The notes under the pieces were generated by a model. The model searched no databases. It worked only from the letters and a program-made list of their open reading frames with translations, and had not been told where the DNA came from. Made by a program: the position numbers and the translations under genes. A stretch of 64,000 nt of DNA from the NCBI RefSeq assembly GCF_900091725.1, contig NZ_FMBW01000071.1, positions 62,001 to 126,000 on the forward strand, read 5' to 3'. Shown piece after piece: positions 1-64,000 of this stretch (its first letter is position 1; each line of letters starts with the position of its first letter). This DNA is from Streptomyces sp. DvalAA-43. Its GTDB lineage: Bacteria > Actinomycetota > Actinomycetes > Streptomycetales > Streptomycetaceae.

Positions 1-95
1 GCTGCTGTGAGAAAAGACTGTTCTTCGGACGGTACCCCAGCATTGTCACCCGCGACCGCCGGGGACGTCTGTCAAAACCCGCCTTCGAGGGCTCA

Positions 96-128
96 ACGGC
101 GGGGATCCGGTGAAAGGTTCCCCGCCGT
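96..128 (-). terminator. Hairpin terminator downstream of hpt
   Basis: Ten-base perfect inverted repeat (arms 96-105 and 119-128, 13-base loop) in the 183-base stretch beyond the hpt stop codon. Read on the minus strand it is GC-rich with no strong U-tract, as is common in Streptomyces. I see no gene in positions 1-183. Confidence 0.5.
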
Positions 129-183
129 CGGCCCCGGTCGGTCCGGGCGCCCCGGAAGGCCGGGCGAAGGGCCCGGGTGGAGG

Positions 184-738
184 TCAGCCCCCGTAGACGT
201 GCGGGGCGAGCGTTCCGACGAAGGGGAGGTTGCGGTACTTCTCGGCGTAGTCGAGGCCGTAGCCCACGACGAATTCGTTGGGGATGTCGAAACCGACCCA
301 CTTGCAGTCGAGCGCGACCTTGGCCGCGTCCGGCTTGCGCAGCAGGGTGCAGATCTCCAGGGAGGCGGGCTCGCGCGAGCCGAGGTTCGACATCAGCCAC
401 GACAGGGTCAGGCCCGAGTCGATGATGTCCTCGACGATCAGGACGTGCTTGCCCTTGATGTCGGTGTCCAGGTCCTTGAGGATCCGGACCACTCCGGAGG
501 ACTGGGTGCCCGCGCCGTACGACGAGACGGCCATCCAGTCCATGGTGACGGGGGTGGACAGCGCGCGCGCCAGGTCCGCCATCACCATCACTGCGCCCTT
601 GAGGACGCCGACGATGAGCAGGTCCTTGCCCGCGTACTCCGCGTCGATCTTCGCGGCCAGCTCGACGAGCTTCGCGTCGATCTCTTCCTTGGTGAGGAGC
701 ACCGACTGAAGGTCGGTGCCCATGTCCTTCTCGTTCAC
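184..738 (-). CDS. hpt: Hypoxanthine phosphoribosyltransferase
   Basis: Purine salvage enzyme that transfers phosphoribose from PRPP to hypoxanthine or guanine in the cytoplasm. The PRPP-binding motif [11 protein letters not shown] sits near the middle of the 184-aa product, and the C-terminal region ([20 protein letters not shown]) is characteristic of bacterial HPRT. I chose the GTG at 738 ([11 protein letters not shown]) because a purine-rich GAAAGAGA stretch lies just upstream and the length fits the family; the open frame runs further to 852 but that part looks non-coding, and an ATG at 723 is the alternative. It lies 85 bp downstream of tilS on the same strand. In Streptomyces, tilS-hpt-ftsH is a conserved order; ftsH would lie just outside the window. 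Confidence 0.95.
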
Positions 739-823
739 CCGCGTCTCTTTCTCTGCCTGCCCGGTCCGGGGGTGTCGCCCCGTACCTGCGCGGCCGCTCG
801 CCTGCATGTCAGCCGCTTGTGCT

Positions 824-1906
824 TCAGCTCTGCCGAATGACCAGTCTGCCACCCTGACGCATGGCTTCGACGCGGCCCGGCAGGTTGATGGCCCGCTGGC
901 CGCGCCAGCCGGTGATCAGACGGTCGACTTCCTCGATGTGCCGGGCGAAGAGCGAACCGGCCGGGGAGCCCGCCGCCATGGCGGCCCGGCGCAGGACCCT
1001 GCGGCGCACGGCGGGCGGCAGCGCGTACAGCTTGGCGCACTCCAGACGGCCCGCGTCGTCCCGTACGGCGCTGTCGGCCTCGGCGGCCCAGGTGTCCAGT
1101 GCGTCGGCGTCGTCGCGGGAGAGCTGGGCGGTACGGGCCAGGGCCTCGACGACGCCCTTGCCCAGCGCCTTCTCCAGGGCGGGCAGGCCCTCGTGGCGCA
1201 GCCGGGAGCGGGTGTAGGCGGGGTCGATGTTGTGCGGGTCGTCCCAGACGGGCAGGGACTGGACGAGGCAGGCCTTGCGGGCGGTCTGCCGGTCGAGCTG
1301 GAGGAAGGGGCGGCGGTAGCGGCCGGCCGGTCCGGACGCGGCGGCCATGCCGGAGAGGGAGCGGATGCCGGAGCCGCGGGCGAGGCCGAGCAGCACCGTC
1401 TCCGCCTGGTCGTCACGGGTGTGTCCGAGCAGGACGGCGGCGGCGCCGTGCCGTTCGGCCGCCGCGTCCAGGGCGGCGTAGCGGGCGTCGCGGGCCGCGG
1501 CCTCGGGTCCGCCCTCGTGGCCGACCCGCACGGCGACGGCCTCGACCGGGTCGAGGCGCAGGGCGGCGAGGCGGTCGGCGACCTCGGCGGCCCGGGTGTC
1601 GGAGCCGTCCTGGAGGCCGTGGTCGACGGTGATCCCGCCGGCCCGGACGTCGAGTTTGGGGGCCTCGAAGGCGAGGGCGGAGGCGAGGGCCATGGAGTCG
1701 GCGCCGCCGGAGCAGGCCACCAGCACCAGCGGGGTGTCGGGGCGCTCGGGAAGTGCGGCGCGCTGCCTGCCCGCACCGGCTTCGGCGAGCTCGGGGTGCG
1801 GGGTGCGCCGGGAGTGGTCGGCGCTTCGGGTGTGTTCGGTGAGGACGTCGTGGAGTACGCGGCGGACCGCCAGGCGTATCGCCGCGACCGCAGGATGGGG
1901 ACCCAT
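824..1906 (-). CDS. tilS: tRNA(Ile)-lysidine synthetase
   Basis: Cytoplasmic ATP-dependent enzyme that converts C34 of the CAU anticodon of tRNA-Ile to lysidine, an essential modification. The N-type ATP pyrophosphatase P-loop SGGADS is at residues 66-71, followed by the [12 protein letters not shown] segment and the [20 protein letters not shown] block typical of TilS. At 360 aa it has the catalytic domain and a short C-terminal extension, as actinobacterial TilS proteins do. The ATG at 1906 is the natural start. It sits between the DUF2342 protein gene and hpt, all on the minus strand, and is probably cotranscribed with hpt. Confidence 0.95.
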
Positions 1907-2104
1907 GTCCGGTGCCCTTCGTGGAGTTCGGTGAGGTGCCTCGAAGTGGCGGACGGGGAGTGTGCCGTCACTCAGAGTGCGTCGATGGTGACAGAGGCAA
2001 GCCGTCCATCGAGCATTGCACGCCTTCCCATGCCCCTACGGTCCCTCGGATGGGTGATTACCGGCGCGTTCTCGTCCTGTCGCCCGCCGTCGGGGCGGCC
2101 GCGA

Positions 2105-3238
2105 TCAGGACTCTGCCTTACGGTGCACCCTCGCGATCCAGTCCGCGGGCTTCTCGATCTCCGCCTTGGTGGGCAGGGTGTTCGGCGAGGTCCAGACGCG
2201 GTTGAAGCCGTCCATGCCGACCTCGTCGACCACGGCCCGGACGAATCGTTCGCCGTCGCGGTACTGACGCAGCTTGGCGTCGAGGCCGAGGAGTTTGCGC
2301 AGCGCCTGGTCGAGGCGGCCCGCGCCGCGGGCCCTGCGCTGCTGGAACTTCTCCCGGATCTCGCCGACGGAGGAGACGACCTCGGGGCCGACGCCGTCCA
2401 TCACGTAGTCGGCGTGGCCTTCGAGCAGGGACATCACGGCGGTGAGCCGGCCGAGGATCTCGCGCTGGGCGGGCGTCTGGACGAGTTCGACCAGGCTGCG
2501 GCCGCCGTCCTCGCCGTCCTCGCCCTCGGGGCGGCCCCCGGCCAGGGACTGGGCGGCTTCGCGGAGCCGTTCCAGCAGGGTCATCGGGTCGACGTCGGTC
2601 TCGTCGAGGAATGACTGGATCTCGCCCTGGAGGTGGTCGCGGAGCCAGGGCACTCCGGTGAACTGGGTGCGGTGGGTCTCCTCGTGGAGCGCGACCCAGA
2701 GCCGGAAGTCGTGCGGGTCGACCTCCAGTTCGCGTTCGACGTGCACGATGTTCGGGGCGACGAGCAGGAGCCTGCCACCGCCGTTCGCCGAGGCCGGGAG
2801 CTCGCGGGTGGCCGGGGCGAAGGTCTCGTACTGGCCGAGGACCCGGGAGGCCAGGAACGACAGCAGCATCCCCACCTCGACGCCGGTCACCTTGCCGCCG
2901 ACCGCGCCGAGCACCGCGCCGCCGGGGCCGCCCGGTCGCCGGTCCTGCATCTTGCCGAGCAGCGGGCGGAGCAGTTCGCGGAAGCCCGCGACATTGGCCT
3001 TGATCCAGCCGGCCCGGTCCACGACCAGGACCGGGGTGTCCTCCGGCTCGGTCCCCTCCGGGATCATCCGGGTGAAGGAACGGACGTGCTCCTCCGCGGC
3101 CTTCGCATGCCGGCGCAGCTCCGCGACGACCTCGCGGGCCTCCTCGCGGCTGATCTCCGGCCCCGGCCGGACAAGTCGGGTCGCGGTCGCGACCGCGAGA
3201 TTCCAGTCGACCATCTCGGCACCACCGATGCTCGTCAT
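2105..3238 (-). CDS. Zinc-dependent metalloprotease-like protein, DUF2342 (F420-associated family)
   Basis: A 377-aa member of the actinobacterial DUF2342 family, often annotated as zinc-dependent metalloprotease or 'coenzyme F420 biosynthesis-associated'. The zinc-binding HExxH motif is visible as HEETH at residues 185-189, preceded by LWVAL, within a predicted helix. No signal peptide or membrane segment is seen, so it is probably cytoplasmic. It lies between dacB and tilS on the minus strand with short gaps (86 and 198 bp), matching the conserved Streptomyces order dacB - this gene - tilS - hpt. The substrate is unknown; the F420 link is by genomic association only. Confidence 0.85.
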   Translation of the reverse strand: MTSIGGAEMVDWNLAVATATRLVRPGPEISREEAREVVAELRRHAKAAEEHVRSFTRMIPEGTEPEDTPVLVVDRAGWIKANVAGFRELLRPLLGKMQDRRPGGPGGAVLGAVGGKVTGVEVGMLLSFLASRVLGQYETFAPATRELPASANGGGRLLLVAPNIVHVERELEVDPHDFRLWVALHEETHRTQFTGVPWLRDHLQGEIQSFLDETDVDPMTLLERLREAAQSLAGGRPEGEDGEDGGRSLVELVQTPAQREILGRLTAVMSLLEGHADYVMDGVGPEVVSSVGEIREKFQQRRARGAGRLDQALRKLLGLDAKLRQYRDGERFVRAVVDEVGMDGFNRVWTSPNTLPTKAEIEKPADWIARVHRKAES

Positions 3239-3324
3239 GCGTCAACCGTACGTGCTCGGGTCCGTCCGCGGTGCGGTGTTGACCGGCTCGGTGGGGGCGG
3301 GCGGCGGGGGCTGCCCGCCGCCCG

Positions 3325-4818
3325 TCACCGGACGGTGCCGAGGGTGGTGGCGAGGGTGTCGAGGGCGGACTGGGCCTCGGACGGGGAGGTCGTGCCGGAC
3401 GCCAGGAAGGCGAAGGCGAGCAGTCGGCCCTTCCGGTCGACGACCGTGCCCGCGAGGGTGTTCACGCCGGTGAGGGTGCCGGTCTTGGCGCGGATCAGGC
3501 CGGTGCCCGCGGACTTCCCGGTGAAGCGGTCGCTGAGCGTGCCGCTGAATCCGGCGACGGGGAGGCCGGTGAGGACGGGGCGCAGTTCGGGGTGGTCCGG
3601 ATCGGCCGCACGGGCGAGGAGACCGGCCAGCAGTCCGGCGGTGACCTTGTCCTTGCGGTTCAGTCCGCTGCCGTCGGCGAAGTTCGCGCCGGTCAGCGGC
3701 AGGTGGAGCGTGCGGAGCCGGGCGGTGACGGCCCGTCGGCCGCCGTCGAAGTCGGCGGGTTCGCCCGCGGCGAGGGCGGTCTGCCGGGCGAGTGCCTCGG
3801 CGATGTCGTTGTCGCTGTTGGTCAGGGCCCGTTCGACCAGGGCGGAGAGCGGGGCCGAGCGGTGTTCGGCGACCTTCCGGGACCCGGTGGCCGGGCGGCC
3901 GGGCTTCGGGTCCGCCCCGGTGGCGATCCCGGCGTCGTCGAGGAACTTCGCGAAGGTGCGGGCGGTGTCACCGGCCGGGTCGTCGCTGCGCGGGGCGGGT
4001 CCGCTGTCGGTGCTGTCGAGCCTGCCCTCGTCGGTCATCAGGGCGCTGACGGGCGCGATGTTCTCGTTGGGGCCGATCGGGTGCCGGGCCGGTCCGGAGT
4101 AGCGGGAGGTGTCGTACCCGAGGCGGACCTTGTCGACGCCGCGTTCCTTGAGGGCGCGGGCGGTGTCGGTGGCCATCCGGCGCAGGGCGGCCTTGTCGAG
4201 GGTGGGGTCGCCGCCGCCGACCAGGACGAGGCCGCGGAAGTCGGCGGACGCCCGGACGGTCGTGGGGACGCGGTGGTCGGGGCCGAGGGCGCTCAGGGCG
4301 GCGACCGCGGTGGCGATCTTGACGGTGGAGGCGGGCGTCATGGGCGCACCGGCGCCCCGGCCGTACAGCCGCTCGCCGCTGGCGGTGTCGATGACGACCG
4401 CGGCGGGCCGGGTGCCGAGCGCGGGGTCCTTGAGCAGCGGGCCGAGGGCGGCGCGCAGGGTGTCGGCCGCGCCGTCGGGGGCGGTGCGGGCGTCCGGGGC
4501 GGAGTTGTCGACGGCGGCGGAGAGCGCGGCGAGCACGGGCGGGGCGCTGGGCGCGGTATCCGGCCCGGCGGGTTCGTGATGTGCGCCACCTGTACCGTTC
4601 CGGGCGGCGGCCCAGTCCGCCTCGGCCTTACGCTGACCCGAGTCCCAGGGGCCGGCGGCAAGGACGACGCCGGCCGCGATCACCAGTCCGAGGCCGGCGG
4701 AGACGGCGGTGAACTGCCGGTCGTTCAGCCCCTTCAACCTGATCGTGCCGCCCCGGCGGGCGAGCCCGATCAGCTTGTCCAGCGGGTTGACCGACGGTCT
4801 CTTCCCCGGCTCGTCCAC
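3325..4818 (-). CDS. dacB: D-alanyl-D-alanine carboxypeptidase/endopeptidase (PBP4 type)
   Basis: Peptidase S13 family enzyme that trims or cleaves peptidoglycan cross-links outside the membrane. Three penicillin-binding motifs are present: S164-T-V-K167, the SDN motif (NSDNDIAEA) and KTG (AKTGTLTG). One membrane segment at about residues 37-56 anchors or exports the protein, and a Pro/Ala-rich stretch links it to the catalytic domain. The GTG at 4818 is preceded by AAAGGGG at good spacing; the frame is open to 4863, so a start there is possible but has no better ribosome site. It is divergent from ppa across 86 bp and heads the dacB-DUF2342-tilS-hpt gene run. Confidence 0.92.
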
Positions 4819-4904
4819 CGTTGACCAGCCCCTTTCGCGAGCACACATCTGCGTGGGGGACACTTAATCACCAGTCGTATGTGTTGATCATGGAGGAGCC
4901 ACCC

Positions 4905-5399
4905 GTGGAGTTCGACGTCGTTATCGAGATCCCGAAGGGTTCGCGGAACAAGTACGAGGTGGATCACGAGACCGGCCGGATCCGTCTGGACCGTCGACTC
5001 TTCACCTCGACCAGCTACCCGGCGGACTACGGCTACGTCGAGAACACCCTCGGCGAGGACGGCGACCCGCTGGACGCGCTGGTCATCCTGGAGGAGCCGA
5101 CCTTCCCCGGCTGCCTCATCAAGTGCCGCGCCATCGGCATGTTCCGGATGACCGACGAGGCCGGCGGCGACGACAAGCTGCTGTGCGTGCCGGCCTCCGA
5201 CCCCCGGGTGGAGCACCTGCGCGACATCCACCACGTGTCGGAGTTCGACCGTCTGGAGATCCAGCACTTCTTCGAGGTCTACAAGGACCTGGAGCCCGGC
5301 AAGTCCGTCGAGGGTGCCGACTGGGTCGGCCGCGCCGAGGCCGAGGCCGAGATCGAGGCCTCCTACAAGCGCCTTGAGGCGCAGGGCGGCGCGCACTGA
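4905..5399 (+). CDS. ppa: Inorganic pyrophosphatase
   Basis: Family I soluble pyrophosphatase that hydrolyses PPi to phosphate and drives biosynthetic reactions. The 164-aa product starts [19 protein letters not shown] after a GTG; the signature [15 protein letters not shown] with metal-binding Asp residues is present, and the length is that of the bacterial family. The start at 4905 is fixed by GGAGGA eight bases upstream; the longer open frame from 4821 has no homology and would overlap dacB. The gene is followed by a strong hairpin at 5443-5482, so it is likely monocistronic. Confidence 0.97.
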
Positions 5400-5442
5400 C
5401 CCGAGGGTCGTGATCCGGTTCCGTTTGTACGGTTCCGGGCCG

Positions 5443-5482
5443 GGAACGGGCGGTACTCCTTCCGGGGAGTGCCGCCCGTTCC
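5443..5482 (+). terminator. Strong hairpin terminator after ppa
   Basis: Inverted repeat with 17-base arms (5443-5459 and 5466-5482), a single G-U pair and a six-base loop, placed 43 bp after the ppa stop and before the ThrE-like gene. No long T-run follows. Confidence 0.75.
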
Positions 5483-5580
5483 GCATGTTCGCCCGGCCCG
5501 CGGGCAGGCCTCCTCGCATCCGTGCCCATACTGGGCACGAGCGCGGCCGACGGCGCGCAGCCGACGAGGAGCGAGGTCGA

Positions 5581-7278
5581 GTGGTGGCGGAACAGGGCGG
5601 TCCTGAGGACCAGAAGCCCCAGTCCGACGAGGCGCGCAGCGCCTTTGTCCCGCCGGCCGGCGTGGAGCGGCACACGGCCGCGCCCGAGGACGACCATCCG
5701 ACGTCGGAATTCTCCATTCCGGCCGGTCTGGCGAACGAGCCCCAGGGGCCGGGAGCGGATTCCGCTTCGGGGTCCGGAACGGGCTCGGACACGATCGGCT
5801 CCGCCTTCGCCCCGCCGCGCACGTACAGTGCCCAGCACTCGCCGCCCGCCTTCACCCCGGCCCATGGCAGCCCGATGATCCGGCTGACCAAGGAGGCCCC
5901 CTGGCAGGACCGGATGCGCACGATGCTGCGGATGCCGGTCGCCGAGCGTCCGGCGCCCGAGCCGGTGCAGAAGCCGGACGAGACGGGGCCCGCGGTGCCG
6001 CGCGTGCTCGACCTGACGCTGCGCATCGGGGAGCTGCTGCTGGCCGGCGGCGAGGGCGCCGAGGACGTCGAGGCGGCCATGTTCGCCGTGACCCGCAGCT
6101 ACGGCCTGGACCGCTGCGAGCCGACGGTCACCTTCACCCTGCTGTCGATCTCGCACCAGCCGTCGCTGGTCGACGACCCGGTGACGGCGAGCCGTACGGT
6201 ACGCCGCCGTGCCACCGACTACACCCGACTGGCCGCCGTCTTCCGGCTGATCGACGACATCACCACCGAGGACGTCGAGGTCTCGCTGGAGGAGGCCTAC
6301 CGGCGGCTGGCGGAGATCCGGCGCAACCGGCACCCGTACTCCGGCTGGGTGCTGACGCTGGCCGCCGGCGGTCTCGCGGGGGCTGCGTCGGTGCTGCTCG
6401 GTGGTGGTCCGCTGGTGTTCCTGGTGGCGGCGGTCGGCGCGATGCTCGGCGACCGGCTCGCCTGGCTGTGTGCCGGGCGGGGGCTGCCGGAGTTCTACCA
6501 GTTCGTGGCCGCGGCGATGCCGCCGGCCGCCATGGGGGTGGCGCTGACCCTCACCCACTGGTCGGACGTACGGCCCTCCGCGGTCATCACCGGTGGGCTG
6601 TTCGCGCTGCTGCCGGGGCGGGCCCTGGTGGCGGGTGTGCAGGACGGGCTGACCGGTTTCTACATCACCGCCGCGGCACGGCTGCTCGAAGTCATGTACC
6701 TGTTCATCGGCATCGTCGTCGGTGTGCTGCTGGTGCTCTATCTGGGGCTCCAGCTGGGCGCCCAGCTGAACCCCGAGGCCAGGTTCGTCGCCCATGACCG
6801 GCCGGTGGTGCAGATCCTGGCGTCGATGGCGCTCTGTTTCGCCTTCGCGATCCTGCTCCAGCAGGACCGGTCGACCGTGCTGGCGGTGACCCTGAACGGC
6901 GGTGTGGCCTGGGTGATCTACGGGGCGATGGCCCGTACCGGCCATATCTCGGCGGTGGCGGCGACGGCGACGGCGGCCGGTCTGGTGGGTCTGTTCGGGC
7001 AGCTGTTCTCGCGCTACCGGTACACCTCGTCGTTGCCGTTCATCACGGCGGCGATCGGGCCGCTGCTGCCCGGTTCGGCCACGTATTTCGGTCTGCTGGC
7101 CGTGGCACAGGGCAGGGTGAACGCCGGGCTCGCCTCGCTGTCGACCGCGGTGGCCACGGCGCTGGCCATCGCGATCGGGGTGAATCTGGGGAGCGAGATC
7201 TCCCGGCTCTTCATGCGGGTGCCGGGAGCCGTCGGCGGGGCCAACCGCCGCGCGGCCAAGCGGACGCGCGGCTTCTGA
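5581..7278 (+). CDS. Threonine/serine exporter family membrane protein (ThrE-like)
   Basis: A 565-aa protein with the two-part ThrE architecture: an N-terminal soluble domain (DLTLRIGELLLAGGEGAED onward, DUF1212-like) and about ten hydrophobic segments in the C-terminal two thirds, some rich in Gly/Ala. ThrE of Corynebacterium exports threonine and serine; export activity here is inferred from family only. The first about 140 residues are polar and low in conservation, with many acidic residues and prolines. I chose the GTG at 5581 (VVAEQGG), preceded by GAGGAGCGAGG; the open frame extends upstream into ppa. It converges with the DedA gene 16 bp downstream. Confidence 0.85.
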   Translation: MVAEQGGPEDQKPQSDEARSAFVPPAGVERHTAAPEDDHPTSEFSIPAGLANEPQGPGADSASGSGTGSDTIGSAFAPPRTYSAQHSPPAFTPAHGSPMIRLTKEAPWQDRMRTMLRMPVAERPAPEPVQKPDETGPAVPRVLDLTLRIGELLLAGGEGAEDVEAAMFAVTRSYGLDRCEPTVTFTLLSISHQPSLVDDPVTASRTVRRRATDYTRLAAVFRLIDDITTEDVEVSLEEAYRRLAEIRRNRHPYSGWVLTLAAGGLAGAASVLLGGGPLVFLVAAVGAMLGDRLAWLCAGRGLPEFYQFVAAAMPPAAMGVALTLTHWSDVRPSAVITGGLFALLPGRALVAGVQDGLTGFYITAAARLLEVMYLFIGIVVGVLLVLYLGLQLGAQLNPEARFVAHDRPVVQILASMALCFAFAILLQQDRSTVLAVTLNGGVAWVIYGAMARTGHISAVAATATAAGLVGLFGQLFSRYRYTSSLPFITAAIGPLLPGSATYFGLLAVAQGRVNAGLASLSTAVATALAIAIGVNLGSEISRLFMRVPGAVGGANRRAAKRTRGF

Positions 7279-7294
7279 GGGCAGGGTCCGGTCG

Positions 7295-7993
7295 TCAGCG
7301 CTTGGCGTGGCGGCCGCGCTGGCCCGAGGACGGGCCGGGGCTGCCCTCGGCACCGGCGGCCGCCGCCTCCTTCTTCGACTTGGAGCGGGCCCGCAGGAAC
7401 TCGATCCCGATCGGCACCACCGAGATGAGCACGATCAGGATGAGCATCGCCTCGATGTTCTCGTGGACGAAGTCGATCTTGCCGAGGGCCGAGCCGAGCA
7501 GCGTGACGCCGACACCCCAGAGCACTCCGCCGATGATGTTGAAGACGATGAACGAGCGGTAGTTCATCCGGCTCACACCGGCGATGATCGGGGTGAACGT
7601 ACGCACCACGGGGACGAAGCGGGCCAGGATCAGCGACTTCGGTCCGTACTTCTCGAAGAATTCGTGCGCCTTCTCGACGTTCTCCTGCTTGAAGAGGCGG
7701 GAGTCCGGGCGGCTGAAGAGCGAGGGGCCGACCTTGCGGCCGAAGAGATAGCCGACCTGGTCGCCGATGATCGCGGCCAGCGCCACCAGGAGGCAGACCA
7801 GCCAGAGCGGGCTGTCCAGCTGGTTCGTGGTCACCAGGAGGCCCGTGGTGAACAGGAGCGAGTCGCCGGGGAGGAAGAAGCCGATCAGCAGTCCGGACTC
7901 GGCGAAGACGATCAGGAGGACGCCGGGGAGTCCGAAGGTGTTGATCAGATAGTCCGGGTCCAGCCAGCTCGGGCCGAGCGCAAGCGTATTCAA
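7295..7993 (-). CDS. DedA family membrane protein
   Basis: A 232-aa integral membrane protein of the DedA/SNARE-associated (VTT) superfamily, members of which are needed for membrane homeostasis and some of which flip polyprenyl or phospho-lipids. The family signature FAESGLLIGFFLPGDSLLF is near the N-terminus and the second conserved block (KYGPKSLILARFVPVVRTF, then PIIAGVSRMNYRSF) is intact. The C-terminal tail is basic and Ala/Gly-rich. The start is taken as the TTG at 7993 (NTLALGPSWLDPDYLI) because AGGAG lies about ten bases upstream; longer in-frame starts reach 8119 but have no membrane-protein character. Confidence 0.9.
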   Translation of the reverse strand: MNTLALGPSWLDPDYLINTFGLPGVLLIVFAESGLLIGFFLPGDSLLFTTGLLVTTNQLDSPLWLVCLLVALAAIIGDQVGYLFGRKVGPSLFSRPDSRLFKQENVEKAHEFFEKYGPKSLILARFVPVVRTFTPIIAGVSRMNYRSFIVFNIIGGVLWGVGVTLLGSALGKIDFVHENIEAMLILIVLISVVPIGIEFLRARSKSKKEAAAAGAEGSPGPSSGQRGRHAKR

Positions 7994-8163
7994 GGGTCCG
8001 GGGCTCCTGGATCGATCGATGGCGGCTGCGTGGCCGCCCAAAGCTATCAACGTGGGATGACGTCCCCGGGTTCCAGAGGGCCCCCACGAGCACGCACACC
8101 GGGCCGGCCGGGGATGCACTCCGGATCAACCGGGACAAAGCTGTCCCCAGGAGGTGCCACACG

Positions 8164-8529
8164 ATGGGCATTGAGGATTACGGCGGCGGACAGACGGACC
8201 GGTCGGACGTCCTGGTCGTCACCACGAACGACGTACCGGGCCACCAGGTGACCCAGGTGATCGGGGAGGTGTTCGGCCTCACGGTCCGCTCCCGGCATCT
8301 GGGCAGCCAGATCGGCGCCGGACTGAAGTCCATGATCGGCGGCGAGCTGAAGGGGCTGACCAAGACCCTCGTCCAGACCCGCAACCAGGCGATGGAACGG
8401 CTCGTCGAGCAGGCGAAGGCCCGGGGCGCCAACGCGGTGCTGATGATGCGCTTCGACGTGACCGAGGCGGCCGACGTGGGCACGGAGGTGTGCGCGTACG
8501 GAACGGCGGTCGTGATCAGCAGGAGCTGA
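8164..8529 (+). CDS. YbjQ/UPF0145 heavy-metal-binding-domain family protein
   Basis: A 121-aa cytoplasmic protein of the YbjQ (UPF0145) family, which forms pentamers in solved structures; its function is not established. It shows the family pattern: the DVLVVTTNDVPGHQVTQVIG opening strand, the LVQTRNQAMERLVEQAKARG helix, and the ANAVLMMRFDVTE strand. The ATG at 8164 follows the ribosome site CAGGAGGTG. It stands alone and converges with the TipA-like regulator across a strong hairpin. Confidence 0.9.
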   Translation: MGIEDYGGGQTDRSDVLVVTTNDVPGHQVTQVIGEVFGLTVRSRHLGSQIGAGLKSMIGGELKGLTKTLVQTRNQAMERLVEQAKARGANAVLMMRFDVTEAADVGTEVCAYGTAVVISRS

Positions 8530-8539
8530 GCGGGCACGG

Positions 8540-8590
8540 CCGCGGGGGCGGGGGCGGGGCGCGGTCATCCGGCCGCCCCCGCCCCTGCGG
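8540..8590. terminator. Bidirectional GC hairpin between convergent genes
   Basis: Inverted repeat with 18-base arms (8540-8557 and 8573-8590, one G-U mismatch) made almost only of G and C, filling the gap between the convergent YbjQ and MerR-family genes. Confidence 0.7.
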
Positions 8591-8593
8591 CGG

Positions 8594-9352
8594 TCACGCC
8601 AGGCGTCGGGCGTTGGCGTCTATCGCGTCCCGCAGATGCTCGGCCAGCCCCGGCCGCATCGAGTCGTAGAACGCGCGGAACCGCTCGTCGGACACATACA
8701 TCTCGCCGAGTCCCCGGTGCATCTCGGCGGTGCACTCGTAGAACCATGTGCCGATGTGGAGCCGGTGGGCCTCGGCCAGGTCCATCGCCCGCTCACCGGT
8801 GGCCGGCTCCCCGTCCGCCATCAGCGCGTCGTAGGCGGCGCTCCATTCGGCGACCTCCGCCTGCATCCGCTTCCAGTCGTCCTTGGTGTACCGGGCGGCC
8901 CGGCGCTGCGACTCGGCGTATTCGGCGGTGCCGCCCCAGCGGGCTTCGGCCTCCTCCGCGTGCTCCTCGGGGTCCTTGCCCCCGAAGACCTCGAACTTCT
9001 CCTCGGGTGTGAGGTTGATGCCCATCTTCCGTGCCTCCATGGCTGTCTCGACGGCTTCGGCCATCCTTCGCAGCTCGGCGATCCGGTCGGAGAGCAGTTG
9101 ATGCTGGCGCCGCAGATGCTCCTGCGGGTCCGCCCGCGGATCGTCGAGCAGTACCGCGATCTCTTCGAGCGGGAAGCCGAGCTCCCGGTAGAACAGGATC
9201 TGCTGGAGCCGGTCGAGATCGCCGTCGTCGTAACGGCGGTGCCCGGCCCGGCTGCGCCCGCTGGGCGAGAGCAGTCCGATGCCGTCGTAGTGATGCAGGG
9301 TGCGCACCGTGACTCCGGCGAATCCGGCGACCTGTCCCACGGGGTACTCCAT
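8594..9352 (-). CDS. MerR-family transcriptional regulator with TipAS domain (TipAL-like)
   Basis: A 252-aa protein with an N-terminal MerR winged helix-turn-helix (MEYPVGQVAGFAGVTVRTLH, about residues 1-70), a long coiled coil (DPQEHLRRQHQLLSDRIAEL, residues about 80-110), and a C-terminal TipAS domain with the EKFEVFGG and IGTWFYECTAEMHRGLGEMY blocks. In S. lividans, TipAL binds thiopeptide antibiotics covalently through a Cys in this domain; here a Cys is present in WFYECTAEM. TipAL activates its own promoter and those of membrane-protein genes. The ATG at 9352 follows GGGAGCGGGGAG. Length matches TipAL (253 aa). Ligand specificity is not predicted. Confidence 0.9.
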   Translation of the reverse strand: MEYPVGQVAGFAGVTVRTLHHYDGIGLLSPSGRSRAGHRRYDDGDLDRLQQILFYRELGFPLEEIAVLLDDPRADPQEHLRRQHQLLSDRIAELRRMAEAVETAMEARKMGINLTPEEKFEVFGGKDPEEHAEEAEARWGGTAEYAESQRRAARYTKDDWKRMQAEVAEWSAAYDALMADGEPATGERAMDLAEAHRLHIGTWFYECTAEMHRGLGEMYVSDERFRAFYDSMRPGLAEHLRDAIDANARRLA

Positions 9353-9488
9353 GGCTCCCCGCTCCCTTCCGCGATCGGGTACGTCCCGAGCCTCGGTCCT
9401 GACGTGACGTGAGGTGCAAGCCCGAAGGGCCACCCCCTTCGGCGCCATTCGGGGGGTTATGTTCCTTTTACGCCGTTATGGTGAGCCG

Positions 9489-10775
9489 ATGGCCACCGAA
9501 TCCTCCGCCCTCACCGGACCCGCTCCCGAGTCCACCCCCGTACGCCGGCTGCTGCCCGTCATCGTGCCCGCCCTGGCCATCGGGGTCCTCTGCGCCCTCG
9601 TCCTGCTCGGCGTCAGCCTGCTCGCCGAGCGGCTCCAGGACGTGCTGTGGCAGACGCTCCCCGACGCGCTCTCCATCAGTGGGTACTCCTCGCTCTGGAT
9701 GATCGTGACGCTCACCGCGAGCGGGCTGGTGGTCGGGCTGCTGATCCGGGCGGTGCCCGGTCACGCGGGCCCCGATCCGGCGACCACCGGGCTGGTCGAC
9801 CCACCGCTGCCGCCGGGCGTGATCCCGGGGCTGCTGCTCGTCACGGTCCTCACCCTGGCGGGCGGGATCAGCCTCGGTCCGGAGAACCCGATCACGGCCG
9901 TCAACATCGCGCTGGCCTTCTGGCTCGGCCGACGGCTCGCGCCCGGGACACCGGCGGAGCTCTGGCTCTCCCTGGCCGCGGCCGGCACCATCGGGGCGCT
10001 CTTCGGCACCCCGGTCGCCGCCGCGCTGATCCTCTCCGAGGCCCTCGCCTCCCGGGCCGGACCGGGCGCGCTCTGGGACCGCCTCTTCGGCCCGCTCGCG
10101 GCGGGCACCGCGGGGGCGCTCACCATGACGCTGCTGGCCCACCCCAGCTTCGACCTGTCCCTGCCGTCCTACACCCACCCGCACTGGGGCGACCTGCTCT
10201 CCTCGGTGGTGATCGCCCTGGCGGGGGCGGTGCTCGGCATGCTGGCGGTGTACGCGTTCCCGTATGCGCACCGGCTCTTCCGGGGCCTGAAGCACCCGGT
10301 CCCCGCCCTGACCGCGGGCGGGCTGCTGCTCGGCCTGCTGGGCGCGCTGGGCGGCCATCTCACCCTGTTCAAGGGGCTCGACGAGGTGAAGGAGCTGGCC
10401 GCCGATCCGAGCGGCTGGTCGGCGGGGCAGTTCGCGGTGATGGCCGTGGTGAAGACGGCCGCGCTGGTGATCGCGGCGAGCTGCGGCTTCCGGGGCGGGC
10501 GGATCTTCCCCGCCGTCTTCGTGGGGGTCGCGCTGGGGCTCTGCGCCCATGCCCTGGTCCCGTCGGTTCCGGTGGCACTGGCGGTGACCTGCGGAGTGCT
10601 GGGGATCCTGCTGGCCATCACCCGGCAGGGCTGGCTGAGCCTGTTCACCGCGGCGGTGCTGGTCGGCGACGCGGCCGTGCTCCCGCTGCTGTGCGTCGCC
10701 TCGCTGCCCGCCTGGCTGCTGGTGACCGGGCGGCCGCAGATGCAGCTGCGCGAGGACGGTACGCCACTGAGGTGA
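9489..10775 (+). CDS. ClC-type chloride channel/ion channel protein
   Basis: A 428-aa integral membrane protein with about ten hydrophobic segments. The sequence GGISLGPENPITAVN resembles the ClC selectivity-filter motif GxxxGPE with the gating glutamate, and AASCGFRGGRIFPAVFVGVA matches the second ClC pore motif GxFxP region. ClC proteins are chloride channels or H+/Cl- antiporters; which applies here cannot be told. The ATG at 9489 has only a weak ribosome site and the frame is open from 9414, so the start is less certain than the family assignment. The gene is divergent from the TipA-like regulator (gap 136 bp), a possible regulatory target. Confidence 0.82.
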   Translation: MATESSALTGPAPESTPVRRLLPVIVPALAIGVLCALVLLGVSLLAERLQDVLWQTLPDALSISGYSSLWMIVTLTASGLVVGLLIRAVPGHAGPDPATTGLVDPPLPPGVIPGLLLVTVLTLAGGISLGPENPITAVNIALAFWLGRRLAPGTPAELWLSLAAAGTIGALFGTPVAAALILSEALASRAGPGALWDRLFGPLAAGTAGALTMTLLAHPSFDLSLPSYTHPHWGDLLSSVVIALAGAVLGMLAVYAFPYAHRLFRGLKHPVPALTAGGLLLGLLGALGGHLTLFKGLDEVKELAADPSGWSAGQFAVMAVVKTAALVIAASCGFRGGRIFPAVFVGVALGLCAHALVPSVPVALAVTCGVLGILLAITRQGWLSLFTAAVLVGDAAVLPLLCVASLPAWLLVTGRPQMQLREDGTPLR

Positions 10776-10876
10776 GCCGCGGCCGGTCCCGCCGCCCGGC
10801 GCGCCGGATGCCCGGTGCTTCCGTATCGTCGCATCCGTATGGATTCGTCCCGCCAGATCCGTCGGAGGTCTCCACG

Positions 10877-11500
10877 ATGCCCACGCCCGTCAACGTCGCC
10901 GTCATCTACTACTCGTCGACCGGAACCGTCGCCACGATCGCCAAGGCCATGGCGCAGTACGCCGAGAAGGCCGGCGCCGAGGTGCGGCTGCGCAAGGCGC
11001 GCGAACTCGCCCCGCAGGCGGCCATCGACTCCAACCCGGCCTGGGCGGCCAACGCGAAGGCCACCGCCGACATCGCCGAGGCCTCGCCCGACGACATGAT
11101 CTGGGCGGACGCCGTGATCCTCGGGACACCGACCCGGTTCGGCAATGTGACGGCCCAGCTCAAGCAGTTCCTCGACACCCTCGGCGGACTCTGGCAGGCG
11201 GGCCACCTCGCGGACAAGGTCTACAGCGGCTTCACCTCCACCAGCACCGCGCACGGCGGCCAGGAGTCCACGCTGCTCGCGCTCTACCACACGGTCCACC
11301 ACTTCGGCGGCATCCTGGTCGCCCCCGGCTACACCGACCCGTCGAAGTTCACCGACGGCAATCCGTACGGCACCTCGCACGTGGCCGGCCAGGGCGACAT
11401 CCCGGTCGGCGAGCAGACCCTGACCGCGGCCCGCGTCCAGGCCGAGCGGGTCGTGAAGTTCACCCGGGCCATCAAGGACGGCCTGGCCGCCGAGAACTGA
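10877..11500 (+). CDS. wrbA: NAD(P)H:quinone oxidoreductase, WrbA type
   Basis: Flavodoxin-like enzyme that reduces quinones by two electrons in the cytoplasm, limiting redox cycling. The 207-aa protein opens with the FMN phosphate-binding loop YYSSTGTVATIA, has the WADAVILGTPTRFGNV loop and the GLWQAGHLADKVYSGFTST segment conserved in WrbA. The start at 10877 follows GGAGG (10864-10868). It lies between the ClC gene and the glutamate decarboxylase gene on the same strand, with about 100-bp gaps on each side. Confidence 0.93.
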   Translation: MPTPVNVAVIYYSSTGTVATIAKAMAQYAEKAGAEVRLRKARELAPQAAIDSNPAWAANAKATADIAEASPDDMIWADAVILGTPTRFGNVTAQLKQFLDTLGGLWQAGHLADKVYSGFTSTSTAHGGQESTLLALYHTVHHFGGILVAPGYTDPSKFTDGNPYGTSHVAGQGDIPVGEQTLTAARVQAERVVKFTRAIKDGLAAEN

Positions 11501-11590
11501 CGGCACCGCACACCGACCGGAGCACCGCACACCCACCGCACCGCCGCGCGCCGCACACGACCGCCGAGAGCCGAGAAGGGCCGCCCGCCG

Positions 11591-13012
11591 ATGCCTCTCC
11601 ACAAGGGTCAGTCCCCGAACACGGAACCGTCCGCAGCCCGCCGGAAGCTCGCCCTCAATCCGTTCTACGGGGAGGCCGACCCGGTCGCCGGCATGGAGTC
11701 GGCGCCGCCCCGGCACCGGCTGCCCGACGGACCGATGCCGCCGTCGACCGCGTACGGACTGGTCCATGACGAGCTGATGCTCGACGGCAACTCACGGCTC
11801 AACCTCGCCACCTTCGTCACCACCTGGATGGAGCCGCAGGCCGGGGTGCTGATGGGCGAGTGCCGCGACAAGAACATGATCGACAAGGACGAGTACCCGC
11901 GCACGGCCGAGCTGGAGCGGCGCTGCGTGGCGATGCTCGCCGACCTCTGGAACGCCCCCGATCCCTCGGCCGTCGTGGGCTGTTCGACGACCGGCTCCAG
12001 CGAGGCCTGCATGCTCGCGGGGCTGGCGCTGAAGCGCCGCTGGTCGGCCAGGAACGCCGACCGCTACCCGGCCGCCCGGCCGAACCTGGTCATGGGCATC
12101 AATGTGCAGGTCTGCTGGGACAAGTTCTGCAACTTCTGGGAGGTCGAGCCGCGGCTGATCCCGATGGAGGGCGAGCGCTTCCACCTCGACCCGCAGGCCG
12201 CGGTGGACCTCTGCGACGAGAACACCATCGGGGTCGTCGGGATCCTCGGCTCCACCTTCGACGGCTCGTACGAACCGGTCGCCGAGCTCTGCGCCGCTCT
12301 CGACGCCCTCCAGGAACGCACCGGCCTCGACATCCCCGTCCATGTCGACGGGGCCTCCGGGGCGATGGTGGCGCCGTTCCTGGACGAGGACCTGGTGTGG
12401 GACTTCCGGCTGCCGAGGGTGTCCTCCATCAACACCTCCGGACACAAGTACGGCCTGGTCTACCCGGGCGTCGGCTGGGTGCTGTGGCGCACGCCCGCCG
12501 AGCTGCCCGAGGAGCTGGTGTTCCGGGTCAACTACCTGGGCGGCGACATGCCGACCTTCGCGCTGAACTTCTCCCGGCCCGGCGCCCAGGTGGTGGCGCA
12601 GTACTACACCTTCCTGCGGCTGGGCCGGGACGGCTACCGGGCCGTCCAGCAGGCGTCCCGGGACGTGGCCCGGGGTCTCGCGGAACGGATCGAGGCGATC
12701 GGCGACTTCCGGCTCCTCACCCGGGGCGACCAGCTGCCCGTCTTCGCGCTGACGACCGGGCCGGACGTGACGGCGTACGACGTCTTCGACGTGTCGCGCC
12801 GGTTGCGCGAACAGGGCTGGCGGGTGCCCGCGTACACCTTCCCCGCCAACCGGCAGGACCTGGCGGTACTGCGGGTGGTGTGCCGCAACGGCTTCTCGTC
12901 GGACCTCGCCGAACTGCTGCTGGAGGACATCGGGCTGGTCCTCCCCGACCTGCGCCGCCAGCCGCACCCGCTGAGCCAGGACCGACAGCCGGCGACCTCC
13001 TTCCACCACTGA
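11591..13012 (+). CDS. gadB: Glutamate decarboxylase
   Basis: PLP-dependent group II decarboxylase that turns glutamate into GABA and consumes a proton, associated with acid tolerance or GABA metabolism. The PLP lysine is K286 in NTSGHKYGLVYPGVGW, and the cofactor Asp is in HVDGASG (251-257). The N-terminal block LALNPFYGE and the LATFVTTWMEPQA region are typical of bacterial and plant GAD. At 473 aa it is full length. No antiporter gene (GadC type) is adjacent. The last bases of the gene are part of a 40-bp tandem repeat that continues beyond the stop codon. Confidence 0.95.
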   Translation: MPLHKGQSPNTEPSAARRKLALNPFYGEADPVAGMESAPPRHRLPDGPMPPSTAYGLVHDELMLDGNSRLNLATFVTTWMEPQAGVLMGECRDKNMIDKDEYPRTAELERRCVAMLADLWNAPDPSAVVGCSTTGSSEACMLAGLALKRRWSARNADRYPAARPNLVMGINVQVCWDKFCNFWEVEPRLIPMEGERFHLDPQAAVDLCDENTIGVVGILGSTFDGSYEPVAELCAALDALQERTGLDIPVHVDGASGAMVAPFLDEDLVWDFRLPRVSSINTSGHKYGLVYPGVGWVLWRTPAELPEELVFRVNYLGGDMPTFALNFSRPGAQVVAQYYTFLRLGRDGYRAVQQASRDVARGLAERIEAIGDFRLLTRGDQLPVFALTTGPDVTAYDVFDVSRRLREQGWRVPAYTFPANRQDLAVLRVVCRNGFSSDLAELLLEDIGLVLPDLRRQPHPLSQDRQPATSFHH

Positions 13013-13109
13013 CCTGCGGCCGACGCCCGGTGACGGCCTTCCACCACTGAGCGGGGCGGGCCGACGCCGGGTGACGGCCTTCCACCGCCGGCCCGCGGCC
13101 GACGCCGGG
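12990..13109. repeat. Three degenerate 40-bp tandem repeats at the 3' end of gadB
   Basis: Copies begin near 12990, 13031 and 13071. Each carries a CCTTCCACC core followed by a GGCCGACGCC block. The first copy encodes the C-terminal FHH-stop of the decarboxylase; the second repeats the same FHH-stop reading; the third runs to the PadR stop codon. This looks like slippage or unequal duplication of the gene end. Confidence 0.75.
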
Positions 13110-13751
13110 TCAGTCCGCGTCGCCGGGGTCCGGGACCCCCGTCGCGTACGGGTTCTTCTGTCCCTCGGCGAGCACTCCGACGAAGGGCTCGCCCTCCCCC
13201 GCGAAGGTGTACGCCCCGCCCTCGATGCGGGCGATCAGCCCGCGCGTCCACTCGGCCCCGGCGTCCGCCGAGTGGACCCACAGGTTCATGATCTCGCCGA
13301 TGTGGCCGACGGACTCGGGCCCGGCCTCCGGGATGTAGTGCTCGGTGACCGTGGCCCGCCAGGCCGCGAGACCGGCGACCCGCTCCCTGAGCAGCGCGAC
13401 CGCCTCGGACCGCTCCAGGTCGACGATTCCGCCGAGGGCCGCCGACAGCACGTCCGGCTTCTGGTCGTACGAGGTCAGCGCCGCGCGCAGCAGCGTGAAG
13501 TACTCCTCCTCGCCCCGCCCGGTGATCTCGTACTCGGTACGGGGCGGGCCGCCCGCGGTGCTCGGGGCCGTCTCGTGGGCGACCAGCAGGCCCTGCTTCG
13601 CCATCTGCTTCAGTGCGTGATAGACCGACCCGGGCTTGGCGTTGGACCACTCGTGCGCACCCCAGTACTCCAGGTCGTTGCGGACCTGATAGCCGTGCGC
13701 CCGGCCGTGCTGACGCACGGCGCAGAGGACCAGCAGCCGGATCGCGGACAT
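13110..13751 (-). CDS. PadR-family transcriptional regulator
   Basis: A 213-aa protein with an N-terminal PadR winged helix (IRLLVLCAVRQHGRAHGYQV, then the PGSVYHALKQMAKQGLL recognition region) and a C-terminal helical domain (Vir_C-like) with an acidic tail. PadR proteins usually repress a nearby gene and respond to small molecules. The ATG at 13751 has GAAAGGG upstream at proper distance; a GTG at 13760 in the same frame overlaps that site and is less likely. It starts 18 bp after the DinB-family gene stop on the same strand, so the two are probably one transcript. Confidence 0.88.
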   Translation of the reverse strand: MSAIRLLVLCAVRQHGRAHGYQVRNDLEYWGAHEWSNAKPGSVYHALKQMAKQGLLVAHETAPSTAGGPPRTEYEITGRGEEEYFTLLRAALTSYDQKPDVLSAALGGIVDLERSEAVALLRERVAGLAAWRATVTEHYIPEAGPESVGHIGEIMNLWVHSADAGAEWTRGLIARIEGGAYTFAGEGEPFVGVLAEGQKNPYATGVPDPGDAD

Positions 13752-13769
13752 GTCACGCACCCTTTCTAT

Positions 13770-14321
13770 TCAACTTTGATTAGAGTAGCCCCCCGCCTCG
13801 GCGACCAGCTCGAACGCGGTCCGGCCGTCCAGGGTCTCCCGGATGATGTCGGCGTGCCCGGCGTGCCGGGCGGTCTCCTCGACGAGATGGGCCAGTAGCC
13901 ACCGCATCGAGACCCGCTCCCCCGCCGGGAACCAGGGCGCCTCGGGCAACGGGAAGGTGTCGCCCAGGTCGGGCACCGAGCGGATGAACTTCTCGGTCTC
14001 GGCCGCGACGCCGCCCCAGAGCTCCAGCATCTGCGCCACCGTCTCGTCGCCGACCAGACGGAAGCTGTCCGCCCAGGTCTCCTCGGTGCGGGCGAACTCG
14101 TTGGGCCGCTGCTGGGCCATCCGCAGCCAGTTCAGCTCGGTCTCGGCCACGTGCTTGAGCAGCCCGGAGAGGGAGAGTTCACTGGCGCTGGGGCGGCTCG
14201 CCGCCTGCTCCTCGGTCAGTCCGATCAGGGAGCGCCGGATCGCGCCGCGCTGGGCCTCCACGAAGGAGAGGAGCATTCCGCGCTCGTCGCCGGGGGTTTC
14301 CGCGGGAACGTGAGTGACCAT
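13770..14321 (-). CDS. DinB/DUF664 family protein
   Basis: A 183-aa four-helix-bundle protein of the DinB-like superfamily, which includes metal-dependent thiol transferases such as mycothiol-using enzymes. It carries the family layout: SFVEAQRGAIRRSLIGLTEE near the start, the LSLSGLLKHVAETELNWLRM helix with a His, and the MRWLLAHLVEETARHAGHAD helix whose His residues would complete a metal site. The ATG at 14321 follows AAGGCGG. A specific substrate cannot be read from the sequence. It is upstream of padR-like gene in a likely two-gene operon. Confidence 0.85.
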   Translation of the reverse strand: MVTHVPAETPGDERGMLLSFVEAQRGAIRRSLIGLTEEQAASRPSASELSLSGLLKHVAETELNWLRMAQQRPNEFARTEETWADSFRLVGDETVAQMLELWGGVAAETEKFIRSVPDLGDTFPLPEAPWFPAGERVSMRWLLAHLVEETARHAGHADIIRETLDGRTAFELVAEAGGYSNQS

Positions 14322-14411
14322 GGTGTCCGCCTTGATGATCCGTGCCGGTTCTTCCTGACACCGACCAAGCTACGGACCCTTGCGGTCAGCTCCGGTCCTC
14401 AACTCACGGCA

Positions 14412-15869
14412 TCAGAAGGGGAACGCGCTCCGGCCGTGCTGGATGGAGATCCACCTCTGGGTGGTGAAGGCGTCCACGGTCGCCTCGCCGTTCAGCCGGC
14501 CGATCCCGGAGGACTTCTCGCCGCCGAAGGCCACCAGCGGATCGTCCTGGACGGTGGAGTCGTTGACGTGGAACATCCCGCTGACCACGCGCCGCGCGAA
14601 CCGCACCCCGCGCTCGACGCTGCGGGTGTGCACGGCGCCGCTCAGCCCGTACGGGGTGTCGTTGGCGATCCGTACGGCGTCGTCCTCGCCGTCGAACGTC
14701 ACCAGCAGCGCCACCGGGCCGAATATCTCCTGGGACAGCAGCGGGGAGTCCTCGGGGAGCCCGGCGAGCACGGTCGGCTCCACGAGGTTGCCCCGGGTCC
14801 GGCCGTGGACGAGCGCGGTGGCCCCCTCGGCGATCGCCTGGCCGACCAGGGCGGTCAGGGCGTCGGCCTGGAAGGTGTTGATGACCGGCCCGATCCGGGT
14901 CTCCGGGTCGCGCGGGTCGCCCGTCCTCAGCGCGGCCACCCGGGCGGCGAACTTCTCGGTGAACTCCCGCTCCACGCGGCGGTCCACCAGGATGCGGTTG
15001 GCGGCCATGCAGACCTGCCCCTGGTAGACGAAGCGGCTGAAGACGGCCGCGTCGACCGCGTAGTCGATGTCCGCGTCCTCCAGCACCACCAGGGCGCTGT
15101 TGCCGCTGAGTTCGAGGATCGTCCGCTTGAAGTGCCCGGCCGCGACGGCACCGACCCGGCGGCCGACCCGGTCCGAGCCCGCGAACGAGATCACCCGGGG
15201 GACCGGGTGCTCGATGAACGCGTCCCCGATCTCGGCGACATCGGTGATCAGGATGTTGAGCAGCCCGGCGGGCAGCCCGGCGTCCTCGAAGATCTTCGCG
15301 ATCAGCGTGCCGCCGACGATAGGGGCGTTCTGATTGGGCTTGACGACGACCGCGTTGCCGAGCGCCAGGGCCGGCGCGATCGACTTCATCGCCACCAGGA
15401 AGGGGAAGTTGAAGGGGCTGATCACCCCGATGACACCGACGGGCAGGCGGTAGAGGCGGTTCTCCTTGCCGTCCACCGGGGAGGGCAGGATGCTGCCCGG
15501 CGGGCGCAGCGCCCGATGGATCGCGTCGCGCAGGAATTCCTCGGCGACCCGGACCTCGTACTCCGCCTTGACGCGGGTGCCGCCCAGCTCGTCGATGATC
15601 GCGTCGACGATGTCGTCGTGCAGTTCCCCGGTGATCCGCAGCGCGCGTTCCAGGACCGCGCGGCGCTCGTACGGCCCGGTGGCGGCCCAGGAGCGCTGGG
15701 CGCGCTCGGCGGCGCGGTAGGCCAGGTCGACCTCCTGCGCGGTCGCGATGGTGATCGCGGCGAGTTTCTCCCCGTTGTAGGGGTTGAAATCGATGATGTC
15801 CCACGAGCCGGTTCCGGTCCGCCACTCACCGTCGATGTATTGGTCGGCCAGCTCGTAGAAGAAGGACAT
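14412..15869 (-). CDS. NAD(P)+-dependent aldehyde dehydrogenase (aryl-aldehyde type)
   Basis: Oxidises an aldehyde to the acid in the cytoplasm. The 485-aa protein has the catalytic Cys287 in VYQGQVCMAAN, the general-base Glu253 in LELSGNSAL, the Rossmann motif FAGSDRVGRRVG (229-240) and the SPFNFPFLVAMKS active-site block. The overall pattern and length resemble benzaldehyde or vanillin dehydrogenases, but substrate choice is inference. The ATG at 15869 starts SFFYELADQYIDGEW, a clean N-terminus. The gene lies alone on the minus strand, 53 bp downstream of the Scr1-type XRE gene stop. Confidence 0.92.
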   Translation of the reverse strand: MSFFYELADQYIDGEWRTGTGSWDIIDFNPYNGEKLAAITIATAQEVDLAYRAAERAQRSWAATGPYERRAVLERALRITGELHDDIVDAIIDELGGTRVKAEYEVRVAEEFLRDAIHRALRPPGSILPSPVDGKENRLYRLPVGVIGVISPFNFPFLVAMKSIAPALALGNAVVVKPNQNAPIVGGTLIAKIFEDAGLPAGLLNILITDVAEIGDAFIEHPVPRVISFAGSDRVGRRVGAVAAGHFKRTILELSGNSALVVLEDADIDYAVDAAVFSRFVYQGQVCMAANRILVDRRVEREFTEKFAARVAALRTGDPRDPETRIGPVINTFQADALTALVGQAIAEGATALVHGRTRGNLVEPTVLAGLPEDSPLLSQEIFGPVALLVTFDGEDDAVRIANDTPYGLSGAVHTRSVERGVRFARRVVSGMFHVNDSTVQDDPLVAFGGEKSSGIGRLNGEATVDAFTTQRWISIQHGRSAFPF

Positions 15870-15922
15870 GCGATCCCTTAACTCAGGTGCAGACTCCGTC
15901 GAACCGTCATCGTACTGACGAT

Positions 15923-16786
15923 TCAGGTGAGTTGGAGTAGACCACGGAGCAGATCGCGGCTCTCCTCGGGACCCGGGCTGTCCTCGTGCAGTCGCGTCAT
16001 GGCCTTTTCGTACTGCGCGACATCCTCGGCCTTGTCCAGATAGAGGGCACTTGTCAGCTGCTCCAAATAGACAATGTCCGACAGATCGGATTCCGGGAAT
16101 CGCAGCATCGTAAAGGAACCACCCTCCCCGGCATGGCCGCCAAAACTGAAGGGCATCACTTGGAGGGTGACGTTGGGCTGTTCAGACATTTCGATCAGAT
16201 GCCGCAATTGTGCGCGCATCACTTCACGGTCGCCGTACGGCCGCCGCAGCGCCGCCTCGTCCAGTACGGCGTGGAAGTGAGGTGCGCGTTCGGATACCAG
16301 GGCCTTCTGGCGCTCCAGCCGGAGCGCCACCCGGCGGTCGATCTCGACGGCGGGCGCGGCGCCCATGCCCCGGGCGACGACCGCGTGCGCGTAGGCCTCG
16401 GTCTGCAACAGGCCGTGGATGAACTGGACTTCGTACACCCGGATGAGCGATGCCGCTCCCTCCAGTCCGATGTACGTCTGGAACCAGCCGGGCAGCACAT
16501 CTCCGTAACTGTGCCACCAGCCCGCCACGTTGGCCTCCCGGGCCAGGCCGAGCAGTGCGTCGCGCTCCGCCTCGTCCGTGACCCCGTAGAGCGTGAGCAG
16601 GTCCTCGACGTCCCTGGCCTTGAAGCTCACCCGTCCCAACTCCATGCGGCTGATCTTCGATTCGGAGGCCCGGATGGAGTAGCCGGCCGCCTCACGGGTG
16701 ATGCCGCGCGCGTCACGCAGCCTCCTGAGCTGCGAGCCCAGCAGGATGCGCCGCACCACCGATCCACTCGACTCGCCTGCCGCCAC
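15923..16786 (-). CDS. XRE-family regulator of the Scr1/DUF5753 type
   Basis: A 287-aa DNA-binding protein with an N-terminal helix-turn-helix (LLGSQLRRLRDARGITREA, about residues 15-75) and a C-terminal DUF5753 domain (PGWFQTYIGLEGAASLIRVY onward). In Streptomyces such proteins (WhiJ and relatives) work with a DUF397 small protein and a GHKL ATPase encoded nearby, and affect development and antibiotic production. Both partners follow here. I chose the GTG at 16786 because GGGGAGG lies nine bases upstream and the length fits; the frame is open to 16840. The divergent intergenic region (324 bp) holds no gene but has a 33-bp operator-like element. Confidence 0.92.
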   Translation of the reverse strand: MAAGESSGSVVRRILLGSQLRRLRDARGITREAAGYSIRASESKISRMELGRVSFKARDVEDLLTLYGVTDEAERDALLGLAREANVAGWWHSYGDVLPGWFQTYIGLEGAASLIRVYEVQFIHGLLQTEAYAHAVVARGMGAAPAVEIDRRVALRLERQKALVSERAPHFHAVLDEAALRRPYGDREVMRAQLRHLIEMSEQPNVTLQVMPFSFGGHAGEGGSFTMLRFPESDLSDIVYLEQLTSALYLDKAEDVAQYEKAMTRLHEDSPGPEESRDLLRGLLQLT

Positions 16787-16973
16787 TGGTCCGGTCCTCC
16801 CCTTCGCTTCCTGGACACCGGGGCTCCCCCTGAACCCCAAGTGCCGGATTCTGCCATCAAAACGCTTCAGCCCGTACTCATTCGATTACGGAAATGAGAA
16901 GCCTTCCAGAAGGCCTCGAAAATACACACAGGAAGAAATGACCAAGAACCGGCACGGGTTCGGACAGGTCCGG

Positions 16974-17006
16974 CGCGTGCACGTGCATCTGCCCTTGCAT
17001 CTGCCC
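16974..17006 (+). promoter_or_regulatory. 33-bp operator-like element, copy 1 (upstream of the ATPase gene)
   Basis: Begins CGCGTGCACGTGCATCTGC and contains two TGCATCTGC words spaced by three bases. A second copy in inverted orientation lies at 18036-18068, with four mismatches over 33 bases. This copy is 104 bp before the ATPase start and 187 bp from the divergent XRE start. Binding by the XRE protein is inference. Confidence 0.6.
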
Positions 17007-17110
17007 CACGCATTGGGAACCATGGGGCTCGCGCACCTGCGTGCTCGTTCGTGTTGTGCCGCTGTACCCCCGCAGTACCGATACAGCCGCGAATCCCGGG
17101 AGTGCCTCGC

Positions 17111-17629
17111 ATGGGGACGAATGGATCGACGATGCTCGCGCCGTTACGGCAGGGGCTTCCACCCATCGATCCCTCAGCCGTCTCCGGATCGGCGACCTGC
17201 ACCCTGCCCGCCCGTTACGAAGCGGTGGGCGGAGCACGGCGGTTCACCCGGACGACGCTGGACGGATGGGGTCTGGCCGAGCGCTTCGACGATGTCGCGC
17301 TGGTGGTCTCCGAACTCGTCACCAACGCCCTGCGGCACGCCTTGCCCTCGGACGGTGCCGCGCCGGAGTCCCAGGACCCGCCCGTGCGGCTGCACTTGAT
17401 GCGCTGGAGCTCGCGCCTGGTGTGCGCCGTGCGCGACCCCAGCAAGGAGAGCCCGATCGCCTCCGAGGCACCGGACTGCGCCGAATCCGGCCGCGGCCTC
17501 TTCCTCGTGGAGTCCTTCAGCGACTCATGGGGCTGGCACCCCGTCCCGGAGGGAGAGAACCCCGGCGCTCCGTCGTCCTCGCGCGGCAAGGTGGTCTGGG
17601 CGCTGTTCCGGCTCTCCGACTGCAGGTGA
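17111..17629 (+). CDS. GHKL ATP-binding protein (anti-sigma/serine kinase-like)
   Basis: A 172-aa protein with a HATPase_c fold of the RsbW/SpoIIAB-like type common in Streptomyces. The N-box is VVSELVTNALRHA and the ATP-lid Gly motif is SGRGLFLVESFSD; the usual D-x-G-x motif appears as VRDPSKESP, so the G1 box is weak. It lacks a sensor domain. It sits between the Scr1-type XRE gene and a DUF397 gene, the standard three-gene set of whiJ-like loci, so a regulatory role with these partners is likely. ATG 17111 (MGTNGSTML) is preferred over upstream in-frame codons because conservation starts there. Confidence 0.85.
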   Translation: MGTNGSTMLAPLRQGLPPIDPSAVSGSATCTLPARYEAVGGARRFTRTTLDGWGLAERFDDVALVVSELVTNALRHALPSDGAAPESQDPPVRLHLMRWSSRLVCAVRDPSKESPIASEAPDCAESGRGLFLVESFSDSWGWHPVPEGENPGAPSSSRGKVVWALFRLSDCR

Positions 17630-17719
17630 CCCGCGCGGCCGCGACGAGGCGGCCGGCGGTCAGGGCCGGGCGACGGTGCGCGGGATCGGGGCAGCCGGGC
17701 GACGGCGCGTGGGACGGGA

Positions 17720-17962
17720 TCAGCCGCCCGCTATGAGGTGGTCGAACTCGCCGTCCTTCACCCCGAGCAGCAACGCCTCTATCTCGGCCGGCGTATAGAC
17801 CAGCGCCGGCCCGTCGGGGTGGCGCGAATTCCGCATCGCCACATCTCCGTCGGGCAGTTTCGCGAACTCCACGCAGGAACCCTGGGAGTTGCTGTGTCTG
17901 CTCTTCTGCCAGACGACTCCGCGAAGCTCTGTGGCCGCCATGCCGTTGTACACGTGGTGCAC
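17720..17962 (-). CDS. DUF397 small regulatory-partner protein
   Basis: An 80-aa protein with the DUF397 core WQKSRHSNSQGSCVEFAKLP and the RNSRHPDGPALVYTPAEIEA segment. DUF397 proteins are small partners of Scr1/WhiJ-type XRE regulators; a toxin-antitoxin-like or anti-regulator role has been proposed for some. The GTG at 17962 follows GGGGAG by six bases; a later ATG (MAATELRG) is the alternative. It converges with the ATPase gene (gap 90 bp). Upstream, TATGAT at 18007-18012 (minus strand) could be a -10 element, and the 33-bp inverted element at 18036-18068 would overlap its -35 region. Confidence 0.9.
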   Translation of the reverse strand: MHHVYNGMAATELRGVVWQKSRHSNSQGSCVEFAKLPDGDVAMRNSRHPDGPALVYTPAEIEALLLGVKDGEFDHLIAGG

Positions 17963-18035
17963 AGGACGCTCCCCGAGTTGCAAGGTGCAAGTGTCAACTG
18001 TCTCGGATCATAGCTCTGTTCAAATTTCCCTGCAT

Positions 18036-18068
18036 GCGCAGATGCATGCGCGGATGCACGTGCACGCG
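18036..18068 (-). promoter_or_regulatory. 33-bp operator-like element, copy 2 (upstream of DUF397)
   Basis: Inverted copy of the element at 16974-17006 (29 of 33 bases equal when read on the minus strand), 73 bp upstream of the DUF397 start codon. The two copies face each other around the convergent ATPase and DUF397 genes, as expected for a shared operator. Confidence 0.6.
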
Positions 18069-18089
18069 GGGTGTTCTCACGATTACAGC

Positions 18090-18121
18090 TTTCTCCGTAT
18101 CGCGGACACGTTTCTCCGTAT
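18090..18121. promoter_or_regulatory. Direct repeat with 21-bp period upstream of the lipoprotein gene
   Basis: TTTCTCCGTAT occurs at 18090-18100 and again at 18111-18121, that is two helical turns apart, between the DUF397 promoter and the lipoprotein gene start at 18235. It could be a tandem protein-binding site for either promoter. Confidence 0.4.
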
Positions 18122-18234
18122 GACAGACGCACAGGACGCCGTTTTGGCTCCGTCTACCCTCGTTCGAGCTCCCCATCCCGTCGTATCGCGCTGATAACTT
18201 GGCCCGGTCTTTCGGTGACAAGGGGGAATTACAG

Positions 18235-18717
18235 ATGCGCAGACTCATGCATACCGGCGTCGTGATCGCCACTGGAATCCTCACCGCGGCGGCACTGACC
18301 GGCTGCAGCAGTGACAGCGGGAAGAGCGACACCCCGGACAGCGGCTCCGGCGCGGAACGGTCCGCCCCGGCCTCCGGTGGCGACAGCGGCTCCGGAACCA
18401 ACGCGGCTGCGCTGGAAGGCGGTTGGGCCGGAAAGACCGATGGCAAGGCGGTCATTCTGTCGGTGGCGTCGGGGAAGGCGGTACTCATCACCGAGCAGCA
18501 CGCCTGCACGGGCACCGTACAGGACGCGGACAAGGTGACGCTCACGCTGAAGTGCGTCGACGGCGGCGACGACCGCACCGCGGGGTCCGTCGAGTCCAAT
18601 GACGGCAAGACCGTCGTGGTGTCCTGGGGCAGCGGGGTCAAGGACACCCTGGCCAAGACCGAACCGGGTGCGCTGCCGTCCGGGCTGCCGGACCTGAAGG
18701 GCCTGCCGACTCCCTGA
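18235..18717 (+). CDS. Small secreted lipoprotein, function unknown
   Basis: A 160-aa protein with a lipoprotein signal peptide: basic start RRLMHTG, hydrophobic core, and lipobox LTGC with the acylated Cys about 20 residues in. A Ser/Gly/Asp-rich linker (to about residue 60) is followed by a small beta-rich domain (GGWAGKTDGKAVILSVASG, then ITEQHACTGTV and LTLKCVDGG), with two Cys that may pair. The ATG at 18235 follows AAGGGGG. I do not recognise a family beyond 'Streptomyces lipoprotein'. It converges with the FUSC gene 10 bp downstream. Confidence 0.85.
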   Translation: MRRLMHTGVVIATGILTAAALTGCSSDSGKSDTPDSGSGAERSAPASGGDSGSGTNAAALEGGWAGKTDGKAVILSVASGKAVLITEQHACTGTVQDADKVTLTLKCVDGGDDRTAGSVESNDGKTVVVSWGSGVKDTLAKTEPGALPSGLPDLKGLPTP

Positions 18718-18727
18718 CCGCGGCCCG

Positions 18728-20995
18728 TCACCCCGCCTGCTTCCCGGGCTGGTTCGAGTCCGGCTCCGACTCCGGATCCGATTTCGGCTCCGGCTTCGGC
18801 TCCGGCTCCGATTTCGGCTCTGCCTTCGGCTTCGATTTCGACACCGGCTTCCCGTCCAGCCCCTGGGAGAACTCCTCCAGGGCTTCGAGGAGGAGGTGGG
18901 CCCCTTCCCGTACATAGGGGTCCGCCTCCCTCTCGCCCGTGTCCGCCTCTCCCTCCCCCTCCTCCTGCGCGCGCTGCCGCGCGTCCCACTCCGCCAGGGC
19001 CTCGCGCACCTCGGTCCAGTCCGGTACGCGCCGTTCCCGTACCGCCTTCGCGCCCTGCTCGGTGGCCCGGCGCAGCGCGTCGGCCAGACGTGCCGCGTCC
19101 GGTACGGGGGTGGCGCCGCCGCCCGGCAGATGGGCCTCCAGCAGCATCGCGGCCCGGCCGAGCTGGGCGAGCGCGTGCTGGGTGTCGTCGGCGGCGGCAC
19201 GGGAGAGACCGCGGTTGCGCACCGGTTCGTGCTGGGCGGTGGCCAGCGCCTCCTGCCAGGCGACGCGGGCCTCGCGGGTGTCGAGCAGCGCGGACCGCAC
19301 GTCGTCGTGACCGCGCTCGGCCGGTTCGGCGTACTGGTCGACGACCGAGGCGGCGTACCGCCCGTCCGCCTTCAGCCAGTCGCCGAGCCTGCCGCGGAGC
19401 CTCGGTGTCTCCCAGGCCGGGTAGAGGGCGTACGAGATCATCGCGAGGAGGCCGCCCGCGAGGGTGAGGAAGACCCGTTCGAGCACGGTCTGCGACCAGT
19501 CGTCGCCCGCCATGCCGAGAAGGAAGACGACATAGGCCGAGACGCAGGCCTGGCCGACCACGTACCCGGTGCGCATCAGCAGGTACATCAGCAGGGCGCA
19601 GAGCACGGAGAGCATCGCGGCCGGGGTCACACCGGGGTGGGTGGTCTGACCGATCGCGGTGGCGAGCGAGACGCCGACGATCGTGCCGCCGAACCGGGCC
19701 ACGGACCGCGCGTACGTCTGGGAGAACTCCGGCCGCATCACCATGACGGCGGCCATGGGCGCCCAGTAGCCGTGGCCGAGCGGCAGTGCGGTGCCGATGA
19801 GGTAGCCGACGGCCGCGACGGCGGAGACCCGGACGGCATGCCGCAGGATCGGTGAGCCCGGACGCAGCTCCGCGCGCATCGCCTGCGCGACGACGGGGAC
19901 CAGCCGCAGCAGGGTGGGGCGGCGGCGGTGCGGGGCGGGTGTCGTTCCGTCCGCAGGGGTCTTGATGGCCTCGGCGGCCTCCTCGGCCCTGGCCTCCTGT
20001 TCCTTCGTGCCCTCGCCCTCGGCCGTCTCGATGACGTCGGAGAGCAGGGCGCCGAGCCGGTCGGCGGCACGCAGTGGCGGGCCGGTGAGCAGCGTTCCGG
20101 TGTCCGGGGTCTTCAGCGTGGCCACGGCGGACGGGGCGAGCACGACCGGATCGCCGTGCCGGATGGCGCGGGCCGCCGAGTCGAGCACCGATCCGGCGGC
20201 GGCGAGCAGCTCGCGTACCCGTTCCCGTTCCGGCCCTTCGGGCGGCACGCCCAGCGAGGGGTCGGCGAGCGAGGCGAGCACCGGTCTGATCCGTTCGGCC
20301 ACCCCTCGGGAGCCGCGCAGCTCGGGCGGGCGGCGGCGGGCCTGACGCGGGGTGACCGCGGCCGCGCTGCGGGCCGTCATCAGCGGCACCGGATCGAAGG
20401 GCGCGAGCGGGTCGTGGCGCAGCCGCCGGGCGTAGTCGGCCTCGGCGGCCAGCGCGTCGGCGAGGGCGTCGCGCTGGGCTCCCCATCTGCGTACCGGGAA
20501 CAGGACGATCAGCGCCGCCTGCACCACTCCGCCGAACAGGATCATCCCGGCGTGCACGGCCGAGTTCGCGACGGAGGTGGGCAGGGTGACCGTGACCAGC
20601 ATGATCGCCACGTTCGACGCCGCGATGATCCCGGCGGTCGGCCCCGCCGCCCAGGCCAGGCCCGCGACGAACGTCCAGAGCACCAGCAGGGCGAGGAAGA
20701 GCGGCAGCCGGGAGCCGGTGAGATAGCCGAGGAACGTCGACACGGCGAGGCTCGCACCGGAGACCAGGGCGAGCACGGGCCGGGGGCGCCAGCTGCGCTG
20801 GAAGGTGGCGATCGCCGCCTGGAACGCGCCGAACGCGGAGCTCGCGGCGACCACGGGCCCGAAGAACGCGAGGCTGATCCCGAGGACGAGCGCGAGACCG
20901 GCCGCGCCACGGATCGCGATGAGCGGTTCGAGACGCCGCCGCTCGATCGAGAGCCCCGAGAGGGCGGTCTCCTTCAGCGCCCGGAGCCAGCTCAT
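18728..20995 (-). CDS. FUSC-family membrane protein (aromatic acid exporter-like)
   Basis: A 755-aa membrane protein with two clusters of hydrophobic segments (about residues 25-175 and 385-520) separated by a soluble region, the layout of FUSC/YccS/AaeB-type proteins that export aromatic acids or related compounds. The second cluster starts ILRHAVRVSAVAAVGYLIG and contains the conserved HGYWAPMAAVMVMRPEFSQT block. The C-terminal 40 residues are a charged repeat of Pro-Glu/Lys-Ser units (SKPKAEPKSEPEPKPEPKSD), encoded by hexamer-like DNA repeats at about 18761-18841. Substrate is not predictable. The gene stands alone, converging with the lipoprotein gene. Confidence 0.88.
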   Translation of the reverse strand: MSWLRALKETALSGLSIERRRLEPLIAIRGAAGLALVLGISLAFFGPVVAASSAFGAFQAAIATFQRSWRPRPVLALVSGASLAVSTFLGYLTGSRLPLFLALLVLWTFVAGLAWAAGPTAGIIAASNVAIMLVTVTLPTSVANSAVHAGMILFGGVVQAALIVLFPVRRWGAQRDALADALAAEADYARRLRHDPLAPFDPVPLMTARSAAAVTPRQARRRPPELRGSRGVAERIRPVLASLADPSLGVPPEGPERERVRELLAAAGSVLDSAARAIRHGDPVVLAPSAVATLKTPDTGTLLTGPPLRAADRLGALLSDVIETAEGEGTKEQEARAEEAAEAIKTPADGTTPAPHRRRPTLLRLVPVVAQAMRAELRPGSPILRHAVRVSAVAAVGYLIGTALPLGHGYWAPMAAVMVMRPEFSQTYARSVARFGGTIVGVSLATAIGQTTHPGVTPAAMLSVLCALLMYLLMRTGYVVGQACVSAYVVFLLGMAGDDWSQTVLERVFLTLAGGLLAMISYALYPAWETPRLRGRLGDWLKADGRYAASVVDQYAEPAERGHDDVRSALLDTREARVAWQEALATAQHEPVRNRGLSRAAADDTQHALAQLGRAAMLLEAHLPGGGATPVPDAARLADALRRATEQGAKAVRERRVPDWTEVREALAEWDARQRAQEEGEGEADTGEREADPYVREGAHLLLEALEEFSQGLDGKPVSKSKPKAEPKSEPEPKPEPKSDPESEPDSNQPGKQAG

Positions 20996-21126
20996 GCGCA
21001 GAGCCTAACCGGAAGAATTACCGATTCGCCCGACTTGTCGGACGTCGACCCGGGGCGGCAGCGCTCCGCCGACCGCCTCGTCGGCCACCGGCGGCAGTGC
21101 TCAGTGGTTGCCGCGGTGGCCGTCCA

Positions 21127-21192
21127 CGGTTGCGCTCGGCAGTTCCCGCGGTTGCGCTCGGCAGTTCCCGCGGTTGCGCTCAGCGGTTGCCG
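21127..21192. repeat. Three 22-bp tandem repeats at the 3' end of the DUF2786 gene
   Basis: Units at 21127-21148 and 21149-21170 are identical (begin CGGTTGCGCTCGGCAGTTCC); the third at 21171-21192 has a few changes and overlaps the stop codon of the DUF2786 gene at 21180. Confidence 0.8.
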
Positions 21193-22382
21193 CGTCGGCC
21201 GTGGAGCTCCGGGCCGTTGCCGCCCATCCGCGCCCGGTCCGCCGCCGCCGTTCCATGGGTCCAGCCGTCCAGGTCCGTGGCGCCCCGGACCCGGGTGGTC
21301 GTGGTCTCGGGGAACATCCGCTCGGCGGTGTCCGTGACGGCCATGTCGCGGGCGGCGAGCACCGGGAGCAGATCGGGGGCGCCGGAACCCGCCGTTCCGG
21401 CGCCCGTTCCGGCGCCCGAACCGGCCTCGGCGGCCGCGGTGACGCGGGCGGTGTCGGCGGCCAGCCGGCTGCCCAGCCGCTGGGCGTACGCCATCAGGAA
21501 GGACTGTCGGAACGTCTTGGTCCGCTTGCGTCCGCCGGCCCGCTGGCCCGCCTCCGCCTTCGTCATCGCCACCGTGCCCTGGACCAGCAGGGAGGTGTAC
21601 AGCAGCTCGACGGCGTCCAGGTCCGGCTCGAAGCCGACCACCGTGGAGAAGCCGAGGTCGCTGTTCCACACCGCACGGCAGCGGTTGGCACCGGCCACCG
21701 CGTCGAGCAGGATCGCCTTCGCCGTCTCGTACGGCGCGTCGACCCCGATCCGGCACGCCCCCGGCGCCTCCGCGCTGTGGGTACGGGCGGCGAGCAGGGC
21801 CTCGTCGATGGAGTGCCGGGCCATCAGCTCCTGCGCCTTGGTGGTGAGGGCCTCCGCCTCCTCGGGGAAACCGGTCGCCTCCGCCTTGGCGAGCAGGGCG
21901 CGGATCCGGGTCAGCATCCGGGGCTCGTCGTGTGCGGGCGGCAGCCGGAGCCCGTGCGGAAGGGCGCCGGGCGGGGGCCCGACCGGTTCGATGGCGGGGA
22001 GCCGGAGCAGCAGCCGGTACAGGCCGAGAACGGCACCGGCGTAGGAGAAACGGTCCGGCCGGTTCCGGAGCGGCGCGGCGGGGAGCCCGTCGAGCTGGGA
22101 CCGCCAGCGGGGCGGAAGCGGCTCGTACCGCGCGGTCTCCGAGGTGATCAGCCCGGCGGCGAGGCAGGCCGCGGTCTCGTCCAGCTCGCGGCGGACGAGG
22201 CGTACGACATCGGCGGGCTGCCAGCCGCGTTCCCAGGCCCGGCGGACGAACTCCTCGCCGCGCCGGAACAGTTCCGCGTCGGCCGCCGGGTCGGCGGCGA
22301 GGAGGGAGGCCCCGGTGTCGAGACCGGCGTCGCCGTCCGAGTAGAGGGCTGCCGCGAATGCCTGGTCGATCACCGGTTCCAT
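21180..22382 (-). CDS. DUF2786 domain-containing protein
   Basis: A 400-aa probably cytoplasmic protein. The DUF2786 motif is clear: RMLTRIRALLAKAEATGFPE, followed by EEAEALTTKAQELMARHSID. The N-terminal 170 residues are helical and unique to actinobacterial versions; the rest (after about residue 220) holds a conserved KAILLDAVAGANRCRAVWN region and a KTFRQSFLMAYAQRLGSRL helix that recalls DUF7168. The C-terminus is Gly/Ala-rich and probably disordered. Function is unknown; DUF2786 is also found in phage and plasmid proteins. I chose the ATG at 22382 (MEPVIDQAFAAALY) as the conserved start; the frame stays open upstream to 22757 without similarity. Confidence 0.85.
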   Translation of the reverse strand: MEPVIDQAFAAALYSDGDAGLDTGASLLAADPAADAELFRRGEEFVRRAWERGWQPADVVRLVRRELDETAACLAAGLITSETARYEPLPPRWRSQLDGLPAAPLRNRPDRFSYAGAVLGLYRLLLRLPAIEPVGPPPGALPHGLRLPPAHDEPRMLTRIRALLAKAEATGFPEEAEALTTKAQELMARHSIDEALLAARTHSAEAPGACRIGVDAPYETAKAILLDAVAGANRCRAVWNSDLGFSTVVGFEPDLDAVELLYTSLLVQGTVAMTKAEAGQRAGGRKRTKTFRQSFLMAYAQRLGSRLAADTARVTAAAEAGSGAGTGAGTAGSGAPDLLPVLAARDMAVTDTAERMFPETTTTRVRGATDLDGWTHGTAAADRARMGGNGPELHGRRGNR

Positions 22383-22458
22383 GAGGTCAGGGTATGCAGG
22401 GCGGCGCGGGCCGCCCGCGGCTGAGGATGCCCACGGCGGAGGCCGCCCACCGGACCAC

Positions 22459-22479
22459 TTGTCCACACCCTGTGGATAT
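22459..22479. promoter_or_regulatory. Inverted pair of DnaA-box-like sites
   Basis: TTGTCCACA (22459-22467), the Streptomyces consensus DnaA box, faces TGTGGATAT (22471-22479, reverse complement ATATCCACA) across three bases. They lie in the 326-bp divergent gap between the DUF2786 and DUF1259 genes, which otherwise shows no gene. A role in binding DnaA is inference from the match. Confidence 0.45.
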
Positions 22480-22708
22480 CGAACTGCTGCACGACTCCCG
22501 AGGCCGCGACCCCCGCCCCGGCAGCGCGTCAGGCACGACCGCACGGACCTCGCCCGGACAGCGCATCCGGCGCGACCGCCCCGCCCCATGCCGGACAAGG
22601 CGTCCACTCCATCCGGTAACCCATCCGGCCCCACCCGCTGACGATGTATCCGCTTTCCTTCTTTTGTCAGGATTTCGCATGCTTTCATCGCGCCATGGAG
22701 GCGATCAC

Positions 22709-23725
22709 ATGGTGACCGAGAACGGACAGCAGGACACAACCGCACGGGCGATCCCATCGCGACGCCGCGTACTGACCGCCGCCGCGCTCGCGCCGGTGCT
22801 GACCTCGGCGGGCCCCGCCGCCGCCCGGCCCCGGCCCCGGCCCCGGCCCACCGGAATGGCCGGGGCGGCGCACGGGAAGCGGTTCGAGCCGGTGCCGACC
22901 ACCCCGGCGGACTGGGCGGAGGTGACGAAGGTGCTGGGCCGCCGCGGCAACATGCTGCGCGACACCATCTACCACACGGGCTTTCCCCGGCGGGACCTCC
23001 ACGTGGTCTCCGACGGCGTGGTCGTATCGGCGGGGCTCGCGCTGGGCACGCACGTGGCCTTCGTCCGCTACGCCGACGGCTCCACGATGATCATGGGCGA
23101 CGTGGTGGTCACCGAGCACGAGCTCCAGCGGGTGATCGACGCGTGGCAGGCACACGGCATCGAACAGACCGCGCTCCACAAGCACCTGCTCGCCCAGACC
23201 CCCGACCTCTGGTGGACCCATGTCCACGGCCACGGCCACGACGCGGCGGCCCTGGCCCGCGGACTGATGGCGGGATTCGACCGCACCGGCACCCCGCCCG
23301 CGGTCCCGCCGCAGCGGTCGGACCCGGTCGACCTGGACATCGCCGGGATGGCGGCGGCGCTGGGCACCGAGGGGACCACCGAGGACGGGCTCTACAAGGT
23401 CGTCTTCGTCCGCCGCGAGACCATCACGGACGGCCATCTGATCCTGCCGCCCGGCCTGGGGGCGACCAGTGCCTTCAACTTCCAGCCCCTGGGCGGCGGC
23501 CGGGCCGCGGTCAGCGGCGACTGCGTCATGCGCGCCGACGAGGTCCCGCACGTGCTGAGCGCGCTGCGGCGCGGCGGGATCAAGCTCGTCGAGCTGCACA
23601 ACCACCATCTGGCGGAGGACCCCCGCCTGTTCTTCACCCACTTCTGGGCCGTGGGCGACGGTGTCCGGCTCGCCCGCGCGCTGCGTCCGGCGCTGGACGC
23701 GACCGACGTCGTACCGAACGGCTGA
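22709..23725 (+). CDS. Tat-exported DUF1259 protein
   Basis: A 338-aa protein with a likely twin-arginine signal (SRRRVLTAAALAPVLTSAG) and a mature part made of two DUF1259 repeats: one around residues 55-180 and one around 205-335. The repeats share the pattern seen in LHKHLLAQTPDLWWTHVHGH and LHNHHLAEDPRLFFTHFWAV, with several His residues that could bind metal. Function is not known; the family is sometimes seen in peptidoglycan- or LppY/LpqO-type lipoproteins of actinobacteria. ATG 22709 follows GGAGGCG; the upstream extension of the frame is not supported. Confidence 0.87.
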   Translation: MVTENGQQDTTARAIPSRRRVLTAAALAPVLTSAGPAAARPRPRPRPTGMAGAAHGKRFEPVPTTPADWAEVTKVLGRRGNMLRDTIYHTGFPRRDLHVVSDGVVVSAGLALGTHVAFVRYADGSTMIMGDVVVTEHELQRVIDAWQAHGIEQTALHKHLLAQTPDLWWTHVHGHGHDAAALARGLMAGFDRTGTPPAVPPQRSDPVDLDIAGMAAALGTEGTTEDGLYKVVFVRRETITDGHLILPPGLGATSAFNFQPLGGGRAAVSGDCVMRADEVPHVLSALRRGGIKLVELHNHHLAEDPRLFFTHFWAVGDGVRLARALRPALDATDVVPNG

Positions 23726-23735
23726 GAGCGGCCGC

Positions 23736-23787
23736 ACCGGCCGCCAGGTCGCCGGGCCCGTACCGGCCGCCAGGTCGCCGGGCCCGC
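23736..23787. repeat. Two 26-bp tandem repeats after the DUF1259 gene
   Basis: Units at 23736-23761 and 23762-23787 differ only in the last base (both begin ACCGGCCGCCAGGTCGCCGG); a shortened third unit follows. They start 11 bp after the DUF1259 stop codon. Confidence 0.7.
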
Positions 23788-23977
23788 GCCGGTCGCCGGA
23801 CCGTATGGCGCCGGGCCGTATTGCGCCGGTCCAGCGACCGGCGCCGTCGAATCCGTTCTGCATATGGACCAATCGGCCCGGACCGGCGCGTGGCCCCGGG
23901 GACGATCGGGCACCCATGTCCCCGTCCAGCCCGCACCTGCCAGGAACCACCCGTCAGATCCCCCTCTGGAGCTCCGC

Positions 23978-25183
23978 ATGGAACCAGTCGCCGGCGCACG
24001 GCACTGCCCGTTCGACTACGCCGAGGCCCTCGAATTCGACCCGGTGCTCAGGCACTTGATGAACGAGTCCCCCGTCTCCCGCATCCGCCTCCCGCACGGC
24101 GACGGCGAGGCATGGCTCGTCACCGGTTACGACGACGTGCGTACGGTGACCACCGACCGGCGCTTCAGCCGCAGCGCCATCATCGGCCGGAACTTCCCGC
24201 GCATGACCCCCGAGCCGATCGTTCAGGACGAAGCGATCAACGTGATGGACCCGCCGGGCAGCAGCCGGCTGCGCAGCCTGATCTCCAAGGGCTTCGCACC
24301 CCGCCACATGGAGCGCATGCGGGTACGCACCCAGCACGTGGTCGACGAGCTGCTGGACCGCATGGAGGAGCACGGCGCCCCCGCCGACCTGTTCGAGCAC
24401 CTGGCGGCCCCCCTGCCCCTGACCACCATCTGCGAGGTCCTCGACATTCCGGAGTCGGACCGCGCCCAACTGCGCGCCCACGCCCGGACCATGATGGACA
24501 CCACCGTCGAGAACAAGGACGCCGCGGTACGCGCGAAGGCCGATCTCCGCGCGTACTTCGAGACGTTGACCGCCGAGCGGCGCGCCAACCCGGGCGACGA
24601 CCTGATCAGCGCACTGGCCACCGCCCGCGACGGGGACGAGATCCTCAACGACCAGGAACTGACCGTGATGGCCATGGTCCTGCTGATCACCGGCCAGGAC
24701 ACCACCACGTACCAGATCGGGAACATCTCCTACGCGCTGCTCACCAGGCCCGACGAGCTCGCCATGGTGCGCGAGCGGCCCGACATGCTCCCGCAGGCCA
24801 TCGAGGAGCTGCTGCGCTTCATCCCCTTCCGCAAGGGCGTCGGCATCCCCCGGGTCGCCACCGAGGACGTGGAGCTGAGCGGCGTACAGATCCGGGAGGG
24901 GGACATCGTGCACGTCTCCTATCTGACGGCCAACCGCGACGGCCGGAAGTTCGACCGTCCCGACGAGCTGGACCTGGAGCGGCAGGGGCCGTCCCACATG
25001 ACCTTCGGGTGGGGCGGGCACCACTGCCTCGGTGCCCCGCTCGCGGCCACCGAGCTGGAGGTCGCCATCGGAACGCTGCTGAAGCGCTTCCCCGCCCTGA
25101 AGCTGGCGGCACCGGCCGAGGAAATCCTCTGGAACAAGACGTCGATCTGGCGCTATCCCCTCGAACTGCCCGTCAACTGGTGA
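23978..25183 (+). CDS. Cytochrome P450 (CYP158/P450mel-like) next to rppA
   Basis: A 401-aa soluble bacterial P450. The heme-ligand loop FGWGGHHCLGAP has Cys350, the I-helix carries GQDTT (239-243), and the ExxR motif is EELLR (276-280). Its C-terminal half (RFIPFRKGVGIPRVATEDVE, then VSYLTANRD) resembles S. coelicolor CYP158A2, which couples flaviolin, a product of tetrahydroxynaphthalene. The THN synthase rppA follows, so a role in oxidative coupling to a melanin-like pigment is likely. In S. griseus and S. coelicolor rppA lies upstream of the P450; here the order is reversed and a hairpin lies between. The ATG at 23978 follows TGGAG; the frame is open from 23864. Confidence 0.9.
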   Translation: MEPVAGARHCPFDYAEALEFDPVLRHLMNESPVSRIRLPHGDGEAWLVTGYDDVRTVTTDRRFSRSAIIGRNFPRMTPEPIVQDEAINVMDPPGSSRLRSLISKGFAPRHMERMRVRTQHVVDELLDRMEEHGAPADLFEHLAAPLPLTTICEVLDIPESDRAQLRAHARTMMDTTVENKDAAVRAKADLRAYFETLTAERRANPGDDLISALATARDGDEILNDQELTVMAMVLLITGQDTTTYQIGNISYALLTRPDELAMVRERPDMLPQAIEELLRFIPFRKGVGIPRVATEDVELSGVQIREGDIVHVSYLTANRDGRKFDRPDELDLERQGPSHMTFGWGGHHCLGAPLAATELEVAIGTLLKRFPALKLAAPAEEILWNKTSIWRYPLELPVNW

Positions 25184-25325
25184 TCTGCCCGTCGGCCGGT
25201 GGTCCGGCCGTCGCCTGGTGATCCAGGGGGCGGCCGATCCGCCCATCACGGGTGGCTCACCCGTCGTGGCCGTGGCCGACGACGGGCCGTCCTCGATGAT
25301 GCGTCGGCCCGGGGCCGACAGCAAC

Positions 25326-25366
25326 CCGGAACGCTTCGGGGCGCCGGACGCCCCGAAGCGTTCCGG
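25326..25366 (+). terminator. Strong hairpin between P450 and rppA
   Basis: Perfect inverted repeat with 18-base arms (25326-25343 and 25349-25366) and a five-base loop. It lies in the 537-bp gap between the P450 stop and the rppA start. I see no gene in that gap, so rppA must have its own promoter downstream of this hairpin. Confidence 0.8.
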
Positions 25367-25720
25367 GCCCGCGGCCCCGCCGCCCCGCCGCGCCGCACGG
25401 CCTCGGCGCTGCTGGTGGAGCGCACGTCCACGCACGCTCGACGTGCGGCCCCGATCCGCCTGCCGTAGCGTGATTCCGACGGCCACCCCAGCCGTGGCGG
25501 AGCCGCTTCCGCCCACGAACGGCTGGAACTCACTCTTCGACGGTCGGCCCGACCGCGCCCGTTCCAGGGGATACCTGGCCCGGCAAGCACCGGAATACAC
25601 CAGCGCTCCAGCTCCACGCGATGCCGCGTGCACGGAGCCGTGGTGGCCGTCTCCGGCAGGCGAACGCCCCGTGATCCTTCGGGCCCGGCCGTGTGAATCA
25701 TGTCCGCTAGGAGGAGTTCC

Positions 25721-26779
25721 ATGGCGGTTCTCTGCAAGCCGGCCATCGAGGTTCCCGAGTACGTCATCACCAACGAGGAAACCCTCGAACTGGCCCAACG
25801 GTTGCACGGCGACCATCCGCAGATCGACCTGGTGCTGCGCCTGATCGAACACACCGGGGTGCAGAAACGACATCTGATCCAGCCGATCGACAAGGTGTTG
25901 CAGCACCCGGGCTTCGACGCCCGCAGCGTGACCTACGAGGAACAGACCAAGGCCCGGGTGCCCGCGGTGGTGCGCCGGGCGCTCGACCAGGCCGAACTGG
26001 AGCCGCGGCAGATCGACTTGATCGTCTACGTCTCCTGCACCGGCTTCATGATGCCGCCGGCGTCCGCGTGGCTCATCGGCGAGATGGGCTTCCGGCCGGA
26101 GACCCGGCAGCTGCCGATCGCACAGCTCGGCTGCGCCGCGGGCGGTGCCGCCGTCAACCGGGCCCACGACTTCTGCACGGCGTACCCCGACGCCAATGTG
26201 CTCATCGTGGCCTGCGAGTTCTGCTCGCTGTGCTACCAGCCCACCGACCTGGGTGTGGGATCGCTGCTGTCCAACGGGCTCTTCGGCGACGGCATAGCCG
26301 CCGTCGTGCTCCGGGGCAGCGGCGGCACGGGAGTCCGCCTGGAACGCAACGGCTCGTACATCATCCCGGCCACCGAGGACTGGATCTCCTACGCGGTCCG
26401 GTCCACCGGATTCCACTTCCAGCTCGACAAGCGGGTGCCCGGCACCATGGAACCCCTCGCACCGGCCCTGGAAGCGGTCGCCGAGGAGAACCAGTGGAAC
26501 GCCGGCAAGATGGACTTCTACATCATCCACGCGGGCGGCCCGCGCATCCTGGACGACCTGAGTCACTTCCTGGACGTGCCGCCCGAGGCATTCCGCTTCA
26601 GCCGCGCCACGCTCACCGAGTACGGCAACATAGCCAGCGCCGTGGTGCTCGACGCCCTGGGCCGGATGTTCGACGAGGCATCAGCACTCGACGGCCACCG
26701 CGGCCTGATGGCCGGCTTCGGCCCCGGCATCACCGCCGAGATCTCCCTGGGCACCTGGACCTCCGAATCGGAGTCCTGA
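25721..26779 (+). CDS. rppA: 1,3,6,8-Tetrahydroxynaphthalene synthase (type III PKS)
   Basis: Homodimeric type III polyketide synthase that condenses five malonyl-CoA to 1,3,6,8-tetrahydroxynaphthalene, the precursor of flaviolin and HPQ melanin. The catalytic triad falls at exactly the residues known for bacterial THN synthases: Cys138 (AQLGCAAGG), His270 (YIIHAGGPR) and Asn303 (TEYGNIAS). A second conserved pair of Cys around YVSCTGF is present. The 352-aa length matches. The ATG at 25721 has a perfect AGGAGGAG upstream. With the P450 it forms a pigment biosynthesis pair. Confidence 0.96.
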   Translation: MAVLCKPAIEVPEYVITNEETLELAQRLHGDHPQIDLVLRLIEHTGVQKRHLIQPIDKVLQHPGFDARSVTYEEQTKARVPAVVRRALDQAELEPRQIDLIVYVSCTGFMMPPASAWLIGEMGFRPETRQLPIAQLGCAAGGAAVNRAHDFCTAYPDANVLIVACEFCSLCYQPTDLGVGSLLSNGLFGDGIAAVVLRGSGGTGVRLERNGSYIIPATEDWISYAVRSTGFHFQLDKRVPGTMEPLAPALEAVAEENQWNAGKMDFYIIHAGGPRILDDLSHFLDVPPEAFRFSRATLTEYGNIASAVVLDALGRMFDEASALDGHRGLMAGFGPGITAEISLGTWTSESES

Positions 26780-26965
26780 TCCCACCCGCTCCCGCCCCTC
26801 AGCCTCCCGCCCCACATCTCCACACCTCTTTTCCCCTCTCCCCTCCCCCGGTCCCGGCGCCCTCCCCGGCGTCCGCGGGCCGGGGGCGGGCCTCCCCCGC
26901 CCGCCGTCCGCGCCCGTCCCGCGCGCCGAGGCTCGTTGTCAGTGCCGGGTGCCAGACTCGAAGGC

Positions 26966-28660
26966 ATGACCGAACGGTGGGCTCTGGCCATGACGGAGAC
27001 CGGCGGCGCCCTCCTCGCGCCGCTGGCCCCCACCGGCCTGCCCGCCGCCCCGGTCGTGGCCGAGGCCGACCTCGTGGCGGCGGTCCGCTCCCGCCCCGAC
27101 GTCACCCGCTGGGTGTGGCGGTCCACCGCCGAGATCTACCCGCGCCTGCTCACGGCCGGCGTCCATGTCGACCGCTGCTACGACATCGAGGCCGCCGAAT
27201 CCCTCCTCCTCGCCCATGAGGGCCGCCTCGGCGAGCCCCGCTCCGCGGCCGCCGCCCACGCCCGCCTGAGCAACGCCCCCGTACCCCCCGATCCGCCGCC
27301 CCGCTCGGCGGAGCCCGGCTCGCAGTCCTCGCTGTTCGAGCCCCCGTCCGGCACCCAGCTGCCCTTCGACGACCTCCTCCGCGTCTACGCCGACCAGCTC
27401 CGCCGCCACGACACCACCGAGCACCCGGACAGAATGCGCCTGCTCACGGCCTCCGAATCGGCCGGCATGCTGGTCGCCGCCGAGCTGAACAGATCCGGTC
27501 TGCCCTGGCGCGCCGACGTCCACCGGGACGTCCTCCACGATCTGCTCGGCGAGCGGTACGCGGGCGGCGGCGAGCCCCGGAAGCTGGCCGAGCTGGCCGA
27601 CGAGGTCTCGGCCGCCTTCGGCAGACGGGTCCGCCCCGATCTCCCGGCAGACGTGGTGAAGGCCTTCGCGCAGGCCGGGATCAAGGTGAAGTCCACCCGC
27701 CGCTGGGAGTTGGCGGAGCTGGACCACCCGGCGGTGGACCCCCTCATCCAGTACAAGAAGCTGTACCGGATCTGGACGGCGCACGGCTGGGGCTGGCTCC
27801 AGGACTGGGTGCGCGACGGCCGCTTCCGCCCCGAGTACCTGCCGGGCGGCACGGTCAGCGGCCGCTGGACGACCAACGGCGGCGGGGCGCTCCAGATCCC
27901 CAAGGTGATACGGCAGGCGGTCGTCGCCGACGAGGGCTGGCGCCTGGTCGTCGCGGACGCCGACCAGATGGAGCCCCGGGTCCTCGCCGCGATCTCCCGC
28001 GACCGCGGCCTGATGGAGGTGGCGGGCCATGACGGCGATCTGTACACGGCGCTGTCGGACCGGGCGTTCCACGGCGACCGGGACCACGCCAAGCTCGCGC
28101 TGCTGGGCGCGGTCTACGGCCAGACCTCGGGCGACGGCCTGAAGAACCTGGCCGCTCTGCGGCGCAGATTCCCGCTGGCCGTGGCCTATGTCGACGATGC
28201 CGCGAAGGCGGGCGAGGAAGGCCGCCTCGTACGGACGTGGCTGGGCCGGACCAGTCCTCCCGCCGTGGGAAGCGGGGCGGGCGAGGAAGCCGGCATCCCG
28301 CAGGAGAGCCTCGAACCGCCCCCCGGCGACGACGGGTTCACCCCCGGCTACGCATCGTCGAACGCCCGCGCGCGCGGCCGCTTCACCCGCAACTTCGTGG
28401 TGCAGGGCAGCGCGGCCGACTGGGCGCTGCTGCTCCTGGCCGCCCTGCGCCGCTCGCTCCACACCGCCGGGCTCCGGGCGGAGCTGGTCTTCTTCCAGCA
28501 CGACGAGGTGATCGTGCACTGCCCCCAGGAGGAGGCCCAGGCCGTGGTGGCGGCGATCCGGGCGGCCGGCGAGCTGGCCGGGCGGACCGCCTTCGGTGAG
28601 ACGCCGGTGCGTTTTCCGTTCACTACGGCGGTGGTGGAGCGCTATTCGGATGCGAAGTGA
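26966..28660 (+). CDS. Family A DNA polymerase-like protein with degenerate exonuclease domain
   Basis: A 564-aa protein usually annotated as bifunctional 3'-5' exonuclease/DNA polymerase in Streptomyces. The polymerase domain is well conserved: motif A VVADADQMEPRVLAA with the catalytic Asp, motif B around RDHAKLALLGAVYGQTSG, and motif C FFQHDEVIVHCP with the catalytic HDE. The N-terminal part, where the 3'-5' exonuclease would be, lacks a recognisable DxE Exo I motif, so proofreading activity is doubtful. There is no 5'-3' nuclease domain. It is a second, shorter Pol I-like enzyme whose role is not settled. The ATG at 26966 is preferred; its 3' end overlaps a small membrane-protein gene on the other strand. 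Confidence 0.88.
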   Translation: MTERWALAMTETGGALLAPLAPTGLPAAPVVAEADLVAAVRSRPDVTRWVWRSTAEIYPRLLTAGVHVDRCYDIEAAESLLLAHEGRLGEPRSAAAAHARLSNAPVPPDPPPRSAEPGSQSSLFEPPSGTQLPFDDLLRVYADQLRRHDTTEHPDRMRLLTASESAGMLVAAELNRSGLPWRADVHRDVLHDLLGERYAGGGEPRKLAELADEVSAAFGRRVRPDLPADVVKAFAQAGIKVKSTRRWELAELDHPAVDPLIQYKKLYRIWTAHGWGWLQDWVRDGRFRPEYLPGGTVSGRWTTNGGGALQIPKVIRQAVVADEGWRLVVADADQMEPRVLAAISRDRGLMEVAGHDGDLYTALSDRAFHGDRDHAKLALLGAVYGQTSGDGLKNLAALRRRFPLAVAYVDDAAKAGEEGRLVRTWLGRTSPPAVGSGAGEEAGIPQESLEPPPGDDGFTPGYASSNARARGRFTRNFVVQGSAADWALLLLAALRRSLHTAGLRAELVFFQHDEVIVHCPQEEAQAVVAAIRAAGELAGRTAFGETPVRFPFTTAVVERYSDAK

Positions 28661-28841
28661 GGCCCTTGTCCGGCGCCGGCCCCGGACCGGCGCCCGGCCC
28701 TTCGCCGAACCCGGCCAGCCCGTGGTCGTAGTGCGCCGGGCGCAGATGCTGATGGCGGTGCCGGGCATTGAGCAGATGAATGACGTACGCCGCGATCGCG
28801 ATCATCGCGAGGACGACCACGACAGTGACCAGGGTTTCCAT
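28623..28841 (-). CDS. Small single-pass membrane protein
   Basis: A 72-aa protein with one N-terminal membrane helix (TLVTVVVVLAMIAIAAYVIH) followed by a His/Arg-rich and then Gly/Pro-rich cytoplasmic or extracellular tail. The ATG at 28841 follows AAGGGGG at good distance. It overlaps the 3' end of the polymerase gene by 38 bp on the opposite strand. No family assignment; similar small proteins occur beside this polymerase in other streptomycetes as far as I know. Confidence 0.65.
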   Translation of the reverse strand: METLVTVVVVLAMIAIAAYVIHLLNARHRHQHLRPAHYDHGLAGFGEGPGAGPGPAPDKGLTSHPNSAPPPP

Positions 28842-29035
28842 GCGATACCGGCCCCCTTCGATGCGCAGGCCGATCCGGGCGGCTCACCTGGAGCCGTATG
28901 CCTCCAGGCTACTCCGCCGCACGCCTCCCGGCCCCTGCCGGGAACCGGGAGGGGCCGGGAGCTGGGAGGGGCCGGGAGCCGTGCGGCGGGCAGGGGTCCG
29001 GGCCGGAAGCACGTCCAGCCCGGACCCGGCGCGGC

Positions 29036-29068
29036 GCGTGCCCCGCGAGGGAACGCTCCGGGGCACGC
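29036..29068 (-). terminator. Hairpin terminator after the dioxygenase gene
   Basis: Perfect ten-base inverted repeat (29036-29045 and 29059-29068, 13-base loop) 36 bp beyond the stop codon of the minus-strand dioxygenase gene. The rest of 28842-29104 shows only G-rich repetitive sequence. Confidence 0.55.
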
Positions 29069-29104
29069 CCGCGCTGCGGGGTACGCCCCCGCTGTGCTGC
29101 GTGT

Positions 29105-29947
29105 CTACCCGCGTTCCCACAGCGCGGGGACGTTCGGCGGTTCCCAGCCGGCCATGGCCGAGTGCGCCTGCAGACAGCGGTACGCGACCCCGCCGTACGT
29201 GACGCGGTCTCCCGCGCTGTAGAGCGTTCCGGCCGCCCAGGTGGAGCCGGGCGGGTCGGTCGGCGGGTCCGTGGGGTCGGTGGGCGGATCGGTCGGACTC
29301 TGGGCGACGTCGAGGACGAAGTCGAAGGTCCCCTGCTTCGCCGAACCGGCGTCCCGGACGTTCATCAGGAGCGCCGGGTCGAAGAGGGAGTCGGTGTTGT
29401 TGCGCGGCTCGCCGGGGAAGTACAGCTGGGTGGTCAGGATGCCCGAGCCGGGCGCCTGGACCTTGACGTGGATGTGGCGGGTACGCCCCGGGTACAGCCC
29501 CGGCACGATCGTGGTCAGGCTGAAGGCCCCCGACTGATCGCTGAACTGGTGGCCGCGGAAGGCGAATCCGCTCATGTCGTACGCGCCGTTGGTGTCGGCC
29601 TGCCAGAAGTCCAGCAGCACTCCGGAGATGGGCTTGCAGGCCCGCCCGAAGACATAGCCGCTCACGGTCAGCCGGACGCCGGGCGTGCTGTCGGTCACCA
29701 GGCTCGTACGGAGCGGGGAGTTGGGCTTGAAGTAGGGCCCCTCGATCTGGTCGTGGGTCGGGCCGTCGCCGTCGTCGCAGTTCGGCGTGGGGGCCACGGG
29801 CCTGCCGCCGGTACCGGCATCGCGGGCCAGCGCGACGCCACCGCCCGCGAGCAGCGGTACGGTGCCGGCGACGAGGGCCGCCTTGAGCAGTGTCTTGCGG
29901 CTGATCCGGCGGTCGCCGCCGGAGCCTTCGGTCGGTTCTGGGGTCAT
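29105..29947 (-). CDS. Secreted intradiol ring-cleavage dioxygenase with carbohydrate-binding module
   Basis: A 280-aa exported enzyme. A Tat-like signal (RRISRKTLLKAALVAG) leads into an intradiol dioxygenase domain (about residues 60-215) with the Fe(III) ligand motif YPGRTRHIH (Y152, H158, H160) and the conserved IEGPYFKPNSPLR start. A PTDPPTDP-rich linker (218-233) joins a C-terminal chitin/cellulose-binding module of the CBM5/12 type (WAAGTLYSAGDRVTYGGVAY, ending NVPALWERG). A secreted enzyme of this design in Streptomyces sp. SirexAA-E cleaves lignin-derived catechols. The ATG at 29947 follows GAGGAA. Its C-terminal module is nearly the same as that of the adjacent SprC-like protease. 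Confidence 0.9.
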   Translation of the reverse strand: MTPEPTEGSGGDRRISRKTLLKAALVAGTVPLLAGGGVALARDAGTGGRPVAPTPNCDDGDGPTHDQIEGPYFKPNSPLRTSLVTDSTPGVRLTVSGYVFGRACKPISGVLLDFWQADTNGAYDMSGFAFRGHQFSDQSGAFSLTTIVPGLYPGRTRHIHVKVQAPGSGILTTQLYFPGEPRNNTDSLFDPALLMNVRDAGSAKQGTFDFVLDVAQSPTDPPTDPTDPPTDPPGSTWAAGTLYSAGDRVTYGGVAYRCLQAHSAMAGWEPPNVPALWERG

Positions 29948-30179
29948 GGCTGATTCCTCGGGTGGGGGAAGGGCACGTGCATGACACAGAGCAGGGAGCA
30001 GGGAGCAGGAACAGAGCGCGGGGAGCTGGGGCCGGGTGCGCGCCGCCCGGCCGGGAGGCCGGGGCGGAAGCCGGGCGGGCGCGGTCGACGTGGCGGCCTC
30101 ACCGAAGCCGCCGGAACCACCGGCGCCACAGGGGCGACCGGAGCTGCAAGGGGCCACCGGACTCGCTGCGGGACAGCCC

Positions 30180-31553
30180 TCAGATGCGTTCCCAGAGGGC
30201 CGGCACGTTCGGCGGCGTCCAGCCGGCCTGCGCCTGGTGCGGCTGGAGGCAGCGGTAGCTGTCGGAGCCGTACGTCACGACATCACCCGCGGCGTACGTC
30301 GTGCCCGCCGCCCAGCTGCCGCCCGGTTCGGTCGGCGGGTCGGTGGGCGGGTCGGTCGGGGTGCCGTTGGTGACCAGCGTGAGCCCGTACGCCTGGAGCG
30401 CCGGGTTCACCGGCTGGAAGTACGTCGTCCCGCCCTGGGAGCAGTTGCCGGAGCCACCGGAGGTGACGCCCTGTGCCTGGCTGCCGGAGATGAACGACCC
30501 GCCGGAGTCACCGGGTTCGGCGCACACATTGGTGCGGGTGACCCCGGAGACGGTGCCTTCCTGGTACGTGACGCTGGTGTTGCGCTGCTGGACCGTCCCG
30601 CAGTGCCAGCCGGTCGTCGAGCCGGAGCGGCAGACCGACGCCCCTTCCAGCGCCTCGGTGGACCCGGTGACCGTCACATCGCCCTGGCCGTAACCGTTCA
30701 CCAGGGCGCGCGGCGTCCAGCTGGTGTTGGTGGCGACCCAGGAGTAGTCGCGGCCGGGGAAGGTGGAGCCCTGGAAGGAGCCCTGCGCCTGCTGGTTGTA
30801 GCCGCTGGTGCTGACCCCGGGCGTTCCGCAGTGACCGGCGCTGACGAAGCCGGACTGGCTGCTGCCCCGCTTGACCGGGAAGCCGATGGAGCAGCGCCCC
30901 GAGCCGTTCATGTAGTACGCGTCACCGCCCCGCAGATCCGTGAACGTACGCGGCGCGGCCCCCGCTTGACGCACCGCCACCACCTCACGCGGCACCCCCG
31001 CACCGGCGAGGAACGCGTCGGCGGCCGAGGCGCGGGCGGCCTCCAGGACGACCCGGTTGCTTGCCACATCGACGTACCAGACGGGCACGCCCTTCGGTGC
31101 CCGGTGCAGCGCCACCCGGTCCAACGCGGCCTTGGCCGAGTCGAGTTCGGCCTGACTGTGCTCGACGACGACGGGCCTGGCACCGGCCTCGCGGATCCGG
31201 GCGGCATCCGCGACGTCGGTGGTGGCCACGGTCAGGGCCGCGTCGTCACCGCTCACCCGGGCACCGGCGAAATCGGCGCCGAGGGAGCGCTTCAGCCCCG
31301 CGGCGACGACCGCCGCCCGGGTCTCGTGGCCGATCCGGCTGCGCGCCTCGGCGGCGGTCAGCCCGAGGTCGCGTCGCATGGCCGCCAGCAGACCGGGCGA
31401 GAGCTGCTCGGCGCCCGTGGCGGTGGGGGTGCGGAGATGGGGAGCCGGATCGGCGGACGCGTTGCCGGTCAGGCCTGCCAGCGCGAGCACACCGACGGCG
31501 ACGGTGGCGGTACACGCGGCCAGGGCGCGTCTGCGGAGCATGGATCTCTCCAC
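30180..31553 (-). CDS. sprC: Streptogrisin C-type serine protease with chitin-binding module
   Basis: Secreted S1 (alpha-lytic type) protease of 457 aa, the same length as S. griseus SprC. Order: signal peptide (ERSMLRRRALAACTATVAVG), propeptide to about residue 205 that assists folding, mature protease with catalytic H241 (SAGHCG), D269 (FPGRDYSW) and S350 (EPGDSGGSF), PTDPPTDPP linker, and C-terminal CBM5/12 chitin-binding module. Cleavage before the mature protease would occur near TFTDLRGGDAYYMN. It probably degrades protein in chitin-rich material outside the cell. The start at 31553 is conserved. The gene is monocistronic and shares its last module with the dioxygenase gene downstream. 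Confidence 0.95.
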   Translation of the reverse strand: MERSMLRRRALAACTATVAVGVLALAGLTGNASADPAPHLRTPTATGAEQLSPGLLAAMRRDLGLTAAEARSRIGHETRAAVVAAGLKRSLGADFAGARVSGDDAALTVATTDVADAARIREAGARPVVVEHSQAELDSAKAALDRVALHRAPKGVPVWYVDVASNRVVLEAARASAADAFLAGAGVPREVVAVRQAGAAPRTFTDLRGGDAYYMNGSGRCSIGFPVKRGSSQSGFVSAGHCGTPGVSTSGYNQQAQGSFQGSTFPGRDYSWVATNTSWTPRALVNGYGQGDVTVTGSTEALEGASVCRSGSTTGWHCGTVQQRNTSVTYQEGTVSGVTRTNVCAEPGDSGGSFISGSQAQGVTSGGSGNCSQGGTTYFQPVNPALQAYGLTLVTNGTPTDPPTDPPTEPGGSWAAGTTYAAGDVVTYGSDSYRCLQPHQAQAGWTPPNVPALWERI

Positions 31554-31735
31554 GGAACTCTCCTTGACTTCGGGGGAATTGCCGCCAAGGTAGCCGCGTA
31601 CACGTCATCCCCAGGAGATCCCGTCCGCCCCCTCACTTCACGTTATGGGGTCCCCGACCGGCGACGACGGGCCGCCCGCCGCGCAGTCGGGCCGCGGACA
31701 TCCACATCTGCCACCGATCCCCGTAGGTTCGCCCC

Positions 31736-32416
31736 ATGCGAATAGGTGAGCTGCTGGGAGCCGGACGATCAGCCGATGTGTACGCACTCGATGAGAAGTG
31801 GGTCCTGCGGCGATACCGCGACGGCATGGACGCCACTCCCGAATGGATGGTCATGTCCTACCTCGGCGCACACGGCTACCCGGTCCCTCGTCTGGGCCCC
31901 CGGGACGCCTCGACACCACCCTGCGACCTGGTGCTGCAACGGCTGACCGGCCCGACGATGCTGGACTCCCTGCTGAGCGGCGCCCTGTCGGCGGCCGACG
32001 CGGGCGCCCTGCTGGCCGGTCTCCTCGCCGAGCTGCACACCGTCCCGGCCCGGCTCTCCCCGCACCCCGAGGACCGGATCCTCCACCTCGACCTGCACCC
32101 GGGCAATGTGATGCTGACGGACCGGGGCCCGGTGGTGATCGACTGGAGCAACACCACGGAGGGCGCACCGGCAGAGGACCGCGCCATGTCGTCCCTGATC
32201 CTGGCTCAGGTCGCGGTCGACCCCCGGTCCCCCGCGTCGGCGGGTGCCCGCGCCCTGCTGGACGCCCTGGTGCCGCACCTCTCCGCGTCCGGCGGCATCC
32301 CCGCCCCCCACCTCGCCGAGGCGGCCACGCGCCGGGCCGCCAATCCGACGATGAGCCCGCACGAGGTGGCCCTCATCGGCCGGGCGGCGTCCTTGGTCAC
32401 GGAACTGACCGCCTGA
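31736..32416 (+). CDS. Aminoglycoside phosphotransferase/choline kinase-like protein
   Basis: A 226-aa small protein of the APH family. The Brenner motif HLDLHPGNVML (catalytic Asp) and the metal-binding IDWSNTTEGAPAEDRA segment are clear. The N-terminal lobe begins IGELLGAGRSADVYALDEKW with a Gly-rich loop, so it has the kinase fold. At 226 aa it is shorter than true resistance APHs, and homologs have unknown small-molecule substrates; antibiotic resistance should not be assumed. It is divergent from sprC (gap 182 bp) and is the last gene before the defence genes. Confidence 0.88.
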   Translation: MRIGELLGAGRSADVYALDEKWVLRRYRDGMDATPEWMVMSYLGAHGYPVPRLGPRDASTPPCDLVLQRLTGPTMLDSLLSGALSAADAGALLAGLLAELHTVPARLSPHPEDRILHLDLHPGNVMLTDRGPVVIDWSNTTEGAPAEDRAMSSLILAQVAVDPRSPASAGARALLDALVPHLSASGGIPAPHLAEAATRRAANPTMSPHEVALIGRAASLVTELTA

Positions 32417-32739
32417 GCCTGCGATTCCGGCAGGTGGACGACCAGGGATTCATACCCCGGCCCATCCCGTCCCGTACCGCACCGCCGGGTTAGCGAGTCA
32501 ACTTCTTCGGACAGAGAAATCAGAGAACTCCACATGACAACCCCTTGTCAGCGATTCTCGCTTGCGATGAACTAAAACATGCAGGTCATAGACATGGGAT
32601 GGCACTCGACGAGCCTTGTTTCCCCTCGTCATCACAGATGATCCATCGGAGTACGCACCTGCGTCTCCTGGCCCGGACTCGCTAACTTCCCCTCACCAGG
32701 GATCACCAGCACGCAAGTTACCGAAGGGGTAGGGAAACG
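32417..32739. other. AT-richer gap at the start of the defence region
   Basis: 323 bp without a gene. Base composition shifts visibly from near-pure GC to mixed sequence from about 32500 on, which suggests a junction between the core chromosome and acquired DNA. A purine-rich stretch (AAGGGGTAGGGAAACG) just before 32740 serves as ribosome site for the methylase. No clear terminator or integrase remnant. Confidence 0.5.
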
Positions 32740-35049
32740 ATGCAGAGTCCTGCCGAACGCAAGGTAGACGTCCATGGGCTGCTGTCCAGCAAAGAGCTCA
32801 CAGAGCGGCTCGGGATGAACCGCGCCAGTCTCACCCGGATGAGAAGCCGGTCCCCGAAGGACGCTCCCCAGCCCATCCGCGTAGGGGATACGGACTATTA
32901 CGACCCGGAACAAGTCGTCCACTGGTTCGACCAGCGTCTCGTACCCGCCCGCTGCCGAACGTCCGAAGAGGGCGACGACGCCACCTACGGCGCACGGCTG
33001 CGTAAATCTCACGGGCTGCCGAGCACGCAGAGCGATGAACAGCGCCCAGCAGCACCGCACAGTCCGGACCGCCCCGCTCGGCAGGGCCGTGCGGGGAAGA
33101 ACACACCACACTCCGGAAAGCAGCACATCCTCGCGTTCATGCGTGCCTTGCCGGTGAAGGCCGAACACCCCGAGCGGCTCCTCGACTTCACCGCTCTGCT
33201 CCTCGCGCTCCTGCTGCTGCGCGGAAACAGCCCGTGGGGGCGCCTACGTGCGAGGGCGGAGGAACGAAGCACCACGAGCCTGGTGCTACTGGAGGAGATC
33301 CGGATCCGGACGGAACAGGTGCTGCGACGGGCCCGGTACAACGTGACGGTCACCCCCTCGTTCGACGGCCTGCGGTTCCTCTCGTGCGACGAACTGCGAG
33401 ACCTCATGCGTGCTGTCGAGCAGACCCCCGACGACATCGTCCACGACGTGATCGCTCAGTACGAATCCCTGGTCCGCCCTCAGGCGCGTCACTTCTTCAC
33501 TCCCCGAGGCGTGGCCGAACTGGGCGCGGCCCTGGCTCTTGCGAGCCACCCCGGAAATCCGCGCACCGCGTACGACCCCTATCTGCGTGGAGGCGAGTTC
33601 CCGGCCGCCCTGCCTTCCCGGCTCACGTTCCGCGGACGGGCCGCCGTTCAGGCGACGCTGCTCCTGGCCGTGCTCCGGCTGGCCCTGATCGGGGCCGTTT
33701 CCCCCTCGATCCGGTGCACGGCTCTCGAACCCTGGCGTGACCGCGCGAGTACGCCGGGCAAGGCGGACCTCGTGCTGACCAACCCGCCGTTCAACACGAG
33801 GGTCGACCGGGACACCCCGCAGCGACGAATCGGTTCGTGGCCCTATGGTCCTCCTCCGCACGAGGTGGCCACGTACGCCTACCTCCAGCACTGCATCGAG
33901 CAGCTCGAAGAGGGCGGTCGGGCCGTTGTCGTCATGCCGAGCAAGGCGGGGAACTCCCTCAACCGGGCCGAACGCGAAATCCGTGGGCAAATACTGCTGA
34001 GCGGTGTGTTCGAGGCCGCGATCGCGCTCCCCGACCGGTTGTTCACCTCGACCAAGGTCCCCGTGATGCTGTGGCTCCTCCGCCACCCATCCGACAAGTG
34101 CGACCGCGTGCTCTTCCTCGACGCTCAGCACCTCGGCCGGCAGACCGGCGGCCGACGCGTACTGGAAGAGACCGACGTACAGGCCGTGCTCGCGGCGTAC
34201 CGTGCCGCGAGCGAGGGGGCGGAACCCTCACTTCCGTACGCCTTGGTCGACTCCACCGTGCTGAGCGCCTCAGCACCCGACTACTCGCTCAACCCACGCG
34301 ACCACATCCGACCGGACGCCCCGGAAGCATCTCGTACCTCCGTGCGTCGGCAGCTCGCCGAGGTGAACCTGTTGACCGACCGCTGCAGGTACGCAGACCA
34401 GATGGCAGGCGTACACACCCAGGATGCTTCATACGCCTCACTCCGCGACGCGACCTGGTGTTCCGTGCCCCTGGGTGAGTTCTGTGACGTCCAGGCGGGC
34501 GCCAAGTTCAACCATGCCTACGCCCGGCATTCCACCGAACCCCGCGAGATACAGGCCGTATTTCCCCGGCAGCTCCGGGAAGGCCGCATCATGCCCGATG
34601 CCGAACGGCTCGTCAGTGAACAGCTCGTCGAACTCCACCAGAAACATCGCCTGCTCGGTGGCGACATCGTTCTCGCCCGCGCAGGGGCCGCCCGCCGGCC
34701 CGCGCTCGTACAACCCGACCAGAGCGGCTTCCTGATGAGCGGCAACGTGGCCCGAATCCGCTGTGTTCACACAGACCAGATCGTGCCCGAGTTCCTGCAC
34801 CTCGCCCTGGGCCAGGACGAGGTGATGAACCGGATCAGGGACCGTGCGGCGTCCACTGCCGTCCCTTCGGTCTCCACCGATGTGCTCCGCAGCATCGAGG
34901 TCGCCCTTCCGCCGCTTCCGGTCCAGCTGCACATCGTGGCGCTCCTCCACGCCCAGGACCACCAGGTCCGCGCCCACCGTGAGCTGGCTGCCAAAGCCGC
35001 CGAAGCCCGCACGCTGATGGCCGCCTACCTGTTCGCCCCCGCCCGCTGA
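32740..35049 (+). CDS. N-6 DNA methylase fused to type I specificity-like domain
   Basis: A 769-aa protein. Residues 14-65 form a helix-turn-helix like those of MerR/excisionase proteins (LLSSKELTERLGMNRASLTR); residues about 225-510 are an HsdM-like methylase with FFTPRGVAEL and the catalytic NPPF (348-351); residues about 565-769 resemble a type I S-subunit half (EFCDVQAGAKF, GDIVLARAGA, ALPPLPVQLHIVALLHAQD). The SAM-binding motif I, normally DPxCGSGG, reads DPYLRGGEF (279-287), so it is altered. It likely methylates adenine in a bipartite or asymmetric site, or acts as a DNA-sensing protein. No HsdR gene is adjacent. A small membrane protein gene follows by 23 bp. Confidence 0.85.
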   Translation: MQSPAERKVDVHGLLSSKELTERLGMNRASLTRMRSRSPKDAPQPIRVGDTDYYDPEQVVHWFDQRLVPARCRTSEEGDDATYGARLRKSHGLPSTQSDEQRPAAPHSPDRPARQGRAGKNTPHSGKQHILAFMRALPVKAEHPERLLDFTALLLALLLLRGNSPWGRLRARAEERSTTSLVLLEEIRIRTEQVLRRARYNVTVTPSFDGLRFLSCDELRDLMRAVEQTPDDIVHDVIAQYESLVRPQARHFFTPRGVAELGAALALASHPGNPRTAYDPYLRGGEFPAALPSRLTFRGRAAVQATLLLAVLRLALIGAVSPSIRCTALEPWRDRASTPGKADLVLTNPPFNTRVDRDTPQRRIGSWPYGPPPHEVATYAYLQHCIEQLEEGGRAVVVMPSKAGNSLNRAEREIRGQILLSGVFEAAIALPDRLFTSTKVPVMLWLLRHPSDKCDRVLFLDAQHLGRQTGGRRVLEETDVQAVLAAYRAASEGAEPSLPYALVDSTVLSASAPDYSLNPRDHIRPDAPEASRTSVRRQLAEVNLLTDRCRYADQMAGVHTQDASYASLRDATWCSVPLGEFCDVQAGAKFNHAYARHSTEPREIQAVFPRQLREGRIMPDAERLVSEQLVELHQKHRLLGGDIVLARAGAARRPALVQPDQSGFLMSGNVARIRCVHTDQIVPEFLHLALGQDEVMNRIRDRAASTAVPSVSTDVLRSIEVALPPLPVQLHIVALLHAQDHQVRAHRELAAKAAEARTLMAAYLFAPAR

Positions 35050-35072
35050 AGCACGAGAAGGAAAACCAGCCC

Positions 35073-35282
35073 ATGAACACCGGCAACCAGACCACGCCCC
35101 AGCCCGCGCGCCTTCTCCTGGTACTCATCGTCGTCCTCTTCTCTACATGCGTCGGCCAGACCACGGGGATCCTCATGCACACCATCGGCATCGGCATCGC
35201 CGGTTCCCTCGCCGCCTCTGGCACCGCATGCGCCACGGTCATGGGTCTCGGTCTCACCGTGCTGCAGTACCTGCGGCGATAA
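35073..35282 (+). CDS. Small two-helix membrane protein downstream of the methylase
   Basis: A 69-aa protein with two hydrophobic segments (PARLLLVLIVVLFSTCVG and about residues 33-64, Gly/Ala-rich). The ATG at 35073 is preceded by AGAAGGA and lies 23 bp after the methylase stop, so the two are probably one transcript. I do not recognise a family. As a methylase-linked membrane protein it may be an effector, a membrane anchor or an unrelated passenger. Confidence 0.65.
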   Translation: MNTGNQTTPQPARLLLVLIVVLFSTCVGQTTGILMHTIGIGIAGSLAASGTACATVMGLGLTVLQYLRR

Positions 35283-35332
35283 CAGGGCAGCTACTGCGGC
35301 CGGGGAAGCCCGAGCACTGCGAGCACACAAGA

Positions 35333-35367
35333 AAGGACCGGGGCAGATACTTTCTGACCCGGTCCTT
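35333..35367 (-). terminator. Terminator hairpin attached to tRNA fragment 1
   Basis: Arms 35333-35342 and 35358-35367 (ten pairs), followed on the minus strand by TTTCTTG. Same relation to tRNA fragment 1 as the hairpin at 59567-59598 has to the intact tRNA-Thr gene. Confidence 0.65.
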
Positions 35368-35373
35368 CTCGGA

Positions 35374-35412
35374 ACCGCCTTAGGGATTCGAACCCGAGGC
35401 CTACGCGTTACG
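35374..35412 (-). repeat. tRNA-Thr 3'-end fragment 1 (degenerate)
   Basis: Matches the 3' half of the tRNA-Thr gene at 59606-59679 with a few changes (T-arm GATTCGAACCC intact, TA for TC in the acceptor part). No 5' half is present. It reads as an old att scar, and borders the methylase region on the left. Confidence 0.75.
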
Positions 35413-35578
35413 GGGCTAGCCAGATCATGCTGGGCAGTGATCAGCGATCGCGTTCCATCCAGCCCTACCTGGCCAGTGTCCGCTGCGCCGTGACGCCTGG
35501 TCCAACAGCACCGATCAGTTCGCTCACGCATCGCTCACGCGGCCCAATTAGGTTAGATAGCAGGACAACCGGAACAAG

Positions 35579-35614
35579 AAACCTCAGGTCAGAAATATCC
35601 CCGACCTGAGGTTT
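35579..35614 (-). terminator. Terminator hairpin attached to tRNA fragment 2
   Basis: Perfect 12-base arms (35579-35590 and 35603-35614) with a 12-base loop and T-rich sequence beyond on the minus strand; adjoins tRNA fragment 2. Confidence 0.75.
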
Positions 35615-35619
35615 CAGCA

Positions 35620-35650
35620 GAGCCACCTTCGGGATTCGAACCCGACACCT
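35620..35650 (-). repeat. tRNA-Thr 3'-end fragment 2 (degenerate)
   Basis: Acceptor and T-arm part similar to tRNA-Thr (GCCACCTTCGGGATTCGAAC), after which the match fades around CACCTACCGCG. Second of three tandem tRNA scars; 208 bp before fragment 2 and 183 bp after it show no gene. Confidence 0.7.
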
Positions 35651-35792
35651 ACCGCGTTGCTCCCGTGTGTAAGGCTTTTGCCCCTCCGATGTGGCCGACA
35701 GAGCCTCTCCGCCCCTCCGCTCACGCACCGCTCGGACAAGAAGTCTCGGAGCCTCCGTCACCCCATACGCCGAGTGACCACGCAAAAAGCAA

Positions 35793-35826
35793 AAGCCCCA
35801 GGTCACGGCGAGTGAGTCCTGAGGCT
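35793..35826 (-). terminator. Imperfect terminator hairpin attached to attL
   Basis: AAGCCCCAGG pairs imperfectly with CCTGAGGCTT (35793-35826), directly before the attL tRNA fragment. Its position parallels the tRNA terminator at the right end. Confidence 0.5.
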
Positions 35827-35832
35827 TCCACA

Positions 35833-35875
35833 GAGCCGCCTTCGGGATTCGAACCCGAGACCTACGCATTACGAG
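35833..35875. repeat. attL: 43-bp exact copy of the tRNA-Thr 3' half
   Basis: Identical over 43 bases and in the same orientation to 59605-59647, the discriminator-to-anticodon-loop part of the intact tRNA-Thr(CGT). Sequence on either side differs (an A before, ACCAT after). This is the displaced 3' end left by site-specific integration into the tRNA. Confidence 0.88.
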
Positions 35876-35993
35876 ACCATGAGCGATCGTGTTGCGTGGT
35901 GCCTCGTCGTGCTGCCCGGTGATGTTCTGCCTGATCAGAGCACGTCCAACATGTTGACCGGTGCCACCCCGTGATGCAACGTCCAAAGGCGTC

Positions 35994-36013
35994 CGGCCAC
36001 CGAATGGCCACCG
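35994..36013 (+). repeat. 20-bp end repeat, left copy
   Basis: CGGCCACCGAATGGCCACCG; contains GGCCACC twice. The right copy at 59382-59401 differs by one base. They lie 118 and 203 bp inside the att repeats, as arm-type integrase sites would. Confidence 0.5.
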
Positions 36014-36066
36014 AGACCGGTCGCAGTGGGCTCGGCGTGACCTGGAAGCTGCTTTGTCGCACTCCT

Positions 36067-36288
36067 ACAGTCACCCTATCCGAGGAGTTGGCAGCGGCCA
36101 ATGAGCGGTTGACCGCGCGGCTGTCGGAGCTGGAGCGGCGTCTTGGCCTCAACTCGGGCAACTCCTCGATGCCGCCCTCGTCGGACAATTTCGGGCGGCC
36201 GGAGAAGAAGGCGGCACCCAGGAGCAGACGCAAGAGGGACCGTCAGCCCGGGGCTGGCGACAATGACCGAGTGAGGTTCCCCCGATGA
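36067..36288 (+). pseudogene. IS66-family transposase remnant (N-terminal part only)
   Basis: Encodes the characteristic IS66 TnpC opening: a Leu/Glu helix (EELAAANERLTARLSELERR) followed by GLNSGNSSMPPSSD and a basic RKRDRQPG segment. A full transposase has over 450 residues; here the frame stops after about 73, and no downstream portion or inverted repeats are visible. It is a truncated insertion-sequence scar between attL and the helicase gene. Confidence 0.8.
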
Positions 36289-36336
36289 GAGGGGCGCCCC
36301 CGTCCGCTGCGTGCATGATGTGCGGAACTGGACCGT

Positions 36337-39300
36337 TCAGAGTCCCTGGAGCTGCTCGATGATCTGCATGGGGCTCTTCTCCAAGGTGAACCAGTCTGCG
36401 ACGACGATCCGACCCGCGTCTTGCGTGTACTCAAGCGCGGCATCCAGCGCGGGCTGGAGGTCGGTGCTCACCGCGTCCATTTCGCACATGTGGAGCGGAT
36501 GCTTCGCCACCACGGCGTGGCGCAGGCCCCCGCCCGAGGCGAAGGCCAATCCGGGCAGATCCCCGTTGAGGAGGGTGCCCTTCAACATCTTCTGGAGGCC
36601 GGTCAGGGACCGGCGGGCGCGGTCGGCGGAGGTGCTGGCGAGACCGCCTGACAGGACAGTCAGCAGGTCACCGGCGAGCCGCCAATCGAGTAGGGAGTGG
36701 TAGGCCATGTTCGAGTAGTCGCGCAGGCAGCGGGGGCACGAGGAGGTGCAGATTCCCGCGTGCTCGGTCTGCCTCAGCGCGTCCAGGTAGGTATGGACGG
36801 CCTGCATGAACTCGGCGATCACCTGCGGGCTGCCGAGGTGCGTGCTGAAGCCCGCACCGTTCTCCAGGGCATCGGCCAGGAAGGCGTAGGCGACAGGGCC
36901 GTCTGGGTGCGGTCCGGCGTGGATTCCGGCCAGCAGTTCCTGTCGGCCGACATCGAGGAACTGGGCGGCAGCGCTGCGCAGGAGGAACGCGAGCGAGTAC
37001 CAGGCGGCCCGCCTGCCCTGGCTGATGTCGCCGCCGTAGGCGGGGGCAGTAGGGGTGAGGTTGAGCCGGTAGCTGTGAGCCTCGTCGACAGCGGAAACCG
37101 GGCCGAGGAAGAAGAAGTCCGTGGGCAGGACGGCACCCAGGGCCACCTGCTGCTGGTCGCCGGTGTTCATTCCTGTGGCGAGGTACCCACCCCAGGGGCC
37201 CGCTGCGCGGCGCAATGAGAACAGGTCGCCGTTGTTGTCGTTGATGATGTACCGCTCGCCCGGTCCGGAGTAGACGTGTGCTTCCTCCCAGGAGGCGAAG
37301 CGGAGGGTCAAGAGGTTCGCGGCTGCCCGGGACGAGACCGTGTTCGGAGTCCAGGCGAAGACCCCGTCGAAGTCGCGCGGAGCACTGGCCCGGAACCCGG
37401 CGGGTTCCCGCAGGTCAACGACGTCGTAGTCGTCGGCCTCGCAGGTCGGGCAGGTGCCCTCGCTGCTGGACGGCGTCTTCTCGACGTGGTTGCAGACGCG
37501 GCACAGGCCCACGATCCGGGGGTGTTCCAGTGGTTCCGCGACGGGCCTCACGCCCCTGGGCATGGGCTCGAAATCGGTGATGCCGGTGACGGTGTAAACC
37601 TTGCCGTCCTTGACCACCTCGCTGCCCGGTGCGAACTGTGAGACGGACATGGCAATGTCACGGTCGATGGTGTTGCCGGGCGGCCACGGGAACCTCTTCT
37701 GCGGGACGTCCAGGTAGAGCTGCCGGACGCGGGTCGGGAAGCCGAACATGGGCAGCACGCCCGCATGCGCCAGCCGCTCGCTGAGCTCCTCGGCGCCTGC
37801 GGGCATAGCGGCCACCTCGGTGATGCGGCGCAGCAGCTTTTCCCGCCACTGGCTTCCGAGGAGGTCGGCGGACTGGAGCGGGGTGAAGGCGGTGAGGGCC
37901 TGTGCCGTCGCGGCCAGAACGCTGCTCTGCTGGTCGAGCCAGTCCCGTACGTCAGGCAGGGCGGCAGCCCAGTCCCTGGCCTTGCCGAACTCGCCGTGCA
38001 CGCTGCCCGAGCCGCCATGGGTGTCGAGGCCGCGGAACGCGAGGCGCAGAACCTCGGCGGCCATGGCCCGTTCCAGGATCTCCGGACGCTCGAGGGTGAG
38101 ATAGGGCGGGGGCGTGGGGTCGTTGGTGATGGACGACGGGTTCGCGAAATAGTGCTCGTCGTGGCTGCGTCCCCGGCAGACCGTGAGGGCGGCCGCCACG
38201 GGAGAGGAGCGGCGGCCCGCGCGTCCGACCCGCTGCTGGTAGTTGAAGCGGCTCGGCGGCATGTTGGCCATCAGGACTGCGGAGAGCGGCCCGATGTCTA
38301 CGCCGGCTTCCATCGTGGTGGTGACCGACAGAAGGTCGATCCCGTGCACGAGCGGAACCTCAGGCGGGTCGTTGAGGAAGACCTGCTGGAAGCGGGCCTG
38401 GCGTGACTGGGCATCGAGGCGATCGGTCTGCCCCGTCAGCTCGGCGCAGTTCAGGCGGAAGGCGGCGCGGCCGCTGGCGGCCTTCCAGGCGTAGTAGTCG
38501 CTCGCCTCGGGGTTTGCGTCGGGCGCCGAATGGGTGAGGAGCTGGCTGCGGCACCGCGTGCAGGTTCCGGCGCTCGGCGTGAGGTGACGGCGTCCGCAGT
38601 GGGTGCACGTCCAGGAGTGGCCAGGAGAGGGCTGTACAGCCGTCTTCCTCGGGTCGATGAGGTAGTCGCGTACGGTGCCGCTGCCCCAGGCGGCTTCCGC
38701 CGCAGCCTGTACGTCGTCGGGATGCATGCCCTGACGTTCGGCGACGCCTGCCCAGAATTCCTTGAGCCGTGGCGGGGGCTTGTCCCTGCCTTCGCGGAGA
38801 CTGGTGAAGCGGCGGAGTTCGGCGAGGATCCGAAGGCTCGCTCGGCCGAGGCCGTCGCGGTCCGGTGTGGCTGGCGCAGGGGTGACCGAGCCCAGGCCGA
38901 GCGACTCGATGTCGCGGCCAGCGCCGGAGAACAAGGCTTCGAGGGTGTTCTCCAGGAGGCCGTCTTCAGAGCTGAGGGCGGCCTGCGCCGCGTCCGAGGT
39001 GTTCGCCTGGAGTGCGGGAGGCTGCTGCTCCCAGTCGAAGAGCTCGTGCCAGGGCTGGTTCTGGACACGCTGCACACTCGGTTTTGGGCCGGCGGGGTTG
39101 ACTCCCAGGGAGAGCAAACGCGTGTTGACGTGCACCTTGGCCAGGGAGTCGAGCGTCGGAGGGGAGGAGAGCCGTTCTCCCGCCGCGGCTGCGGCGTGTT
39201 CGTCGCCGTCCATCAGTGCCAGACGCAGGGCACTCAGATCGTTCTTGTTCCGCGTGCGGAGGCGCTCGATGGCGTCGGCAATGTCTGGCGACTGTGCTCC

Positions 39301-41709
39301 TCCCGCATCACGGACGGCGGCGACGTCCTCGGCGATGGCGGCGGACTTTCCGAGTTCGTCCAGGGCGAGGAGACGGACGAGGTCCTGGTAGTGGCGCAGC
39401 TCCATGCCCGCAGAGAGCTTCGCGGCGTCCTGCCGACTGTCGGTGAAGACGATCAGCTTGCGTTCGGCGGGGTCGGTGAACTGCTCAGCCAGCTCGTCCG
39501 ACAGCACCTGGTTGATCTTCTCGAAACCGGTCCTCATCGTCCGTACGGGCGAGGTCAGCCGTACGGGGTCCGTGATGGGCCTGCGCGTGCGGTCCTTGGC
39601 GTAGCGGCGCTCCCAGTCGGCTCCGCAGCAGGGGCTGCGGGTGGGGAAGGGCGGGAGGGAGGAGAGGGCGAGCCTGGACTGGCCGGTCTTCTTGTCTGCA
39701 GGAGTGCTTACGTGGAAGGTCCAGCCGGTGAAACCGGCTTCCCGGTTGCGCAGGTGTCCGCTGGCCGGATCGTAGACGCTGCGCCGGAAGGCGAAGGTGA
39801 CACTGCCCTTGTCCGCGCTCCACTCGGCGTCGTCGTCAGCGCGCTGGGGCTTCGTGGACGGCCAATAGACGACGTAGTTGGCCGCCGTGCGCTCCTTGCC
39901 CGTCTGGTCGGGAACCCGGGAGAGGTCGGGGCTGTCGGGGAGCAGGACAGAATTGAAGAGATTGCCTCCGGTGGCGTTCTGAGGGGCGTAGCCGCCGAAC
40001 ATCGCCTCACCACAGGACTGGCAGTAGAGCAGCTCCAGGACACGGGCGCCGCAGTCGCAGGACGCGCGCGGGACGGAGTAGATCCTGCCGACGAATCGTT
40101 CGGAGTGCATGAGCGGGGTGGGAACCTCAGGGCACTGGCGGTCGGTGCAGGCCCACATTCCCGCGACGTTGCGGAAGAAGAGGTGGATACGGATCCGGGG
40201 CAGACTACTGGCTCCGGCAGCCGCCGCAGCGCGGATGGCGGTCGCCGTGCCGTGCAGGGCCAGGTCGGCTTCCTCCTTGCTGTTGGCAGGGAAGAGCTTC
40301 CTGGCTAGGGAGGCGGCGGCCATCGACGGGGCGGAGGGCGCGCTCGATCCGGCGCCAAGCGCGCTGGCCAGCGCGTCCGCCGCGCGGGTCGTGGCGAGCA
40401 GCTGGGCGGCCTCAACTGGATCGGGTTTCGTACGGGAGTACTCCGCCAGCTGGGCGGCCGCCGCGGAGATGTTCTCGGGGCCCTGGGCGCGGGGCGCGGC
40501 CTCTCCGGGGATGAAGTGGAAGGAGCCTTCGTCCGCGGCGAAGAACTCCTGGAGGAAGAGGCGGTCCGTATCGCGGGTCTCGTCCAGCGAGGCGGATGCG
40601 GCGAGGATGCGGAGCTTCTCGGGGCGTCGGCTCAGGCCGAGCCGGTGCACGAGATTGCGGATCAGGTACGCGGTCTCGGTGCCCTGCGTCCCGCGGTACA
40701 TGTGGAGCTCGTCCAACACCAGGGTGAACCGGGCGTCGTCGTACGAGTCCAGCCACTGTTCCGTGCTGCGGAAGAAGTCCTCGTCGCGGCTGCGCTGGAG
40801 CATCACGTTGAGCATGGAGTAGTTCGTGATCAAGATGTCGGGGGACGCGTGGTACATGTCCCACCGGCTGCGCATCTCCGCTCCGTCCAGGCGGGGGGCG
40901 AAGTAGCGAACGTCCTCCTTGCCACTCTCCTCGGCGGCCTTGCGGGCTCGCTCGCTGCGGGCGGCGGTGGTCTTTAGGTAGGTGCGTAGCTCGTCGACGG
41001 CGAAGCGCTGGTCCGGGCCTCCGGTGACGGGGGTGCTGCCGGTGAAGCGCCCGAAGTAGAAGCGGTGGCCCTGCCGGTGCTCTTCAAGCCACTCGCGGAC
41101 CAGGTCGCTGTCCAGGGCGCGCCTGAGCCTGACGAGCTGGTCGTCGACGAGTGCGTTCATCGGGTAGAGGATCATCGCCCGGACTGCGGGGGCGTGCCCG
41201 GTCTCGCCCTCCCGCTGCGGGCGGTAGTCCGTAGAAGCCCGCTCCCACCACCGGTTGAGTACGGCGGGGGCCCCCTTCCAATCCACTGACTCGCGCAGCA
41301 GATCGGCCAGAATGGGCAGGAGGAACGCTTCGGTCTTCCCGGATCCGGTGCCCGCAGTGATCACCGCGTTCCGCCCGGCGGCCATCGTGCTCGCCAGAGC
41401 CCGTTCCTGGTGGGTGTAGAGCTGCATGCCCTCCTCGAAGAGCCCGCGCTCGGCGAATCCCGCCAGTTCGGCGGGGGCGCCGGCGGCCTTGGCCGACTCG
41501 GCGATGCTGTGCCCTGTGAGGCCGTACTCGGGCCGGAGCTCGACGAACGGGTCGGCGAAGACACCGCCGGGCTGATCGAGCAGGGCCCGGCGCTCGGCCT
41601 GGAGGGCGTCGTCGCGGAGCCGGAAGGCGGTGTCGTAGTAGCGCAGGTAGGCGTCGACCAGGGCTTTGTGCGTGGCGAAGGCGTCCAGGCCAGACAGGGG
41701 CATGCTCAT
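36337..41709 (-). CDS. Large DEAD/DEAH-type helicase with DUF1998-like zinc-binding C-terminus
   Basis: A 1790-aa SF2 helicase. Walker A AGTGSGKT is at 119-126 and motif II is DELH (333-336); motif III-like AASASLDE and motif VI QQRVGRAGRR (late in the protein) complete the core, which is split by a roughly 800-residue insertion. Several Cys pairs (CDCG, CQSCG, CTHCGRR with CTRCRS, CRVCNHV with CPTCEA) suggest zinc ribbons, and the C-terminal CTSSCPRCLRDYSN matches the DUF1998/MrfA-type zinc-binding region. MrfA-like helicases act in DNA repair; related ones occur in phage defence (DISARM DrmA/DrmB). The ATG at 41709 overlaps the stop of the upstream gene (ATGA). Last gene of a three-gene operon. 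Confidence 0.88.
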   Translation of the reverse strand: MSMPLSGLDAFATHKALVDAYLRYYDTAFRLRDDALQAERRALLDQPGGVFADPFVELRPEYGLTGHSIAESAKAAGAPAELAGFAERGLFEEGMQLYTHQERALASTMAAGRNAVITAGTGSGKTEAFLLPILADLLRESVDWKGAPAVLNRWWERASTDYRPQREGETGHAPAVRAMILYPMNALVDDQLVRLRRALDSDLVREWLEEHRQGHRFYFGRFTGSTPVTGGPDQRFAVDELRTYLKTTAARSERARKAAEESGKEDVRYFAPRLDGAEMRSRWDMYHASPDILITNYSMLNVMLQRSRDEDFFRSTEQWLDSYDDARFTLVLDELHMYRGTQGTETAYLIRNLVHRLGLSRRPEKLRILAASASLDETRDTDRLFLQEFFAADEGSFHFIPGEAAPRAQGPENISAAAAQLAEYSRTKPDPVEAAQLLATTRAADALASALGAGSSAPSAPSMAAASLARKLFPANSKEEADLALHGTATAIRAAAAAGASSLPRIRIHLFFRNVAGMWACTDRQCPEVPTPLMHSERFVGRIYSVPRASCDCGARVLELLYCQSCGEAMFGGYAPQNATGGNLFNSVLLPDSPDLSRVPDQTGKERTAANYVVYWPSTKPQRADDDAEWSADKGSVTFAFRRSVYDPASGHLRNREAGFTGWTFHVSTPADKKTGQSRLALSSLPPFPTRSPCCGADWERRYAKDRTRRPITDPVRLTSPVRTMRTGFEKINQVLSDELAEQFTDPAERKLIVFTDSRQDAAKLSAGMELRHYQDLVRLLALDELGKSAAIAEDVAAVRDAGGAQSPDIADAIERLRTRNKNDLSALRLALMDGDEHAAAAAGERLSSPPTLDSLAKVHVNTRLLSLGVNPAGPKPSVQRVQNQPWHELFDWEQQPPALQANTSDAAQAALSSEDGLLENTLEALFSGAGRDIESLGLGSVTPAPATPDRDGLGRASLRILAELRRFTSLREGRDKPPPRLKEFWAGVAERQGMHPDDVQAAAEAAWGSGTVRDYLIDPRKTAVQPSPGHSWTCTHCGRRHLTPSAGTCTRCRSQLLTHSAPDANPEASDYYAWKAASGRAAFRLNCAELTGQTDRLDAQSRQARFQQVFLNDPPEVPLVHGIDLLSVTTTMEAGVDIGPLSAVLMANMPPSRFNYQQRVGRAGRRSSPVAAALTVCRGRSHDEHYFANPSSITNDPTPPPYLTLERPEILERAMAAEVLRLAFRGLDTHGGSGSVHGEFGKARDWAAALPDVRDWLDQQSSVLAATAQALTAFTPLQSADLLGSQWREKLLRRITEVAAMPAGAEELSERLAHAGVLPMFGFPTRVRQLYLDVPQKRFPWPPGNTIDRDIAMSVSQFAPGSEVVKDGKVYTVTGITDFEPMPRGVRPVAEPLEHPRIVGLCRVCNHVEKTPSSSEGTCPTCEADDYDVVDLREPAGFRASAPRDFDGVFAWTPNTVSSRAAANLLTLRFASWEEAHVYSGPGERYIINDNNGDLFSLRRAAGPWGGYLATGMNTGDQQQVALGAVLPTDFFFLGPVSAVDEAHSYRLNLTPTAPAYGGDISQGRRAAWYSLAFLLRSAAAQFLDVGRQELLAGIHAGPHPDGPVAYAFLADALENGAGFSTHLGSPQVIAEFMQAVHTYLDALRQTEHAGICTSSCPRCLRDYSNMAYHSLLDWRLAGDLLTVLSGGLASTSADRARRSLTGLQKMLKGTLLNGDLPGLAFASGGGLRHAVVAKHPLHMCEMDAVSTDLQPALDAALEYTQDAGRIVVADWFTLEKSPMQIIEQLQGL

Positions 41710-42665
41710 GCGGTCTCCAGGCGGCGGTGCAGAGTGTGGGCGATGCGCTCGGCGATGAAGAAGGGGACTCCGTCGTAGTGCTCCGTGTTCGCCGTACGCA
41801 GGCTCGCGAGCCCTGTGCATAGGACGGCTGTGCGTTCCTGAGCCAAGGGCAGGGAAGTCTTGCGATCGGCGGTCAGGCGTCCCAGAGCATTGCGTCCTGC
41901 CTGCCCCCGAACGGGATGATCAGCCTTCCACCGCAGGGGGAGTACTGACGGACGGAGGGCGTGGTGGATGCCGGCCCTGCGGTCGACGCTATGCCAGGTC
42001 CGCTCCGGGGGAAGGACGCGGGTATGGAGGCCCGGCGCCGCCTGGCGGGGAGGCTCGCACAGGAGCGCGTAGCGGTCCATCCGGCCGAACTGCTTGTACT
42101 TGTACAGGCCGGGTACGGGCCTGCGGCCGAGGAGACCCACGGGGCGGAACCGGCCGGTGAGGGGATCGAGCAGTTCGGCCACGTTGTCGGGTGCCGGTGG
42201 AGCCATCTCCGTCCCCGGGGCGAACGCGCTGAGGGACCGGGAAGCAGACTCAGCCGCGCAAGGGACGACCGTAGCGCTGACAACCGCGGCGAACTCGTGG
42301 AGGCGGGACGGCTCCGTGTACTGCAGCCACAGGGCCGCTGGCAGCGGTATCCCGGACTGCTCATGCTGTTGCGGCATGGCCACCGCCCCGTGCTTCCTGT
42401 AGAAGTCCGGGTCGGTGGGCCGGGCGCCGGTGAGCACGGCGGTCTGGGTGTTCCCGGGCAGGTCGGTGACCTCGCAGGGGTTCGTGCGCCACTGGTCGCC
42501 GCGCCAGTCGATGGTGACGATGCCGAGCGCCTCGATGCGGCTGAGCCACTGGGTGACGGGCTTCCTCTCGTGGCCGCTGGCCCATGACGCGTCACGGATG
42601 AGCGTGCGAAGGGATCCGGTGCCTTGCTCCGCCATCCAGGAAATGAAGAAGTCCGGCTCAAACAC
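41706..42665 (-). CDS. Unknown protein, middle gene of the helicase operon
   Basis: A 319-aa protein that I do not recognise. The first about 60 residues (ISWMAEQGTGSLRTLIRDAS, then KPVTQWLSRIEALGIVTIDW) look like a winged helix. A loosely conserved middle part and a C-terminal segment (PLRWKADHPV, LPLAQERTAVLCTGLASLRT, VPFFIAERIAHTLHRRLE) follow; the latter pattern is seen next to large DUF1998-type helicases, as far as I recall. The GTG start at 42665 overlaps the stop of the upstream gene by eight bases and its own stop overlaps the helicase start by four, so the three genes are translationally coupled. Confidence 0.7.
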   Translation of the reverse strand: MFEPDFFISWMAEQGTGSLRTLIRDASWASGHERKPVTQWLSRIEALGIVTIDWRGDQWRTNPCEVTDLPGNTQTAVLTGARPTDPDFYRKHGAVAMPQQHEQSGIPLPAALWLQYTEPSRLHEFAAVVSATVVPCAAESASRSLSAFAPGTEMAPPAPDNVAELLDPLTGRFRPVGLLGRRPVPGLYKYKQFGRMDRYALLCEPPRQAAPGLHTRVLPPERTWHSVDRRAGIHHALRPSVLPLRWKADHPVRGQAGRNALGRLTADRKTSLPLAQERTAVLCTGLASLRTANTEHYDGVPFFIAERIAHTLHRRLETA

Positions 42666-44676
42666 GCGTGAATCCCCCTCGCGGGAACTGACTCAGGGCG
42701 GCTTCCCTGTAGCGCTTCCACAAGGTGGCGTGGGGGGCCCCTGTCAGGCCGAACAGAGCGATCTTGCTCCAGAAGTCCTTGGCGGCCCGGCTCAGGGTTC
42801 CGAAGTCCGGATCCTGTGACCGCAGCAACGTGACGGCAGGTGCCCCGGTCGCGGAAATGACCACCAGCCACACGGCCTCGGGAGGGACGGGTACGCGTGC
42901 TATCCCGCCGCCACCGAGGACCGGGGCGCGATCCTTCCACCACGCGGGCTCCTGCGGACGCCGGATAGTGAGGAAGTGTCCTCGCGCCGTAAGGAAGCGC
43001 GCGTCTCCGTCCAGCGGGACGGTAACGCTGCCGGAGGGCGTACCGGAAGCAGAGCCAACCGGATGGCCTGCCTGGGGCTCCGCCCCCTGATCCAGGTAGA
43101 AGTCAGCCTCCGCGCCGCCGGCGGTGAGCACGTGTCGGCCTGGAGCCAAGTCTTTACCGCGCAACACCACCAGGCCGTCGGCGGGGACGAGCAGGGGCTG
43201 ACCGTCCAGAGTGACCAGTCCGGGCTCGCGGAACTCCTGGGGAACCATCACATCGGGCTCCCCGCCCAGCAGGAACAGCGAACGGTGGTTCCATTCCTTC
43301 TGCACGCGCAGTCCGTTGCGCAGGCTCAGTCGGTGGCCCGGGACATGGCGGATGTTCTGAATACCGGATCGTGACAGAGCGGCTGTCAGCACCGACTCGT
43401 CGGTGAACTGCAGCTCGGGAGTGATGTGCCAGCCCTGAAGCGGGGCGGCTCCAGGCTGGTACCACCGATGGCCCGTATCAGTCAGGAGCCTCTGAAGCCG
43501 ACTCTGGCCGGATTTGGTGAACAGGAATGTGTAGGGCTCGAAGACGGTCAGCACGTCCGTATCCGTCCAGCCTCCGGCGACCGGGTCTTCGCGCAGGGCC
43601 AGGACATCGCGGCCACGTTCGATCCGTACGGCCGTCTTCGCCCCTCGTGCGGTGAACCCGTGCTGGAGAGCCTGTGCCACAACGGGTATCGCCCCTGAGA
43701 GCGCGTACGCCTGATCCGAGGCACCCGAAGCGAGTTCCAGCGTTCCGCCGGGGTGCTGGAGGGAGTCGCGGGCCACGCCGCCCACGGCCTCCGCGTGCCA
43801 GCGCACCTCCCACCCCATGAAGTCCTCTTCGAGCACCACGCGCAGGGACACGGGGAGCAGGCCACCGTCGATACAGCCGTGCGCGGCGGTCCCGTCCCAG
43901 CCCTCCAGCAGCGTGGCCAGCAAAGGCTCCAGGAGACGGCTCTCGGTCTGGGAATCAAGCGCCTGGCGAAGCCTCTGGGACAGGCCCTTTGGGTTGATGA
44001 CGCTCCACCCCTTGAGCTTCTCCAGCAGCCACGCACCGTCCGCCGGCTGCCCGGGGGACACATGGGATGCCTCGAAGAACCGGATCAGGGCCGTGTGATC
44101 GGAGGCCCTGACCAGCGCCTGGGACTGGGCGTAGCCAATCTTCCGGAGCGTGGGGTTCTCTTTGATCGTGCTGAGACCACGCCCCCCGGCCTGCTCCCGG
44201 AGCCATTCGTCCAGGTAGCCCCACTGGTCAACGACGGCGCTGTAGTAGTTCTCAAGTGGCTTCCGGTGCCGATCGCCGCCCCAGGGGGGCTGGAGCACTT
44301 CAGCGAGGCGCGCGTAGTACGCGGGAGCCCCGACTCCCCGTTCGTTCCGCCGCATGTTTGCAGCTGCCAGGACTGTCGCCGCGAGGAGCGGCAGGCAGGG
44401 GGGTGGATCCTCGCGCTTCCCAAGCCTCCAGGTTCGGCAGCGGTCGACGACTGGCGTGTACGGGTTCCCGTGCCAGGCGAGTGCGGAGCTCACTGCGGTG
44501 CCGAGCTCTTCGACCTCATCTTCCCCCCGGAGGGTGAGTAGCTCTGCTTTGTCGATGAAGAAAAGGACCGGAGTACCCCTCCGGTGCTCGCCGAAGAACA
44601 CACTGGCCAGGCGGGCCTGCCACCATTCGAATGCAGCCCAGTAACTCGAAGGGTGATTGCCGGACCGCGCACTCAT
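42658..44676 (-). CDS. Unknown 672-aa protein, first gene of the helicase operon
   Basis: A large soluble protein with no family that I recognise. It starts at ATG 44676 (MSARSGNHPSSYWAAFEWWQ) after GGAGCAGG; an open extension to 44811 is unlike a real N-terminus. There is a helical N-terminal half (to about residue 330), then a beta-rich part with FMGWEVRWHAEAVGGVARDS, ARGAKTAVRIERGRDVLALR and GLVTLDGQPLLVPADGLVVL segments, suggesting beta-sandwich or receptor-like domains. No Walker, nuclease or methylase motif is visible. Eight-base overlap with the next gene shows operon coupling to the DUF1998-type helicase. Confidence 0.7.
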   Translation of the reverse strand: MSARSGNHPSSYWAAFEWWQARLASVFFGEHRRGTPVLFFIDKAELLTLRGEDEVEELGTAVSSALAWHGNPYTPVVDRCRTWRLGKREDPPPCLPLLAATVLAAANMRRNERGVGAPAYYARLAEVLQPPWGGDRHRKPLENYYSAVVDQWGYLDEWLREQAGGRGLSTIKENPTLRKIGYAQSQALVRASDHTALIRFFEASHVSPGQPADGAWLLEKLKGWSVINPKGLSQRLRQALDSQTESRLLEPLLATLLEGWDGTAAHGCIDGGLLPVSLRVVLEEDFMGWEVRWHAEAVGGVARDSLQHPGGTLELASGASDQAYALSGAIPVVAQALQHGFTARGAKTAVRIERGRDVLALREDPVAGGWTDTDVLTVFEPYTFLFTKSGQSRLQRLLTDTGHRWYQPGAAPLQGWHITPELQFTDESVLTAALSRSGIQNIRHVPGHRLSLRNGLRVQKEWNHRSLFLLGGEPDVMVPQEFREPGLVTLDGQPLLVPADGLVVLRGKDLAPGRHVLTAGGAEADFYLDQGAEPQAGHPVGSASGTPSGSVTVPLDGDARFLTARGHFLTIRRPQEPAWWKDRAPVLGGGGIARVPVPPEAVWLVVISATGAPAVTLLRSQDPDFGTLSRAAKDFWSKIALFGLTGAPHATLWKRYREAALSQFPRGGFTRV

Positions 44677-45022
44677 CGGCCTGCTCCGTGACGGGGGCTG
44701 GCCCCGGCGGCTGAACCTGCCGCCCGGCTTCGCGCAGGCAGCACAACAACCTTGCGCACGTGCATGAACAGCCCCCCACCTCACGAAATCATGCTGATGA
44801 GCAGACAGCACGCCACAGATTTATCACCTCGCAGCTGTCGGTTCATAGTTACCGGGTTTCTGGGTGGGAGGTGACGCCAGGCTGCTTTGTGATTGTTCAA
44901 AAGGCCTGCGGATGTCACCGCGCCGATGGATGATAGGAGGATTTCCTTAGCTCTGGCTTTCCGGCTCGGCCGTCAGCAAGAAGTCACGCCACCCTTGAGA
45001 GGTGCATCCAGTCAACGGCCCG
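44677..45022. other. 346-bp gap with the likely promoter of the helicase operon
   Basis: Lies between the caspase gene stop (45023) and the first gene of the helicase operon, both on the minus strand. It is less GC-rich than its neighbours (for example TTGTGATTGTTCAAAAGG). No gene seen; the operon promoter is expected here but I cannot pick clear -35/-10 boxes. Confidence 0.4.
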
Positions 45023-48000
45023 TCACAGAAGCCTGACGTCGACCGACAGGGTCGCCAGGCCCGCAGGGCCGTACAGGTGGAGCACGATGCCCGAGGGCCC
45101 TTCGCCCATGGCGATGCCGTGGACCGGGGCGCCGGTCAGGACGGTGTGGACGAGGTGGCCCGTCCTCGGGTCCCAGATCCGGACACCGCTGGCGCCTCCT
45201 GAGACGAGCAGCGTGCGGTCGTCGGGTGCGGGCAGGCCGGTCAGGGCGAAGGTGTCCTGGGACTCCCAGGCGGTGATCCGGGTCCGGGTGGCCACGTCCC
45301 AGACACCGATGTGTGTCCCGTTCGACATCACCAGGAGCGGGTCGCCATCGCCCTGCAGGATGTACAAGACGCTGCCGTGCCCCCCTCTGTGGTCCCAGCG
45401 CGGCAGCGCACCGGTACGGCGTCCCGATGCCACTTCGATGAGCACGACCTCCTGGCCGACGCCCGCCACGACGACGACATCGCCGGAGGACGAGGGAGGC
45501 AGGGCTCCCAGCAGCTGGACGGGGGATTCGCCGATTTCGGCGCTGAGCGGGACCGTACTCGCGGTGGACTGCTCGGCCTCGGGGTCCAGGACAACTGATG
45601 TGAGGTCTCTGATGTGGCCCGTGGCACCCATGGAAACGGACATCGGCAGGCCTGCGGCCGTCCAGGCGACGCATGAGGACAGGATGGACCGGGACAGATC
45701 CTTCCGACTCGTCATCACCATCTGTCCCGAGATGAGATCCCAAATGGACAGGTCGCCCTTCGGGTCGCTGACTGCCACTCGTGTCCCAGCGGGGACGAGC
45801 GGCAGGACCTGACTGACGAGCCCGGTCCCGATGCGCTTCAGCAGTGTTCCCGTCGTGGCGCTGTGGACGTCGAGCCCGCTTCGGGTGGCGAGGACGAGGA
45901 CATCTCCACCGGTGGCGGACAGAAGCGACCTGCACACGGACCACGTGGGTGCACGCCGCCGGTGCTGCTCCAACGAGGGTCCCCGGTACACCGACTCCGT
46001 CAACCCGTCCTCGTAGAGCGGCCCGTCGAAGCCAGGATCCCAGATCCTGATGCCCTGCGGACCAGCCGACACTACTCGCGGACCGGCGGGATCTTCAAGG
46101 ACCGCGAGGGCGTCCACGGACTTGATGTCAGCATCGAACGAACGGGCTGAATCCGTGCCGACGCCCTGCAGCACGAGGCGGCCGCGTGCGACGTAGGCGA
46201 ATGCCGTCCCTTCGGGTCCCGCCACCGCCGTGCTGCCGCCTTCCCGGGTACGCGCCACCGGCTGAGCGGTGAAGGGGTTCCACACTTGCAGGGGTACCAG
46301 GGGATTGGGGGACTCGGCGATCAGCAGGTCGTCGTCAGCGTTGTCCGGCCGGGCGACACCCACCACGCCCGACACCTGACCGCCTCCGAAGGAAGGCCCC
46401 ACTGTCATGCCCGACACCGGGTCCCACAGACGGATTCCGTCCTCGCAGCAGACGGCGACCAGGGCCTCGCCGCTCCTCCGGCGGACCACCGCCGTCAGCC
46501 GGAGGAAAGACGCCCGTCCGCGGTCGTACTCCCGGGTGATGTCGTGCGGGAACCCGGGAGCCTCGAACAGCTTGTTCGCGCGCGGCCTCCACACGAAGGC
46601 ACCGCGGCTGGTCAGGACGCACAGCCTCCACAACGCGGGACCATCTGCCAGGACATGCACGTCATGGGTGCGGGGAAGCGGCGTCTGCGCGATGGGCTGC
46701 CCGGAGACCGGGTCGTAGATCCACACATCATGCTGCCCCAGCGTGACCAGGAAGGTGCGCCCGCCGGTCGCCAGGATGGTGCGTAGGCGGTGCACCGGCC
46801 CCGTGTCCAGGTCCGCGACATGTTGGCCCGTCCTGGCATCCCAGATCCGGACACCACCGGCCTCTGCCGCGACGGCGACCAGCTGGCGCCCGTCCAGCGT
46901 CGGCACCACACATAGGGCGTTCGTCTGCCCCGGCGCGGGCGCCAGTACGTTCACGCGCGCTGCCCACCGCCCCCAAGCCGGCCTCACGGGCAGGCCGCCC
47001 AGGGTGCTGGCCCACATTTCGTCCGTCCCGCCGGGTCCCCGTACGCCGCGGTGGAAGGCGATGCTGCCCAAACGCGAGGCGTTGTCGGTGCTGGCATCGG
47101 CGTACGGCTCGATCAGGGCCGCCGCCGTCAGGTTCCGCCGCTCAGGATCCCCGGCGGGAAGGGGCAGCGCGAGGCGGGCACGCAGGGTCCCGGAGGTCTC
47201 CTGGGCGAGGAGATCCAACGGCACCTCACGGTCGGTCAGGAGGCCGCCGGCTGCCGCGTGGTGCAGGAAGTGCCTGCGGACGTACGGATGCGCCAGGTGC
47301 GGCCGGGCGCGCTCCACCAGCCCTGCGAGGGCGCGAGTGATGGCGACCTGCGCCGCCGTGTGCGTGCGAGGCCCGTCCACAGTCGCCGCTGGGGCCGGAC
47401 GCCAGTCGTGGCCGGTCAGCAGTAGGTCGGTCAGCCGCTGGTGCACGGGGCGGTAGACGATACGGGCATCCTCTTCGGCGGTGGCGAGGTAGCCGGTGAG
47501 ACGGCCGGATCGGAGCGTGCGGATCACGTGGTCGGCCGCGTCAAGGTCAGCGTAGCCCGGACCGTACGCTGCGGAGGCCAGCGCGGCCGTGACGGCAGGC
47601 CAGACCTCCGCCCACGGCAGTCCGGCCCCCGGTGCGAAAGCCGTCGCGCGCAACGCGGTGACCAGCAGGCCGGCGCTGACTCCCGTAGCGGTGGCTACCG
47701 CCTGAACATCCTCGCGCAGGAGGCCGGTGGTGCCGTCGGCGAGGCGCCTCAGCCAGCCCGCCTCGTCGAGGTTCTGGCGGACCACAGCCGTCCTCAGCTG
47801 GTCGGCGGCGATCCGGGCGTCGAGGAAGGAAGGCGCGACCGCTTCCGCGATGTGGCGTGCTGCCGCCTCGGCGGCCTCCGGCGCCCCGTGATACGGGCTG
47901 GACTGCGGGGCGCACAGCAGGGTGGCGGTGTAGACGGCGATGTCAGCGGAGCAGTCGGGGCCGTCAGTGCGCAGAATCTGTACGGCCGCGTCCTCCGTGC

Positions 48001-49486
48001 GCAGTGCGTCGGCCAGCTTTCGGAGCAGATGGTCGGCCCATTCGTCGTGCAGGGCCGTTCCGGACGAGTACAAGGTGGTGGGGGAGCTGCGGACGCCGAT
48101 CACGAGGCGGACGGCCCGTTCGGTGCCGTCGGCGGTGGTCAGCCGGGACAGCGGGACGATGAGGTCGCCTACGCAGGCGAGCGGGTCCTCGGCCTCGTCC
48201 AGTGCGTCGATGACGACATTGACGGGGCTGGCGGCGCCGGAGGAAGACCGCTCGGCCAGCAGACGTAGCAGGGTCTGCAAGGGGAGTTCGCGGCCGTCGG
48301 GAGCGCCGCCGAGCGCGGAGAGCAGCTCTTCGACCACCACCCGCGCGGTTTTGTTCCGGGCCAGGACGGCGACGTCGACGGCGCCGGGGCCCGGTCGCAA
48401 CCTGTCCGGGATGCTCGCCATCACGGCCGTGTACTTCGGGTCGGCCTCGAAGCCCGCGTCGGCCAGGGTCACCAGCCGCGCCAGGAGAGCCGACTTTCCC
48501 GAGCCTGCGGCTCCGGTCACCACGAGAACACCAGCGCCCTCGCGGACGAAGTCGACCACGCGCGCCATCGGCTCGGCCCGCCCGCTGAAGTACCATCCGG
48601 GATCGTCAGCCCCGGCCCGTCCCGAGGCCCGCTCCAGCCAGAACTCCTCCAGCGAGCCGGAACCCAGCATGAGCTGACGCAGCGCCGGACTCGTCGCACT
48701 CTCCAACGGCTTGTAGCGCGGGTTGGGCAGGCAGGCGCTCCGGGCGCGGCCCGGCGAGTGAGGCACGATCCACTCGGCGCTGACCAGCTCCTTCTCCACG
48801 CCCTCTTCGTTCAGGCCCACCTGGTGCAGGAGCTGCTCCCACTCCGCGAACGACAGGTGGGAGCTGGTGTAGCCGGAGGCCTCGTCCCGCATCCGCTCGC
48901 AGGCCAGGGCGACGCGCCGGGTGAAGGAGCCCACCAGAGGCTTCTCGAAGTGGTCGCCGGCGGTGATGACGGCGGTTCCCTTGTGTCTGTGGCGTTCATC
49001 GGACAGGTCCTGGAACAGGCTGCCGAGCTCGGCGCGGAGGGTACCGGAGTGGCACGAGTCGACGAGCACCATGACGTGCTCGGACTGGCTGTCCAGGACC
49101 GCGCTAATGAGCTCACTCGTGGGGAACGCGGTCGCCAGCAGCCGTTCTTTTTCCGTCTTCGGAAGCATCAGGTAGTGGCGCTGCGCGAGGCGGCGCATCC
49201 CGTGGCCGGTGATGTAGACGACGACGGCTTCCTTGTAGCTGGCCGCTGCCAGGTTCTGGCCGTGTAGGAAGGCGCGCAGATCGTCCACGGACCGCAGCGA
49301 GTATTCCGCCCGCACCACCTCGAAGCGCCGGTCGTCCCCGAGTTCAGGATCCGCCAGCCACCCGGTGATCCGTTCCACCTGGGCGGCGATGCCCTCTTTG
49401 AAGCCTTCTTGCCCGTCCTCGTAGCCGTCGACTGCGATGACAACCAGCCGCCTGCGGACGATGCCGTCCAGTTCTTCCGCGCTCAA
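45023..49486 (-). CDS. Caspase-like protease / STAND NTPase / beta-propeller protein
   Basis: A 1487-aa multidomain protein. Residues 10-240 form a peptidase C14 (caspase/metacaspase) domain with catalytic His95 (YITGHGM) and Cys145 (LVDSCHSG). Residues 300-500 hold a P-loop NTPase: Walker A GAAGSGKS (325-332), Walker B VVIDALDE (424-431), fitting the STAND class. The C-terminal half (from about 830) has WD-type repeats such as GVRIWDARTG, LSIWDLISG and GVRIWDPRTG, forming one or two beta-propellers. Such designs sense a signal by the propeller, oligomerise and activate the protease; defence by suicide is the usual idea. The start is ATG 49486; a hydrolase gene is divergent 109 bp away. Confidence 0.9.
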   Translation of the reverse strand: MSAEELDGIVRRRLVVIAVDGYEDGQEGFKEGIAAQVERITGWLADPELGDDRRFEVVRAEYSLRSVDDLRAFLHGQNLAAASYKEAVVVYITGHGMRRLAQRHYLMLPKTEKERLLATAFPTSELISAVLDSQSEHVMVLVDSCHSGTLRAELGSLFQDLSDERHRHKGTAVITAGDHFEKPLVGSFTRRVALACERMRDEASGYTSSHLSFAEWEQLLHQVGLNEEGVEKELVSAEWIVPHSPGRARSACLPNPRYKPLESATSPALRQLMLGSGSLEEFWLERASGRAGADDPGWYFSGRAEPMARVVDFVREGAGVLVVTGAAGSGKSALLARLVTLADAGFEADPKYTAVMASIPDRLRPGPGAVDVAVLARNKTARVVVEELLSALGGAPDGRELPLQTLLRLLAERSSSGAASPVNVVIDALDEAEDPLACVGDLIVPLSRLTTADGTERAVRLVIGVRSSPTTLYSSGTALHDEWADHLLRKLADALRTEDAAVQILRTDGPDCSADIAVYTATLLCAPQSSPYHGAPEAAEAAARHIAEAVAPSFLDARIAADQLRTAVVRQNLDEAGWLRRLADGTTGLLREDVQAVATATGVSAGLLVTALRATAFAPGAGLPWAEVWPAVTAALASAAYGPGYADLDAADHVIRTLRSGRLTGYLATAEEDARIVYRPVHQRLTDLLLTGHDWRPAPAATVDGPRTHTAAQVAITRALAGLVERARPHLAHPYVRRHFLHHAAAGGLLTDREVPLDLLAQETSGTLRARLALPLPAGDPERRNLTAAALIEPYADASTDNASRLGSIAFHRGVRGPGGTDEMWASTLGGLPVRPAWGRWAARVNVLAPAPGQTNALCVVPTLDGRQLVAVAAEAGGVRIWDARTGQHVADLDTGPVHRLRTILATGGRTFLVTLGQHDVWIYDPVSGQPIAQTPLPRTHDVHVLADGPALWRLCVLTSRGAFVWRPRANKLFEAPGFPHDITREYDRGRASFLRLTAVVRRRSGEALVAVCCEDGIRLWDPVSGMTVGPSFGGGQVSGVVGVARPDNADDDLLIAESPNPLVPLQVWNPFTAQPVARTREGGSTAVAGPEGTAFAYVARGRLVLQGVGTDSARSFDADIKSVDALAVLEDPAGPRVVSAGPQGIRIWDPGFDGPLYEDGLTESVYRGPSLEQHRRRAPTWSVCRSLLSATGGDVLVLATRSGLDVHSATTGTLLKRIGTGLVSQVLPLVPAGTRVAVSDPKGDLSIWDLISGQMVMTSRKDLSRSILSSCVAWTAAGLPMSVSMGATGHIRDLTSVVLDPEAEQSTASTVPLSAEIGESPVQLLGALPPSSSGDVVVVAGVGQEVVLIEVASGRRTGALPRWDHRGGHGSVLYILQGDGDPLLVMSNGTHIGVWDVATRTRITAWESQDTFALTGLPAPDDRTLLVSGGASGVRIWDPRTGHLVHTVLTGAPVHGIAMGEGPSGIVLHLYGPAGLATLSVDVRLL

Positions 49487-49595
49487 TCCGTTCCCCCCGC
49501 TCGGCGACGTCAGCCTAACCCGGGCTGTACGGACCGTCGCGGACGCTGGCTACGATCAGCCAACTGGCAGTCAGAGGACGGCGAACGGGGGAAGC

Positions 49596-50471
49596 ATGGG
49601 CGCGCTACAGATCGTCGGGGTGCACGGAATCAAGCAGGGCTCGGACGCGACGACGGCAGGGTTGAGTGCCAGCTGGCAGGCGACGATCGACGAGACGCTA
49701 GCTGCTGCTCCGGCCAGCGGGGCTGAGGTCGGGGCCGTGGTCACCGTCCCGTCTTACCAAGAAGTTTTCCCGCAGACACCCACCCGGCATGTACGACTCG
49801 GCGGCCCGGGGGCGGGGCTCCTGTCGGATGACAGGCCCATCGATGAGGAGGAAGAGGACTTCATCCTCAGGGCACTGGCCGCCTACGCTCCCTCCGCCGT
49901 TGAGGAGGAATCGCCCGAGGCGGGCCTGACCCTCGGGGAAGGCCCACTCACAACCCGGATCGTGCGCCGGATCCAGGCCGTGGACCGGAAGATGGGCAAG
50001 GGAGTGACGGGCCGCCTCCTGTGGTTCGTCCGCGAGGCCCACACCTACCTGCACAAGGAGGAGACGGCCGTCCTCGTACGTGCAGCGGTCGCCGAGGCCC
50101 TGACCGAGACGGGCGCGCGCATGGTCGTCGCCCACTCCCTGGGCAGTGTGGTGGTCTACGACATGCTCAGTCGCGGTGAGGCCCCGTACGTGACCATGCT
50201 GGTGACGTGCGGATCCCCGCTGGGCTGGCTGGCCGGCCGCAAGGGCATCCACTCGGAGGGCGAGCGGCTCACGGTCCCCGTCGGCGTGGAGTGGACGAAC
50301 CTGTACGCCTCGAAGGACTTCGTGACCGGATGCGTCGGCCTGTCCCACCTCGCGGTAGGTGTCACAGACATCGAGGTGAACAACGGCGCGTTCCCGCCCT
50401 CCCACGACGTCCACCGCTACCTCGACAAGCCAGCGCTCGCCGAGGCCATTGCCAAGGCAGGTATTGCCTGA
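49596..50471 (+). CDS. Alpha/beta hydrolase divergent from the caspase-like gene
   Basis: A 291-aa protein with an alpha/beta hydrolase fold: the N-terminal strand and oxyanion region LQIVGVHGIKQG, the nucleophile elbow VVAHSLGSVVVYD (Ser181, G-x-S-x-G type as AHSLG), and a likely C-terminal catalytic His in PSHDVHRYLD. No signal peptide. Members of this type include lipases and esterases. Its divergent placement beside a caspase-STAND gene suggests that it is an effector or a substrate of the protease, as in other bacterial conflict systems; that is inference. The ATG at 49596 follows CGGGGGAAG. Converges with vsr 63 bp downstream. Confidence 0.82.
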   Translation: MGALQIVGVHGIKQGSDATTAGLSASWQATIDETLAAAPASGAEVGAVVTVPSYQEVFPQTPTRHVRLGGPGAGLLSDDRPIDEEEEDFILRALAAYAPSAVEEESPEAGLTLGEGPLTTRIVRRIQAVDRKMGKGVTGRLLWFVREAHTYLHKEETAVLVRAAVAEALTETGARMVVAHSLGSVVVYDMLSRGEAPYVTMLVTCGSPLGWLAGRKGIHSEGERLTVPVGVEWTNLYASKDFVTGCVGLSHLAVGVTDIEVNNGAFPPSHDVHRYLDKPALAEAIAKAGIA

Positions 50472-50534
50472 ACAGGCGCCATCCTTCACCCGGGGACCGC
50501 GCCCGCCGTCTGGAGGGCGCAATCACAGACCTGC

Positions 50535-51335
50535 TCAACGACCGGCCGCTGTAGCGTCCCGCCGGGCTCCGGAGGCTCGCGACCGCCGGAGCAGTTGCTC
50601 AATCTCGCCTGCGGCCCGGGCCGGATCTTCGTGCTCCCAGACTCGGATCACCCTCCACCCCGCTGCGAGCAACTTCTCGTTGGTCTCAGCGTCCCTGGCT
50701 CGGTTGCCGTCGATCTTCTGGCGCCAGAAGTCCGCGTTCTTGACGGCCGGACGATAGTGGTCGGGGCAGCCATGCCAGAAGCAGCCATCCACGAAAACCG
50801 CGACGCGGTCACCGGGAAAGACCAAGTCCGCCTTGCGGCGGATCTCAACGAGCGGCCTGGCGTTGACTCGATAGCGCAGTCCGCGCTTAAAGAGGAGCCT
50901 CCGCAAAGCCAACTCGGGTCCAGTGTCCTTGCCACGGTTGGCACTCATGACAGCCCGGACCGCAGGCGAGGAGGCAGTCGACTCCGGCGGGAGTGTCTCC
51001 AGCGCCAACAGTCCTCTGTCCTTTGCGCGTTGCCACGCCTCCGCCAGATTCTCGCCTCTGGACGCGTGCTCAACCTCGCAGACGTACCTCTCGTGAGTCT
51101 TGCCATCCTTCGACCAGCGCAGATACGCGCGGATGCGCCGCGTCCGCCGGTACAACCGCAAGCTGATCGAAGCGCGCGCGAAGCGGCCGTCCCCTAGCGC
51201 GACATTGCGTCGGGCGCGTCCTCCGGCCGCACGGTCCTGCTCCACCGCTGGTGCCACGGCACCAGCACGCCGCTTGTACGCCCGCTCCGGGGGGAGTTGT
51301 TCTTTCCAGTGCCCCCCGACCCCGTGCTCCTGCAT
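50535..51335 (-). CDS. vsr: Very-short-patch repair endonuclease (Vsr) with extra N-terminal domain
   Basis: A 266-aa protein. The C-terminal half (from about residue 123) is a Vsr endonuclease: SPAVRAVMSANRGKDTGPEL, the metal ligand in RKADLVF (Asp170) and the signature FVDGCFWHGCP (181-191). Vsr nicks T:G mismatches that arise by deamination of 5-methylcytosine, so it protects sites methylated by the neighbouring C5 methylase. The first about 120 residues are not part of usual Vsr (about 140-150 aa) and are basic with a RIRAYLRWSKDGKTHERYV segment, perhaps a DNA-binding module. The ATG at 51335 lies four bases after the methylase stop, so the genes are coupled. Confidence 0.9.
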   Translation of the reverse strand: MQEHGVGGHWKEQLPPERAYKRRAGAVAPAVEQDRAAGGRARRNVALGDGRFARASISLRLYRRTRRIRAYLRWSKDGKTHERYVCEVEHASRGENLAEAWQRAKDRGLLALETLPPESTASSPAVRAVMSANRGKDTGPELALRRLLFKRGLRYRVNARPLVEIRRKADLVFPGDRVAVFVDGCFWHGCPDHYRPAVKNADFWRQKIDGNRARDAETNEKLLAAGWRVIRVWEHEDPARAAGEIEQLLRRSRASGARRDATAAGR

Positions 51336-51339
51336 GACC

Positions 51340-52710
51340 TCAGTGTCCAGCCGCTGAGAGCGCGTCTGCGACGGCGTTGGCGAAGAACTCACCCATAACG
51401 ACTGGGACGGCATTGCCGAGCTGGCGCATCTGCTCTCCGCGGGGGCCGGAGCCCAGCCATTCATCGGGGAATGTCATCACCCGAGCTGCCTCCCGAACCG
51501 TCATGTAGCGGTGATGATGCGTCCATCCGTCCGGTGATGCGCGGTCCGCGTAGCCGCTGTCGAGCAGCACCACGGACTCTCCACCGGGCACGCCGTGTAC
51601 GCCGGCCTTGACTGTCTTGGCGGGCTTGTCGAGCTCGTTCGGTGTGTGCCCCTGGTAAATACGCGCGCCCGGCCAGCCGATGTGGTCGACGACGTCGATC
51701 CCCTTTCCGAAGTCGAACTTCTCGTCGAGGCGGCTGAGCTCCACCGGCGGGAGCGCCGGGAGTTTGGCATCGGTGCCGTAGCCCTGTATGGCGTCACGCA
51801 GCGTGCGCCATGGCCTGATCTTGGGGTCTTCTTCCTTGGTCGGCTTCGGCAGCTTGGCCCGAGCCCACGCACGCGCCCGTTCTTTCGCTTGCGGAGGCAC
51901 GTCCGAGTGGCGCCGCCAGTACGGCCCGTCCTCGTCGAGCATCGAGCGCCACAGGGCCGTGTCCGAGAACTGAGGCGTGTTGACGTACTTCTCGAATGCT
52001 TCGATATCGACCGGAATATCGGCGCGGAAAGCCACGAGCACGATGCGGTTACGGATCTGGGGCACCCCGTAGTCCGCCGCGTTCACCGGCACCATCACGA
52101 CCTTGTAGTGGTCGGGATCGGTGTCGTTCTCGGAGAGCCCGCCGATGATGCCCTTCAGGTGCTCATTGTGCGATTCCCAGCTGACCTCGTCGTCCCGCTT
52201 CTCGAAGGGGAGCGTCAGTTCGTTCTGGATGTACTGGAAGTAGTCCGCGAACGAGGGCCGCCGCAGACCGCGGACGTTCTCGCAGATGACAGCCTTGGGC
52301 CGGATCTCACGGACGGCCTTGAACATGGCCGGGAACATGTTGCGCTTGTCCTCGTCGCCCTTGGCGACGCCGCCGGCGCTGAATGGCTGGCACGGCGGGC
52401 CGCCGGCCAGGACATCCACCTTCCCCTGGAACGCCGTCATGTCAAGGTCCCGGACGTCCCCAGGGTAGAGCGGCGCGGGCCGCCCCGGCCTGGGGGGCTC
52501 GGGCTTCGTATCCTCGGCGCGCTCGATCCCGTCCACGCCCAGCGTCTTCCGGGCGCTCGCCACGAGCGTCTCGCACGCGCGCTTGTTGAACTCGTTGAAC
52601 AGGAGCGGGCGGAAGCCCGCCTGGTGGACCGCCATGGCAAGGCCGCCCCCGCCTGCGAACAGCTCGACGCTAGTCCGTGGCTTTTTCGTCTTTTTAGGCT
52701 GGTCAACCAT
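51340..52710 (-). CDS. DNA (cytosine-5) methyltransferase
   Basis: A 456-aa type II C5 methylase. Motifs in order: I VELFAGGGGLAMAVHQAGF, IV GGPPCQPFSAGG with catalytic Cys107, VI ENVRGL, VIII QIRNRIVLVAF and X QLGNAVPVVMGEFFANAVAD. The target-recognition region lies between VIII and X. It is the modification enzyme for the divergent Eco29kI-like endonuclease, whose prototype cuts CCGCGG; the exact site here is not known. The ATG at 52710 begins with a Lys-rich tail (DQPKKTKKPRTS). vsr follows within four bases. The 214-bp divergent region to the endonuclease gene must hold both promoters. Confidence 0.95.
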   Translation of the reverse strand: MVDQPKKTKKPRTSVELFAGGGGLAMAVHQAGFRPLLFNEFNKRACETLVASARKTLGVDGIERAEDTKPEPPRPGRPAPLYPGDVRDLDMTAFQGKVDVLAGGPPCQPFSAGGVAKGDEDKRNMFPAMFKAVREIRPKAVICENVRGLRRPSFADYFQYIQNELTLPFEKRDDEVSWESHNEHLKGIIGGLSENDTDPDHYKVVMVPVNAADYGVPQIRNRIVLVAFRADIPVDIEAFEKYVNTPQFSDTALWRSMLDEDGPYWRRHSDVPPQAKERARAWARAKLPKPTKEEDPKIRPWRTLRDAIQGYGTDAKLPALPPVELSRLDEKFDFGKGIDVVDHIGWPGARIYQGHTPNELDKPAKTVKAGVHGVPGGESVVLLDSGYADRASPDGWTHHHRYMTVREAARVMTFPDEWLGSGPRGEQMRQLGNAVPVVMGEFFANAVADALSAAGH

Positions 52711-52924
52711 CCGAGAACTATACCGCGGAGTTGGTGATCATGGGGCCGTTTCACTCGAATGAGTCGCTAGAGAGTGAGCAAGACCATAGGGTTCGTGGTG
52801 ATCCATCACCACAAAGAGCAGGGCGATTGTCTTTCGGCGCTGAAGGCTGCGAGCTCAGTTCACAGCCACGCCAGAGCAGCGACGGCCCCGCCGCCACAGA
52901 CACGCCCTTGTAGATCAGGAAGCC

Positions 52925-53578
52925 ATGCCCTCCGAGTACACGCCCGCATCGTTCGACCCGCTGTCGACCGAGAAAATCGCGAACACCGTCTGCGAGACCT
53001 TCGAGCGCCAGCCCTTGGTTTCCATGACTACGGAGATCCCTAGATTCGAAGGATCCGGGCTGTACGCGCTCTACTACCGTGGGGTCACCGTAGCCCTGTA
53101 CCTGCCTCTGGCGGGCCTTCAGATCCCCGTGTACGTAGGGCAAGCCACCAGCAACAGCGCCACCGGGGCAAGGGTCCGGGAGCGGTTTCCTCTCCACAGC
53201 CGCCTCAAACAGCACCGAATCTCGATCATCGAAGGCGGCCTCCCCATCGATGAGTTCCGCTTCCGGGCGCTGCTGCTGCCGGACGTACACGCGAATCTGG
53301 GTGAGAACGGCCTACGCGTCGGCTACCAGCCGGTGTGGAACAGCATCCTCACCGGGTTCGGCAGCAAGGAGCAGGGGGCGACGACCCGGCAGAGCCGGAA
53401 GAGTAAGTGGGACACAGTGCACGATGGACGCCGACGCACCCACGGGGGCGTCGTCCATGACGTCGAAGCCCTCGTCTCGGAGGTCAAGGCACACATCGAG
53501 CGGCGGGTCGACGGATACGACGCTCTTCCGTGGTTGCACCCGAGCACCGAGACGTTCCTGGACCTCGACGCCCCCTGA
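52925..53578 (+). CDS. Eco29kI-family GIY-YIG restriction endonuclease
   Basis: A 217-aa type II restriction enzyme. The GIY-YIG core is seen as GLYALYYRG (45-53) and PVYVGQA (68-74), followed by a LKQHRISII helix and the Eco29kI-like block VWNSILTGFGSKEQG...KWDTVHDGR. Eco29kI recognises CCGCGG; the same site is possible but not shown. It is encoded divergently from the C5 methylase and vsr, the usual arrangement that lets methylation precede restriction. The ATG at 52925 follows AGGAAG. The length is near that of Eco29kI (214 aa). Confidence 0.88.
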   Translation: MPSEYTPASFDPLSTEKIANTVCETFERQPLVSMTTEIPRFEGSGLYALYYRGVTVALYLPLAGLQIPVYVGQATSNSATGARVRERFPLHSRLKQHRISIIEGGLPIDEFRFRALLLPDVHANLGENGLRVGYQPVWNSILTGFGSKEQGATTRQSRKSKWDTVHDGRRRTHGGVVHDVEALVSEVKAHIERRVDGYDALPWLHPSTETFLDLDAP

Positions 53579-54203
53579 GAGGGGCACTCTTCGGCGGTGA
53601 TCAACGGTTGAGATGGGCTCCGAGCCACGAGGCCGCCCTGGATGATCTCGCCCGCGACGCCGCAGAGAAGGTCGCCCAGCTCGTGCCGCCTTTGCGCCTG
53701 TATCTGGCTGCTGTCCCCAGACTGGCTCCGCACCATCTGCGGGGTGCCCCAGCCGCGGCCTCGGGCTGACGCGGCCCGTACGAGGCCCCCCAACGCCCCT
53801 CAGGCGTGGCAGCAAGAGGCCCCGGGTCGAGCGGCGCCTCCGCCCCGGGTTCTCTCCCCTGTCAAGGGGCCCTACCAGTGCCGCGAATTCGAGGCTCGGC
53901 AACGCCGTTCGCGTGATCACCGGACCGCTGACCAGGCGCTTGGTGCTGGATGCGCCTCATGAGGTGGGCACTAAATCGAACCCGGCTCACCAGACACGAT
54001 GCGCGGCCCAGCGGTCGCCATGGTGGTGAGGGCTTGTCCTCGGCTCCCCGGTGGACGAGGCGCCTCATCGCCACCGCGCTCCCTCTGGCTGCCCGGATCA
54101 AGAAGGGGAACCGTCCCCGAATGTCAGTGCCGTGGTGTAAGTCTCTGTTGAGCTGACAGATACCCGCTGGACCACGCTGGCGGTTCTATCGAGGAGGAGC
54201 ACT
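53579..54203. other. 625-bp gap before the MORC-like operon
   Basis: No convincing gene on either strand; open frames here are short, unstable in codon use and have no recognisable motif. It contains a short perfect hairpin (GGGGAACCGTCCCC near 54104) and a TGTCAG...CTGACA inverted pair near 54122-54160 that may be part of the promoter or operator of the operon at 54204. The left part could be a decayed gene. Confidence 0.4.
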
Positions 54204-56609
54204 TTGTCGACCGACGCCGAGCGGGCGCCTCTTGAGGAGATCGACCTCACGCCCTCGCCGCAGTTGCTGGAGGCGTTGGGGGACATCCCCTACAAGCCCT
54301 GGCAGTGCATGGCCGAGCTGATCGACAACTCTTTCGACGACTTCCTGACCGACCCGGACCTCACGCGCGGGGAGCCCCGGGAGGTATGGATCACCCTTCC
54401 GAAGCCGACCGACGAGGACCTCTTCGTCAGTGTGATCGACAACGGCCGCGGCATGAGCCGCGAAATGCTCCAGAACGCGCTCCGAGCCGGCTACAGCGGC
54501 AAGCGCCGCTACGGCAGCCTGGGGCTGTTCGGCATGGGCTTCAACATCGCCACCGCGCGGCTTGGGAATCTGACCCAGGTACGGACGACCCGCGCGGGAG
54601 ACCCCGACTGGCTGGTTGTGGAGATCGACCTGCGACGGCTCGCCCGCAACGACAGCTACAAGTCGCCTCTTCGCCGTGAGCCGAAGGACGATCCCGCGCT
54701 GCACGGCACGGAGGTCGTCGTCCGCCGCCTCCGGGACGAGATCGCCGAAGACCTCAAGCGCCCCCGTCGGCACGCGGCGATCCGCGCCGACCTCGGACGC
54801 GTGTACTCCTACCTGCTCCGTAGTGAGAACCCCGTGCCCGGAGTCCCCGACGGCCCCATGGCTGGGCGCGGCTTCAAGCTCAAGGTCAACGGCAAGAACG
54901 TGTCGCCCCGGCTCCCCTGCGTATGGTCGGCATCACGAACAGTCACCAGGCAGGGCCGCGAGATCCCGGCGATCAAACCCGTGGACGTCCGTCTGGCGCC
55001 CGCCCTCGCCTGCATGGACTGTGGTCACTGGCAGAACCCGGACCTCGAGTTCGACCGTTGCGTTCAGTGCGAGAGCGAAGACCTGCAGCTGCGCGAGCGA
55101 CGTATCCACGGCTGGATCGGCGTCCAGCGGTACCTTCACGAGAGCGACTTCGGCATCGACTTCCTTCGCAACGGCAGGAAGATCCGGGTCGGGGACCGCT
55201 CTTTGTTCTCGTGGGAGAACCCGGACGACGGCACCCTCGTCCCGGAGTACCCGGTGGAGGTTCCGGCCAACCAGGGACGCATCGTAGGCGAGATCCACCT
55301 CGACCATGTTCCGGTGGGCTATCAGAAGCTGGACTTCAACCGTGAGAGCCGCGAGTGGCGGTACGCGGTGACAGCCCTGCGAGGTGAGGGCCCGATGCGC
55401 CCGAAGAAGGCCGCCGCGCTTGGCTACCCGCCAAACACCTCCCACCTCGGCGAGATCTTCAAGGGGTATCAGGAGAACCGCCCCGGCACGGATTGCCTCA
55501 TCCCTGGCGACGGAAGCAAGGCGACGCACGAGGCGGCCCGCGACTGGGGCGCGAAGTTCCACGCTGGCCAGGCCGAGTACCTCTCGGACGAGATCTGGTT
55601 CACGGCCGTACTCGCCCACGACGAGGCTCGCGATAACGGTGGCCGAGCACCGAGGCCGTCCCCCGGCGCCACAGGGCCTCGCGGCTCGTTGTCCGGGCGC
55701 ACAGGCTTGACTCCTCTGGGCGCTGGGGGCCAGACGGATGCCGACAGTGAGGCGCAGCCCGTCCCTCCCGTGGCTGAGCCCGAGCCACAGCCGGTGGAGA
55801 CGGAGGAGCAGCGGTTCGCCCGGTACCGTGCTGACTCGACCCGGCTGTTCGACCTCGCGGGCGAGGTGAGCCTTCCTCGCTTGGGGCGGCGGATCGTGAC
55901 GGTCTTTGATACCCACGTGCCCCTCCTTGATGATCAGGAACGTCAGGTTCCTTCCCTAGCCCGGATGGGGCGCGGAACCAGCCTGGAGGTCTACGTCTAC
56001 AGCGAGCACCCGGTGTTCCGGGAGTACGGGCGCGACCCGCGCGACTACGCGCTGGTGGAGATCGCGCAGACGCTACACGCCTTCGAACCCGATGGGCAGA
56101 AGGTGACGGCGGTCCTCGCTGACGTCACCCGGCAGTTTCCGGACCAGCGGGTCACCGAGTCCGCGCTGCGTGAGAGGGCCGAGGCCATGACCGGCCGAGT
56201 CCAGGGCCTGATGGAGCCGATCGTCCCGCTGAAGGCAGCCGAGTTGTGGGCTGCCCTCCCTGAGGACGCTCGCCTCCGCGCCGAGCGTGAAGCGGGTCGG
56301 GCCGACGCCTCCCTCGACTGGCCGACGGTGGTCAAGGAGGGCGCGTTCGTGGCGTACCTCGACACGGCCGGCATCGCGGCGCTCGTACGAGTTTTCCCGG
56401 GCGATTTCCTCGACGGCGCGGTGTTCAAGACCTCCTGGGTCGGCTGGTCGGACAACGAGATCAAGGACCGCCAGGTCGCGCAAGCTGTGCGACCGCTTGA
56501 GGTCGTGAGTGAGTTCCTGGCCGAACCGGGGACGAAGACCCGGCTGGAGCTGGCGCTGGCCAGGATCACCTTCGACATGCTCGACCACAACATCGTCCGC
56601 TCGGAGTGA
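54204..56609 (+). CDS. MORC-like (paraMORC) GHKL ATPase
   Basis: An 801-aa protein with an N-terminal GHKL ATPase: N-box AELIDNSFDDF (E38, D41, N42), G1 DNGRGM (79-84) and G2 GSLGLFGMGFNIA (107-112). A four-Cys zinc site (C270, C273, C286, C289) lies in the middle, followed by an S5-like domain (VPVGYQKLDFNRESREWRYA) and a Pro/Glu-rich linker near 500-545. Prokaryotic MORC homologs (paraMORC) have been reported in restriction-modification neighbourhoods with SF2 helicases, C5 methylases and Vsr, as here. The start is TTG 54204 after GAGGAGGAG. It is the first gene of a three-gene operon. Confidence 0.85.
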   Translation: MSTDAERAPLEEIDLTPSPQLLEALGDIPYKPWQCMAELIDNSFDDFLTDPDLTRGEPREVWITLPKPTDEDLFVSVIDNGRGMSREMLQNALRAGYSGKRRYGSLGLFGMGFNIATARLGNLTQVRTTRAGDPDWLVVEIDLRRLARNDSYKSPLRREPKDDPALHGTEVVVRRLRDEIAEDLKRPRRHAAIRADLGRVYSYLLRSENPVPGVPDGPMAGRGFKLKVNGKNVSPRLPCVWSASRTVTRQGREIPAIKPVDVRLAPALACMDCGHWQNPDLEFDRCVQCESEDLQLRERRIHGWIGVQRYLHESDFGIDFLRNGRKIRVGDRSLFSWENPDDGTLVPEYPVEVPANQGRIVGEIHLDHVPVGYQKLDFNRESREWRYAVTALRGEGPMRPKKAAALGYPPNTSHLGEIFKGYQENRPGTDCLIPGDGSKATHEAARDWGAKFHAGQAEYLSDEIWFTAVLAHDEARDNGGRAPRPSPGATGPRGSLSGRTGLTPLGAGGQTDADSEAQPVPPVAEPEPQPVETEEQRFARYRADSTRLFDLAGEVSLPRLGRRIVTVFDTHVPLLDDQERQVPSLARMGRGTSLEVYVYSEHPVFREYGRDPRDYALVEIAQTLHAFEPDGQKVTAVLADVTRQFPDQRVTESALRERAEAMTGRVQGLMEPIVPLKAAELWAALPEDARLRAEREAGRADASLDWPTVVKEGAFVAYLDTAGIAALVRVFPGDFLDGAVFKTSWVGWSDNEIKDRQVAQAVRPLEVVSEFLAEPGTKTRLELALARITFDMLDHNIVRSE

Positions 56610-56613
56610 ATCT

Positions 56614-58287
56614 GTGACGACCTCCTTCATGGCCCCGGATTTCCTTCGCGCCCTTGGGCCGTCGGGATTCACTCGCCAGGTGGAGCGCCTCGCGCTCCAC
56701 CTGGGTTTCACCGACGTGGTCAACATCGACGGGTCCTACGACCAAGGAGGGGACATCCTCGCGCTCCGGGAGGGAAAGCGCTGGGTCTTCCAAGCGAAGT
56801 GGAAAGCGGGGGCGGCCGTGCCGTCCGGCGCGATCGACGAGGTGCTCCACGCCAAGGCTTACTACGGCGCGGACCACGCCGTAGTCGTGACGAACAGCCG
56901 CTTCGGACCTACCACCCGCAAGCGCCGCGAGAGTCTCGCGGCAGCCGGGATGCGCGTGGAGCTGTGGTCTGGTCACGAACTCATGGACTTGTACGCGGAC
57001 GACGGGTTCGCTGCCCGGCGCCTTCCGCCCCATACCCTGCGGGCTTACCAGGAGCAGGCGCTCCAGGCCGTCCTCGCCGACCTCGACAGCTCGGACCGCG
57101 CGCTGCTCGTGCTGGCCACCGGCCTGGGGAAGACGGTGGTCGGCGGCGAGGTGATCGCTCATCATCTCAGTCAGAATCCCCGCGACAAGGTCCTGGTCGT
57201 CGCCCCGGCCAAGGACCTGGTGGACCAGCTGGAACGCGCGCTCTGGCAGCACCTGCCCAAGGACGTCCGCACGCAACTCCTGACCGGAGATCACCGCCCC
57301 GACGACCTGCGAGGGGTGACGTGCGCCACTGTGGCGAGTGGCCTCGGTTACGCGCGGGCCGGCTACAGGCCCGCTCTGGTGATGGTCGATGAGGCCCACC
57401 ACGTGGCCGAGGACGGGCAGCTCGCCGAGCTGCTCGACGTCCTCTCTGCCAGCCGCCAATTCGGAGTGACGGCGACGCCGTGGCGGGGCGACCGCTTCGA
57501 CATTCGCCATCGGTTCGGCGAGCCGAGCTTCACTCTCGGCATTGAGGACGGCATGCGACTCGGCTACCTGTCCGAAGTGCGGTACAGGCTCTACGCCGAC
57601 AGCATCGACTGGGACTTCGTCCGCTCAGCCAGCGAGCACAGCTACTCAATCAAGGACCTGAACGCTCGCCTCTTCCTACCCGAACGGGACGAGGCCGTCC
57701 GCGAACAACTCATGGCCGTCTGGGAGCGAACACCCCAGCCGCGTGCGATCGTGTTCTGCCGCACCGTCGAGCACGCCGAGCAGATGGCCGCCCTGCTCGG
57801 AGAAGTCCCCCAGTGGCGCGGAGCGCTCGCGGTCCACGCCCGACTGGACCGGCGCGAGCGGCAGGCGCGGCTGATGCGCTTCCGCAGCGGGCAGACGCCG
57901 ATCCTCACGGCGGTCGACATCCTTAACGAGGGAGTCGACGTTCCAGACGTCAACATCCTCTGCTTCGCGCGAGTCACGCACAGCCGTAGGATCTTCGTGC
58001 AACAGCTTGGGAGAGGCTTGAGGTTGCGCACCGGGAAGACGCACGTGGAGGTTCTGGACTTCGTCAGCGACATCCGTCGCGTCGCGGCCATCATGAACAT
58101 TCGCCAACAGGTCGCGGAGGACGAGCTGGAAATCCTGCGGCTGACGCAGCGCGGCACCAGCTTCGAGTTCGCGGACCAGCGCGCCGAGAGCCTGATGCGT
58201 GAATGGATCAAGGACGCGGCCAGCCTGGAGACCGCGCTCGACGAGAGTCGTTTGCAGTTCCCCAACCCCGCCGTTTTTGGAGGTTAA
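56614..58287 (+). CDS. Mrr-like nuclease fused to SF2 helicase
   Basis: A 557-aa fusion. Residues 15-125 form a restriction-endonuclease-like domain with GGDILALREGKRWVFQAKWK, that is Asp47 and Q60-A-K62, a PD-(D/E)xK variant of the Mrr_cat type. Residues 140-540 are an SF2 helicase: Walker A LATGLGKT (167-174), DEAH box VDEAHH (258-263), motif III TATPWRGD, motif VI QLGRGLRLRTGK. Such nuclease-helicase fusions translocate along DNA and cut. The GTG at 56614 starts four bases after the paraMORC stop; the frame reaches upstream to 56509 but would overlap that gene. Likely works with the MORC-like ATPase. Confidence 0.9.
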   Translation: MTTSFMAPDFLRALGPSGFTRQVERLALHLGFTDVVNIDGSYDQGGDILALREGKRWVFQAKWKAGAAVPSGAIDEVLHAKAYYGADHAVVVTNSRFGPTTRKRRESLAAAGMRVELWSGHELMDLYADDGFAARRLPPHTLRAYQEQALQAVLADLDSSDRALLVLATGLGKTVVGGEVIAHHLSQNPRDKVLVVAPAKDLVDQLERALWQHLPKDVRTQLLTGDHRPDDLRGVTCATVASGLGYARAGYRPALVMVDEAHHVAEDGQLAELLDVLSASRQFGVTATPWRGDRFDIRHRFGEPSFTLGIEDGMRLGYLSEVRYRLYADSIDWDFVRSASEHSYSIKDLNARLFLPERDEAVREQLMAVWERTPQPRAIVFCRTVEHAEQMAALLGEVPQWRGALAVHARLDRRERQARLMRFRSGQTPILTAVDILNEGVDVPDVNILCFARVTHSRRIFVQQLGRGLRLRTGKTHVEVLDFVSDIRRVAAIMNIRQQVAEDELEILRLTQRGTSFEFADQRAESLMREWIKDAASLETALDESRLQFPNPAVFGG

Positions 58288-58293
58288 ACCCGG

Positions 58294-58896
58294 ATGAGCG
58301 AGATCGACGAGGAGATCCGGGGGGAGGTCCTCTCCGAGGTCTACCGCCAGATCGAGGAGCTCGACTGGGACGGGTTGTCCTCACGTGAGCGCTCACGGTG
58401 TTACGAACGATGGGTCAATGACCCATTGATCGGTGACAAGCTGGCCCGGTTCATTCCCCGGGAGAAGGTCCGGGTGTGGATCAAGGACGGGCCGGTGAAG
58501 GAACTACCCCGGGTCCGCAACGGCATCGGCCCCAACGCGAAGTACGCTTCCCGCCGTTACCCGACGGCCGATCAGATCGCCCAGCAGGTTCTCGGCCTGG
58601 ACTGGCGCGCCAACCTCGACACGCTAGGGATCAAGCCCACCCAGTGTGTCGTCAAGGGGCCCGGCTCCGACGAGCGGCTCATGATGTGGGCACCACCTCA
58701 GAACCTCCAGGACCTCGTCTGGGCCGGCATCAACGCCAAGGTGGACGATCGCCCTGAGCCTCTCCTCATCATCGGGCTGACTCAAGGGCAGCGACTCAGC
58801 GAAGGGGAGCAGGCAAGGCAGCGCCATGTCGCAGGGGTAGCAGGGCTTGAGCTGATACACACCACACTGAGGCTGACGCGCGTCTCTCCATACTGA
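58294..58896 (+). CDS. Unknown 200-aa protein, third gene of the MORC-like operon
   Basis: A 200-aa soluble protein without a recognised family. It starts 6 bp after the nuclease-helicase stop with GGAGG 14 bases before the ATG. The N-terminal 90 residues are charged and helical (EEIRGEVLSEVYRQIEELDW, ERSRCYERWVNDPLIGDKLA); the rest has GLDWRANLDTLGIKPTQCVV, an MMWAPPQNLQDLVWAGINAK segment and RPEPLLIIGLTQGQRLSEGE. No nuclease or methylase motif seen. Close spacing implies that it belongs to the same system as the paraMORC and the nuclease-helicase. Confidence 0.7.
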   Translation: MSEIDEEIRGEVLSEVYRQIEELDWDGLSSRERSRCYERWVNDPLIGDKLARFIPREKVRVWIKDGPVKELPRVRNGIGPNAKYASRRYPTADQIAQQVLGLDWRANLDTLGIKPTQCVVKGPGSDERLMMWAPPQNLQDLVWAGINAKVDDRPEPLLIIGLTQGQRLSEGEQARQRHVAGVAGLELIHTTLRLTRVSPY

Positions 58897-59381
58897 CCTT
58901 TCTCGGCAGTGCTTCACCGCGCTGGCGAGCAGGACACGTGCGCTGATCAAGCACAGGAAGGCGCCGACAGCGGTCCCATCGCAGGCTCAAGGAGAAGGGC
59001 TCCGAGGCCGCCGACTCAGGGCGAACGTCCCTGGACACTCCTACCGAGGACGGCGCGAATCCTGGCTCTTGCCAAGCGCTCGGCAGGTATCGGCGTCGGT
59101 GAAGTTGAACGCCAGGGTGCTGTTTAGGAGACCCGGCCCGTATTCACCGACTCGTCCGCATCGAGCAGAAACTGCGTGCCCAGTCCGCCGCTCGAACCAC
59201 GGGGCCCCAAGGCTGCACCGCTGACGCCGACGACTGTCGGGATCGGATCGATTGTCACTACTTGAGGAACCTTGTAGCGGACTGCACGAGCGCGATCGTA
59301 GAGATCCCACAACAACCGCCGCCCAGTGCACCTCTGCTTACACGGCTGGCCAGGAGCCGTTCAGCACGGTGGCCGCACGCT

Positions 59382-59401
59382 CGGCCACCAAATGGCCACC
59401 G
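59382..59401 (+). repeat. 20-bp end repeat, right copy
   Basis: CGGCCACCAAATGGCCACCG; one mismatch to 35994-36013. Lies 203 bp inside attR. Confidence 0.5.
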
Positions 59402-59490
59402 CACCGCCCCAAACTGGTCGAGGTGAAGCCGCAGGAAGCAGCAAAAGGCCGGGTCACAGACTTACAAGAAGAAATCACCACGGGCTGCCG

Positions 59491-59528
59491 ACCTTGGGCC
59501 TACGCATTGCAATGCGTAGGCCCAAGGT
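59491..59528. repeat. 38-bp perfect palindrome containing att-core sequence
   Basis: Two 19-base arms with no spacer. Each arm carries CCTACGCATT, the same ten bases found in the anticodon arm part of the tRNA-Thr att repeat (59632-59641). It lies 77 bp from attR. It could be a hairpin, an integrase core-type site or a recombination by-product. Confidence 0.75.
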
Positions 59529-59566
59529 GCTCGACTGGCCCGCATTCCAAGGTCAAGAAAACGAAG

Positions 59567-59598
59567 AAACCGCAGGCCAGAGGTCTGGCCTGCGGTTT
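59567..59598 (-). terminator. Rho-independent terminator of tRNA-Thr
   Basis: Perfect 15-base inverted repeat (59567-59581 and 59584-59598), then TCTTCGTTTTCTTG on the minus strand: a textbook intrinsic terminator 7 bp beyond the tRNA 3' end. Confidence 0.85.
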
Positions 59599-59604
59599 AC
59601 CTTG

Positions 59605-59647
59605 GAGCCGCCTTCGGGATTCGAACCCGAGACCTACGCATTACGAG
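59605..59647. repeat. attR: 43-bp repeat inside the intact tRNA-Thr
   Basis: From one base beyond the discriminator to the anticodon loop of tRNA-Thr; identical to 35833-35875. The crossover would lie within these 43 bases. Confidence 0.88.
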
Positions 59648-59679
59648 TGCGTTGCTCTGGCCAACTGAGCTAAGGCGGC
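59606..59679 (-). tRNA. tRNA-Thr (anticodon CGT)
   Basis: Complete cloverleaf on the minus strand, 73 bases plus discriminator: acceptor GCCGCCT/AGGCGGC, D-arm GCTC...GAGC, anticodon stem ACGCA/TGCGT with loop CTCGTAA (CGT reads ACG threonine codons), T-arm TCGGG/CCCGA with TTCGAAT loop. CCA is not encoded. Its 3' half is the integration target of the island, so the intact copy is kept by the sequence at this end. Confidence 0.95.
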
Positions 59680-59809
59680 ACGCCCTGTCGCACTATGGTG
59701 CGATCAGCAGCGTCGCCAAGTCTACACAGTTTCCGGGGGTGCTCCGTACCAGCCTCGTTCCGCGCCGTTTTCGCAGGTCAGTGGGGAGGTAGGTGGGGAG
59801 GCCGGGTGG

Positions 59810-61354
59810 TCAGGAGCACTTCTCGTCCTTGGTCGGTGGGGTGCCCTCCAGGAGGTAGGTGTTGATCGCCGTGTCGATGCACTCGCTGCCGCGGCCGTAC
59901 GCCGTGTGGCCGTCGCCCCGGTAGGTGAGGAGGGTGCCGGAGGAGAGCTGGCCGGCCAGGGACTGGGCCCACTTGTACGGGGTGGCCGGGTCACGGGTCG
60001 TGCCGACCACGACGATCGGGGCCGCACCCTTCGCCTCGATGCGGTGGGGGTGGCCCGTGGGCGGGACCGGCCAGTCGGCGCAGTTCAGGGCGGCCCAGGC
60101 GAAGGACTTGCCGAAGACCGGGGACGCCTTCTCGAAGCTGGGAACGGCACGGGCGGCGGCCTTGGCGTCGGCGAAGGCGGGCGGCTGGTCCAGGCAGTTC
60201 ACGGCCGCGTTGGCGAACATGAGGTTGGCGTACGTGCCGTTCGGCCGGCGTTCGTAGTAGCTGTCCGACAGGGCGAGCAGGCCGGAGCCGTCGCCCTTCT
60301 GCGCGGCGGCGAGGGCCTCGCGGAGCTGGGGCCAGGCCGACTCGTCGTACATGGCGGCGATGACCCCCGTGGTGGCCAGGGATTCGGTGAGCCTGCGGGA
60401 TTCGCCGGTGGCGATCGGCCGGGCGTCGAGGTCGGTGAAGAGCCGCTTCATGCGGGCGGCGGCATCGGCGGTCGAGGTGGTGCCGAGCGGGCAGTTCTTC
60501 TTCTTCACGCAGTCGGCGGCGAAGGCCTGGAACCCGGTCTCGAAACCGGCGGTCTGGTCGCGGTTCAGGGTGAGGGCGTCGAGCGACGGGTCCATCGCAC
60601 CGTCGAGGACCAGCCGGCCGACCCGGGCGGGGAAGAGGCCGGCGTACGTCGCGCCGAGGAAGGTGCCGTACGACGCCCCGACGTAGTTCAGCTTCTCGTC
60701 GCCGAGCAGGGATCGCAGCATGTCCATGTCGCGGGCGGTCTCGACGGTGGAGACATGGGGCAGGATCTCGCCGGAGTGCTTCTCGCAGCCGTCGGCGAGC
60801 TCCTTGAACGCATCGGTCAGCTCGGTGACCTCGCGGGTGTCGTCCGGGGTCTGGTCGACCTCGGTGTAGCTGTCCATCTGCGGACCGGTGAGGCAGACGA
60901 CGGGCTCGCTGCGGGCCACTCCGCGAGGGTCGACGGCGACCATGTCGTAGCGGGCGCGGACCTGGGCCGGGTAGCCGAGCGCCGCGTAGCTCTGGAGGTA
61001 TTCGACGGCCGAGCCGCCGGGCCCGCCCGGGTTCACCAGGAGGGAGCCGATCCGCTTGCCGGGGCCGGTGGCCTTCTTGCGGGAGACGGCCAGGTTGATC
61101 TTGGTGCCGTCCGGTTTCTTGTAGTCCAGTGGCGCCTTCATCGTCGTGCACTGGAACCCCTCGACACCGCAGTCCCGCCACTTCAGTTGCTGCGCGTAGT
61201 ACGGCTTGAGCCCTGCGGGGACGGCCGGTGCGGACGCGGCGGAGGACGCGGACGACGACGTGTTCGTCGAACTGCCGCTGGTACAGCCGGAGATGAGCAG
61301 GCCGGCGGTTCCGAGCGTGGTGGCGAGGATGTGGAGCGAGCGCCTGGTGTCCAT
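59810..61354 (-). CDS. Secreted tripeptidyl aminopeptidase-like lipoprotein (alpha/beta hydrolase)
   Basis: A 514-aa exported S33-type peptidase of the Tap/SlpD/SlpE group of Streptomyces, which remove tripeptides from secreted proteins. The signal peptide ends in lipobox LISGC (Cys24), so it is probably a lipoprotein. Catalytic Ser228 is in YVGASYGTFLG, the Asp in TTRDPATPYKWA and the His in RGDGHTAYGRG; the oxyanion VNPGGPGGSA loop is present. The C-terminal ECIDTAINTYLLEGTPP is the family ending. I chose ATG 61354 (MDTRRSLHIL); the frame is open to 61477. In S. coelicolor the same gene lies next to holB. Confidence 0.92.
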   Translation of the reverse strand: MDTRRSLHILATTLGTAGLLISGCTSGSSTNTSSSASSAASAPAVPAGLKPYYAQQLKWRDCGVEGFQCTTMKAPLDYKKPDGTKINLAVSRKKATGPGKRIGSLLVNPGGPGGSAVEYLQSYAALGYPAQVRARYDMVAVDPRGVARSEPVVCLTGPQMDSYTEVDQTPDDTREVTELTDAFKELADGCEKHSGEILPHVSTVETARDMDMLRSLLGDEKLNYVGASYGTFLGATYAGLFPARVGRLVLDGAMDPSLDALTLNRDQTAGFETGFQAFAADCVKKKNCPLGTTSTADAAARMKRLFTDLDARPIATGESRRLTESLATTGVIAAMYDESAWPQLREALAAAQKGDGSGLLALSDSYYERRPNGTYANLMFANAAVNCLDQPPAFADAKAAARAVPSFEKASPVFGKSFAWAALNCADWPVPPTGHPHRIEAKGAAPIVVVGTTRDPATPYKWAQSLAGQLSSGTLLTYRGDGHTAYGRGSECIDTAINTYLLEGTPPTKDEKCS

Positions 61355-61534
61355 GCCCGGAGCGTAGTCGCCATGCCATGGTTCGCCCCGATTCGCTCCC
61401 CATACGGGTGAATGAACGATCATGAATGAGCGATCGTGAACGGGTCGGGCGCGGGTCGAGCGCGGGTGACCGGCCACGAACGGACGAACCAGGAACGGAC
61501 CGGCCGAAGACGGGCCGGCCCGGAACGGGTCGTG

Positions 61535-62740
61535 TCAGCCCGCGCGCAGCGCCATCGTCATCGCCTCCACCGCGAGCAGCGGCGCCACGTTGCGGTCCAG
61601 CGCCCGACGGCAGGCGATCACCGCCTCTATCCGGCGAAGGGTACGCTCGGGCGTGGACGAACGGGCGATGCGGTCGAGGGCGTCCTGTGCGTCGGCATTG
61701 GCGATGGCGATCCCCGAGCCCAGCTGGATGGCCAGCACATCACGGTAGAAGCCGGTCAGGTCGGTGAGCGCGAGATCGAGGCTGTCGCGCTGCGTACGCG
61801 TCTTGCGGCGTTTCTGCCTGTCCTCCAGCTCCTTCATCACCCCGGCGGTACCACGCGGCAGCCGTCCCCCGGCGGCGGCACCGAGCGCGGCCTTCATCTC
61901 CTCCGTCTCCTTGACGTCGACCTCCTCGGAGACCTGCTTGGCGTCATCGGTGGCGGTGTCGATCAGCTCCTGGGCGGCCTTGAGGCAACCCCCGATGTCC
62001 TCCACCCGCAACGGGAGCTTGAGCACGGCGGCGCGGCGCGAGCGGGCCCGCTCGTCGGTCGCGAGGCGGCGGGCCCTGCCGATGTGGCCCTGGGTGGCCC
62101 GTGCGGCGGACGCGGCCCGCTCCGGATCGATGCCGTCACGCCGGATCAGGACGTCGGCGACCGCGTCCACCGGGGGCGTGCGCAGCGTGAGGTGGCGGCA
62201 GCGGGAGCGGATGGTGGGCAGCACGTCTTCGAGGGAGGGCGCGCAGAGCAGCCACACCGTGCGGGGCGCGGGCTCCTCGACCGCCTTCAGCAGTACGTTC
62301 CCCGCGCCTTCGGTGAGGCGGTCGGCGTCCTCCAGGACGATGACCTGCCAGCGGCCGACGGCCGGGGAGAGCTGGGCGCGGCGAACCAGCTCGCGGGTCT
62401 CCTTCACACCGATGGAGAGCAGATCCGTACGGACCACCTCGACGTCGGCGTGGGTGCCGATGAGGCTGGTGTGGCAGCCGTCGCAGAATCCGCAGCCGGG
62501 TGCGCCGCCCAGGGCGCGGTCGGGGCTGGTGCACTGGAGGGCGGCGGCGAAGGCACGGGCGGCGGTGGAACGGCCGGAGCCCGGCGGCCCCGTGAACAGC
62601 CAGGCATGGGTCATCTTCGACCCCGTCGGGACCGGCTCGCCCGCGGAGTGGGCGGTGACCAGCGCATCGGCGTCCCGGGCGGCGGCGCCGAGCTGCTCCT
62701 GCACCCGGTCCTGGCCGACCAGGTCGTCCCATACGGTCAT
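61535..62740 (-). CDS. holB: DNA polymerase III subunit delta'
   Basis: Clamp-loader subunit of the replisome. The 401-aa protein opens TVWDDLVGQDRVQEQL, has the AAA+ Walker A GPPGSGRS (51-58), a four-Cys zinc module (C71, C84, C87, C90) and the sensor region SPAVGRWQVIVLEDADRLTE. Like other delta' proteins with an intact-looking P-loop in actinobacteria, nucleotide hydrolysis is uncertain. The ATG at 62740 fits. Upstream 267 bp to the next gene contain short TACTGGC repeats but no gene. Confidence 0.95.
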   Translation of the reverse strand: MTVWDDLVGQDRVQEQLGAAARDADALVTAHSAGEPVPTGSKMTHAWLFTGPPGSGRSTAARAFAAALQCTSPDRALGGAPGCGFCDGCHTSLIGTHADVEVVRTDLLSIGVKETRELVRRAQLSPAVGRWQVIVLEDADRLTEGAGNVLLKAVEEPAPRTVWLLCAPSLEDVLPTIRSRCRHLTLRTPPVDAVADVLIRRDGIDPERAASAARATQGHIGRARRLATDERARSRRAAVLKLPLRVEDIGGCLKAAQELIDTATDDAKQVSEEVDVKETEEMKAALGAAAGGRLPRGTAGVMKELEDRQKRRKTRTQRDSLDLALTDLTGFYRDVLAIQLGSGIAIANADAQDALDRIARSSTPERTLRRIEAVIACRRALDRNVAPLLAVEAMTMALRAG

Positions 62741-63007
62741 GAGTCACCGCCCTTCCGGTGGTGTGCGCGCCGCGCGGCCGTCGTACGGTGCCGCCGCGCA
62801 GCTCCGATGTCACTGGCTACTGGCCACTAGCTACTGGCTGCTGATCCGGCTTCCTCGATCCGACTCCCATTGTGGGGGACGGGTCTGACAATCCCGGCAA
62901 CAAGGCTGTCGAGCTGCCGGTCGTGGCCTGGCCCGGACCGGCCCGACTGCCGGGCCGGACCGGGCCAGCCCACGACCGACCACCCACCCCCCGACAGCCG
63001 TCACGGA

Positions 63008-64000
63008 TCAGCGGCGCGGGCGGCGTCCCCGGCCCGAGCGGCCCGGGTCCCCGTCGTCGTGCTGGTCGCGGTGGTCGCCCAGCAGCTCGTCCGCCAGCGT
63101 CGGCAGGTCGTCCAGCGGGGTCTCCTCGGCCCAGTCGGGACGGGGACGGCGGGCGGGGCGCTCCTGGTGCTCCTGGCCGTCCCAGTGGTTCTGGGCCGGT
63201 CGCGGGGCGCCCGCGTGCGGATCGTCGATCTGCGGAAGCTCGCGGGTGCGCTCGTTCTCGCTCTCCGCCGCGGAGCCCGCCGGGCGCTCGTCGCGGAAGA
63301 TGCCCCGGGGAACCCGGTCCGCCGGATTCGCGTCCCGGATGTCCCGCACCTGAGGAAGGACCGTCGTCTCGTCCGCCGCACCGGCCCGGTCGGACCGGTC
63401 CTGGATCTTGGGGATCATCGCCGTCTCGGCCTCGTCGGAGGACGAGGACGTGGACGAGGACGAGCCGTCCGGCGCGGGCACCTGCTGCGTCACGTCGTTC
63501 GGGTTGACGATCGGCGTCGGCACCGTGATCTCGTTCTCCGGCACGGACGCCGCGGCAGCGGCCTCCGCACGGGCCTTCTCCGCCGCGGCGGCGGCCTCGG
63601 CCTCAGCGCGCCTGCGGGCCTCCTCGGACCGCAACAGCGCCTCCTCGGCCTTGCGCTGCTTCTCCAGCCGCAGGGCCTCGGCCTCCTTGCGCAGCCGCGC
63701 CTCCTCCTCGGCCTGCCTGCGCAGCCTGGCCTGTTCGGCCTCGCGGGCCGCTTCCTCGGCCTCGCGCCTGGCCCGCTCCTCCTCGGCCACCCGGCGGGCT
63801 TCCTCGGCCCGCTGCCGGGCCTCCTCCGCCTGTCGTTCGGCCTCGCGCCTGCGGGCTTCCTCCAGCTCGCGGGCCTTGCGCTCCTCCTCCTCGGCGCGGA
63901 GCTTGGCGAGCTGTTCCTGTCGCTCGCGCTCCAGCCGCTCCTCCTCGGCCTTGCGGGCCGCCTCTTCCTCGGCCTTGCGCCTGGCCTCCTCCTCGGCGGC
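63008..64000 (-). CDS. tmk: Probable C-terminal part of the long Streptomyces thymidylate kinase (partial)
   Basis: An open reading frame on the minus strand that runs off the right edge (its N-terminus is outside). The visible 330 residues start with a long Ala/Glu/Arg coiled coil (AEEEARRKAEEEAARKAEEE and on, about 150 residues), then a low-complexity acidic/Ser-rich part and the ending ETPLDDLPTLADELLG followed by a basic GRGRRPRR tail. In Streptomyces the gene before holB is a long membrane-associated dTMP kinase with such a coiled-coil extension, so this identity rests on context and the ending. The kinase domain itself is not in the window. Confidence 0.65.
   Translation of the reverse strand, partial: AAEEEARRKAEEEAARKAEEERLERERQEQLAKLRAEEEERKARELEEARRREAERQAEEARQRAEEARRVAEEERARREAEEAAREAEQARLRRQAEEEARLRKEAEALRLEKQRKAEEALLRSEEARRRAEAEAAAAAEKARAEAAAAASVPENEITVPTPIVNPNDVTQQVPAPDGSSSSTSSSSDEAETAMIPKIQDRSDRAGAADETTVLPQVRDIRDANPADRVPRGIFRDERPAGSAAESENERTRELPQIDDPHAGAPRPAQNHWDGQEHQERPARRPRPDWAEETPLDDLPTLADELLGDHRDQHDDGDPGRSGRGRRPRR

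What the first reader, a model, noticed from the sequence alone, without database searches (positions are those of the whole stretch)
36337..44676. Three-gene operon of a 1790-aa DUF1998-type helicase and two unknown proteins
Genes of 672, 319 and 1790 aa overlap by 8 and 4 bp, so they form one coupled unit. The helicase has an intact SF2 core split by a long insert, several zinc ribbons and a DUF1998/MrfA-like C-terminus. The two partners have no family I recognise, and the set lacks the PLD and other genes of DISARM. It sits in a defence island, so it is a good candidate for an undescribed anti-phage system.
Basis: partly seen in the sequence, partly recalled or inferred. Interest (0 to 1): 0.72.

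Follow-up and report, generated by a model that had tools for sequence, protein, structure and literature searches.

The report
Known Druantia type IV phage defence
The three-gene unit is a Streptomyces-type copy of an already named bacterial anti-virus system (Druantia type IV) carried on a mobile-looking gene island; it is a real defence locus, but not an undescribed one.

Summary
In detail: three overlapping minus-strand genes (672, 319, 1790 aa) with a large SF2 helicase and an MrfA-type zinc module. "Undescribed system" does not: the proteins match DruF4, DruL4 and DruE4 in PADLOC-DB (367, 161, 2328 bits), the defining set of Druantia type IV (PMC8565338, passages). In 297 sampled same-family genomes the trio occurs at 20 loci in 19 genomes, and no full-length DruE4 lacks its partners. 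Not seen in print in the passages I read: DruL is fused to the end of DruF in several relatives, so it is a split-off DruF part. DruL begins with a predicted winged helix. No nuclease was recognised in the trio; DruE's tail keeps no invariant catalytic set, though K1736, H1737 and D1772 persist in 19-22 of 25 rows. The operon lies in a ~23.8 kb island between 43-bp repeats of a tRNA-Thr gene; most of it is 98-99% identical to an island in another species whose flanks are 81-85% identical. Best mechanism, largely inferred: DruF-DruL senses infection and licenses DruE to act on phage DNA.

The parts
42658..44676 (-). druF (DruF4), 672 aa; helical N-terminal half, beta-rich C-terminal half with an Ig-like sandwich (low-confidence model)
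   Evidence: PADLOC PDLC00052 DruF4 3.1e-110, PDLC00017 DruF2 2.4e-104; model mean pLDDT 63.4
41706..42665 (-). druL (DruL4), 319 aa, overlaps druF by 8 bp
   Evidence: PADLOC PDLC00057 DruL4 8.8e-48; homologous to the C-terminus of fused DruF proteins, hhalign prob 99.3, E 2.2e-20
42477..42665 (-). predicted winged-helix domain of DruL (residues 1-63)
   Evidence: AlphaFold2 model, block pLDDT 87-95 over this part; best second-look match Z 7.1 over 63 residues, rmsd 2.8; HTH_29 E 0.0055 in 1 of 10 relatives
36337..41709 (-). druE (DruE4), 1790 aa YprA/MrfA-family SF2 helicase, overlaps druL by 4 bp
   Evidence: PADLOC PDLC00051 DruE4, E 0, 2327.8 bits, residues 7-1788 of 1790
41332..41355 (-). 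Walker A of DruE (residues 119-126)
   Evidence: G120-T126 invariant in 26 rows; residue 119 varies A/S/T
40702..40713 (-). motif II DELH of DruE (residues 333-336)
   Evidence: invariant in 26 rows
38212..38238 (-). motif VI of DruE (residues 1158-1166, QQRVGRAGR)
   Evidence: invariant in 26 rows
36724..36990 (-). MrfA Zn-binding domain (PF09369, residues 1574-1662)
   Evidence: 24.3 bits against cut-off 24.2; C1654, C1658, C1661 invariant in 26 rows
36340..36642 (-). C-terminal domain of DruE (about residues 1690-1790), no invariant catalytic set
   Evidence: beyond L1686, P1738 alone is invariant in 26 rows; without the aberrant row L015, P1738 and P1780 are invariant, and H1737 (22), D1772 (22) and K1736 (19 of 25) are conserved in most rows
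35833..35875 (-). 43-bp direct repeat of the tRNA-Thr 3' part, proposed island end
   Evidence: exact copy of the core at 59605
59605..59647 (-). same 43-bp core inside tRNA-Thr(CGT) (59603-59679), other island end

Best explanation
The operon is a Druantia type IV anti-phage system (DruF-DruL-DruE) carried on a tRNA-Thr genomic island. Shown by sequence: identity of the three proteins, coupling of the genes, constant co-occurrence in the sampled genomes, an intact helicase core, no recognised nuclease, and DruF-DruL fusions in relatives. Inferred: DruF and DruL act as one subunit, because they are fused elsewhere. That subunit plays the part of DruH in type III: it senses infection, through a phage protein (Ig-like domain of DruF) or a DNA structure (winged helix of DruL), and licenses DruE. 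DruE, like DruE of type III, would load on single-stranded 3' tails and translocate, stalling phage replication; cutting, if any, would come from host nucleases or from an activity not recognised here. Probability that it is Druantia IV: about 0.97; that this mechanism is right in outline: about 0.35.
For: Identity: (DruE4 2328, DruF4 367, DruL4 161 bits) and the published definition. Constant unit: 20 DruL, 20 DruF and 20 full-length DruE4 loci at the same places in the same 19 of 297 genomes, all in the order F-L-E on one strand. Fusion: L012, L013 and L014 hold single 1037-, 1048- and 1024-aa proteins that match both DruF and DruL profiles, directly before druE; L073 is a fourth; hhalign prob 99.3. 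Winged helix. Sensor role: in type III, DruH has Ig-like domains, binds a phage baseplate protein weakly and is more divergent than DruE (PMC13192584, section 13); here the four distant rows are 20-25% identical for DruF, 22-24% for DruL and 39-41% for DruE, and DruF has an Ig-like stretch. DruE of type III prefers 3'-tailed and forked DNA (section 9). A solved type II DruE matches P0001 at E 7.4e-171 (9wae). A type III pair of Mycolicibacterium is described as having no canonical nuclease domain and still protects (PMC13316683, Discussion). Island.
Against: No experiment on Druantia IV was found: the PADLOC paper tested Zorya III, Hachiman II and Lamassu II (passages), and the phrase 'Druantia type IV' occurs in 1 paper of the held library. 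The mechanism is borrowed from type III, where the studied E. coli DruE has a PLD nuclease and DruH itself cuts DNA, so a partner with its own nuclease is a real precedent. K1736, H1737 and D1772 of the DruE tail are conserved in 19, 22 and 22 of 25 rows, so residual activity there is not excluded. The DruF model is poor. The winged helix of DruL and the Ig-like stretch of DruF rest on fold matches below Z 8, a level the tool says may be common. DruF and DruL were not compared with DruH by structure; no DruH profile is listed for them.
Confidence: 0.55

Rival explanations
1. Same system, but one of the three proteins holds an unrecognised nuclease (DruF, or the DruE tail), and DruE delivers DNA to it.
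For: In type III the partner DruH nicks DNA (PMC13192584, section 13). The DruF model is poor; DruF matches no Pfam family above noise (best DUF5852, E 0.064 in 1 of 9) and one PDB sequence at E 2. K1736, H1737 and D1772 of DruE are conserved in 19-22 of 25 rows.
Against: No nuclease motif was recognised by eye among the invariant DruF columns; D1772 is lost in three rows and no acidic, lysine or histidine residue beyond L1686 is invariant; DruE tails of types I and II are described as inactivated Vsr (PMC12458937, passages).
Confidence: 0.25
2. A methylation-linked restriction system: a nearby C5 cytosine methyltransferase marks self DNA and DruFLE attacks unmarked DNA, by analogy with DruM of type II.
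For: A C5 methyltransferase lies within 10 kb of 8 of 20 trios against 0.18 expected for random placement; three sit about 0.2 kb from druF; a Nostoc plasmid has dcm just before F-L-E; the window has one at 51340-52710.
Against: 12 of 20 trios have none within 10 kb on their contig, and G060, G139 and G232 have no PF00145 match at E 0.001. In the window the methyltransferase adjoins an Eco29kI-type endonuclease and a Vsr gene, so a type II R-M system explains it. Defence islands attract methyltransferases anyway, and the 8 loci are not all independent.
Confidence: 0.12
3. The operon is a DNA-repair or plasmid-control cassette (MrfA/YprA-like) and not a phage defence.
For: DruE shares the YprA/MrfA family with repair helicases; no phage assay of Druantia IV was found.
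Against: Best match is DruE4 at 2328 bits, patchy occurrence (19 of 297 genomes), location in an island with R-M genes and signs of transfer between species.
Confidence: 0.05
4. It is a new, undescribed system.
For: Partners have no Pfam or NCBIfam family.
Against: All three proteins match named Druantia type IV models and the gene set meets the published definition.
Confidence: 0.02

Closest known systems
Druantia type IV (PADLOC; Payne et al. 2021, PMC8565338)
   Same: DruE + DruF + DruL, no DruM/DruG; gene-by-gene HMM matches
   Different: Nothing that defines the type; this report adds the DruF-DruL fusions, a predicted winged helix in DruL, and the island with 43-bp repeats
Druantia type II
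   Same: DruE and DruF homologous (DruE2 1817 bits, DruF2 348 bits)
   Different: Type II has DruM and DruG (seen in Agrobacterium L072); neither is part of this operon; DruL shows no detectable similarity to that DruG or to that 837-aa DruF
Druantia type III (DruH-DruE; PMC13192584, PMC13316683)
   Same: YprA-family DruE helicase (DruE3 models 235-405 bits); a divergent partner beside it
   Different: The studied E. coli DruE has C-terminal PLD domains; the partner is DruH, which neither DruF nor DruL matches
ARMADA, BRIGADE, TALON, DISARM, Dpd (YprA-helicase systems, PMC12458937, passages and section 7)
   Same: Same helicase family
   Different: [quoted passage not shown] none of these is in the three-gene unit

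Membership tests
Druantia type IV | DruE of the DruE4/DruE2 branch, full length | tested here: met
   PDLC00051 DruE4, 2327.8 bits over residues 7-1788; no tree was built
Druantia type IV | DruF present beside DruE | tested here: met
   PDLC00052 DruF4 3.1e-110
Druantia type IV | DruL in place of DruM and DruG | tested here: met
   PDLC00057 DruL4 8.8e-48
Druantia type IV | no DruG and no DruM in the operon | tested here: met
   The full lists for DruF and DruL hold no DruG or DruM. 13 flanking ORFs scanned (10, 3) show no DruG in the rows printed (three lists were cut at 25). The C5 methyltransferase at 51340-52710 matches DruM2 (229 bits) but scores higher as a type II methyltransferase (270 bits) and lies 6.7 kb away beside an Eco29kI-type endonuclease
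Druantia type IV | protects against phage | not testable with these tools
   no experiment on type IV found
Druantia type II | DruM and DruG encoded with DruF and DruE | tested here: not met
   with the limits given above
Druantia type III | partner DruH | tested here: not met
   no DruH in the full PADLOC lists of DruF and DruL at E 1
DISARM | helicase (DrmA) and DUF1998 protein (DrmB) as separate genes | tested here: not met
   helicase core and MZB are in one protein; best DrmA score 33 bits; separate genes stated in PMC12458937, section 7

The most novel reading that the evidence does not exclude
Type IV and the fused relatives are one lineage in which the true partner of DruE is a single DruF-DruL protein, split in some clades and fused in others, and which works without a nuclease of its own: a sensor subunit with Ig-like and winged-helix parts loads a zinc-rich translocase that stops phage replication mechanically or hands DNA to host nucleases.
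Probability: 0.28. Interest if true: 0.5.

Novelty: new member of a known kind. Interest (0 to 1): 0.27.

Why it matters
It replaces a candidate 'new system' by a precise identity. Beyond that: the DruF-DruL fusions suggest that two genes of unknown function are one functional unit; gene-presence rules that ask for a separate DruL could miss fused loci (inference); and the lack of a recognised nuclease makes type IV a fair case for asking how a helicase-centred system stops phages. No experimental test of type IV was found in the searched library.

Tried and rejected
Undescribed system: rejected. DISARM, Dpd or BREX membership: DrmA, DpdJ and BrxH models score 28-55 bits in the 25 of 29 rows printed, against 2328 for DruE4. 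DruM-like role for the C5 methyltransferase at 51340-52710: not excluded, but a type II R-M context explains it, and 12 of 20 trios lack one within 10 kb on their contig (contig ends make this a lower bound on neighbours). Homology of DruL to DruG, or to the long DruF of a true type II locus: no signal with single-sequence templates, which is weak evidence of absence. Fold searches: DruL gave no Foldseek match at E <= 0.001, and its residues beyond about 80 were barely tested by the second look. The whole-model DruF search gave no Foldseek match at E <= 0.001 and an Ig-like sandwich at residues 447-531 (Z 7.3, rmsd 2.9, 78 residues); at pLDDT 63.4 it should not be leaned on. PDB sequence profiles: DruF one hit at E 2, DruL none at E 10. 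A viral-contig scan with DruF returned no locus; tblastn of DruF in the plasmid collection gave no match. No paper for 9wae was found. 9tu7 was first taken by me for type III DruE; its code is not among the depositions of PMC13192584, so its type is left open. My first statement that the DruE tail has no conserved polar residue was too strong, because one row (L015) departs from the others there; one search repeats the count without it. The BrxA-like domain and Vsr fold reported for other DruE proteins were not tested here. The sequence beside druE in L017 was not identified. The four DruE hits at 361-371 bits (G114, G118, G144, G188) were not examined further. Of 155 plasmid records with a DruE match, 40 were listed and 7 opened; the unannotated Shinella record and the second Calothrix gene were not scanned.
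Full report
What is there. Three genes on the minus strand form one unit: 44676-42658 (672 aa), 42665-41706 (319 aa) and 41709-36337 (1790 aa). The 8-bp (GTGTTTGA) and 4-bp (ATGA) overlaps are plain in the sequence. Homologues in L009 and L011 keep the same 672-aa start and the same overlaps, which supports the ATG at 44676 over the frame-opening GTG at 44811. The genome is 9.3 Mb in 101 contigs; 'Streptomyces-type' rests on its near relatives among named loci (L009-L011 are Streptomyces, 74-88% identical in DruE), not on a record of its own.

What it is. PADLOC-DB recognises all three: DruE4 (2327.8 bits, residues 7-1788), DruF4 (367.3 bits; DruF2 347.9) and DruL4 (161.2 bits). [quoted passage not shown] 168 instances were reported, and the type is present in 11 phyla (PMC8565338, passages). 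The window meets each genomic point of that definition. That paper assayed Zorya III, Hachiman II and Lamassu II against phages, not Druantia IV (passages). 'Druantia type IV' as a phrase is in 1 paper of the held library; of the 7 papers that hold at least two of Druantia, DruE, DruF and DruL, 1 holds DruL. Subscription journals are mostly not held.

The three genes belong together. In 297 genomes drawn from the same family, DruL4 is found in 19 genomes at 20 loci (G000's gene is reported in two pieces), DruF4 in the same 19 genomes at the same 20 loci, and full-length DruE4 (1999-2644 bits) at the same 20 loci (the DruE search was limited to E 1e-100). All 20 have the order F-L-E on one strand: 19 by script and the window itself. 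Four further genomes have only partial DruE-like hits of 361-371 bits. One DruF, in G101, contains an in-frame TGA. Of the 10 loci found in named genomes, 4 have the split trio (L008-L011), 3 have DruF and DruL fused in one protein of 1037, 1048 or 1024 aa directly before druE (L012-L014), 1 has overlapping DruF and DruL frames (L015), 1 is type I by its DruA and DruD matches (L016) and 1 has an unidentified neighbour (L017). L009 and L011 lie on contigs of the same lengths as those of G128 and G265 and score the same, so they were taken as the same loci and L062 and L063 were left out of the 26-row alignments.

DruL is a piece of DruF. The fused proteins match DruF models in their first ~590 residues and DruL models at 694-1039. 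A profile of 10 split DruL proteins aligns to the fused family at 711-1033 with hhalign probability 99.3 and E 2.2e-20, while DruG and the long DruF of a true type II locus (Agrobacterium, L072) give nothing (E 0.42 and 0.66). An Alisedimentitalea plasmid (L073) has a further fusion of 1013 aa, and a Nostoc DruL matches the end of the 1011-residue DruF2 model (E 3e-11). Inference: DruF and DruL work as one subunit. I saw no statement of this in the passages I read.

Anatomy of DruE. The core helicase motifs are invariant in 26 DruE proteins; 318 residues are invariant in all, 19 of them cysteines. Beyond L1686 only P1738 is invariant in 26 rows. One row, L015, departs from the others near its end, so the count was repeated without it: P1738 and P1780 are then invariant, and K1736, H1737 and D1772 are conserved in 19, 22 and 22 of 25 rows. 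No acidic, lysine or histidine residue there is invariant, which fits the published view that DruE of types I and II ends in an inactivated Vsr domain (PMC12458937, passages), but residual activity is not excluded. Solved relatives exist: 9wae (E 7.4e-171 to P0001) is a type II DruE, judged by its 2388-bit full-length match to the Agrobacterium protein; 9tu7 (E 2.3e-52) is a YprA-family helicase whose type I leave open.

Anatomy of the partners. The DruL model (9 sequences, mean pLDDT 81.6, pTM 0.70) begins with a winged-helix-like unit at residues 1-63; the best second-look match is Z 7.1, rmsd 2.8, 63 residues (cullin WHB, 3o6b), followed by FeoC, DasR, NadR and Z-alpha domains at Z 5-6. One of 10 relatives weakly matches Pfam HTH_29 (E 0.0055) and one EAD7 (E 0.21). 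The rest of DruL matched nothing trustworthy. The DruF model is poor (63.4, pTM 0.39): a helical N-terminal half and a beta-rich C-terminal half with an Ig-like sandwich at 447-531. No nuclease or ATPase family was recognised in either. The partners diverge faster than the helicase: in the four distant rows DruF is 20-25%, DruL 22-24% and DruE 39-41% identical to the window.

Setting. The operon lies inside a genomic island. A 43-bp sequence of the 3' part of tRNA-Thr(CGT) (59603-59679) recurs exactly at 35833-35875 in the same orientation, and two decayed copies lie at about 35370 and 35618. In G244, a different species, the same segment lies at a tRNA-Thr(CGT) with the same core at both ends. 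Identity is 97.8-99.1% for DruE, DruL, DruF, the STAND gene, the HATPase gene, the Mrr-helicase and the 200-aa gene, 92.0-94.5% for the Vsr, methyltransferase and endonuclease genes, 80.6% just outside the tRNA and 85.3% further out. This contrast argues for transfer between species. G321 has one tRNA-Thr copy with a stretch resembling the left-flank gene (74% over 412 columns) 3.3 kb away, close to an empty site; in G313 about 52 kb of other DNA lies there. No integrase was recognised among the 11 island proteins scanned with Pfam; small ORFs were not scanned. Other cargo: a 1487-aa STAND-type ATPase with WD40 repeats, a Vsr nuclease, a C5 methyltransferase, an Eco29kI-type endonuclease, a HATPase protein and an Mrr-helicase fusion.

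Methylation. A C5 methyltransferase lies within 10 kb of 8 of 20 trios, against 0.18 expected if the 50 methyltransferase genes (pieces merged by hand) were placed at random. G000 and G244 carry the same island, and G136 and G222 look alike, so the independent count is 6 or 7. Three genomes with the trio have no C5 methyltransferase match. Since islands gather such genes, this is an association and no proof of a shared mechanism.

How it probably works. In type III, DruE prefers 3'-tailed and forked DNA (PMC13192584, section 9). DruH has Ig-like domains, binds a phage baseplate protein weakly, diverges faster than DruE and cuts DNA as a dimer (section 13). In Mycolicibacterium, DruE alone protects less than the pair (PMC13316683, Discussion). 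I infer that DruF-DruL plays the sensor part here and licenses DruE, with arrest of phage replication by translocation. The DruH precedent makes a hidden nuclease in a partner a serious rival; after reading it and I raised that rival (0.20 to 0.25) and lowered the best explanation (0.60 to 0.55), the mechanism in outline (0.40 to 0.35) and the novel case (0.35 to 0.28).

Verdict. It is a new member of a known kind, with a modest new point in the DruF-DruL fusion and the apparent absence of a nuclease.

Noticed in passing
window 35370-35394, 35618-35642, 35833-35875 and 59603-59679: Three direct repeats of the tRNA-Thr 3' part, one exact over 43 bp and two decayed, suggest several elements have entered this tRNA in turn.
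   Followed up: partly
window 32740-35049: N6-adenine methyltransferase with a type I specificity-like end (769 aa), outside the island repeats but in a low-GC stretch.
   Followed up: no
window 45023-49486: 1487-aa STAND-type ATPase with WD40 repeats directly upstream of druF, same strand, no PADLOC match at E 0.01.
   Followed up: no
window 50535-53578: Vsr nuclease, C5 methyltransferase and Eco29kI-type endonuclease look like a type II R-M set; they are less alike to G244 (92.0-94.5%) than the other island genes (97.8-99.1%).
   Followed up: partly
window 54204-58287: A HATPase protein (801-aa frame) followed by an Mrr-nuclease/SF2 helicase fusion (592-aa frame), a possible further defence pair.
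   Followed up: no
L066 46-3591, 5557-12642, 12525-15017 (own genome, contig C36): A type IIG-like methyltransferase, a 2361-aa YprA/DruE-like helicase and a GajB-like helicase in a row recall ARMADA type II as described in PMC12458937; a BrxHII-like gene was not looked for.
   Followed up: partly
L061 (G101): DruF of this genome is reported with an in-frame TGA, so this copy may be dead.
   Followed up: no
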